Source: Hydrogenimonas sp.
GTDB lineage: Bacteria; Campylobacterota; Campylobacteria; Campylobacterales; Hydrogenimonadaceae
Direction of reading: 5' to 3'
Length of the DNA stretch: 35,717 bases
Assembly (NCBI GenBank): GCA_015484905.1
Contig: WFUN01000024.1
Coordinates: forward strand, 1 to 35,717
Program-made: the position numbers and the translations under genes
Part shown: positions 1 to 35,717 of the stretch, piece by piece
How the letters are laid out: the number at the start of each line of letters is the position of its first letter
How positions within the stretch are numbered: the stretch's first letter is position 1
The notes under the pieces: model-generated
What the model was told of the DNA's origin: nothing
Databases searched by the model: none
The model's input: the letters and a program-made list of their open reading frames with translations, nothing else

Positions 1-67
1 AAAGCGGCGGTCTTGAAAACCGTTGAGGGTCACACCTCCCAGGGTTCGAATCCCTGTCCCCCGGCCA
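1..67 (+). tRNA. tRNA-Ser(UGA), 3' part, cut by window edge
   Basis: The window opens inside a class II tRNA. The anticodon loop CTTGAAA places TGA as anticodon. A variable arm, the GGTTCGAATCC T-arm, a 3' acceptor strand and an encoded CCA ending at 67 follow. The 5' acceptor strand and D-arm lie outside the window. The long variable arm and the anticodon both point to serine. A second serine tRNA follows about 70 bases later. Confidence 0.93.
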
Positions 68-134
68 CACAATATATTTTGAACCATGCATTTTTTCTAT
101 TAAAATGAATCGTTCAAGATAGCTCTTTGTTTTT

Positions 135-222
135 AGAGAGGTGGCCGAGTGGTCGAAGGCGCACGCCTGGAACGCGTGTGTGGCGTAAGCCACCGAGGGT
201 TCGAATCCCTTCCTCTCTGCCA
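135..222 (+). tRNA. tRNA-Ser(GGA)
   Basis: A complete class II tRNA. The acceptor strands AGAGAGG (135-141) and CCTCTCT (212-218) pair fully, followed by discriminator G219 and encoded CCA. The anticodon loop CTGGAAC gives GGA. A long variable arm (GTGTGGCGTAAGCCAC) is typical of serine tRNAs. It lies between the partial tRNA-Ser(UGA) and the SRP RNA, so the three may share a transcript. Confidence 0.96.
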
Positions 223-232
223 TTGATGACAT

Positions 233-266
233 GAGCGTTCAGTCAGTCGAGGCTGATTGAACGCTC
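233..266 (+). repeat. Strong stem-loop between tRNA-Ser and SRP RNA
   Basis: Two 14-base arms (233-246 and 253-266) pair completely with one G-U wobble around a 6-base loop. The following sequence, CTCTTCAGACC, is pyrimidine-rich but has no run of T, so it is not a clean intrinsic terminator. The right arm touches the predicted 5' end of the SRP RNA, which would suit an RNA-processing site separating the tRNA from the SRP RNA. The pairing is seen; the role is inferred. Confidence 0.6.
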
Positions 267-367
267 CTCTTCAGACCTGTGCAACGGCCTGACAGGACAC
301 CGGGTCAGGACGGGAACGTAGCAGCCCACCCTGTCTCGCCGGGTGCCGCAGTAATCTGGAGGGGAGT
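262..367 (+). ncRNA. ffs: Signal recognition particle RNA (4.5S, small bacterial type)
   Basis: The universal domain IV is present: TCAGG (305-309), a three-pair helix ACG/CGT (310-312 with 317-319) closed by a GGAA tetraloop (313-316), then AGCAG (320-324). These bases form the Ffh-binding internal loop and tip in all bacterial SRP RNAs. The ends, around 264-275 and 354-366, are complementary (CTCC..CAGA with TCTGGAGGGGAG) and close the long rod. About 100 nt is the normal length for the Alu-less form. It acts with Ffh/FtsY in co-translational membrane targeting. Exact ends are estimated; a T-rich stretch (368-376) follows and may terminate it. Confidence 0.88.
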
Positions 368-374
368 CTCTTTT

Positions 375-1070
375 CTATAAATTTCTAATATCAACAAAAC
401 TTCCGCTTTCGTATCTTTTTACCTCTTTAAGCGCCTCTACAATCCTTTTCGCAGCTTCCTTGGGTTTGAGTATGGAGCCATTTTTCAATCTTTTTACCGA
501 AGAATAGATATCTTCATCAGCGTTTTCGAAAATATAGCGTACCATAGGTGTATCAACCACTCCAGGAGCGAGCGAGACGATATGTGTTCGAGCCAGTTCT
601 GCGCTGTAAAGTTTAAGCAATGTGTTCAAAGCTGATTTTGAAATGGAGTAGCTTCCCCAGCCCCTGTTTGCATTTACCGCCGCACCCGATGAAATACCGA
701 CGATCTGCTCTATCTCTATATCCAGAGAAATCAATGTGTCTATTATGACTTTGTTGGCCCATACGTTCACTCTCAGGATATTTTCTATTTCATAAATCGG
801 GGTATTCTGCACATCTTTGATATCTCCCAGTATCCCGGCATTCAATATAACTATCTTAAATGATGATATCTCATTTATGAAATCGGAGAGTTTTACAGCA
901 ATCGATTCGGTCACTCTCAGGTCTAATGAAAGATAGGAAAAATGTTTGTGCTTAATGGCAGACTGCTCCTTTTTGCCGATTCCATAGACCGTATAGCCCA
1001 TATCCAGATATAGTTTTGCAAGAGCTTTACCTATACCGGAATTTGTACCTGTAATCAAGATTTTCTGCAT
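375..1070 (-). CDS. Short-chain dehydrogenase/reductase (SDR) family protein
   Basis: A 231-residue protein with the classical SDR layout. The Rossmann glycine motif TGTNSGIG is at residues 7-14, the NAG motif at 77-79, the active-site serine near 127-128, and the catalytic pair Y141/K145 (YSISK). A PG-x-VDT stretch (169-173) follows, as in many SDRs. It is expected to be a cytosolic NAD(P)(H)-dependent oxidoreductase; the substrate cannot be read from sequence. The start is supported by AAGGAG seven bases upstream of the ATG. It is monocistronic, converges on the SRP RNA, and diverges from hsp20. Confidence 0.9.
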   Translation of the reverse strand: MQKILITGTNSGIGKALAKLYLDMGYTVYGIGKKEQSAIKHKHFSYLSLDLRVTESIAVKLSDFINEISSFKIVILNAGILGDIKDVQNTPIYEIENILRVNVWANKVIIDTLISLDIEIEQIVGISSGAAVNANRGWGSYSISKSALNTLLKLYSAELARTHIVSLAPGVVDTPMVRYIFENADEDIYSSVKRLKNGSILKPKEAAKRIVEALKEVKRYESGSFVDIRNL

Positions 1071-1160
1071 ATAAGGACTCCTTGAATTGAATGGTATCGG
1101 ATTTTATCGGAACTTTGGCAGTCGAGTTAAAGAGAAATTTTCAAATGACCTATAAAAAAA

Positions 1161-1181
1161 CTTGACATAACTTATATCAAG
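1161..1181 (+). promoter_or_regulatory. HAIR-like HspR operator overlapping the hsp20 promoter
   Basis: An inverted repeat CTTGA-N11-TCAAG is present with inner ATA/TAT symmetry. The HAIR element bound by HspR has the published consensus CTTGAGT-N7-ACTCAAG. Here the outer five bases on each side match exactly and the total length of 21 is the same. The site covers the -35 box and spacer of the promoter at 1162-1191, where a bound repressor would block RNA polymerase. HspR control of heat-shock genes is known in Helicobacter and Campylobacter. Confidence 0.7.
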
Positions 1182-1191
1182 CCGATATAAT
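1162..1191 (+). promoter_or_regulatory. Sigma70 promoter of hsp20
   Basis: TTGACA at 1162-1167 and TATAAT at 1186-1191 are both exact consensus, with an 18-base spacer. Transcription should begin near 1198, leaving a short leader with the ribosome site AAAAAGGAGG at 1205-1214. Confidence 0.85.
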
Positions 1192-1219
1192 AACATAAAC
1201 CATGAAAAAGGAGGTTATT

Positions 1220-1660
1220 ATGTTGGTTACAAAGTTCGATCCGTTCGCTGAAATCCGTGAACTGGAAAAACGCCTGTTGGGAGCGGTAGATTTGCCGACA
1301 GAGGGGAACAAAGAGGTCGTAAACGCGTTCGTTCCGAGCGTAAATACGAGAGAAGATGAAAATGCCTATATTGTGGAAGTGGATCTTCCTGGAGTAAAAA
1401 AAGAGGATATAAAGGTCAATATCGATCAGGAAAAACGTACTCTTACCATTTCCGGTGAACGAAAGTTCGAAAAAGAGGTAAAAAAAGATGACTATTACAA
1501 GATAGAGTCGAGCTATGGCAAATTTATGAGAACATTCTCTCTTCCGGAAAACGTCGATATCGAAAATATCGATGCAAAAACTGAAGAGGGAGTTTTGCAC
1601 ATTACGTTGCCCAAGATCAAAAAAGAGGAAAAAGAGGTCAAAGAGATTCCCGTAAAATAA
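1220..1660 (+). CDS. Hsp20/alpha-crystallin family small heat-shock protein
   Basis: A 146-residue small heat-shock protein, an ATP-independent holdase that binds unfolding proteins in the cytosol. The alpha-crystallin domain begins near residue 40 (VNTREDENAYIVEVDLPGV). It contains the family signature A-x-x-x-x-G-V-L-x-I-x-x-P in AKTEEGVLHITLPK. The tail has an I-x-V type motif (EIPVK) used in oligomer assembly. An upstream in-frame ATG at 1202 sits inside the AAGGAGG ribosome site, so the ATG at 1220, six bases after that site, is the better start. A HAIR-like operator over its promoter suggests HspR repression and heat induction. A terminator follows directly. Confidence 0.95.
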   Translation: MLVTKFDPFAEIRELEKRLLGAVDLPTEGNKEVVNAFVPSVNTREDENAYIVEVDLPGVKKEDIKVNIDQEKRTLTISGERKFEKEVKKDDYYKIESSYGKFMRTFSLPENVDIENIDAKTEEGVLHITLPKIKKEEKEVKEIPVK

Positions 1661-1698
1661 GCTAAGAGGCCTTTGGGCCTCTTAGGCATCCTTTTTCA
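1661..1698 (+). terminator. Intrinsic terminator of hsp20
   Basis: A perfect stem pairs 1662-1671 with 1676-1685 (CTAAGAGGCC / GGCCTCTTAG) over a 4-base loop. A T-rich tail (CCTTTTTCAATTTT) follows. It starts immediately after the hsp20 stop codon and separates hsp20 from thiG. Confidence 0.9.
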
Positions 1699-1727
1699 AT
1701 TTTCTGCAAGTCCCCCTATGTTATAAA

Positions 1728-1749
1728 TCTCCTAAATACAATTAGGAGA
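1728..1749 (+). promoter_or_regulatory. Palindrome covering the thiG ribosome-binding site
   Basis: A perfect 8-base inverted repeat (TCTCCTAA / TTAGGAGA) with a 6-base loop is present. Its right arm contains AGGAG (1744-1748), the ribosome site for the ATG at 1756. A -10-like TATAAA lies just left at 1724-1729. If transcription starts before 1728 the mRNA hairpin would hide the ribosome site; if it starts inside, the palindrome is more likely a DNA operator. No TPP riboswitch (THI box) features are seen. Confidence 0.5.
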
Positions 1750-1755
1750 CTCTTC

Positions 1756-2535
1756 ATGAGCGATATTCTCAAGATAGGTGATTATGAATTTACGAGCCGG
1801 CTTATAGTAGGAAGCGGAAAATATGCGGATTTTCAAACAACAAAAGATGCCACTCTTGCAAGCGGGGCAGAGATGATAACTGTGGCGGTCCGACGGGTAA
1901 ACATTACCAATCCGGACGAAGAGAATCTGATGGACTATTTTAAAGATACAAATGTCAAATTTCTTCCAAATAGTGCAGGATGCACTACTTCCGATGAAGC
2001 TGTTACTCTCTTTAGATTGACTCGTGAAGCGACCGGAATAGACCTTATCAAACTTGAAGTAATCGGAGATACCAAAAAGACACTGTATCCTGATGTTCTG
2101 GAGACTGTCAAAGCCTGTGAAGTACTTTCAAAAGAGGGTTTTACGGTAATGGCTTATACAAACGACGATCCGATAATCGCAAAACGTCTTGAAGATGCGG
2201 GAGCTGCTGCCGTAATGCCTCTTGCCGCTCCCATTGGAAGTGGATTGGGAGTACAAAACAGGTATAATGTAGTATTCGTCCGCGAAGCAGTAAGTGTTCC
2301 GGTTATTGTGGATGCGGGAATAGGGCAGGCAAGTGATGCAGCTGCTGCCATGGAGCTTGGAGCCGATGCCGTATTGACAAATACGGCCATAGCCCAGGCA
2401 AGAGAGCCGATCGTGATGGCTGAAGCCATGAAACATGCGGTAATAGCCGGACGAATGAGTTATTTGGCTGGCCGTATACCAAAAAGGCCATATGCGACGG
2501 CCTCAAGCCCGGCAAACGGAATGATTCAGTTATAA
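1756..2535 (+). CDS. thiG: Thiazole synthase ThiG
   Basis: This 259-residue protein matches ThiG along its length. ThiG makes the thiazole phosphate ring of thiamine from deoxyxylulose 5-phosphate, dehydroglycine and the ThiS thiocarboxylate. The opening [17 protein letters not shown] is characteristic. The Schiff-base lysine is K99 in IKLEVIGD. Phosphate-binding glycine motifs occur at APIGSGLG and DAGIG, with [11 protein letters not shown] near the end. It is a cytosolic TIM barrel of typical length. Other thi genes are not adjacent; hsp20 ends upstream with its own terminator, so thiG has its own promoter region. Confidence 0.97.
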
Positions 2536-2566
2536 TTTATCGACCCAAAACACAGAAGGATGAGTC

Positions 2567-3004
2567 ATGCAATTCAATGGACTTGGAGAGCAGCAAAAGT
2601 TTCATAAATGGATCGAAAGCAGCCATGCAAAGGTGTACGTGGATCGTGAACTTTACAGATTGAAAAGATATGGCAGCCCGGTGACCATGGGTATGTATCG
2701 CTGTGCTGATCCTCTTTTTGAGGAAAAGTTCCGTTATTACAGCCGCAAAACAGATCATCTCATTCCATTGGCCGAGGAGCATTTTCTGTTTCTTTTCGAC
2801 CATACCGAAATTTCGGGAGCGATAAAAGCGACTGAAAATTTAATGCTGCATATGGAACTGGCAAAAGAAAAAGATCGTGTAGCGCTTACCCAGCTAAGAG
2901 AAGAGGATAGTCTCGAAGCAGCATTTAAAAGACTTCTGATGCTGTTTGTAATAGCCAGCCGCAGTAAAGAGACCATTGTAGACGACTCATATCTTATGCG
3001 CTAA
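2567..3004 (+). CDS. Hypothetical protein, possibly a degenerate GGDEF-like domain
   Basis: A 145-residue soluble protein with no signal peptide or membrane segment. I cannot assign it to a family with confidence. The pattern RELYRLKRYGSPVTMGMYR, followed after a helix by DHLIPLAEEHFLFLFDHTE and an Ala/Glu-rich helix, resembles the layout of GGDEF domains. The GG[DE]EF signature itself is absent (LAEEHF stands in its place), so diguanylate cyclase activity is not expected. The start has GAAGGA upstream. It sits 31 bases after thiG on the same strand and may be co-transcribed. The last third is a long charged helix. Confidence 0.7.
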   Translation: MQFNGLGEQQKFHKWIESSHAKVYVDRELYRLKRYGSPVTMGMYRCADPLFEEKFRYYSRKTDHLIPLAEEHFLFLFDHTEISGAIKATENLMLHMELAKEKDRVALTQLREEDSLEAAFKRLLMLFVIASRSKETIVDDSYLMR

Positions 3005-3015
3005 AAGGCCTCTTG

Positions 3016-4362
3016 TCAGATCTTCAATACTCCCATCAGATTGAGCATCATGAATACAAGTGCGATAGGAGCGACATAACGTATACTGAAATACCATAAG
3101 TTAAAAAATGTTTTTCCCATCTCATGCTCCAGTGCGGCTCTTACTCTCTCTTTTTGTAAAATATAACCTGCAAAAATGGCTATCAAAAGCCCACCCACCG
3201 GCAGCAGTATGGAGTCGGTGGTATATTCCAGGATATCGAACAGCGGTTTACCTCCTATCGAGAAAACCTCTCCCCATCTATTCGTATAGCTTAGAAGCGC
3301 GCCTATGCCGACGATGTAGTATAGCAAACCCGCTGTAAATACCGCTTTTAAACGTGTTGTATCGAATTTGTCTATAAAATACTGAACTACCGGTTCAACC
3401 AAAGATATAGCCGAGGTTAGACCTGCGAATGAGAGAGCCAGAAAGAAAAGCAGTGCCAGGAAAGTACCCAGATATCCTAAGTTGGAGAGGACTACAGGCA
3501 AGGATATGAAGACAAGCCCAGGCCCCTGGGTCGGCGGGGAACCTTCCTGGAATAAAAAAGTATATATTACAAGTCCGGCTACGAGGGCTATAAGAGTATC
3601 CATTAAAGTTACGATGAGTGCGGTTTTGGTTATGCTTGCATTTTTTGGCAGTGATGCGGCGTAAGTCATAATTGCTCCCATCCCGAGTGAAAGAGTGAAA
3701 AAAGAGTGGCCTATGGCTCTGACTATAGCTTCTGAATCCAGCCTGCTCCAGTCAGGTTCGAACATAAATGAGAACGCTTTTGAAAATCCTTCGAGATTGA
3801 ATGCATAGACCAGCATCCCAAAAAGTATGACCATTAGAGCCGGCATTAAAATCAGATTTATCTTTTCGATACCCCTTTTGATGCCTCGATATACAATGTA
3901 CGTTACTATGAGTGTCGCAACTGTGTGCCAGAATATCTGTATTCCCGCTTCATTTGTTACAAGGTTGTCAAAAGTTTTTTTGGCGGCATCCGTTGAATCG
4001 GGAAGAGTTTCCAGAAGTTTGAAGAGGTAGTAAAATATCCATCCGATTACTATTGAATAGAAAGTCATGATGATCAAACCGTTAAACCCCATAAAACCGG
4101 CATATTTCCACCCTTTTTTGTCGGGCGGGGCAAGGCGCTCGAAACTGCCTACCGTATCGCGCCGCCCAAGAGCACCGATTAACATTTCTGCCACCATAAC
4201 CGAAAAGCCGACAAAAAATATGGTAATCAGATATACAAGAACAAAAGCTCCTCCGCCATACTCTCCTGTCATATAGGGAAATTTCCATATATTTCCCAGC
4301 CCCACAGCCGATCCGGCTGCAGCCATAATGAACCCAGTCCGACTGAATTGTGCAATTTTCAT
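3016..4362 (-). CDS. Sodium-dependent transporter, neurotransmitter:sodium symporter (NSS) family
   Basis: A 448-residue polytopic inner-membrane protein. The first helix carries the NSS sodium/substrate-binding signature GSAVGLGNIWKFPY (near residues 17-30), followed by GGGAFVLVYL. About eleven hydrophobic segments are visible, consistent with bacterial NSS members such as LeuT, TnaT and MhsT, which import amino acids with Na+. The substrate is not readable from sequence. It is a single gene, convergent with the hypothetical gene at 2567-3004 and divergent from the tRNA cluster. The start ATG gives MKIAQFSRTGF, a normal family start. Confidence 0.94.
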   Translation of the reverse strand: MKIAQFSRTGFIMAAAGSAVGLGNIWKFPYMTGEYGGGAFVLVYLITIFFVGFSVMVAEMLIGALGRRDTVGSFERLAPPDKKGWKYAGFMGFNGLIIMTFYSIVIGWIFYYLFKLLETLPDSTDAAKKTFDNLVTNEAGIQIFWHTVATLIVTYIVYRGIKRGIEKINLILMPALMVILFGMLVYAFNLEGFSKAFSFMFEPDWSRLDSEAIVRAIGHSFFTLSLGMGAIMTYAASLPKNASITKTALIVTLMDTLIALVAGLVIYTFLFQEGSPPTQGPGLVFISLPVVLSNLGYLGTFLALLFFLALSFAGLTSAISLVEPVVQYFIDKFDTTRLKAVFTAGLLYYIVGIGALLSYTNRWGEVFSIGGKPLFDILEYTTDSILLPVGGLLIAIFAGYILQKERVRAALEHEMGKTFFNLWYFSIRYVAPIALVFMMLNLMGVLKI

Positions 4363-4424
4363 AAAACTTGAGCCTTTCGCATATGGGGAATTTAAACCGA
4401 AAACTGCGCAATTATATCATTTTG

Positions 4425-4453
4425 TTGACAAGGAAAATCTTTTAGACTATAAT
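4425..4453 (+). promoter_or_regulatory. Consensus sigma70 promoter of the tRNA cluster
   Basis: TTGACA (4425-4430) and TATAAT (4448-4453) are both exact, with a 17-base spacer, the optimal arrangement. Transcription should begin near 4460, about ten bases before tRNA-Pro. This is the best sigma70 promoter in the window and suits a stable-RNA operon. Confidence 0.92.
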
Positions 4454-4469
4454 TGCAATCCACTTTTGA

Positions 4470-4547
4470 CGGGGTGTAGCGCAGCCTGGTTAGCGCACCT
4501 GGTTTGGGACCAGGGGGTCGAAGGTTCGAATCCTTTCACCCCGACCA
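4470..4547 (+). tRNA. tRNA-Pro(UGG)
   Basis: Acceptor strands CGGGGTG and CACCCCG (4537-4543) pair fully; discriminator A and encoded CCA follow. The anticodon loop TTTGGGA gives TGG. It is the first of five tRNAs downstream of the consensus promoter. Confidence 0.97.
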
Positions 4548-4578
4548 TTGGTAAGAGATTTCATTAAAAAATTGATAT

Positions 4579-4656
4579 GGTGGGTGTAGCTCAGTCGGTT
4601 AGAGCGCCAGATTGTGGCTCTGGAGGTCGCCGGTTCGATTCCGGTCATCCACCCCA
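4579..4656 (+). tRNA. tRNA-His(GUG)
   Basis: The acceptor GTGGGTG pairs with CATCCAC, with the extra 5' G (4579) opposite C73 that marks histidine tRNAs. The anticodon loop ATTGTGG gives GTG. An encoded CCA ends at 4656. Confidence 0.97.
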
Positions 4657-4732
4657 TCGTAGATAGTGATAGATATAACCGGCTGCCTGGAGAGTAGGTG
4701 GTTTTTATATTATTTAATAAATTAAAAGGTGT

Positions 4733-4809
4733 GCGCCCGTAGCTCAATTGGATAGAGCGACGGACTTCGGATCCGTAGGCTGGGGGTTCGACTCCTCCCG
4801 GGCGCGCCA
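4733..4809 (+). tRNA. tRNA-Arg(UCG)
   Basis: Acceptor GCGCCCG pairs with CGGGCGC (4799-4805), then discriminator G and CCA. The anticodon stem ACGGA/TCCGT frames the loop CTTCGGA, with anticodon TCG. Confidence 0.97.
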
Positions 4810-4821
4810 GCTTTCTATTGT

Positions 4822-4898
4822 GCGCCTATAGCTCAGCTGGATAGAGCAACGGCCTTCTAAGCCGTAGGTCTCAGGTTCGAATCCTGATGGGCGTACCA
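4822..4898 (+). tRNA. tRNA-Arg(UCU)
   Basis: Acceptor GCGCCTA pairs with TGGGCGT through two G-U wobbles, then A and CCA. The anticodon stem CGGC/GCCG frames CTTCTAA, with anticodon TCT. It lies 12 bases after tRNA-Arg(UCG). Confidence 0.96.
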
Positions 4899-4963
4899 TA
4901 CGGAAAACGGAAAGCTGAAAGCGGAGAACAGATAATTTTTTTTCCGTTGTCAGTCTGCTGCAT

Positions 4964-5048
4964 GCGGACGTGGTGGAATTGGTAGACACGCCAGACTTAG
5001 GATCTGGTGCCGCAAGGTGTGGAGGTTCAAGTCCTCTCGTCCGCACCA
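4964..5048 (+). tRNA. tRNA-Leu(UAG)
   Basis: A class II tRNA with acceptor GCGGACG/CGTCCGC, a long variable arm (TGCCGCAAGGTGT), discriminator A and encoded CCA. The anticodon stem CCAGA/TCTGG frames CTTAGGA, with anticodon TAG. It is the last of the five clustered tRNAs. Confidence 0.97.
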
Positions 5049-5189
5049 CTTCAAACCTTGATTACTCAAATTTTCGATTACTCCTCTCTCATTTCGGATT
5101 AAACAGTACCCTGAGTCGTGTATATCTGATATTTCGATCTTCTTCTGCCTCTATATGTGTTTACAAACAAAGATATGTCTATTAGAAAC

Positions 5190-5204
5190 TGATGATCATT
5201 ATCA
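5190..5204 (+). promoter_or_regulatory. Fur box 1 upstream of the porin gene
   Basis: TGATGATCATTATCA matches the 7-1-7 Fur consensus TGATAATNATTATCA at 13 of 14 informative positions. It lies 59 bases upstream of a second Fur box, measured centre to centre. Two sites are common at tightly iron-repressed promoters. Confidence 0.75.
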
Positions 5205-5248
5205 AAATGTTACAAAAAGTGGCATTCTCGAATATGCAATGTGTATAT

Positions 5249-5263
5249 TGATAACGATTATCA
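5249..5263 (+). promoter_or_regulatory. Fur box 2 overlapping the porin promoter
   Basis: TGATAACGATTATCA matches TGATAATNATTATCA at 13 of 14 informative positions. It sits just upstream of -10-like TATACT sequences at 5279-5284 and 5284-5289, so it covers the expected -35 region. Iron-loaded Fur should repress the porin and the genes behind it. Confidence 0.82.
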
Positions 5264-5326
5264 TAGTTAGTGGCATTTTATACTATACTTTCTTCGTATG
5301 ACTCAAACCAATCAGGAGATTACAGA

Positions 5327-6568
5327 ATGAAAAAGATACCACTTTCGTTAGTTGCGACAGTTATTGTTGGAGTATCCCTTCATGCGGATGAATTGAGCGA
5401 GCTTAAAGCAAAAATTATTGAGCTTCAGGAAAAAACCGATGCTTTGATCGATGAAACATCCGATTTGAAAACAGGATTCAGTCATACAACGGTTGAGGTG
5501 GACGCTTCTCAAAATGGAATGGGGCCAGCCGCTTCGAAGGTATACTATTCAAAATCACCTCTATCTATCGGCGGATATGGTGAAATGTACTGGGCATCTG
5601 AGGATAAAAGAGGTGAAAGAGCATATGCGGACGTCTATCGATTTGTGCCGTATATAGGCTATAAATTTTCCGACGAGATAATTCTTAACAGTGAATTGGA
5701 GTTTGAACATGGAGGCGAAGAGGTCGCTATAGAGTTTATGTATCTCGATTTTCTGTTTAACAGATCGTTCAATATTCAAGCGGGCAATCTTCTTGTTCCA
5801 ATGGGTTTGGTCAACCGCCGACATGAACCTACGCTTTTCAATACGATTCAAAGACCAGATGTGGAAAAATACATTATTCCATCTACATGGCACGAGAATG
5901 GTGTAGTAGTCTATGGCTCCATAGGAGAGAGCGGATTCAGCTACAGTGCCGGTATCATCAATGGATTGAATCTAAAAAATATAAGTAATGATGGGGTTAC
6001 ACAGCCATCGAAAAACTGGATAAAAAACGGAAGAATAGGTTCGCAGAACAAAGGGCCAATGGAGCGTGTGGCTTTTGTCGGGAGAGTAGACTATACCGGC
6101 AGAAACGGAGTGTTGTTGGGAAGTTCCGTATATTATGGTGGCGCTGCACAGGGAGATCCGAATGGGGTCAATGCACTGATTTACGATATTCATGCACTTT
6201 ATGAAAAGGAGGGTTTTAAACTCAAAGCTCTCTACACTGCACTCACTCTTGACGGTGCAGAAAAGATCGGGCCGAGATCGGCAAAAAGTGCGGAGGGGTA
6301 CTTTATAAACATGGAATACGATATTTTGGCAAGCAAAAATACGTCCAAAAGAGTGCCTCTTTTCGTCCAATATGAAAGCTACGATCCGGTTTCATCCGTT
6401 GTCAGCGGTGCACGTCCGGATCTGGAACAGACGAATATTACGGTAGGTGTAAACTTTTTTCCGCATGAACAGGTTGTGCTCAAAGCTGATTATGTCTTTA
6501 CAAATTACAATGATGCCAATAGCGAAGACTTCAACACATTTAGCGTAGGTATGGGATTTATTTTCTAA
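5327..6568 (+). CDS. Fur-box-associated outer-membrane porin-like beta-barrel protein
   Basis: The 413-residue product begins with a signal peptide (MKKIPLSLVATVIVGVSLHA, cleavage before DELSELK). A short coiled-coil segment (about residues 21-50) follows, as in trimeric porins. The rest is rich in alternating aromatic/polar strands, and the chain ends in an aromatic residue (SVGMGFIF), the usual outer-membrane barrel signal. The upstream in-frame GTG at 5270 lies within the promoter, while the ATG at 5327 follows AGGAG, so 5327 is used. Two Fur boxes precede it. Its partner genes suggest it passes iron or a ferric complex, or supports electron exchange; substrate specificity cannot be read from sequence. 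Confidence 0.88.
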   Translation: MKKIPLSLVATVIVGVSLHADELSELKAKIIELQEKTDALIDETSDLKTGFSHTTVEVDASQNGMGPAASKVYYSKSPLSIGGYGEMYWASEDKRGERAYADVYRFVPYIGYKFSDEIILNSELEFEHGGEEVAIEFMYLDFLFNRSFNIQAGNLLVPMGLVNRRHEPTLFNTIQRPDVEKYIIPSTWHENGVVVYGSIGESGFSYSAGIINGLNLKNISNDGVTQPSKNWIKNGRIGSQNKGPMERVAFVGRVDYTGRNGVLLGSSVYYGGAAQGDPNGVNALIYDIHALYEKEGFKLKALYTALTLDGAEKIGPRSAKSAEGYFINMEYDILASKNTSKRVPLFVQYESYDPVSSVVSGARPDLEQTNITVGVNFFPHEQVVLKADYVFTNYNDANSEDFNTFSVGMGFIF

Positions 6569-6612
6569 ATGTCTCTTTATTGTGCAGAGTATAGTGACAT
6601 ATTGCAGGAAAG

Positions 6613-7143
6613 ATGATGAGATATTTAATCGTATGGTTATTGATATTCTATTCCGTTGCGGGCGCCGTCGTCTTGATTTCGCCTTTTGAAGCTATGCGAC
6701 AAACGTTTGCAAACGAGTGTACGGTTACAAAAAAAAATACTCTTTTGAACAAAAAGCAGGCGGCGAAGGTTTCCGGAAAAGCTAAATTGAGATTGAATAC
6801 AAAAATCTTCCGGATATATACTGCAAGTATCGATGGAGAGCCTATTGGGTATGGAGTACTTATAACGCGTAAAGTACGCCAGAAAGATGCCGCTGTTTTA
6901 TATATGATGGACTTGAAAGGGGTGCTCAAAGGTATAGAGATCATAGTCTTCGGCGAACCGCCGGAGTATATTCCCAAAAATGGATATTTAAAACAGTTCG
7001 AAGACAAAAGTGATGGGGACATGTTGAGAGTGGGTAAAGATATCCCCTCTATAAGCGGAGCTACGTTGAGTGCCCGGAATATTACCGACGGAGCAAGATT
7101 GGCACTTGCCGTCTTCGATGTACTGATAGGAAAACGTTTATGA
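6613..7143 (+). CDS. FMN-binding domain protein, predicted ApbE flavinylation substrate
   Basis: A 176-residue protein with an N-terminal membrane anchor (residues 3-22) and an extracytoplasmic domain of the FMN_bind type found in RnfG/NqrC. The motif SGATLS is at 148-153; in this family the threonine (T151) carries FMN through a phosphoester bond made by ApbE. The preceding segment (IDGEPIGYGVLI, and GVLKGIEIIVFGE) fits the domain core. A second ATG at 6616 has better spacing from AGGAA and could be the true start. It lies 44 bases after the porin, and its stop overlaps the next start (ATGA). An apbE gene lies nearby on the opposite strand. An electron-carrying role in the periplasm is inferred. 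Confidence 0.88.
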   Translation: MMRYLIVWLLIFYSVAGAVVLISPFEAMRQTFANECTVTKKNTLLNKKQAAKVSGKAKLRLNTKIFRIYTASIDGEPIGYGVLITRKVRQKDAAVLYMMDLKGVLKGIEIIVFGEPPEYIPKNGYLKQFEDKSDGDMLRVGKDIPSISGATLSARNITDGARLALAVFDVLIGKRL

Positions 7144-7622
7144 GATTCACACTTGTCAAAGAGTTGCGCACTGACCCGCTCATGCGACCACTATTGAACG
7201 GAGTGCTTATTTTCATAGTCGCTTTTTTGTTTGTGGATATATTTTTGAAATATGAACGTACTGGTATAGATGTCGCAACCATTTCCAATACGCTCTATGG
7301 AAACGAGGAGGAGTTTGCTGATCCTATTTCCGAACAGTTTTTTCTGGAATTACTTCATGCAGAGATATTTTTTATCATGATGACTCTGTTGACGCTTTCA
7401 GCAATATATGCCAGATTGGCTCCGATAAAGCGCAGGATGCTGATCGTTATCAATGTTATTTCGCTTGCGGCAATTTCTGAAGTTGTCATGTTTGTACTTG
7501 CCTATTATGTCGGAAGCCTATTCATCTATATATGGATAGTCTCTTTCTGGACTTGGCATATAGGAGCGATTTTTGTCTCAACTCTTTCACTCTTTTATTT
7601 GAACTTTCAAAGAGGTGGATGA
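7140..7622 (+). CDS. Four-helix integral membrane protein A of the flavin cluster
   Basis: A 160-residue protein of unknown family with four predicted transmembrane helices (about 19-36, 69-91, 100-122, 127-155). Residues of note are G54-N55 in the loop before helix 2, H73 at the start of helix 2 and H140 in helix 4. The start overlaps the FMN-binding gene by ATGA, and its stop overlaps the next start, indicating translational coupling. The sequence aligns with the next protein (shared GN-x17-H and a shared W-I-rich final helix), so the two look like paralogues that may form a heterodimer. A quinol or haem electron relay is possible, but nothing in the sequence proves it. Confidence 0.82.
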   Translation: MRFTLVKELRTDPLMRPLLNGVLIFIVAFLFVDIFLKYERTGIDVATISNTLYGNEEEFADPISEQFFLELLHAEIFFIMMTLLTLSAIYARLAPIKRRMLIVINVISLAAISEVVMFVLAYYVGSLFIYIWIVSFWTWHIGAIFVSTLSLFYLNFQRGG

Positions 7623-8077
7623 TAATGTATGCTGCATATCGTGCCGCTATCGTATATTTCGTTATATTCGGTCTCTTTCTTCTTGGTTCCGGTTTGTCTC
7701 TTTTTTTGAACAAAATAGGCTACTGTGCAGACGATATTTCACTATACTATCTTGGCAACGGAACAAGAAGCGCAAAATCGGTATCGGGCCTTATGGAAAC
7801 AGCTGTACCGCATCTGGGCGCCATTGGTTTTTTTGTAATGGTTGCTGCCCATTTTATGCTGTTTGCTTCAAAGAAGGCAAAGCTGCATGCCGTCAAAATC
7901 GCTACGATTCTTTTTGCGGCCTCCATGCTCGATATTCTGTGCGGGTTTTTCATATTGCAACACGATTCGGTATGGATATGGATAAAACTCGCTTCTTTTA
8001 CGGTATTTATGGTTGCAGGTGTCTATCTGTTGTTGATGGTACTTTTTTATGCATTATGGCATGCGCCATCTCAATGA
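7619..8077 (+). CDS. Four-helix integral membrane protein B of the flavin cluster
   Basis: A 152-residue membrane protein of unknown family, with helices at about 9-31, 66-84, 92-113 and 118-147. G46-N47 is followed after 17 residues by H65, the same spacing as in the upstream gene; H78 lies within helix 2. Cys36 precedes the GN loop. The ATG at 7619 overlaps the preceding TGA; an alternative ATG lies at 7625. A longer in-frame version from 7532 would lie within the previous gene and is rejected. The 3' end overlaps apbE by seven bases on the opposite strand. The histidines could bind haem; this is inference. Confidence 0.82.
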   Translation: MIMYAAYRAAIVYFVIFGLFLLGSGLSLFLNKIGYCADDISLYYLGNGTRSAKSVSGLMETAVPHLGAIGFFVMVAAHFMLFASKKAKLHAVKIATILFAASMLDILCGFFILQHDSVWIWIKLASFTVFMVAGVYLLLMVLFYALWHAPSQ

Positions 8078-9060
8078 GGCTCTTTTAAAACAGTGACGAA
8101 TTTTGGGAGTTTATCGCTTTTAATCACGGTTTTGTCGTTATAAACCAGAACATACGCTACCGGTAAGGAGTCGAGAAACGAAACGGCTTTATCGGGCGGC
8201 ATGACAGCAGCTGCTGTTGTCCATGCATCGATGTCGCTGTTGTCGGCGGTGCCAATAAGCGTGATTGAAGCGAAATGTTTTTGTGGCGAGAGAGTTTTTG
8301 GATCGATCAGGTGGTTGTTTTCCTTTGTGCCTACAAATCTGCGATAGTTTCCGCTGGTGCTTATTGCTGTCTCGTCCATATTGGTTTCAAATAAAAAAAG
8401 TGGATCTCTTCCGAAAGGATCTTCTATGCCCAAATAGCATGTTCCAAGGCATCTGATGTCGCCGCTCAAGGCTATTTTGGCGCGAACGGCGCCGCACTGT
8501 TTCACTCTCTTCATGGCTTTGTCCACTCCAAAGCCTTTTCCAAATCCGCCCATATCGATAAATACGTTTTGTGAGAGTTTTGCATGGCTTTGATTGAATT
8601 CGACAAATTGTGGATCTGTCTGCGCCTGTTTCAAAACTTTTTCTTCCGGTATCTGTTCGTTTTTTCCAAAATGGTAGAGAGCTTTCGTTACGCTTCCTAT
8701 GGCTATATTGAAATATCCGTCACTTTGCCTGTAATACTCTTTCGCCTTAACCAATGCTTCATGTGTGATCATAGAAATGGGACTTTTACGCATCGTGTTC
8801 AGTTTGTAGATATCGGCCTCCTTATCGAAAGACGAAAGTGCTTTTTCAACATCTTTCATCGTTTTAAAAGCCGCATTTATGCAATTCGATTTCTCTTCAT
8901 CTACAACTACGGTTGCGAAAGTCCCCATAATGATCTGTGTGCGTGAAACCATTTCGCTCCGGCTGCAGTTCGGGAAAATTATATGAAATAAAAGTATTAA
9001 GAATAGCGAGCCGATAGCTGTTGAAGTTTTTTCATAAAGTCTGTTTTCATGCCCAAACAT
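8071..9060 (-). CDS. apbE: ApbE family FAD:protein FMN transferase
   Basis: The 329-residue protein has the ApbE fold signatures: IMGTFATVVV near the start (residues 44-53), S-x-Y-x-I-type helix regions, IDMGGFGKGFGVD at 168-180, SGD at 199-201, HLIDPKT at 250-256 and the metal-binding DAWTTA at 278-283. ApbE uses FAD to attach FMN covalently to a threonine of FMN_bind proteins, with Mg2+, outside the cytoplasm. A hydrophobic N-terminus (13-30) fits an export signal; C32 is not in a good lipobox. It converges on the membrane-protein genes. The FMN-binding protein with SGATLS about 1 kb away is its obvious substrate. Confidence 0.94.
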   Translation of the reverse strand: MFGHENRLYEKTSTAIGSLFLILLFHIIFPNCSRSEMVSRTQIIMGTFATVVVDEEKSNCINAAFKTMKDVEKALSSFDKEADIYKLNTMRKSPISMITHEALVKAKEYYRQSDGYFNIAIGSVTKALYHFGKNEQIPEEKVLKQAQTDPQFVEFNQSHAKLSQNVFIDMGGFGKGFGVDKAMKRVKQCGAVRAKIALSGDIRCLGTCYLGIEDPFGRDPLFLFETNMDETAISTSGNYRRFVGTKENNHLIDPKTLSPQKHFASITLIGTADNSDIDAWTTAAAVMPPDKAVSFLDSLPVAYVLVYNDKTVIKSDKLPKFVTVLKEPH

Positions 9061-9146
9061 CTTAAGTTAAACCTCTGGAAGGGAGCACAGATCTACAAAA
9101 GGGTATAAAATGGTGCCACCTTTGAAGTAGAGTATGTTTTGTTCTC

Positions 9147-9539
9147 TCATTTTCGCTTTTTATGGGACCTGATAATCAAATCGGATTTTGAAAGCAGAGA
9201 CTTTTTGCTCTTGAATTTCTCAAGTCTTCGAGTATAAGGATCTTCCGACAACATGGACTCTTTTTTGTTCTTTAAACTTTTTTTGCCGCTTCTGCCGAAG
9301 CCGAGTTTTATGATAGACCAGAAAATTATAGCGACAAAAAGTGTTATTGCGATCCATTTTATAAAAAGGTAGCGGAATATCTCATCGCCGTTGTTGGCAG
9401 CGATATAGTAGGCAGAGATATCTTCATAAAGAGCATCGGTTATGAAAATACCGGCAAATGCAGCGGCTATTGTCAAAAGGTATCTGAGATTGCGTTTTAA
9501 AAAAAGTGAAAATGCGGCCCATTTCAGATAGTGATACAT
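9147..9539 (-). CDS. Hypothetical small membrane protein, HtrA-linked
   Basis: A 130-residue protein with two predicted transmembrane helices (about 18-36 and 57-80) and a very basic, Lys/Ser-rich cytoplasmic tail (about 82-130). No family is recognised. Its ribosome site TTTAGGA overlaps the stop codon of the upstream 81-residue gene, so the pair is translated together and probably forms an operon with the protease at 9823-10953. The tail could bind nucleic acid or phospholipid; that is speculation. Confidence 0.75.
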   Translation of the reverse strand: MYHYLKWAAFSLFLKRNLRYLLTIAAAFAGIFITDALYEDISAYYIAANNGDEIFRYLFIKWIAITLFVAIIFWSIIKLGFGRSGKKSLKNKKESMLSEDPYTRRLEKFKSKKSLLSKSDLIIRSHKKRK

Positions 9540-9549
9540 CTGTTTTTTC

Positions 9550-9795
9550 CTAAATCCATGAAATTCCCAACAGCGCCAACAGGGCTATGATTCCTTTCGT
9601 TTTGTACTCATCCAGAATCTTGTCCTCTTCATCTTTTATGACGACCTCTATCTCTTCATCGCTCAACTCATCTATTTCAATACGGTTTTCTATCAATCTG
9701 GCTTTCGTTCTCAATATAGCTTTCTCTCTGAGTTTCAGGCGTATCTTCTCTCTGTATTCGCCTGAGAGTTTTCTCATCTGTAGAGTAAGGTTCAT
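9550..9795 (-). CDS. Hypothetical 81-residue charged protein with hydrophobic C-terminus
   Basis: The protein is a highly charged helix (rich in Arg, Lys and Glu) from residues 5 to 67, ending in a short hydrophobic stretch (GIIALLALLGISWI), which suggests a tail-anchored or membrane-associated helical protein. No family is recognised. The start is preceded by AAGGAGGTGA, a strong ribosome site. It lies 27 bases after the HtrA-type protease and ten bases before the two-helix membrane protein, in one minus-strand operon. Confidence 0.75.
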   Translation of the reverse strand: MNLTLQMRKLSGEYREKIRLKLREKAILRTKARLIENRIEIDELSDEEIEVVIKDEEDKILDEYKTKGIIALLALLGISWI

Positions 9796-9822
9796 CTTAA
9801 GCTCACCTCCTTGGATCCGGAC

Positions 9823-10953
9823 TTATCTTCTTGCCGGCTCCAGTATTATCTTTTTTTTCAACAGCCTTCCATTTCTGGATATCTCGATCGTCACAATATC
9901 ACCTATCTCATAATTTTCCAATATCTCTTTTATCTCTGCGACCGAACGCACCGGCCTGCCCTCTATGGCAACGATGATATCTCCCGGTTCAAGCGAACCG
10001 TCGGGATAGAGAGTCACTCCTTCAAGGCCCGCTTTTTCAGCCGAGCTGCCCGGCAGGACACGAAGTATCATAACGCCATCGAAATTAAGCCTCGCTTGCG
10101 CCAGTCTATTAATGCGTTCATCCGTTTCTATGCCAAGAGACGGTTCTATATATTTGCCGTAAGCTATAAGCTTGGGCACTATTTTGTTCACAGTATCCAC
10201 CGGAATTGCAAAACCTATTCCTGCATAAGCTCCGGATGGACTGAAAATAGCAGTGTTGACACCTATCAGCCTTCCTGCACTATCCAATAGTGGTCCTCCG
10301 GAATTGCCCGGGTTTATTGCTGCATCTGTCTGTATAAGGTGACGCATCACGGCACCGTCAGGCTCTCGCATGGAGCGGTCCAGGGCTGAAACGATTCCTG
10401 TTGTCAGTGTCCAGTCTAAACCGAAAGGGTTTCCGATAGCGAATGTCTTTTGTCCAACCTTGAGATCGTGACTCGTTCCGATCATAATGGGCTGCGGTCT
10501 TTTGATAGGGACATTTATACGAAGTACAGCCAGATCGTGCTTGGGCGAAGTACCGATAAGTACCGCATGATAGTCCCTTCCGTCGCTGAGTCTGACTCTT
10601 GCCTCGCTCGCTCCGGCTACAACATGGTAATTTGTTACAATATGGCCTATTTTGTCCCACACTATGCCGGATCCGGTTCCTTTCGGAATATTGAATATAT
10701 TAAGCGACCAGGGATCTATTACCGCTTGTGCAGTAGCTATATAGACAACCGAATCTTTCGTTTTTTCGAAGAGTTCGATAGTAGCCTTTTCATCTTCTGC
10801 AAGATCTCCGCGCGGTGTGACGGGTCGCGGTTGTGCCTGTTGGGCTGCTATAAACTCCTCTATCCATGGGAGTGACTGCCAAAAGAGCATCAATGTCATT
10901 AAAACCAATGTTATTGCAAAGAGTCGTCTGATAAACCTGTCTTCCATAATCAC
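9823..10953 (-). CDS. Membrane-anchored HtrA/DegS-type serine protease with one PDZ domain
   Basis: A 376-residue protein. An N-terminal membrane anchor (about 9-26) precedes an S1C trypsin-like domain with catalytic triad H110 (TNYH), D140 (KHDLAVL) and S218 (NPGNSGGPLL). A single PDZ domain (about 258-370) contains GLEGVTLYPDGSLEPGDIIVAIEG. The anchor plus single PDZ matches DegS/HhoB-like periplasmic proteases of envelope quality control or regulated proteolysis, rather than soluble two-PDZ DegP. The start codon is GTG with AAGAGG upstream; an ATG two codons in is an alternative. Two small genes follow in the same operon. Confidence 0.93.
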   Translation of the reverse strand: MIMEDRFIRRLFAITLVLMTLMLFWQSLPWIEEFIAAQQAQPRPVTPRGDLAEDEKATIELFEKTKDSVVYIATAQAVIDPWSLNIFNIPKGTGSGIVWDKIGHIVTNYHVVAGASEARVRLSDGRDYHAVLIGTSPKHDLAVLRINVPIKRPQPIMIGTSHDLKVGQKTFAIGNPFGLDWTLTTGIVSALDRSMREPDGAVMRHLIQTDAAINPGNSGGPLLDSAGRLIGVNTAIFSPSGAYAGIGFAIPVDTVNKIVPKLIAYGKYIEPSLGIETDERINRLAQARLNFDGVMILRVLPGSSAEKAGLEGVTLYPDGSLEPGDIIVAIEGRPVRSVAEIKEILENYEIGDIVTIEISRNGRLLKKKIILEPARR

Positions 10954-11034
10954 TCACAGCCTCTTCTTTCGAAATTTTTCATTGACCTTGCATAAATTTG
11001 GATATCGCTATATCAAACCGTGCCGCTTCCAGTC

Positions 11035-11043
11035 ATTATACCA
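11035..11043 (-). promoter_or_regulatory. Extended -10 promoter of the htrA-type operon
   Basis: On the minus strand TGGTATAAT forms an extended -10 element (TGnTATAAT). The -35 region is poor, as is usual for this promoter class. The leader to the GTG at 10953 would be about 75 bases. The rest of the 10954-11242 gap holds no further clear element; a TTGACC at 11165-11170 has no well-spaced -10. Confidence 0.6.
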
Positions 11044-11242
11044 TTTGTTGTCGATTGTCGTATTCACGGCAGATTGACTTAAGTGTGGTCGTGATTTAAG
11101 AACTTTGTGGATGATAGGAATGTTCCGGGACTTGACTCCTGAATTTGATTAATGGTAAAAGGGCTTGACCTATACGCTTTTTTGGAAGATCGATATTATG
11201 ATAAAATATTAAACAAGCTAAAGTAGACTCAGGACAATAATA

Positions 11243-11722
11243 ATGAACAAAGAGATGATTTTTCTGCTTTTGGGTATGAGTGCAGGAGCAGTTATTGCAT
11301 TCGTTGGCGGATACGTTTTGGCTCGCAGCAAAGCCGACAGAAAAGAGGCTATGTATCAGGTTGAAGTAGACGAGCTGCTGCAGGCCAACGAAGAGATGGA
11401 GCAAGAGCTGCGTCCGCTGAAGAAAAAATTCAAAGAGCTGGAGGCGACACTCAACCAGGAGAATGTCGAAAAGGCGACACTGCTTGAGCGTATAAAGCAT
11501 ATTGGCGACGTAAGGCGTGAACTGGAACATGAAAAGAGCGTCAACAAACATCTCAACGAGCGTATTGCCGAACTAGAAGGCCTGGTGGCCAGGCTGGAGT
11601 CGCAGATGGCCGCCGAAGCTGAAAATGTAGAGAGACAGCTCGAGCTTATAATGGAGACGAAAAGAGAGATTATCAAAGAGATACAGACTTTCGCAAAGCG
11701 AAATATAAAGAGCAAAAGCTGA
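11243..11722 (+). CDS. Membrane-anchored coiled-coil protein resembling the RmuC N-terminus
   Basis: The 159-residue protein has one N-terminal transmembrane helix (about 5-27) and then a long coiled coil (about 35-150) rich in Glu, Leu and Lys. The architecture is that of the N-terminal half of RmuC, encoded next on the same strand, including an N-x-x-L-x-E-R-I/V stretch and a final TKREIIKEIQ helix, but it lacks the nuclease-like domain. AGGA precedes the start by eight bases. It could be a partial duplication of rmuC or an independent partner. The 138 bases between the two genes contain no clear signal apart from the rmuC ribosome site. Confidence 0.78.
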   Translation: MNKEMIFLLLGMSAGAVIAFVGGYVLARSKADRKEAMYQVEVDELLQANEEMEQELRPLKKKFKELEATLNQENVEKATLLERIKHIGDVRRELEHEKSVNKHLNERIAELEGLVARLESQMAAEAENVERQLELIMETKREIIKEIQTFAKRNIKSKS

Positions 11723-11860
11723 TCTTCGGATTTGTTGCCGGGATACCGCAATAAGGCTGCAAAAAGCACAGGCTTGGTATTTTAGTCCCTTTAAATTTCC
11801 AAAAGCATATGTAGATTCTTTCAAACAGGCGGCAAAAATGAGATCAAGGAGCATTACAGC

Positions 11861-13324
11861 ATGCAGATTCCATTGATATGGGTCTATCTTTTCGCTGGAT
11901 TTGCAGCCGGTATGGCTGTAGCAGGCATTGTCGCTTTTTTTGTTTGTAGACGGAGACAAAAAGAGCACTTTCGTCGATTGGACGAATTTCAGGCAGAGGT
12001 AGAAGAGAGTGCGACTAAGCTGGAAGAGGAACTCGATAAATGGCGGTCGGAGGCAGAAAAAAGCGAAGAGCTGCTGAGTCAGAGCAGAATAGAGAATGCA
12101 TCGCTGAAAGAGAGAGTGGAAAGAGTAGCATCCCTCGAGCGGAAGAATGGGGAGCTGGAAGAGATGCTCGAAAATGCAAGAAGATACAATCTGAAACTCG
12201 AAAAAGAGTTGAGCGAAGCGAACATGCTCATAGAGGCTGAACGCACATACAATAAAAAAAGCCTGCAGGAGCTGAAAGATGCCAAGGAGACAATGCGGAA
12301 GGAATTCAAGATTCTCGCTTCCCAGATAATGGAAGAGAACAGCCGGCGGTTCGGCATAATTTCGAAAGATGGAGTGGAGCAGATACTCAAACCTTTGCAG
12401 CACCAGGTGAGTGAGTTTAAAAAGAGAATCGAACAGGTCTATACAGATGAAACCAAAGAGATGGCGGCGCTTATGAACGAAATAAAGTCGTTAAAAGAGT
12501 TAAACCGTCGCATAAGCGAGGATGCAATCAATCTAACACGCGCTCTTAAGGGAGAGAGTAAACAGCAGGGCATATGGGGTGAAATGGTTCTTGAGAGGGT
12601 GTTGGAGGCTTCCGGGCTCAGGGCTGGTGAAGAGTATGAGAGAGAAGTTGGACTCAAAGATGGGGAGAATCGGCGTTTAAGACCAGATGTCATTGTCAGG
12701 CTTCCGGGTGGACGCGATATCGTAGTGGATGCGAAAACTTCTCTTGTAGCTTATGAACGTTATGTCCGCGCCGAAGATGATGCGAGAAAAAAAGAGTTTG
12801 CAAAACTCCATCTCGAGGCTGTAAAGAGCCATATAGACAAGCTTTCCGGTAAGAATTACGCATCTTTGGATGGGATAAACTCTCTCGATTTCATTTTTAT
12901 GTTTATGCCGATAGAAGGGGCTTTGATGCTGGCACTGCAAAGCGATCCCTCTCTTTACGACAGAGCTTTTGAGAAACATATTGTGTTGGTCAGTCCGACT
13001 ACTCTGCTCGTAGCTCTGCGGGCGGTGGAGAATACCTGGAGAAGGGAAAAGCAGAATAGAAATGCAATCGAAATTGCTAAACGCGCAGGTTCGCTATACG
13101 ACAAATTTGTAAGCTTCGCTTCCGATCTGGAAAAAGTGGGAAAGCAGCTCGCGACAGTTCAAAGAACATACGATGATGCATGGAAAAAACTGACCGAAGG
13201 GCGTGGAAATATAGTTGGGCAGATACAGAAACTCGAAGAGCTAGGGGCGAAAACGACAAAGCGTATGCCCGGCAGACTGGCCGAAGAAGCCAAGACGGAT
13301 GAAATGGAGAAGATTAAAAGTTGA
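11861..13324 (+). CDS. rmuC: DNA recombination protein RmuC
   Basis: The 487-residue protein has an N-terminal membrane helix (about 7-29), a coiled coil (about 35-190) and the conserved RmuC domain. Characteristic segments are QGIWGEMVLERVLEASGL, RPDVIVRLPGGRDIVVDAK, FMFMPIEGALMLAL and VLVSPTTLLVALRAVENTWR. RmuC limits rearrangement at inverted repeats and is related to restriction-endonuclease-fold nucleases. AAGGAG precedes the ATG. The last eleven bases overlap purN on the opposite strand. Confidence 0.95.
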   Translation: MQIPLIWVYLFAGFAAGMAVAGIVAFFVCRRRQKEHFRRLDEFQAEVEESATKLEEELDKWRSEAEKSEELLSQSRIENASLKERVERVASLERKNGELEEMLENARRYNLKLEKELSEANMLIEAERTYNKKSLQELKDAKETMRKEFKILASQIMEENSRRFGIISKDGVEQILKPLQHQVSEFKKRIEQVYTDETKEMAALMNEIKSLKELNRRISEDAINLTRALKGESKQQGIWGEMVLERVLEASGLRAGEEYEREVGLKDGENRRLRPDVIVRLPGGRDIVVDAKTSLVAYERYVRAEDDARKKEFAKLHLEAVKSHIDKLSGKNYASLDGINSLDFIFMFMPIEGALMLALQSDPSLYDRAFEKHIVLVSPTTLLVALRAVENTWRREKQNRNAIEIAKRAGSLYDKFVSFASDLEKVGKQLATVQRTYDDAWKKLTEGRGNIVGQIQKLEELGAKTTKRMPGRLAEEAKTDEMEKIKS

Positions 13325-13901
13325 ACCTAAGACCAAGAAGTTCGGCGACTGTTTTCGGCAAGAGCGAATATTCGGCTCTGTGGATCTTTTCCGTAAAACT
13401 CTGCAAGGTGTCTCCAGGCTCTATTTTTACACAGACCTGATCAATTATCTCTCCGCTGTCCAACTCCGACGTTACGTAGTGTACGGAAACGCCTCCTACC
13501 TTCATGCCGCTTTCAAAACTCTCCTCTATGGCGTTTGCTCCTTTAAAAAGCGGAAGAAGCGAAGGGTGAAGATTTATAGCTTTTATCTGCGAGGTAAATA
13601 CGGGTGTAAGAATACGCATGAAGCCGGCCATTACCACCAGATCGGGGGAGATGGTTTTGATCTTTTTGACCAGTGCCGCATCAAAATCCTCTCTGGTATC
13701 AAACTTTTTGTGGTCAATTACGATACTCTCAAGTCCATATCTTAAAGCCAGTTTTATGCCACCGGCATCCGGACGGTTCGTTATGGGGACTATTTCGGTC
13801 AAATTATCGTCAAATCTCTTTTTGTGGAAGTGGCGTATCAAATTCTCGAGGTTTGAGCCTCTTCCGCTGAATAGTACCGCTATTTTCAAACTTTTAGCCA
13901 A
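13314..13901 (-). CDS. purN: Phosphoribosylglycinamide formyltransferase PurN
   Basis: A 195-residue GAR transformylase, which uses 10-formyltetrahydrofolate in the third step of purine synthesis. The glycinamide ribonucleotide phosphate loop is GRGSN (13-17). Catalytic residues N110, H112 (NLHPSLLP) and D148 (LDSGEI) are in place. The length is normal for the family. Its start overlaps the end of nnrD by 16 bases, so the two are one operon with translational coupling. Confidence 0.96.
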   Translation of the reverse strand: MAKSLKIAVLFSGRGSNLENLIRHFHKKRFDDNLTEIVPITNRPDAGGIKLALRYGLESIVIDHKKFDTREDFDAALVKKIKTISPDLVVMAGFMRILTPVFTSQIKAINLHPSLLPLFKGANAIEESFESGMKVGGVSVHYVTSELDSGEIIDQVCVKIEPGDTLQSFTEKIHRAEYSLLPKTVAELLGLRFNF

Positions 13902-15298
13902 CGTATCTCCTCTATCAGATCTTCAGCTGTAGCACTGAAATCTGCGCCTTTGTAGTTTCTGGCACAAAGTGTCTGGGCCAAAGATCCGTTTATTGCAGCG
14001 TTAAGTGGTGTGTAGCCCTGTGCGAGCAATGAGGCGATTAGCCCACTGAGTATATCTCCGCTGCCGGCCTGCGAAAGAACCGGTGTGCCCAATGTATTGA
14101 CATATATTGTCCCTTCGCAAGCTATCAGGGTATTTGCTCCTTTGAGCACCAGAACACTTTTGGGATATGCTTCACTAAAGCGTCTTGCCCATCCGAAGCG
14201 GTCCTGCTGTATGGCGTAAACGTCTGCGTCTTCGTTTATCTCCAGGGTTTTAAGAAGTGCGGCAAACTCTTTTGGGTGAGGTGTTATCACACTTTTGGAA
14301 CATCTTTCAAGCAGCTCCTTGACCCATGGTGCGTAGCAGACATCAGCATCGAGGAGAACCGGTATATCGTTTTCGGTTATAGCTGACTTGATCATGATGG
14401 GGTCGTATTCGATACCGAGTCCCATACCTATCGCTACAGCGGTAGTATTTTGTGGGAGGTTTTTCGATTGCATAATCGAGAAGGGTCTGTTTGGTATATC
14501 ATGGTCGCCTATCAGTGTTACCAGACCGGTACCAAATCGGAGTGCCGCGGATCCGCACAAAACGGCAGCCCCGCTCTTTTCTCCCGCTACGATACAGAGG
14601 TGTCCGAAATTGCCTTTGTGGGTGGCCGGGTTGTTTCGCAAAGGGGGGTTGAAATCTTCCTTTTCAACCATAAATGTACGGGTATGATGTTCGTAAAACT
14701 CTCTTCCCACTCCAAGGTTCACTACTTCGATATCTCCTGTAAACTGTTTGGCGTAGTCACTCAAAAGCGCTTTTTTCAATGCTCCCATGGTTACAGTCAA
14801 GTCGGCTTTGAAGGCTATGGGGTTTGGGTTTCCGTTTCTGTCCAGACCACTTGGAATATCGCAGGCCAGTTTAAAGCCTCCCAAATCGTTCAGCGAGTTA
14901 ATAATCTCCATTCCTTTTATGTCGAGAGCTTTTGAAAAACCGGCACCGAAAAGTGCATCTACCACAACATCTGCGCAGCCTGGAAGGGAGCTTATGGCAT
15001 CCAGTCCGAGTTGCCGGGCTCTTTCAAGTTGCAGTTTTGCCATCGGAGACTTGGCACCATAAGGAAGATAAAGATAGATATTGTAATCTCCCTGCAGCAG
15101 CCTTGCAAGAGTGATACCGTCGGCACCGTTGTTGCCAGGTCCCGCTACTATGAGGACTTTGGAGTTTGCGGCCGCTATACTCTTTACCGCCTTTTCGAGC
15201 CCAAGTGCAGCATGCTCCATCAAAATATCTTCTGTCAGGTTGAATTTTTCATAACAGCGCTTATCAAGTTCGTAACAATCATCAAAAATTTTTTGCAT
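13886..15298 (-). CDS. nnrD: Bifunctional NAD(P)H-hydrate epimerase / ADP-dependent dehydratase
   Basis: The 470-residue metabolite-repair enzyme repairs hydrated NAD(P)H. The N-terminal NnrE (YjeF_N) epimerase domain spans about residues 1-205 with GPGNNGADGITLARLL. The C-terminal NnrD dehydratase domain (about 215-470) has the ribokinase-like motifs TPHPKEFAALL and GSGDILSGLIASLLAQG. Together they restore NAD(P)H damaged by heat or GAPDH. The fused form is common in bacteria. It is the first gene of the nnrD-purN operon and diverges from rpsU. Confidence 0.95.
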   Translation of the reverse strand: MQKIFDDCYELDKRCYEKFNLTEDILMEHAALGLEKAVKSIAAANSKVLIVAGPGNNGADGITLARLLQGDYNIYLYLPYGAKSPMAKLQLERARQLGLDAISSLPGCADVVVDALFGAGFSKALDIKGMEIINSLNDLGGFKLACDIPSGLDRNGNPNPIAFKADLTVTMGALKKALLSDYAKQFTGDIEVVNLGVGREFYEHHTRTFMVEKEDFNPPLRNNPATHKGNFGHLCIVAGEKSGAAVLCGSAALRFGTGLVTLIGDHDIPNRPFSIMQSKNLPQNTTAVAIGMGLGIEYDPIMIKSAITENDIPVLLDADVCYAPWVKELLERCSKSVITPHPKEFAALLKTLEINEDADVYAIQQDRFGWARRFSEAYPKSVLVLKGANTLIACEGTIYVNTLGTPVLSQAGSGDILSGLIASLLAQGYTPLNAAINGSLAQTLCARNYKGADFSATAEDLIEEIRWLKV

Positions 15299-15342
15299 TT
15301 TAATTTCCCGATACTGGTTTGGAGTTTTGCTTTTGGCACGAT

Positions 15343-15369
15343 ACCATGAAACTGTAAAAAAGTCATGGT
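15343..15369. repeat. Inverted repeat between nnrD and rpsU
   Basis: ACCATGA (15343-15349) and TCATGGT (15363-15369) are a perfect 7-base inverted repeat with a 13-base spacer, lying between two divergent genes just left of the rpsU promoter. It could be an operator; no known regulator site is matched. Confidence 0.35.
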
Positions 15370-15391
15370 TGTTAAAATAATACCGAAACTA

Positions 15392-15400
15392 TGCTATAAT
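15392..15400 (+). promoter_or_regulatory. Extended -10 promoter of rpsU
   Basis: TGCTATAAT (TGnTATAAT) with an exact TATAAT at 15395-15400 is present. The -35 region is weak (GTTAAA at 15371-15376, 18-base spacer). Transcription would start near 15407, giving a leader of about 30 bases. Confidence 0.72.
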
Positions 15401-15421
15401 TTCGGACTAAATCAAAACCGG

Positions 15422-15432
15422 AAGGAGGTGAT
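15422..15432 (+). promoter_or_regulatory. Full-length Shine-Dalgarno sequence of rpsU
   Basis: AAGGAGGTGAT is the complete 11-base complement of the conserved 3' end of 16S rRNA (ATCACCTCCTT), and lies six bases before the rpsU ATG at 15439. Most other genes here carry only four to seven matching bases. Confidence 0.85.
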
Positions 15433-15438
15433 GTCAGT

Positions 15439-15651
15439 ATGCCTGGCATCGTCGTACGTGAAAACGAATCTTTTGATGAAGCATATCGCCGATTCAAAAA
15501 GCAGGTCGACCGCAATCTGGTCGTTACCGAAGCTCGTGCAAGACGCTTTTATGAGCCTATGACAGAAAAGCGCAAAAAACAGAAGATTGCAGCAAGAAAA
15601 AAATTGCTCAAGCGTCTGTTTATGCTGCGAAGATACGAATCGCGGCTTTAA
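15439..15651 (+). CDS. rpsU: 30S ribosomal protein bS21
   Basis: The 70-residue basic protein matches S21: [20 protein letters not shown] at the start, then the Arg/Lys-rich helices [11 protein letters not shown]-like and KKLLKR. S21 sits on the 30S platform next to the anti-Shine-Dalgarno strand of 16S rRNA and aids initiation. It is monocistronic, with its own extended -10 promoter and a strong terminator. An upstream in-frame start would fall inside the promoter and is not used. Confidence 0.97.
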
Positions 15652-15654
15652 GCC

Positions 15655-15682
15655 AAAAAGCCCTTTGCAGGGCTTTTTGAAA
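15655..15682 (+). terminator. Intrinsic terminator of rpsU (possibly bidirectional)
   Basis: AAAAAGCCCT (15655-15664) pairs perfectly with AGGGCTTTTT (15669-15678) over a TTGC loop, giving a GC core with A on one side and T on the other. It can therefore end both rpsU and the convergent small gene at 15685-15885. Confidence 0.92.
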
Positions 15683-15684
15683 AC

Positions 15685-15885
15685 TCAATGGTTTTTCGAA
15701 TCTCCGTTTTCGCAGGTATTCATCCCCAAATAGCTGTATAAAGGGCACCAGCCAGTAACACCGGTTACCAGTGGTATTATCCCTGCCCAGCCCACTGTAT
15801 TTCCTGTAATCATTGCAAATCCTATAAGTATCACTCCCGCCACTATACGACTCATTCTGTCCTGACTTCCCATCTGACATGCCAT
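15685..15885 (-). CDS. DUF2892 (YgaP-type) small membrane protein
   Basis: A 66-residue protein with two hydrophobic segments (about 11-28 and 30-48). The ending of the domain, PLVTGVTGWCPLYSYLGMNTC, is the typical DUF2892 pattern (G-x-CP-x-Y-x-x-x-G). A longer in-frame reading to 16110 exists, but AAAGGA lies seven bases before the ATG at 15885 and the domain starts there, so the short form is used. The biochemical role of free-standing DUF2892 proteins is not known. Confidence 0.88.
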   Translation of the reverse strand: MACQMGSQDRMSRIVAGVILIGFAMITGNTVGWAGIIPLVTGVTGWCPLYSYLGMNTCENGDSKNH

Positions 15886-16045
15886 ATTGTATCCTTTGAA
15901 ACTCTTCTGTTTGTGGATAAATATATTACCAGAAAACCTCTTTCGTACAAAATTTTCGGAGAGCGCCGTTTTGGGAATCAGAACCGACTTTTTGAAAGAG
16001 TCTACTGTATTATTGCGATCTTTTTGGTATGGTATAATGGAAGCT

Positions 16046-16408
16046 ATGAAAAAAACGTTCGCGACACTTTTTCTTTGTATACTGATGTATGTATCGGCCG
16101 ACGCCGCCAATGTACAATGCAGAATTGAGAATGAGAGAATTTATTGCACCTATTTTCTTGACCGCTCGGACAATCAGAACGGAAAAGATGTTGAGTTTTA
16201 CTGGATATCGCCAAACAGTCCAGATGATGACAGAATTAGACATTTTAGAATTCCGCCACAGCACGGTTCGGTATATGACTATCGTTTTCTTCCCGGAAGA
16301 GCCAAAGGGACATGGGAAGTCAAAGTAATCGATCTCGATTCAAATCAAACAGCCAGGACCACTTTCGATATAAACAGCACCGATGACTCCATGTTTGAAG
16401 AGGATTAA
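16046..16408 (+). CDS. Small secreted (periplasmic) protein of unknown function
   Basis: The 120-residue protein starts with a signal peptide (MKKTFATLFLCILMYVSADA, likely cut before or just after ANVQ). The mature part is about 100 residues, beta-rich, with a Cys pair (in VQCRIENERIYC) that could form a disulfide. An acidic tail (DDSMFEED) follows. I recognise no family; the last part (GTWEVKVIDLDSNQ) recalls small Ig-like periplasmic domains. An ATG at 16037 in the same frame is an alternative start. A TATAAT lies at 16033-16038, within that alternative start, which favours 16046. Confidence 0.78.
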   Translation: MKKTFATLFLCILMYVSADAANVQCRIENERIYCTYFLDRSDNQNGKDVEFYWISPNSPDDDRIRHFRIPPQHGSVYDYRFLPGRAKGTWEVKVIDLDSNQTARTTFDINSTDDSMFEED

Positions 16409-16421
16409 GTTCGATGCCGCT

Positions 16422-16445
16422 TCAAAATCTGATTTTGATTTTATA
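16422..16445 (+). terminator. Possible AT-rich terminator between convergent genes
   Basis: TCAAAAT and ATTTTGA form a 7-pair stem over a 3-base loop, followed by TTTTATA. The stem is AT-rich and therefore weak, but its position just before the end of rnhB and after the secreted-protein gene fits a terminator. Confidence 0.42.
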
Positions 16446-16446
16446 C

Positions 16447-17121
16447 TCAAAACAGGGTAGGCTCCCTTAGATATCTTATTTTGAAGCTTCTTCTGTGGAT
16501 GGGAGAATAACCGTTTTTTTCTATCGCCTCTATATGGGATCTGGTACCATAACCTTTGTTTTTTTCGAAGCCGTACAAAGGGTATTTCTCTCCCATTTTC
16601 ACCATAATCCTGTCTCTTGTGACTTTAGCCAAAATGCTTGCGGCGCTCACTTCCGGTATTTCAATGTCAGCTTTTATTTTACATTTAAGCTTTTTGATAC
16701 CAAATGTGGAATTACCATCGAAAATGTAACTATCCGCTTCCAAAGCAGAGATGATCTCTTTAAGGCCTCCTATCAAACAGGCACTGATTCCAGTTTTGTC
16801 TATTGCGGCGGCATCTATTGTTACGATATGGAAAGAGGCGTTGTCGGTGATGATTTCAAAAAGCTCTTCACGCTCTTTTTCCGTCAATCGCTTGGAGTCA
16901 TCGAGACCATCTATAATTTCCGGCAATACTACACCTGCCATAACCATAGGTCCAGCAAGAGGGCCTCGTCCCGCTTCGTCTATTCCGCACAATCGTTTCA
17001 TGTGCAGATTGTATCCATCCTGAACTGAAAAAAGAATATCCGCTCCATCGGACAGCTCTTTTTTCATGCAAAAATGAAGAGTTTGGCAATATAGTGCACA
17101 GGTTGAGCACTCTTGATCCAT
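16447..17121 (-). CDS. rnhB: Ribonuclease HII with N-terminal Cys-rich extension
   Basis: The RNase HII body begins at MKRLCGIDEAGRGPLAGPM (from residue 41). The acidic active site is D48 and E49, with a further Asp in YIFDGN and another in AKVTRD. The enzyme cuts RNA in RNA-DNA hybrids and removes single ribonucleotides from DNA. Here the frame extends 40 residues upstream of the usual start and includes C5, C8, C12 and C18 (CSTC-ALY-C). The ATG at 17121 lies two bases after the stop of the ATPase gene with AGGA six bases away, so it is the best-supported start; the conventional start at 17001 has a poor ribosome site. Either start is possible. Confidence 0.88.
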   Translation of the reverse strand: MDQECSTCALYCQTLHFCMKKELSDGADILFSVQDGYNLHMKRLCGIDEAGRGPLAGPMVMAGVVLPEIIDGLDDSKRLTEKEREELFEIITDNASFHIVTIDAAAIDKTGISACLIGGLKEIISALEADSYIFDGNSTFGIKKLKCKIKADIEIPEVSAASILAKVTRDRIMVKMGEKYPLYGFEKNKGYGTRSHIEAIEKNGYSPIHRRSFKIRYLREPTLF

Positions 17122-17123
17122 TT

Positions 17124-18197
17124 TTAGTCCTGTAGCATCCATTCATAAAAAGGGACCGCTTTTATATTTACTTTTTCAAACATATATTCAAACGAATTGA
17201 CTATGGTCAAAATGGTGATATCCATTATTTCGTATTTATCGATCTCATCGATGAGTCGTGGGATTTTTGCAGCGGAGCTCTGCTGGTCTGTAAACGGTGA
17301 AATAAGTATGGCTCGGTTTGTTGCAGGGTCGAAAAAGTCTATCTTGTCGGTGTAGACTATCTCATGGTATCTCTTGAGCAGTTTTGATGCCGCTATAGTG
17401 TAAAGTTGACCCATAAGAGATTTTTCAAAGTGCAACGAAGCCGGTATGGCGAAGTCGTAAAAAAGCACTCTTTTGGCAGCTTTGGGCTGATTTAATTTTG
17501 GTATCCACGATATGATACGCCGCTCTTCAAAACCCTTGAGCGTTTTGTAGATGCGGTCTTTCGAGATTTTGTGCTCTCTTTTTAGAATCTCATATAACTG
17601 ATGAGCGGTTACCGGTTTGCCCTGAAAATACGAGAGGTATTTGAACACCGTCAGATCGCCTGGAGTTGGAAGAATGGATCGTATGTTCTCATGCAGCCTG
17701 AGCGTAAGAATCGACTCGTGGACTCCGGTCATGTTGGGCAAAGAACCGGTACGCAGATAGTAGGAAAAAGAGTGTTCCGGATCTATATGGCGCTTCTCGA
17801 AAGCGATATACTCTTCAAAATCGAGCGTACCGACTTCAAGTAGCGGAAGCAGAGGATTTTTTCTGTATGGAGCTTCGCTTACCACTATTGTCTGTTTGCA
17901 TTTTGGCAAAGAAAAAGAGTTGTCGCAGTGGTCGATAACAACGGTTTCGATTTCGTTGGACTCAATAAAAGCGTCAATTTCCGAACTTTCGAGTTTCTTG
18001 TCGATACGCAGATCTCTCATATCGATATAAAGATGTCTTCTCTTCGGTATTTTGGAAAGATAATCCAGTACAAGCCATGTTTTGCCGGTTTTTGGAGCTC
18101 CATACAGGTTGAATGTATACGAAGGAATCTCCGTTTTTCGCTCGATGAATCCGACAGCTCTGGGTGTAGATTCGTAAAACGCTTCCAATAGCCTCAT
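17124..18197 (-). CDS. P-loop ATPase of the AAA_14/DUF4143-like type
   Basis: A 357-residue cytosolic protein. Walker A GAPKTGKT is at residues 33-40 and a Walker B-like strand TVVIDH is at 85-90, without the usual Glu after Asp. The N-terminal part resembles AAA_14 ATPases; the middle (about 195-260) looks like a winged helix (AHQLYEILKREHKISKDRIYKTLKGFEERRII), and the end is a possible nuclease-like or restriction-like fold region (FFDPATNRAILIS). Function is not known. Its stop is two bases before the rnhB start, giving translational coupling. Confidence 0.82.
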   Translation of the reverse strand: MRLLEAFYESTPRAVGFIERKTEIPSYTFNLYGAPKTGKTWLVLDYLSKIPKRRHLYIDMRDLRIDKKLESSEIDAFIESNEIETVVIDHCDNSFSLPKCKQTIVVSEAPYRKNPLLPLLEVGTLDFEEYIAFEKRHIDPEHSFSYYLRTGSLPNMTGVHESILTLRLHENIRSILPTPGDLTVFKYLSYFQGKPVTAHQLYEILKREHKISKDRIYKTLKGFEERRIISWIPKLNQPKAAKRVLFYDFAIPASLHFEKSLMGQLYTIAASKLLKRYHEIVYTDKIDFFDPATNRAILISPFTDQQSSAAKIPRLIDEIDKYEIMDITILTIVNSFEYMFEKVNIKAVPFYEWMLQD

Positions 18198-18307
18198 AAA
18201 AACTTCCTGTCCGGTCGTCGGGACCGTTTTTCTCTGTTTTGCTTACATATTTCCTTGAAAGAAGGAAACAAAATTTAAAAAGTATATCATAAAACCCCCG
18301 TAAAACC

Positions 18308-18336
18308 TTGAATTAACGAAAACTTTTGAGTATAAT
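18308..18336 (+). promoter_or_regulatory. Sigma70 promoter of the ribosomal superoperon
   Basis: TTGAAT (18308-18313) and an exact TATAAT (18331-18336) are separated by 17 bases. The expected start near 18343 gives a leader of about 60 bases containing a 6-pair stem (TGTTGG 18352-18357 with CCAACA 18376-18381). No L4-type leader is recognisable. Confidence 0.85.
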
Positions 18337-18403
18337 CTTGGCTCCAAAAAGTGTTGGCATAATGTAAAATAGATACCAACAAGTTCTTTTAAGGGAAAAC
18401 CTA

Positions 18404-18721
18404 ATGGAAAAAATTCGACTAAAACTCAAAGCGTACGATCATCGTGTGCTTGATCGGTCAGTTGCTGCAATTGTTGAAGCAGTCAAAAGAACGGGTGCGG
18501 AGATACGCGGCCCAATTCCAATGCCTACAAAGATCCGACGCTACACGGTGCTCAGATCGCCTCATATCAATAAAGATTCTCGCGAACAGTTTGAAATCAG
18601 AATGCATGGACGGATGATAGATATCGTCTCTGCGACTCCTGATACGATCGATTCGCTGATGAAATTGGATCTTGCACCTGAAGTAGACGTCGAAGTGCGA
18701 TCTATGGGTAATAAGGGGTAA
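18404..18721 (+). CDS. rpsJ: 30S ribosomal protein uS10
   Basis: The 105-residue protein has the S10 pattern from [20 protein letters not shown] through [19 protein letters not shown] to [10 protein letters not shown]. It is part of the 30S head and, as NusE, of antitermination complexes. It is the first gene of the superoperon, with its promoter about 70 bases upstream; rplC follows after three bases. Confidence 0.98.
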
Positions 18722-18724
18722 CGC

Positions 18725-19303
18725 ATGGAATTCATCGTAGAGAAAATCGGTATGAGCCGAACAATCAGTGTGCCAAGCGTAGCAGTGACGCTTCTGAAGG
18801 TGCAGGATGTAAAAGTCTGCGAGATTGCACCGGATGGTCGCGCTATTGTAGCTTATGCAAGCGGAAAGAAACGTAACAAAGCGACAGAAGGCCAGCAGAA
18901 AAAGTATGGCCTTAGTCCGGAATTCAACCGTTTTGCGACACTTCGGGTTGCTAACAAAGAAGCGGGAGATCTGGATCTTGCTCCGCTCACAGAAGCGAAA
19001 AAGGTCAAAACGACGTTCAAGACAAAAGGACGCGGATTTTCCGGAGTCATGAAAAGATGGAATTTTGCAGGTGGCCCCAAGAGCCACGGTTCACGTTTTC
19101 ACAGAGCCCCGGGTTCTATAGGAAATTGTGAATGGCCAGGTCGTGTGCAGCCCGGACAGAAGATGCCCGGACAGTATGGCAACACAAAAGTAACAGTCAA
19201 AAATGAGATCGTATCGTTTGATCCAGAGAAGAGGATTCTTGTGGTAAAAGGTGCCGTTCCCGGACCTAATGGAGCGATGGGTCGAGTAAGGATTTTCAAA
19301 TGA
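18725..19303 (+). CDS. rplC: 50S ribosomal protein uL3
   Basis: A 192-residue protein with L3 signatures [30 protein letters not shown] and [12 protein letters not shown]3 is an early 23S rRNA binder near the peptidyl-transferase centre. The stop overlaps the rplD start (ATGA), so translation is coupled. Confidence 0.98.
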
Positions 19304-19917
19304 GTAAGGCAGCAGTTGTTTTAAACGAAAATTTGGAGCGTACGGGAGAAGCGGAAGTTCCTGCAGATTTTTTTGAAGCGAATCCGCATAATCTGTACCT
19401 GTATATCAAGTCATATCAGGCGGCACTGCGTTCAAATACCGCACACTCCAAAAACCGTTCGGCGGTTAGCGGCGGAGGCAAAAAGCCCTGGTCCCAAAAA
19501 GGCCGTGGCGGTGCGCGTGCAGGCTCTATTCGTTCTCCTCTGTTTGTAGGTGGCGGTGTTGCTTTCGGACCGAGGGCAAACCGCAACTATACTCAGAAGG
19601 TGAACAAGAAACAGAAGCGCCTTGCACTTATGCATGCACTTGCGGAAAAAGCTGCCAACGGCAAACTCTATATTGTTGATGCAATAGAGGTTAGAAGCGG
19701 AAAGACTAAAGATGCCGCAGGCTTGATGAGCAAACTCGGCGAGCGTGATGCTCTTTGGGTCAAGTCGCTGATCGACGACAAAACCTATTTGGCATTTAGA
19801 AATCTTCCAAACTGTTATTTGATAGAAGAGAATGAACTCAACGGCTATCTGGCAGCGGCGTACAACGCGGTTGTAATTGAAAAAGCGGTTTGGGAAAATC
19901 TGACGAAAAAGGGCTAA
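19300..19917 (+). CDS. rplD: 50S ribosomal protein uL4
   Basis: This 205-residue L4 has the exit-tunnel loop region [20 protein letters not shown] followed by [14 protein letters not shown]. The loop reads KGRGGARAG where many bacteria have KGTGRARAG, a small variation. L4 can repress the S10 operon in Escherichia coli; no matching leader is evident here. Confidence 0.97.
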
Positions 19918-19918
19918 G

Positions 19919-20200
19919 ATGGCAGATATTACAGACATCAAATCGATACTCTATACGGAAAAGACTCTCGGTCTTCAGGAAGATGGGGTAATCGTGGTTC
20001 AGACATCTCCAAAAGTTACCAAGAATCAGCTCAAAGCGATTTTTAAAGAGTATTTCGGCGTAAATCCCGTTAAGGTCAACTCGCTTCGCCAGACCGGAAA
20101 AGTAAAGCGTTTTCGTGGAAAAGAGGGCAAGCGTGCAGATTTCAAAAAATTTTTCGTTAAGTTGCCCGAGGGCGCAAATATCGAAAGCCTGAGCGTATAA
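19919..20200 (+). CDS. rplW: 50S ribosomal protein uL23
   Basis: A 93-residue protein with the L23 pattern [12 protein letters not shown], the central [12 protein letters not shown] and the basic [13 protein letters not shown] stretch. L23 surrounds the exit tunnel and docks SRP and trigger factor. It starts one base after the rplD stop codon. Confidence 0.97.
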
Positions 20201-20210
20201 GGAAAAGAAG

Positions 20211-21041
20211 ATGGCAATTAAAACTTATAAACCGTATACTCCCAGCCGCCGCTATATGAGCGGAGTCGACAATGGAGATATCACATCCAGGCCAACCGTT
20301 CGCAAGCTTCTTAAAAAGCTTCCGGCCAAGGCTGGACGCAACAATCGTGGTCGTATAACATCCCGTCACAAAGAGGCGGGAGCGAAAAAACTATACCGTA
20401 TCATCGATTTCAAGCGCAACAAGTTTGGTATAGAAGGGACAATATCTACTATAGAGTATGATCCATACAGAAACTGTCGCATCTGTCTTGTCACTTATGC
20501 TGACGGAGAGAAGCGCTATATCATTCAGCCGAGCGGACTGAAGGTGGGTGACAAAGTTCAGGCGGCGGAAGCCGGTCTTGATATAAAACCGGGCAATGCT
20601 ATGAAACTCAAAAACATTCCTGTAGGTACGCTGGTACACAATATAGAAATGAAGCCCGGAAAGGGTGGACAGATTGTAAGAAGTGCCGGTGGATACGCAC
20701 AGATTATGGGACGAGAAGGCAAATATGTGATTGTAAGACTTCCCAGCTCCGAGATGAGAAAAGTTCTCGGTGAGTGCATGGCCACTGTCGGAACTGTCGG
20801 AAACGAAGAGTTTTCCAACATTGTCATCGGCAAGGCGGGAAGAAGCAGACATCTTGGCATACGCCCCCAGACACGTGGTTCGGCCATGAACCCGGTTGAT
20901 CACCCGCATGGTGGTGGTGAAGGCAAGACCAACTCGGGACGTCATCCTGTAACACCTTGGGGCATGCCCACAAAAGGCTTCAAAACTCGTCGTAAAAAAG
21001 CCAGTGACAAACTGATCATTTCGCGACGCAAAAAGAAATAA
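20211..21041 (+). CDS. rplB: 50S ribosomal protein uL2
   Basis: A 276-residue protein of normal L2 length, starting [16 protein letters not shown]. It contains [18 protein letters not shown] and the conserved catalytic-centre segment [18 protein letters not shown] with the invariant His. L2 supports subunit joining and peptidyl transfer. Confidence 0.98.
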
Positions 21042-21052
21042 GAGGGTAAAAA

Positions 21053-21334
21053 ATGGCAAGATCGATTAAAAAGGGTCCTTTCATAGATGAGCATCTGATG
21101 AAAAAAGTGCTTAAAGCGAAAGAGACCGGAGATACCAAACCTATAAAGACCTGGTCACGCCGAAGTACCATCTTTCCGGAGATGATCGGACTGACCATAA
21201 ATGTCCATAACGGACGACAGTTTGTTCCTGTGTATATTACGGAGAACCATGTTGGATACAAACTCGGCGAGTTTGCTCCGACACGTACATTCAGAGGCCA
21301 CAAGGGCTCTGTTCAAAAAAAGATCGGGAAGTAA
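21053..21334 (+). CDS. rpsS: 30S ribosomal protein uS19
   Basis: A 93-residue protein starting [19 protein letters not shown], with [18 protein letters not shown] and [13 protein letters not shown]-like [16 protein letters not shown], all typical of S19 in the 30S head with S13. It starts eleven bases after rplB. Confidence 0.98.
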
Positions 21335-21344
21335 GGGGTAGATG

Positions 21345-21671
21345 ATGAGTAGAGCAACACTTAAGTTCATCCGCCTCAGTCCGACAAAAGCGCGGCTTAT
21401 TGCACGTGAGGTACAGGGAATGAATGCCGAACTTGCACTGGCGAGTCTCGAGTTTATGCCCAATAAAGCGGCGAAAGTCATCTCCAAAGTGATCGCATCG
21501 GCGGTTGCAAATGGCGGATATGAGCCGGAAGAGGTAGTAATCTCTTCATGCCGCATTGACAAAGGGCCGGTCCTGAAACGATGGAAGCCGCGTGCGCGTG
21601 GTCGTGCATCACGAATAATGAAACCAACATCTCATGTGATTGTCGAAGTCACGGAAGCGAAGGATAAGTAA
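21345..21671 (+). CDS. rplV: 50S ribosomal protein uL22
   Basis: A 108-residue protein, [20 protein letters not shown] onward, with the tunnel hairpin [14 protein letters not shown]. Two tandem ATGs occur (21342, 21345); AGGGG six bases upstream and the family start favour the second. The stop shares a base with the rpsC ATG (TAATG). Confidence 0.97.
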
Positions 21672-22366
21672 TGGGTCAGAAAGTCAATCCGATTGGTTTG
21701 CGCCTTGGAATCAACAGAAACTGGTCGTCGCGCTGGTATCCGAACTGGCAGCGAGTTCCTGCGTTTGTTGCAGAAGATGACAAAATAAGAAAGTTTCTCA
21801 AAAAAGAGCTCTATTACGCAGGAATTGCGGATATTATCATTGAGCGTACCGCAAAACGCCTGCGTGTAACCATAGTTGCTGCACGCCCCGGTATAATCAT
21901 CGGTAAAAAAGGTGCAGATATCGAGAAACTGAAAGATCGTCTGCAAAAGATGGTTCAAAAACCGGTTGCTCTGAATATTCGTGAAGAGAAACGACCGCAG
22001 GCTTCGGCCCAGCTTGCAGCGGAAAATATTGCTACGCAGCTCGAACGACGTGTGGCTTTCCGCCGTGCGATGAAAAAAGTTATCCAGGCTGCGCAGAAAG
22101 CAGGCGCAAAAGGGATCAAGGTTCAGGTTGCAGGACGTCTTGGCGGAGCAGAAATGGCACGAACAGAGTGGTATCTGGAAGGGCGGGTGCCTCTTCATAC
22201 GCTTCGCGCAAAAATAGATTATGGCTTTGCAAGCGCATATACCACATATGGAATTATCGGGGTAAAAGTGTGGATCTTCAAAGGTGAGGTTCTTCAAAAA
22301 GGAATCCAGCCGGAGCCAGCAGAAGAGAAGCGCAGCCGCCGAGCTCCGAGACGTGGAAGGAGTTAA
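21671..22366 (+). CDS. rpsC: 30S ribosomal protein uS3
   Basis: The 231-residue protein has [20 protein letters not shown], the KH-domain loop [16 protein letters not shown] and the C-terminal domain ending in a basic tail ([10 protein letters not shown]). S3 forms part of the mRNA entry site. The start overlaps the rplV stop by one base. Confidence 0.98.
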
Positions 22367-22369
22367 GTT

Positions 22370-22795
22370 ATGTTGATGCCTAAAAGAACGAAATACAGAA
22401 AGCAGCAAAAGGGTAGAAATCGCGGAAAATCTTACCGCGGCTGTCAGCTTGCATTTGGAGATATCGGTATAAAAGCGACCGAAGCGGGCCGAATAGACAG
22501 TCGACAGATTGAAGCGGCTCGTGTCGCCATGACTCGTCACGTCAAGCGAACGGGTAAGGTATGGATTAGAGTGTTTCCGGACAAACCTCTTACGGCAAAA
22601 CCTCTCGAGACGAGAATGGGTAAGGGTAAAGGTTCGGTAGATAAATGGGTTATGAATATCAAGCCGGGCCGCATAATATATGAAATGGCCGGTGTAGAAG
22701 AGAAGCTTGCACGTGAAGCTTTGACACTGGCGATGCACAAACTCCCTTTCAAAACAAAAATTGTAACTCAAGAGGCCAGCAATGAAATATACTGA
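22370..22795 (+). CDS. rplP: 50S ribosomal protein uL16
   Basis: A 141-residue protein starting [20 protein letters not shown], the form of the start common in Campylobacterota, with [20 protein letters not shown] and [12 protein letters not shown]. The ATG at 22370 is kept because the MLMPKRTK start is conserved. The stop overlaps rpmC by 14 bases. Confidence 0.97.
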
Positions 22796-22973
22796 AATTA
22801 AAGACAAAAGCTTGCAGGAGCTTGAAGGGATGTTGAAAGAGAAAAAGATGGAGCTGTTTGAGATGAAACTCAAACTAAAGACGATGCAGCTAACGAATCC
22901 AAACGAGATTCGTGCTGTCAGAAAAGATATAGCACGCATCAAAACCGCCATCAGCGCGCAGAAGAATGCATAA
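22782..22973 (+). CDS. rpmC: 50S ribosomal protein uL29
   Basis: A 63-residue two-helix protein: [20 protein letters not shown] and [18 protein letters not shown] are the L29 helices. It neighbours L23 at the tunnel exit. Its start lies within the 3' end of rplP. Confidence 0.96.
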
Positions 22974-22982
22974 GGATTAAAA

Positions 22983-23240
22983 ATGGCGTCTCATAAACGT
23001 ATTATTCAAGGAACCGTTATCAAGAAAGCGGGCGATAAAACGGCGACTGTTCTTGTAGAGCGTCGCGTAATGCATCCTCGCTATCACAAGACGGTAAAAA
23101 GATTTAAAAAATACCTCGTTCATGATGAACGAAACGAAACGAAAGTAGGCGATATCGTTATGGCGATCGAGTGCAGACCGCTTTCCAAAACCAAATCGTT
23201 TCGCCTTAAGGAGATCGTGAGTACAGGAGTCGGGTCATGA
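22983..23240 (+). CDS. rpsQ: 30S ribosomal protein uS17
   Basis: An 85-residue OB-fold protein with [38 protein letters not shown] and [20 protein letters not shown], matching S17. The stop overlaps the rplN start (ATGA). Confidence 0.97.
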
Positions 23241-23605
23241 TTCAAAGTTTTACAAGACTCAATGTCGCAGACAACAGTGGTGCGAAAGAGATTATGTGTA
23301 TAAAAGTTTTAGGTGGCAGCAAGCGGCGCTATGCCAGTGTGGGTGATGTCATTGTCGCTTCTGTCAAAAAAGCGCTTCCGAATGGAAAGGTTAAAAAAGG
23401 ACAGGTTGTAAAAGCGGTGGTTGTCAGAACAAAAAAAGAGATTCAGCGTGAAAACGGATCTTTGATACGTTTCGACGATAATGCCGCAGTGATTCTCGAC
23501 AGTAAAAAAGAGCCTATAGGTACACGTATTTTTGGACCGGTAAGTCGTGAAGTTCGTTATGCAAACTTCATGAAAATCGTATCTCTTGCTCCGGAGGTTC
23601 TCTAA
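23237..23605 (+). CDS. rplN: 50S ribosomal protein uL14
   Basis: A 122-residue protein of standard L14 length: [40 protein letters not shown] and [12 protein letters not shown]14 forms an inter-subunit bridge. It shares a base with rplX (TAATG). Confidence 0.98.
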
Positions 23606-23841
23606 TGGCTAAGAAGTTCAAGATCAAAAAAGGCGACACTGTCGAAATTATAGCCGGTGACGACAAAGGAAAGCAGGCAGAAGTTCTTCGTGTACTTCCT
23701 GCCAAGGATGCAGTTATAGTGGCTGGATGCAAAGTGGCGAAAAAGGCCGTCAAGCCGACAGAGCAGAATCCGGATGGTGGATTTGTAAACAAGGAGATGC
23801 CTATACACATCTCAAATGTACGCAAAGTGGAAGGTGCATAA
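23605..23841 (+). CDS. rplX: 50S ribosomal protein uL24
   Basis: A 78-residue, compact L24 with the KOW motif [20 protein letters not shown] and [11 protein letters not shown] near the end. It is shorter than the Escherichia coli form (104), as in other Campylobacterota. L24 starts 50S assembly. Confidence 0.96.
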
Positions 23842-23842
23842 A

Positions 23843-24394
23843 ATGCTGAGACTCAAAGAAAAATTTCAAGAACTCAAGCCGGTACTGCAAGAAGAGCTCG
23901 GCATAAAAAACCCGATGCTTGTTCCGGCATTGGAGAAGATTGTCATAAGTGTCGGATGCGGCAGTGATGCAAAAGATACCAAAGTGGTACAAAATATTGC
24001 CGATACGATTACGTTGATTGCCGGACAAAAGGCGATTATTGTCCCAGCCAGAAAGTCGGTAGCGGGATTCAAGGTACGAGAAGGCATGCCCGTCGGAGTA
24101 AAAGTGACTTTGCGCGGAAAATTGATGTATAACTTTCTTGACAAGCTGATCTCTATCGCTCTTCCGAGAGTAAAAGATTTCCGTGGAGTTTCAAGAAACG
24201 GTTTTGACGGTCATGGAAACTATAATTTCGGACTCAACGAGCAATTGATGTTTCCGGAAGTCGAGTATGACAATATCATCAAAACACACGGTATGAACAT
24301 AACTATAGTTACAACGACTGATAATGACAAATCGGCATTCGCGCTTCTTGAAAAGCTCGGCATGCCTTTTGCAAAAGGACGACAAAATGGCTAA
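23843..24394 (+). CDS. rplE: 50S ribosomal protein uL5
   Basis: A 183-residue protein with L5 motifs [26 protein letters not shown] and [21 protein letters not shown]5 contacts 5S rRNA and the P-site tRNA. The start one base after the rplX stop is used; an upstream in-frame ATG inside rplX is rejected. Its end overlaps rpsN by eight bases. Confidence 0.97.
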
Positions 24395-24572
24395 GAAATC
24401 TATGATTGCCAAGCAGAAGCAGAAACCAAAATTCAAAGTTCGTGCATATTCACGCTGCAGTATCTGTGGTCGACCGCACTCCGTATACAGGGATTTCGGT
24501 ATCTGTCGAATCTGTCTGCGAAAAATGGCTAGCGAAGGTCTTCTTCCTGGCGTAAAAAAATCAAGCTGGTAA
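24387..24572 (+). CDS. rpsN: 30S ribosomal protein uS14, zinc-binding type
   Basis: A 61-residue S14 of the short C+ form, with four cysteines at C24, C27, C40 and C43 (CSIC, CRIC) that bind zinc. The start lies within the end of rplE; a longer in-frame reading from 24324 is inside rplE and rejected. No cysteine-free copy is in the window. Confidence 0.97.
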
Positions 24573-24582
24573 GGAGATGGCA

Positions 24583-24978
24583 ATGGTGAACGATCTAATT
24601 GCAGATTCATTGACACGCATTAGAAACGCATCGATGCGAAGATTGGAAGTGACAACGCTTCTATATTCGAAAATCGTTGAAGCGATTATGAAAATCTTGC
24701 AGGAAAAAGGGTATATTGAGAGCTACAAAGTCGTTGAAAACGACGGCAAGAAGACGATCAACGTCGTACTCAAGTATGATGACGAAGGCAGAAGTGTCAT
24801 AAATGAAATCAAGCGTATCTCCAAGCCTGGCAGACGAGTGTATAAAGGCAAAGAGATGATTAAGCGATTCAAAAACGGCTACGGCACCATTGTCGTAAGC
24901 ACATCTCAGGGCGTATTGGCCAACGATGAGGCGTATAAGCGTGGAATCGGTGGCGAAGTTCTGTGCAGTATCTGGTAA
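24583..24978 (+). CDS. rpsH: 30S ribosomal protein uS8
   Basis: A 131-residue protein, [20 protein letters not shown], ending in [27 protein letters not shown], the classic S8 end. AAGGAG abuts an ATG at 24577, so the ATG at 24583, six bases on, is the better start. S8 represses the spc operon in Escherichia coli. Confidence 0.97.
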
Positions 24979-24988
24979 GGAAATTAAT

Positions 24989-25522
24989 ATGTCAAGAATA
25001 GGAAAGAAACCGATTGATATCCCGACAGGCATAGAGGTCAAGGTCGAGGGTACAGAAGTTGTCGTTTCCAAGGGAAAAGATATCAAGCGTCTCGATACGC
25101 ACGGACGTGTAGATATTGAAATTGCCGATAACAAAATTGTATTTCATCGTAAAGGTGACAATAAGGCGAGCAGTGCATTCTGGGGCACATATCGTGCGCT
25201 TACCCAAAATATCATCACAGGGCTCACTCAGGGATTCGAGAAGAAGCTTGAAATCAACGGAGTCGGTTACCGGGCAGCCGTAAAAGGGAGAGTTCTCGAG
25301 CTTCAACTCGGTTTTTCCCATCCTGTAAACTATGATATTCCGGAAGGAATAGAGATCGGTGTCGAGAAGAATGTGATCACCGTAAAAGGGCAGGATAAGC
25401 AGAAGGTCGGTCAGGTAGCGGCAGAGATCCGCGCGTACAGACCACCGGAACCTTACAAAGGCAAAGGTGTCAAATATGTGGATGAAGTGATTCTCCGCAA
25501 AGCCGGTAAAACAGGTAAATAA
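24989..25522 (+). CDS. rplF: 50S ribosomal protein uL6
   Basis: A 177-residue L6 with its two repeated domains: [19 protein letters not shown] and the final [33 protein letters not shown] precedes the ATG at 24989; an upstream start within rpsH is not used. Confidence 0.98.
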
Positions 25523-25532
25523 GGGTTGAATA

Positions 25533-25889
25533 ATGAATAGAACACTACTCATGAAGAAAAATGTACAGCGCGCAAAACGCAAAGCCCGCGTACGTGGCAA
25601 AATATTCGGTACAGCAGAAAAACCACGTATTACCGTGTTCCGATCCAACAAACACATTTATGCACAGGCGATAGATGATGTTGCAGGTGTTACGTTGGCG
25701 AATGCAGACGGATGCAAGATGGGCCTGAAAGCCAATAAAGAAGCGGCTGTCAAAGTTGCGGAGGCGATTGCGGCTGCAATGAAAGCAAAAGGTATCGAGA
25801 CCGCGGTGTTCGATCGTAACGGTTACATCTACCATGGAGTAGTTGCCGCATTTGCCGACGCATTGCGTGAAAATGGAATACAGGTCTAA
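25533..25889 (+). CDS. rplR: 50S ribosomal protein uL18
   Basis: A 118-residue 5S rRNA-binding protein with [31 protein letters not shown] and the end [25 protein letters not shown], all typical of L18. It lies ten bases after rplF. Confidence 0.97.
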
Positions 25890-25901
25890 AAGGGTAAATA
25901 T

Positions 25902-26345
25902 ATGGAAAATATCAATCGTGAAGATTTTGAAGAGGTAATCGTCAATATAGGTCGCGTAACGAAAGTTGTAAAAGGTGGTCGACGATTCCGGTTTACGGCA
26001 CTTGTTGTTGTGGGAGACCGCAATGGAACGGTTGGCTTTGGAATGGGCAAGGCCAAAGAGGTTCCTGATGCAATTCGCAAGGGAATCGATGAAGCATTCA
26101 AAAACCTGGTCAAAGTCAACATCAAAGGCTCGACGATTGCTCACGATATTGAGCATAAATACAATTCGAGCAAAATTTTGTTAAAACCGGCCAGTGAAGG
26201 AACCGGAGTCATTGCGGGCGGCGCTGCACGGCCTGTTATAGAACTTGCCGGAATAAAAGATATTCTGACCAAATCGTTGGGCTCCAACAATCCGAACAAC
26301 CTGGTTCGGGCAACCGTTGAAGCATTAAGCCGAATCAAAGGATAA
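25902..26345 (+). CDS. rpsE: 30S ribosomal protein uS5
   Basis: A 147-residue protein with the S5 dsRBD-like part ([22 protein letters not shown]) and [20 protein letters not shown]5 sits near the decoding centre. In many bacteria rpmD (L30) follows; here rplO follows after four bases and L30 is absent. Confidence 0.98.
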
Positions 26346-26349
26346 GATT

Positions 26350-26748
26350 ATGTCACTTCACAATATTACAAAGGCGCAGGGCAGTACAAGCAGAACCAAG
26401 CGAGTCGGGCGTGGCCAGGGCAGTGGAATGGGGAAAACCGCTACACGTGGGAACAAAGGACAAAAATCCAGGACTGGCTATAAGCGAAAGCGTGGCTTTG
26501 AAGGTGGTCAGCAGCCGATACAGCGTCGTTTGCCCAAAATAGGCTTTAACTCACGTGTTGAAAAACCTTATGTTATCAACATTGAGCGTGTGCCGGCCAT
26601 CGCCGAATTGAACGAAATTACCATGGAGACACTTTTGACTGTACATTCGATCAAAGGCAAACACAAGCGCGTTAAACTGATCGGCAAAGGCGCGAAAGAG
26701 CTCGCTGGGAAAATAAAAGACGAGCACATTACAACCAGTGGAAAATAG
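26350..26748 (+). CDS. rplO: 50S ribosomal protein uL15
   Basis: The 132-residue protein has the L15 glycine-rich start ([24 protein letters not shown]) and [18 protein letters not shown]. It directly precedes secY by two bases. Confidence 0.97.
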
Positions 26749-26750
26749 CA

Positions 26751-28013
26751 ATGACTAAATCATTGGTCAATAAAATCCTGATTACCCTGGGGTTTTTGCT
26801 GGCATACCGGGTCCTGGCATATGTACCGGTACCCGGTGTAAACGTCGATGTTATCAAGGAGTTCTTCGATTCCAACTCCTCAAACGCTCTGGGCATGTTC
26901 AATATGTTCAGCGGAAATGCGGTAGAGCGACTGAGTATCATCTCTTTGGGCATTATGCCCTACATAACTGCGTCGATTATTATGGAGCTTTTGGCTGCGA
27001 CCTTTCCTGAATTGGGCAAGATGAAAAAAGAACGGGACGGGATGACCAAGTATATGCAGATTATTCGCTACGCGACAATAGGTATTACACTTGTGCAGGC
27101 AATCGGTGTTGCCATAGGCCTTCAGAGTCTCACGGGAAAAGGTGGTGAAAGTGCCATAATGATAGACACGACTACGTTTGTCACGGTTGCTGCATTCTCC
27201 ATGTTGACAGGAACTATGTTGTTGATGTGGATAGGTGAGCAGATTACTCAAAGAGGTGTTGGCAACGGGATCTCTCTTATAATTTTCGCCGGTATCGTCT
27301 CTTCAATTCCTACGGCAATCGGAGGAACGATCAATCTTGTAAATACCGGAGAGTTGAACTTCCTTGTGGTTCTGGCCATATTGGCGATCATACTTTTGAC
27401 AGTCGGTTTTATTATTTACGTAGAGCTTGGTGAAAGACGCATCCCGATCAGTTATTCGAGAAAAGTGATGATGCAAAACCAAAAGAAACGTGTAATGAAC
27501 TACATTCCCATCAAAGTGAATCTGAGTGGAGTTATTCCACCGATTTTTGCATCGGCGATTTTGATGTTTCCCTCTACGATTCTGCAGGCATCGACAAATC
27601 CGATAATGCAGAAAATTTCAGACTTCCTGAATCCAAACAGTTATACATTCAACTTTTTAATGTTTCTGTTCGTCATATTTTTCGCCTATTTTTATGCATC
27701 TATAGTTTTTAATGCAAAAGATATTGCCGACAATCTGAAACGTCAGGGAGGATTTATTCCCGGGGTACGTCCCGGAGCGCATACTGCAGAGTTTTTGAAT
27801 GAGGTTGCAAGTAGACTTACGTTTTGGGGAGCAATCTATTTGGCACTTATCTCTACGCTGCCATGGATTCTGGTAAAGAGTATGGGCGTGCCCTTTTATT
27901 TCGGCGGCACAGCGGTACTTATCGTAGTGCAGGTGGCACTGGACACTATGAGAAAAATCGAAGCGCAGATATACATGAGCAAATATGAAACACTTAGTGC
28001 GGTAGGTTTGTAG
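26751..28013 (+). CDS. secY: Protein translocase subunit SecY
   Basis: The 420-residue inner-membrane channel has ten predicted helices and SecY signatures: FNMFSGNAVERLSIISLGIM-PYI, GNGISLIIFAGI, the cytosolic loop YVELGERRIPISYSRK and GGFIPGVRPGAHTAEFL. It exports unfolded proteins with SecA, SecE and SecG. Map starts immediately after its stop (TAGATG). Confidence 0.98.
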   Translation: MTKSLVNKILITLGFLLAYRVLAYVPVPGVNVDVIKEFFDSNSSNALGMFNMFSGNAVERLSIISLGIMPYITASIIMELLAATFPELGKMKKERDGMTKYMQIIRYATIGITLVQAIGVAIGLQSLTGKGGESAIMIDTTTFVTVAAFSMLTGTMLLMWIGEQITQRGVGNGISLIIFAGIVSSIPTAIGGTINLVNTGELNFLVVLAILAIILLTVGFIIYVELGERRIPISYSRKVMMQNQKKRVMNYIPIKVNLSGVIPPIFASAILMFPSTILQASTNPIMQKISDFLNPNSYTFNFLMFLFVIFFAYFYASIVFNAKDIADNLKRQGGFIPGVRPGAHTAEFLNEVASRLTFWGAIYLALISTLPWILVKSMGVPFYFGGTAVLIVVQVALDTMRKIEAQIYMSKYETLSAVGL

Positions 28014-28772
28014 ATGGCAATTGCGATCCGAAAGCCAGCTGAAATAGAGAAGCTTCGGAAAGCAAACAGAATAGTCGCCGAGACACTGGAGTATCTTCGC
28101 AAAAATATTAAGCCGGGCATGACGCTCAAAGAGATAGATTCAATGGGCGAAGAGTTTATTCGCTCCAAAGGAGCCAAACCTTCCTTTAAGGGGCTCTATG
28201 GCTTTCCTGCAGCCGTATGCACCTCGCTGAACGAGGTGATAATTCATGGGGTGCCGGACGAAACCAAAATAAAAGAGGGTGACATTCTCGGTCTTGATAT
28301 CGGTACCGAGCTGGAGGGATGGTATGGCGATGCTGCTGTTACTATTCCGATTGGCTCGGTAAGCGAGGAAGATGAGCGTCTTATTGCGTGCGCCAAAGAT
28401 GCGCTCAATCATGCCATAGAAATAATACACTCCGGCATGCGTTTCAAAGAGCTGAGTCTGGAGCTTGAAAAATTTATCAGATCCCGTGGATTTACACCCT
28501 TGCTGAATTTTTGCGGACATGGAATAGGGCGCAAACCTCATGAAGAGCCTGAAATTCCCAACTACCTGGAACATGGAAGTTCCAAGAGCGGACCGAAAAT
28601 TAAAAACGGTATGGTGTTCTGTCTGGAGCCGATGATATGTCAAAAAACAGGAACTCCAAAAATTCTTGAGGATAAGTGGTCGGTCGTAAGCGAAGATAGA
28701 AGACGTGGAAGCCATTATGAACATACAGTGGCCATAGTGGGTAACAGAGCAGAGATATTAACGCAACCATAA
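28014..28772 (+). CDS. map: Type I methionine aminopeptidase
   Basis: A 252-residue Map. Metal ligands are visible as D and D in LDIGTELEGWYGDAAV, H in CGHGIGRKPHEEPEIPN, E in VFCLEPMI and E in HYEHTVAI. It removes the N-terminal Met from nascent proteins. Its place between secY and infA is common in Campylobacterota. Confidence 0.97.
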   Translation: MAIAIRKPAEIEKLRKANRIVAETLEYLRKNIKPGMTLKEIDSMGEEFIRSKGAKPSFKGLYGFPAAVCTSLNEVIIHGVPDETKIKEGDILGLDIGTELEGWYGDAAVTIPIGSVSEEDERLIACAKDALNHAIEIIHSGMRFKELSLELEKFIRSRGFTPLLNFCGHGIGRKPHEEPEIPNYLEHGSSKSGPKIKNGMVFCLEPMICQKTGTPKILEDKWSVVSEDRRRGSHYEHTVAIVGNRAEILTQP

Positions 28773-28781
28773 GGAGGAGAG

Positions 28782-29000
28782 ATGGCTAAAGATGATGTAA
28801 TTGAAATAGATGGAAAAGTGATCGAGGCGCTTCCAAATGCGATGTTTAGAGTTGAGCTTGAAAACGGACACGTGGTTTTGTGCCACATTGCCGGAAAGAT
28901 GAGAATGCACTATATTCGCATATTGCCGGGAGACAAGGTTAAAGTGGAATTGACTCCATACAGCTTGGACAAGGGCAGAATAATATATAGATATAAGTAA
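28782..29000 (+). CDS. infA: Translation initiation factor IF-1
   Basis: The 72-residue OB-fold protein has [49 protein letters not shown] and [11 protein letters not shown]-1 blocks the A site during initiation. AAGGAGGAG precedes the start, a strong ribosome site. The long gap to rpmJ follows. Confidence 0.98.
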
Positions 29001-29019
29001 GCTGTAAGTTGGCTTAATA

Positions 29020-29025
29020 TATAAT
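29020..29025 (+). promoter_or_regulatory. Possible -10 element upstream of rpmJ leader
   Basis: An exact TATAAT occurs 20 bases after infA, but the sequence 17 bases upstream shows no good -35 box. If active, it would start a separate transcript near 29032 covering the structured leader and rpmJ-rplQ. Confidence 0.4.
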
Positions 29026-29031
29026 TCCATC

Positions 29032-29366
29032 CCCTTTTCCATCTATATGAAGGAGTTTTGCATAAATCGCACTGTTTATGCAAGGGTCGGTTTGGCAGCG
29101 GTTCGCCAAACCTAAACAGGGGAGAGTTCGAAATGGTTTCGGATTCGTCAAGTGCAGAATGGAAGCTTTTTCAAAGTGAAATTTTATCTGCCTGTCTGTG
29201 GTTCATATTCAAAGCGGGCGGGTAGTTTTCGTATGGCATAGTGAAAAGCAATGCGGCTCAATCAGCGGTGTGGGCTCGTCTTTGCATGGGTTGTCCATTG
29301 GGAAGAACTCATCTTTAGCGCAAGTTTCACCGACATGGTCGCTGAAACGTAACAAGGAGACAAATA
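29032..29366 (+). ncRNA. Candidate structured leader RNA of the rpmJ-rplQ (alpha-type) operon
   Basis: This gap of about 335 bases breaks an otherwise tightly packed operon. It holds: a perfect 9-pair stem (29058-29066 with 29075-29083, 8-base loop); a perfect 8-pair stem (29089-29096 with 29105-29112, 8-base loop); a hairpin pairing 29226-29230 with 29243-29247 plus an inner TAT/ATA; and a long hairpin (29324-29334 with 29338-29348, one C-C mismatch), six bases before the rpmJ ribosome site AAGGAG (29354-29359). No T-run follows any of these, so they are not terminators. Escherichia coli regulates this gene group through an S4-bound leader; a similar role is inferred, not shown. Confidence 0.55.
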
Positions 29367-29480
29367 ATGAAAGTCAGGGCATCAGTTAAAAAGATGTGCG
29401 ATAAATGCAAAATCATCAAACGAAAAGGCATTGTTCGCGTAATCTGTATAAATCCCAAACATAAACAGAGACAAGGATAA
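29367..29480 (+). CDS. rpmJ: 50S ribosomal protein bL36, zinc-binding type
   Basis: A 37-residue protein, [20 protein letters not shown] and then [17 protein letters not shown]. The zinc ligands are C11, C14, C27 and H32. AAGGAG lies seven bases upstream. Too short for most ORF finders, but unmistakable, and just before rpsM as usual. Confidence 0.97.
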
Positions 29481-29482
29481 GC

Positions 29483-29851
29483 ATGGCACGTATTGCGGGT
29501 GTTGATTTACCTAAGAAGAAACGTTTGGAGTATGCGCTTACATACATATACGGTATCGGATTGACAACTTCGAGAAAGATTCTCGATGCTACAGGTATCA
29601 GTTATGACAAGCGTGTGCACGAGTTGAGTGAAGAAGAGGCTGCAGCGATTCGAAACGAGATTCAAAAAAATTATATGGTTGAAGGGGATCTTCGAAAAAA
29701 AGTCGCTATGGACATAAAATCATTGATGGATCTGGGAAGTTATCGCGGCCTGCGCCACAGACGTGGCCTTCCTGTGCGCGGACAGAAGACAAAAACGAAT
29801 GCCAGAACGCGCAAAGGCAAGCGTAAAACAGTCGGCGCGGCAAGCAAGTAA
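29483..29851 (+). CDS. rpsM: 30S ribosomal protein uS13
   Basis: A 122-residue protein, [20 protein letters not shown], with the [14 protein letters not shown] helix-two-turn-helix and [21 protein letters not shown]13 is in the 30S head and bridges to the 50S subunit. It starts two bases after rpmJ. Confidence 0.98.
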
Positions 29852-29860
29852 GGAGTAACA

Positions 29861-30253
29861 GTGGCTAAAAGAAAAACGACCAGAAAAAAGATAGTCAAAA
29901 AGAATATTGCCAGAGGTGTAGTCTATATCAGCGCTACATACAACAATACAGTCATTACCGTTACGGACGAAGCCGGCAATGTAATCTCCTGGAGCAGTGC
30001 CGGATCGCTCGGTTTCAAAGGGAGTAAAAAATCTACTCCATACGCTGCTCAGCAGGCAGTGGAAGATGCGCTTACAAAAGCGAAAGAGCATGGGATAAAA
30101 GAGGTAGGAATCAAAGTGCAGGGCCCTGGAAGCGGGCGAGAGACTGCGGTAAAGAGTGTAGGTGCGACAGAAGGGATACGTGTACTGTTTCTAAAAGACA
30201 TTACACCTCTGCCTCACAATGGGTGCAGACCACCTAAACGAAGAAGAGTATAA
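29861..30253 (+). CDS. rpsK: 30S ribosomal protein uS11
   Basis: A 130-residue protein with [20 protein letters not shown] and the end [18 protein letters not shown], both S11 hallmarks. The start codon is GTG (AGGAG seven bases upstream), a minor deviation from its neighbours. Confidence 0.97.
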
Positions 30254-30262
30254 GGGGACGAG

Positions 30263-30889
30263 ATGGCACGATATAGAGGACCGGTAGAAAAAATCGAACG
30301 TCGCCTTGGTGTGAGTCTCGGACTCAAAGGTGAAAGAAGGCTTGCTGGAAAGAGCGCGATCGATAAACGACCATATGCGCCGGGACAGCATGGACAGCGC
30401 AGAGCAAAAATCAGCCAATATGGACTTCAACTGCGGGAAAAGCAGAAGGCGAAATATATGTATGGTGTCGCCGAGAAGCAGTTCAGGCGACTTTTCAAAG
30501 ATGCTAACCGTATGGAGGGCAATACCGGAGAAAACCTGATTGCGCTTCTTGAAAGGCGTCTTGACAATGTGGTGTACAGAATGGGGTTTGCCACCACAAG
30601 AGCTTTTGCAAGACAGCTTGTGACACATGGTCATATTCTTGTGGATGGGAAACGGGTGAATATACCCTCTTACCGGGTGAAACCGGGACAGAAGATAGAG
30701 GTGCGGGAAAAGAGCAAAAACAATCCGCAGATACAGCGGGCCATGGAGCTCACCAGGCAGACCGGCATGGTGTCGTGGGTTGATGTGGATGAGACTAAAC
30801 TGTTTGGTATCTTTACGCGTGTTCCTGAACGTGAAGAGGTAGTTATTCCTGTAGAAGAGCGCTTGATCGTCGAGCTTTATTCCAAATAA
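30263..30889 (+). CDS. rpsD: 30S ribosomal protein uS4
   Basis: The 208-residue S4 has [20 protein letters not shown], the S4 RNA-binding domain ([30 protein letters not shown]) and no N-terminal zinc cysteines. S4 starts 30S assembly and, in Escherichia coli, is the regulator of this operon, which makes it the prime candidate ligand for the leader before rpmJ. Confidence 0.98.
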
Positions 30890-30909
30890 TAGTTAAAAGC
30901 GAGTTGCCC

Positions 30910-31911
30910 ATGAAAAGAATCAAAACATCACCTTTCATGCCCAGTGAAGTCAACATTGAGCAGATCGGTGCCAACAGAGTACGCATTACAGCTTTTCCAT
31001 TTGAGACAGGCTATGCAGTTTCACTGGCCCACCCGATCCGTCGTCTGCTTCTTGGGAGCACGATCGGGTATGCTCCAATCGGTGTGAAGATAGAAGGGGC
31101 ATCTCACGAGTTCGATTCTGTACGCGGAATGCTTGAAGATGTTGCCGTTTTTATAATAAACCTTAAAAATCTCCGATTTAAAATCAAAGGTGAAGAGAAA
31201 AAGGCTGAAGTCAGTTACAGCTTCAAAGGACCGATCGAGATTAAAGGCTCCGACCTGAGCAATGATCAGATCGAAGTGGTAACACCGGACGGATTTCTTG
31301 CAACACTGAATGAAGATGCGGAATTCAGTTTCTCTCTACTGATTCACAAGGGGATCGGATATGTACCAAGTGAGGATATAAGAGAGTCGCTGCCTGAAGG
31401 TTATATCGGTCTGGATGCATTTTTTACGCCAGTACGCGCAGCAAGTTACAGGATAGAGAATATGCTCGTAGAGGACAACCCCAACTATGAGAAGATAGTG
31501 TTCGATATTGAAACAGACGGGCAGATCGATGCAATCACAGCATTTAAAAACACTATCGAAGTGATGTATCGTCAGATGTCTGTTTTCAACAACATTCTCG
31601 ATATAGATGTCGTAGATGAAGAGAGGGCGATGACGGCAGAAAACCCGATCGTTAAACAGCTGATGCAGGGATTGGAGTCATTGGGACTCAGTGCAAGAAG
31701 TTTCAATTCGCTTGAGCGAGCAGGTCTGAAATTTATTGGCGAACTGGCGCTCATGAGCGAAAATGAACTCAAAGAGATCAAAAATCTCGGCAAAAAATCT
31801 CTTGAAGAGATCAAAGAGAAACTGGAAGAGGTTGGTTTCCCTGCGGGATCCAAGCTTGATGAAGAGACCGAGAAACAACTCAGAAAAAAAATTGAACAAA
31901 AAAAACAGTAA
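30910..31911 (+). CDS. rpoA: DNA-directed RNA polymerase subunit alpha
   Basis: The 333-residue subunit has the N-terminal assembly domain ([20 protein letters not shown]) and a C-terminal domain (from about 255) with LSARSFNSL, matching the Escherichia coli R265 and N268 DNA-contact positions, and [11 protein letters not shown], so UP-element binding is likely kept. A TTG two codons upstream is in frame, but the ATG at 30910 is preferred. The start lies 20 bases after rpsD. Confidence 0.97.
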
Positions 31912-31925
31912 ACGAAGGATAAACG

Positions 31926-32276
31926 ATGAGACATCGACATGGATATCGAAAATTGAGCCGGACTTCCGCTCATCGCGCAGCCTTGCTTAAAAACCTCTCT
32001 ATAGCTCTTATCCAGAATGGTCGCATAGAGACTACTCTGGCAAAAGCAAAAACGCTTAGAAGCGTTTTCGAGAAATTGGTGACACGTGCGAAAGCCGGAG
32101 ATTTCAATGCACACAGGGCTGTATTTGCCAAACTTCAGGACAAATCTTCTACAAAGAAACTTGTAGAGGAGATCGCTCCAAAATATGTTGAGCGCAACGG
32201 CGGGTATACCAGAATCATCAAAACAAGGCAGCGTCGCGGAGATTCTGCAGATATGGCGATAATAGAGCTGGTATAA
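31926..32276 (+). CDS. rplQ: 50S ribosomal protein bL17
   Basis: The 116-residue protein has [40 protein letters not shown] and [20 protein letters not shown], the L17 profile. It is the last gene of the ribosomal superoperon and is followed by a hairpin. Confidence 0.98.
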
Positions 32277-32286
32277 AATACATTTT

Positions 32287-32318
32287 TTCGGGACCCCGTT
32301 CCCGAAGTTAATTTCTCC
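32287..32318 (+). terminator. Probable terminator of the ribosomal superoperon
   Basis: TTCGGGA (32287-32293) pairs perfectly with TCCCGAA (32300-32306) over a six-base loop. A moderately T-rich tail (GTTAATTTC) follows; six T precede the stem. It begins ten bases after the rplQ stop. The tail is weaker than those at hsp20 and rpsU. Confidence 0.65.
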
Positions 32319-32413
32319 TGAACTCTTTTGGCAACTTCATTTTCCGGTTGTAAAATCTTCACTTTTTTGTTAATATAGATTGACTGTACGATTACTATTT
32401 TAGGACGATAATA

Positions 32414-32692
32414 ATGATACCTTTCAGTGATGAAGATCTATATCCGGCAGTTGAAAATGTAATTGAGAAAGTGCGCCCATCGCTTGCACTTGATGGTGGC
32501 GACATAAAGCTGCTGGGTATCAAAAACGGAAAAGTCTATGTTCAACTGCAAGGAGCCTGTATAGGATGTGCAAGTAGCGGAAGTACAATCAAATATGGCG
32601 TGGAGAGACAGATGAGAATGGATATCCACCCAGAAATAGAAGTTATCAGTGTTCCTGTAGGTCTGGAAGACCAATGGGACAAGATGGAATAA
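32414..32692 (+). CDS. NifU-type (Nfu) iron-sulfur scaffold/carrier protein
   Basis: The 92-residue protein is a single NifU C-terminal domain: VRPSLALDGGDIKLLGI and GACIGCASSGSTIKYGVE, with C49 and C52 (CxxC), which hold or transfer a Fe-S cluster between two subunits. It lacks the N-terminal IscU-like and ferredoxin-like parts of full NifU. AGGA lies upstream with a long AT-rich leader. A four-base gap to the TPR-like gene and the following murE suggests one operon. Confidence 0.94.
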   Translation: MIPFSDEDLYPAVENVIEKVRPSLALDGGDIKLLGIKNGKVYVQLQGACIGCASSGSTIKYGVERQMRMDIHPEIEVISVPVGLEDQWDKME

Positions 32693-32699
32693 GGAAATG

Positions 32700-33275
32700 A
32701 TGAACAAGAAAGAGAACAAAAAGATTTTGGATCGGGCAGAAAACCTTTTTTATCGTGGAGACTACAGTGAAGCATTGAGAATGTATGGGATTTTGCTTAA
32801 GGATTATCCTGATCTTGAAGAGGCAAGAATTGGCGCTATACTGAGTGATATAGCACTTGAAAACGATGAAGAGGCTCAGGCGCTGTTTGAGTATTATCAG
32901 GTCCTGAAAGAAGAGGAACAAGAGGGGGCGGAGCGGATTATTGAAGAGATGATTGGTTCGCTGGACAGCGCTCTTGAAAAAATTTCCGACCTTCTTGAAG
33001 GTGGAGCGCTTGCACGCGATGAATCCATCAATGGCATCACATACAAGGATTTCAAGGAGCTTGTGGAGCTGCGAGGAAACTTCAGACGGGCGTTTGAAGA
33101 TATCATGTTTTCTACAAAGGTGGTGATTACCGAAAAAGAGGATATGCTCGATTTTTTGCACAAACTTGTAGAAAACGGATTCAACGAAATGGCGATGCGC
33201 TATATTGAAAGTGCAGCCGTAGCTTATCCGGGGGAAGAGAAGATCAAGGATCTGATCGAAAAGATAAAAGGTTGA
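32700..33275 (+). CDS. Hypothetical TPR-like helical protein
   Basis: A 191-residue soluble, strongly acidic helical protein. Residues 5-40 fit a TPR unit (ILDRAENLFYRGDYSEALRM-YGILLKDYPDLEEA), and a second copy-like segment lies near the C-terminus (LVENGFNEMAMRYIESAAVA-YP). The middle is coiled and unassigned. The preceding ATG at 32697 lies too close to AAGGA, so the second ATG is used. It overlaps the leader of murE, so the two may be co-translated. No function can be named. Confidence 0.82.
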   Translation: MNKKENKKILDRAENLFYRGDYSEALRMYGILLKDYPDLEEARIGAILSDIALENDEEAQALFEYYQVLKEEEQEGAERIIEEMIGSLDSALEKISDLLEGGALARDESINGITYKDFKELVELRGNFRRAFEDIMFSTKVVITEKEDMLDFLHKLVENGFNEMAMRYIESAAVAYPGEEKIKDLIEKIKG

Positions 33276-33277
33276 CA

Positions 33278-34579
33278 ATGACAGTTGATTTCGGTGGCGA
33301 TATCGGCTGCATTACGGACGATAGTCGTGAAGCCTCGGAAGACAGACTCTTTCTTTTGACGAAACAGAATAGAAGCTTCAAAAAGGAGGCTTTGTCCAAA
33401 GGGTCGAAAGCCATTTCACCAAAAGAGTTGGCAGAGGCACTTGGCCTTTGCAAAATGGAAGTGATCGGCATTACCGGGACCAACGGAAAGACTACTACCG
33501 CAGCCGCACTCTACTCTACTCTTCTGGATCTCGATTATGGTGTTGCGATGCAGGGTACACGCGGTTTTTTTATCAATGACGAAAGAGTTGGGGAAAAATC
33601 TCTAACTACACCTCCCGTTCTTGCAACTTTTGCCCATATGAAAGAGGCCAGAGATAGAGATTGCGACTTCTTTGTTATGGAGGTCAGTTCTCACGCCATA
33701 GATCAGTTTCGAATCGAAGGAATAGATTTCGCTCTTAAAATCCATACCAATGTAACAAGCGATCATCTCGACTATCACAAGTCTGTAGATGAATACAAAA
33801 AGGTTAAAAGCAGTTTTTTTCAGGACAATGGAAAGAAATTGATAAACCGGGACGACGATAATTTGAAATTCAATCCTAAAAACGCCTATACTTACGGTGT
33901 TGAGAATCCGGCAACATACAAAGTGATGGCTTATACTCTCACAGGAGGCGTCAGCGGCATTATCAGACATTTTGAAACTGTGGTGCCTTTTGAAACATCG
34001 CTGCACGGATTTTTCAATCTCTACAACTTAACCGCTGCAATCGCCGCTGTACATATTCTAACAGATGAAGATCTTGGCGATATATGTGAAGCGATCGAAA
34101 ATTTCGGCGGTGTAGCCGGAAGGATGGAAATAGTTAGCAAGGAGCCTTTTGTCATAGTCGATTTCGCACATACACAAGATGGCATAAAGCAGGTGCTCGA
34201 CTCTCTTAAGGAGAAAGAGGTTCGGGTTGTTTTAGGAGCCGGCGGAGACAGAGACAGGAGCAAGCGTCCGGCTATGGGTCGTGCTGCGGCTTCGATAGCC
34301 AAGAAAGTCTATATAACAAGCGATAATCCCAGAAGTGAGGATCCCGTAAAAATTATCGATGAAATTTCTGAAGGAATTGAAGATAAAAATAAGATGGTAA
34401 AAATAATCGATCGCAAAGCCGCAATAGAGTGCGCTTTGTCGGAGCTTCAATCGGGTGAGGTCTTGCTGGTGCTTGGAAAAGGGGATGAAACGTGGCAAGA
34501 GATAGGGAATAAAAAAATTCCTTTTGATGACAGGGAGGTAATCCGAGAGATTCTCAACCTTCAAAACGTACGTAGATAG
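33278..34579 (+). CDS. murE: UDP-MurNAc-L-Ala-D-Glu:meso-diaminopimelate ligase MurE
   Basis: The 433-residue cytosolic Mur ligase has the ATP loop GITGTNGKTT (64-73), the catalytic HTNVTSDHLDYHKS region (156-169), and DNPR at 349-352 (SDNPRSEDP), the motif that selects meso-diaminopimelate. The sequence is slightly shorter than Escherichia coli MurE (495), mainly at the N-terminal domain. An in-frame TTG at 33272 overlaps the preceding stop; the ATG at 33278 is used. Its last 26 bases overlap the convergent exonuclease-family gene. Confidence 0.96.
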   Translation: MTVDFGGDIGCITDDSREASEDRLFLLTKQNRSFKKEALSKGSKAISPKELAEALGLCKMEVIGITGTNGKTTTAAALYSTLLDLDYGVAMQGTRGFFINDERVGEKSLTTPPVLATFAHMKEARDRDCDFFVMEVSSHAIDQFRIEGIDFALKIHTNVTSDHLDYHKSVDEYKKVKSSFFQDNGKKLINRDDDNLKFNPKNAYTYGVENPATYKVMAYTLTGGVSGIIRHFETVVPFETSLHGFFNLYNLTAAIAAVHILTDEDLGDICEAIENFGGVAGRMEIVSKEPFVIVDFAHTQDGIKQVLDSLKEKEVRVVLGAGGDRDRSKRPAMGRAAASIAKKVYITSDNPRSEDPVKIIDEISEGIEDKNKMVKIIDRKAAIECALSELQSGEVLLVLGKGDETWQEIGNKKIPFDDREVIREILNLQNVRR

Positions 34580-35249
34580 GGTTGTGGTCAGATACTGGTG
34601 TATCTATGACCAATGCAGACGCCGGCTCAAGACCTCGGTAGTAGATATGATCGAGCGGCATACCGAGAATCGATTTTATCTCATTTTCGTTATCCGGCAG
34701 AAGGCGGACAAGTCCTGAAGCTTCTGTTATTTTTTTTATCGATTCCTGCCTTTTCTTGCTCCATGTATTAAAATCGCCTGCGACTATGAATCTCTCCTCT
34801 TCCGTACTCTCGATCAGCTTCGTTATTCTATCTAGTTCTTTTACAAAAAGCCTGTGTGGGACAAAGTTTATCGCATGCAGATTCAAAAGAGCCAGCTTTT
34901 CGCCGTTTTGAAGCAAGTGCCGGCTCAATAGAGCGCTTTTTTTGGTCGCTATTCCAGCTTCACGCACTTTTGTGGTAAAAACAGTATGTGTCATGAAGGG
35001 AAACCTTGAAAGTGTCATTACCCCGAAGTGGTGGCGGTTGCTTGTGAAATTACAGCTTAGTGCATGGGAGAAGTGCTGAAAATGGTTTGGTATGCCGGTA
35101 TTGGCGATTTTAACCTCCTGCAGGGCTATAAGATCGCTTGGATACAGCTTTAGAAGATGCAAAAACTCTCTTTGGAATTCTGCAGTCAGTGAACGTTTTT
35201 GTATGTTCCAGCACAAAAAACCGAATGTTGACGGGCTGCTTCGTCTCAT
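34554..35249 (-). CDS. Endonuclease/exonuclease/phosphatase (EEP) family protein
   Basis: The 231-residue protein has the EEP-fold motifs in order: the metal-binding CWNIQ (near 13-17), ALQEVK (LIALQEV), LNLHAINF, VAGDFNTW and the catalytic end PVSDHNPIYV. Such proteins cut phosphodiesters in DNA, RNA or lipids with Mg2+; the substrate is not readable. It lies six bases upstream-to-downstream of the phospholipase D gene on the same strand, so the two are likely one operon. No signal peptide is seen. Confidence 0.9.
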   Translation of the reverse strand: MRRSSPSTFGFLCWNIQKRSLTAEFQREFLHLLKLYPSDLIALQEVKIANTGIPNHFQHFSHALSCNFTSNRHHFGVMTLSRFPFMTHTVFTTKVREAGIATKKSALLSRHLLQNGEKLALLNLHAINFVPHRLFVKELDRITKLIESTEEERFIVAGDFNTWSKKRQESIKKITEASGLVRLLPDNENEIKSILGMPLDHIYYRGLEPASALVIDTPVSDHNPIYVRFEG

Positions 35250-35254
35250 TCTTG

Positions 35255-35717
35255 TTATACCAACGGTGAGAATATTCGCATGAAGTTTTCCGTATGCGTT
35301 ACAAAAAGACTCTTTGGCGGTCTATACGACAAGCACTCCTCGGCGATCATATCCATCCACTCTCCTATACGCCTTATCTCTGTTTCCGAATATAAAAAAC
35401 TTACAGCCTCAAAATTGTAAAAAAGACTCCTGTTGTCGAAATTTACGGAACCAACACTCGCACACATATCGTCGAAAAGAATGGCTTTTGCATGCAGAAT
35501 TTTGTTTCTGTGAAACAGGATTCGGGCTCCTTTTGAGTGCAGCTCTCTAAGATAGCTGCCGCGCCCTATATCTGAAATTTTATGATCAGAATGTTCAGGT
35601 ACGATAATGGTGACCTTCACGCCTCTATGTAGAGCTATAACGAGTGCCTGCATGAAATCTTCGTTTAGGACAAAATAGGGGCTTACAATCCTTATATGGG
35701 TTGAAGCACTATATATC
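35255..35717 (-). CDS. Phospholipase D family / cardiolipin synthase-like protein, 5' end cut by window edge
   Basis: The reading frame is open to the window edge; the visible 153 residues are the C-terminal part. An SPYFV-x-NEDF stretch, then ALHRGVKVTIIVPEHSDH, leads to the HKD motif HAKAILFD followed by GSVNFDNRS, the second catalytic motif of PLD-family enzymes. The match to cardiolipin synthases (SPYFVP, GSxNFDxRS) is strong, but the first HKD motif and any membrane helices lie outside the window, so other PLD enzymes are not excluded. The internal ATG at 35653 is not the true start. Confidence 0.9.
   Translation of the reverse strand, partial: IYSASTHIRIVSPYFVLNEDFMQALVIALHRGVKVTIIVPEHSDHKISDIGRGSYLRELHSKGARILFHRNKILHAKAILFDDMCASVGSVNFDNRSLFYNFEAVSFLYSETEIRRIGEWMDMIAEECLSYRPPKSLFVTHTENFMRIFSPLV

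Follow-up and report, generated by a model that had tools for sequence, protein, structure and literature searches.

A pair of paralogous, predicted four-helix membrane proteins as a candidate electron carrier of a flavin-based periplasmic redox module in Campylobacterota

The available text of one survey (PMC8238504) describes flavinylation systems as dependent on a membrane component for the passage of electrons to an extracytosolic flavin. Several of these components are membrane cytochromes rich in histidine, DUF4405 and FezC among them, and FezC has been modelled as a homodimer, with the dimer completing the haem sites (PMC11334425, available text). DUF4405 was found by mining ApbE clusters without a recognised membrane electron carrier, as the available text of that survey relates (PMC11334425). 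In superoxide oxidase, a bundle of four helices and two b haems connects a quinone site with the periplasmic side (PMC11869295, available text). The periplasmic electron routes of Campylobacterota are poorly known. The word "porin" occurs 0 times in the main text of either survey as available (PMC11334425, PMC8238504), and "campylobacter" occurs 0 times in PMC11334425 and in the reference list only of PMC8238504. Our literature search, which lacked most subscription journals, found no paper on the pair of membrane proteins described here, MP1 and MP2, which offer a concrete carrier candidate with four named residues for ApbE clusters that have no recognised carrier.

The two proteins are encoded in the window, by which we mean the whole 35,717-nucleotide stretch of a Hydrogenimonas sp. 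contig that was analysed. Open reading frames and Pfam matches give the gene order porin, FMN_bind protein, MP1 and MP2, followed by a convergent apbE. The outer-membrane porin-like protein (5270..6568, + strand) is 432 aa long from the listed GTG start, has a coiled-coil-like stretch at its N-terminus and matches Pfam Porin_O_P at E 7e-5, above the cut-off; its true start is probably further in than the listed GTG. The periplasmic FMN_bind protein (6613..7143, + strand; 176 aa; Pfam FMN_bind E 2.7e-5) has an N-terminal signal or anchor and a predicted ApbE flavinylation site, SGATLS, with Ser153 as the target; in NCBIfam it gives a weak RnfG match below the cut-off. The end of its gene overlaps the start of MP1 (7140..7622, + strand; 160 aa) by four bases, and MP2 (7619..8077, + strand; 152 aa) starts inside the ATGA at 7619-7622 that it has in common with the MP1 stop, so that both reading frames and their overlap are as the earlier note had them. 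ApbE, an FAD:protein FMN transferase (8071..9060, - strand; PF02424 E 1.5e-51), is convergent with MP2. The cluster contains two parts of an ApbE-dependent flavinylation system, ApbE itself and an FMN_bind substrate with the [S/T]GA[S/T]x[S/T] motif, and each is the sole copy in the window's genome. As the genome has no other flavinylation system, removal of the cluster should give a clean phenotype. A scan for promoters and terminators found no excess. Elsewhere in the window, a tRNA array at 4470-5048 holds five genes (Pro, His, Arg, Arg, Leu), where the tRNA genes have almost certainly been misread as two minus-strand open reading frames of 85 and 101 aa, and a run of open reading frames at 18404-32276 (+ strand) resembles, by eye, the S10-spc-alpha ribosomal protein operons with secY.

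The association of the pair with an FMN_bind protein, ApbE and a porin, which is absent from the earlier note, is the strongest clue to the function of MP1 and MP2, and the linkage to the FMN protein is obligate across the genomes searched. Among 397 genomes of the class Campylobacteria, the MP1 profile matched 38, the FMN profile matched the same 38, and the MP2 profile matched those 38 plus one weak match in another genome (G261); by coordinates, the three genes lie side by side in all 38, which represent 8 of the 68 sampled genera. The module is patchy, since a single-sequence query at E 0.001 found MP1 in only 4 of the 18 genomes of the window's own genus. No MP1 match was found on plasmids and no match on viral contigs, and a search of a contig collection with the FMN alignment returned 2 loci only. 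Distance-matrix correlations are high (r 0.91 for MP1 with MP2, 0.80 for MP1 with FMN and 0.83 for MP2 with FMN), values that shared descent alone could give. At 32 distinct loci, with those that end too early scored as misses, a porin lies within about 1.5 kb of MP1 in 29 and ApbE in 24, and a porin homologue adjoins the FMN gene in 29 of the 32. In 20 larger neighbourhoods, script labels assign a porin to 17 and ApbE to 17; one of the misses for both (L086, genome G318) is false, as antisense open reading frames had displaced both genes and a second locus of that genome (L011) shows both, which leaves L073 and L081 without an adjacent porin and L077 and L084 without ApbE. Besides the five module genes, nothing recurs widely in these 20 neighbourhoods, and there and in the co-occurrence analysis MP1 and MP2 are the only membrane proteins tied to the FMN protein. 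We conclude that MP1 and MP2 are a real, conserved membrane pair in a flavin-based redox module, and one that is apparently undescribed.

When compared with the described systems, the pair resembles each in part. Like the ferrosome- or flavinylation-associated DUF4405 and FezC, MP1 and MP2 are membrane proteins with conserved histidines that are linked genetically to ApbE and a flavoprotein, as far as the available text describes the former as His-rich (PMC11334425), but the pair consists of two separate paralogous four-helix chains, not one six-helix protein or a homodimer, and the histidine layout differs, with H-x13-H in helix 2 of DUF4405 and H-x12-H in helix 2 of MP2. With the MsrQ-like and PepSY-like systems the pair would have in common a membrane carrier feeding an ApbE-flavinylated periplasmic domain, a feature given in the available texts (PMC8238504, PMC11334425), whereas MP1 and MP2 are split over two genes, have no fused FMN domain and show no sequence relation detectable with Pfam. 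The superoxide oxidase CybB is likewise a minimal four-helix bundle (PMC11869295, available text), but it is a single chain with no flavoprotein partner. The upstream gene has an FMN_bind domain, as RnfG and NqrC do; unlike in the RnfG/NqrC setting, Pfam shows no relation of the partner membrane proteins to RnfD/NqrB, and the genome contains no second FMN_bind protein.

The earlier note had taken MP1 and MP2 for paralogues, and profile-profile comparison places the two families together. When alignments A4 and A5, of 32 sequences each, were compared with hhalign, the two profiles aligned end to end over 143 columns with a probability of 96.3 and an E-value of 1.8e-9. A repeat of the comparison scored 55.5, with none of 60 column shuffles above 16.3, and reversed-profile controls gave P 0.36 and 0.23. 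The MP1 profile alone also matched several MP2 proteins (E down to 3.4e-6), and the MP2 profile matched one MP1 (2.9e-5). Pairwise BLASTP of the two sequences alone was not significant (E 2.1 and 49). Because of the profile match, its shuffled and reversed controls and the single-profile cross-matches, we conclude that MP1 and MP2 are, on the evidence of their profiles, ancient paralogues that stem from an old duplication.

The same description had offered a GN-x17-H signature as the mark that the two proteins share, and this proved right for the window's pair but not for the MP2 family. The spacing is exact in MP1, from G54-N55 to H73 (residues 54-73; 7299..7358, + strand), and in MP2, from G46-N47 to H65 (residues 46-65; 7754..7813, + strand). 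In the 32-row alignments, G[ND]-x17-H occurs in 28 of 32 MP1 proteins, whereas of the 32 MP2 proteins 15 have x19, 2 have x17 and 15 lack the motif altogether. We therefore rejected the x17 spacing as a homologous mark, since the relatives of MP2 mostly have x19 or lack the GN, and the exact 17 in both window proteins is partly luck. The remaining features of the description held up: FF follows the histidine in both proteins (at +4 in MP1 and +6 in MP2), the final helix is W-I-rich and ends in LFY in both, and the four helices per protein are borne out by AlphaFold2 models, made from the 32-row alignments with each protein as a monomer. The predicted long helices span residues 15-40, 65-93, 98-123 and 127-156 in MP1 (pLDDT 89.4) and 2-33, 55-82, 85-112 and 118-147 in MP2 (pLDDT 93.5). 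Both models contain an extra short helix preceding the GN turn, and the GN-to-His stretch connects that turn with helix 2.

The histidine at the start of helix 2, for which conservation had been supposed, is invariant in both proteins (MP1 H73, MP2 H65) in 40 of 40 loci, these being the loci of the 38 class genomes plus one from G006, a genome of the window's genus, and one from a Sulfuricurvum MAG (L036). Each protein also has a second invariant histidine that the earlier note had missed, H140 in helix 4 of MP1 and H78 in helix 2 of MP2 (40 of 40 loci). H65 and H78, which form an H-x12-H pair, are the only invariant residues of MP2 in these loci, while MP1 also keeps M1, F3, G42, G54, F77 and R92, and the FMN protein keeps G149-A150-T151-x-S153 (40 of 40). 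In neither 32-row alignment does a further column have histidine in at least 8 rows. A 13-residue step also occurs in one haem-ligating helix of NOX2. In depth along the helices, with membrane sidedness judged by eye from basic cytoplasmic loops, H73 and H65 are shifted towards the periplasm and H78 towards the cytoplasmic end, with H140 near mid-membrane, and the four do not form two obvious level pairs. A helix-face test placed H73 at 9, H140 at 42, H78 at 39 and H65 at 101 degrees from the conserved face and gave no clear ligand pairing among them. In the profile alignment, the first histidines of the two proteins fall two columns apart, so a strict equivalence of H73 and H65 may fail. Judged from the sequences, these invariant membrane histidines are of the kind expected of haem ligands, and they could alternatively serve a quinone site or bind a metal.

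Neither protein matched a Pfam family up to E 1, and each had one NCBIfam match far below the cut-off. We rejected membership in DUF4405 (PF14358), whose Pfam model matched neither protein up to E 1 and nothing in the window's genome; profile-profile comparison with 12 Campylobacteria DUF4405 proteins was not significant (MP1 P 0.37, MP2 P 0.1), and a short DUF4405-like group of 9 sequences matched MP2 weakly (P 0.019). The two families named by the earlier note for comparison fared no better in hhalign, as neither cytochrome b of the bc1 type (PF00033; MP1 P 0.28, MP2 P 0.03 over 106 columns) nor DoxX (PF07681; P 0.36 and 0.17) was significant, and on these comparisons we rejected MP1 and MP2 as members of either. 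A hydrogenase cytochrome b-like set was likewise not significant (P 0.23 and 0.19 against the MP1 and MP2 profiles), and there was no Pfam match up to E 1 to MsrQ/ferric reductase-like, PepSY-like or CybB/Ni-hydrogenase cytochrome b families. A sequence search of the PDB with both profiles gave 0 matches. In the PDB fold search, the best matches (MP1 Z 8.9, rmsd 3.1, 116 aligned residues; MP2 Z 12.0, rmsd 2.9, 136 aligned), within the range that the tool calls common for helical bundles, were generic four-helix bundles, and the fact that no cytochrome came out on top says nothing firm. The window's genome, which is rated 99.8% complete, encodes two DoxX proteins elsewhere (C72:22955-23197 and C79:961-1200), the DoxX profile being unrelated to MP1 and MP2. 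PF00033 cytochrome b was not found in that genome and is present in 35 of 41 sampled genomes of the class.

We consider it fairly probable that MP1 and MP2 are ancient tandem duplicates that act jointly in a flavin-based periplasmic redox module, in which they would carry electrons at the inner membrane. We assign this role to the pair because the published flavinylation systems depend on a membrane carrier, for which the cluster contains no other candidate. Since no other membrane protein is tied to the FMN protein and both MP1 and MP2 carry invariant membrane histidines, we favour a route from quinol through MP1/MP2 and FMN to a periplasmic acceptor. Quinol in the membrane would donate electrons to MP1/MP2, where b-type haem, with the four invariant histidines as its ligands, would most likely carry them. 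The pair would then reduce the covalently bound FMN of the upstream-encoded periplasmic protein, which the neighbouring ApbE would flavinylate on Ser153, and the FMN protein would in turn reduce a substrate, perhaps an iron(III) species, for which the co-encoded porin would be the way in. MP1 and MP2 would probably be a heterodimeric cytochrome b working from quinol to flavin, much as the earlier note had imagined a heterodimer whose histidines bind haem or quinone; we infer the haem, the dimer, the direction of electron flow and the substrate or final acceptor. Counted in favour of the pair as a carrier is a weak relative of MP2 (in G261) with a c-type haem motif in loop 1, beside an EB_dh protein, and counted against it are that no known haem protein was matched by sequence or by fold and that the histidines form no obvious level pairs. 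A bolder proposal, which seems to us a serious possibility that stops a little short of probable, is that the pair represents a new class of transmembrane electron carrier for ApbE-flavinylated proteins, unmatched by sequence to known carriers. It would be a split cytochrome b in which two paralogous four-helix subunits share the haem ligands (the helix 2 pair of MP2 and the pair from helices 2 and 4 of MP1), and with its own porin it would give Campylobacterota a complete inner-to-outer-membrane redox unit whose task may be iron(III) reduction.

If no haem were present, the pair could still be a quinone-binding anchor whose histidines bind and deprotonate quinol while electrons hop directly to FMN at the periplasmic face. 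Such an arrangement would suit the position of H73 and H65 towards the periplasmic end of helix 2, the invariant R92 alongside the histidine on helix 2 of MP1 and the lack of a family match to a cytochrome. However, four invariant histidines exceed the need of a single quinone site, H78 and H140 lie in the inner half or middle of the membrane, and MP2 keeps just its two histidines, so we regard this as rather unlikely. More doubtful still, and in our view improbable, is that MP1 and MP2 have no electron role and transport a flavin precursor, haem or metal to load the FMN protein and ApbE. ApbE does depend on periplasmic FAD, and a flavin transporter is part of some flavinylation clusters, as reported in the available text (PMC11334425). 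Yet neither Pfam nor NCBIfam shows any similarity of the pair to a transporter family, and the cluster would have no electron source without MP1 and MP2. Flavin transporters are also, to our knowledge, not typically built as small four-helix bundles that have invariant histidines in the membrane. The obligate linkage to the FMN protein would fit a chaperone or assembly factor for that protein or for the porin as well, again with no redox role. We give this the least credence, as very improbable, because paralogues of the FMN protein stand without adjacent MP1/MP2 at two loci (L097 and L098), though both genomes have the full set elsewhere, and because it leaves the histidine pattern unexplained.

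Three genomes contain a second FMN protein (loci L097, L098 and L099), and these loci bear on the substrate of the proposed electron-transfer module. At L098 it follows a porin directly, and neither MP1/MP2 nor ApbE adjoins it. At L097:764-7522 it lies opposite two imelysins, a di-haem oxidoreductase, a fatty-acid-hydroxylase-like (FA_hydroxylase-like) protein and a porin related to that of the window. At L099:6150-11019, feoA/feoB-like genes, named from sequence inspection and not from a family scan, face an outer-membrane protein, a divergent FMN_bind protein and ApbE, and this gene set suggests flavin-based iron reduction. Iron is a lead because of the imelysin and Feo genes at these paralogous FMN loci, and it is a lead only because queries for FeoA, FeoB, imelysin and di-haem oxidoreductase found none in the 20 main neighbourhoods and the window; iron(III) reduction as the role of the module is a guess drawn from two paralogous loci.

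The weak MP2 match in G261 (L100:4983-5690, - strand) is a predicted membrane protein of 235 aa whose first loop contains a CxxCH haem motif, and an EB_dh protein (L100:5702-6766, - strand) adjoins it. It gave no match to MP1 (P 0.052), and its similarity to MP2 begins at helix 2 (P 7.6e-5; score 33.5, with none of 100 shuffles above 21.0), so that it is possibly a distant, weak relative of MP2. Homologues of this CxxCH protein occur in 12 of the 44 genomes of its family.
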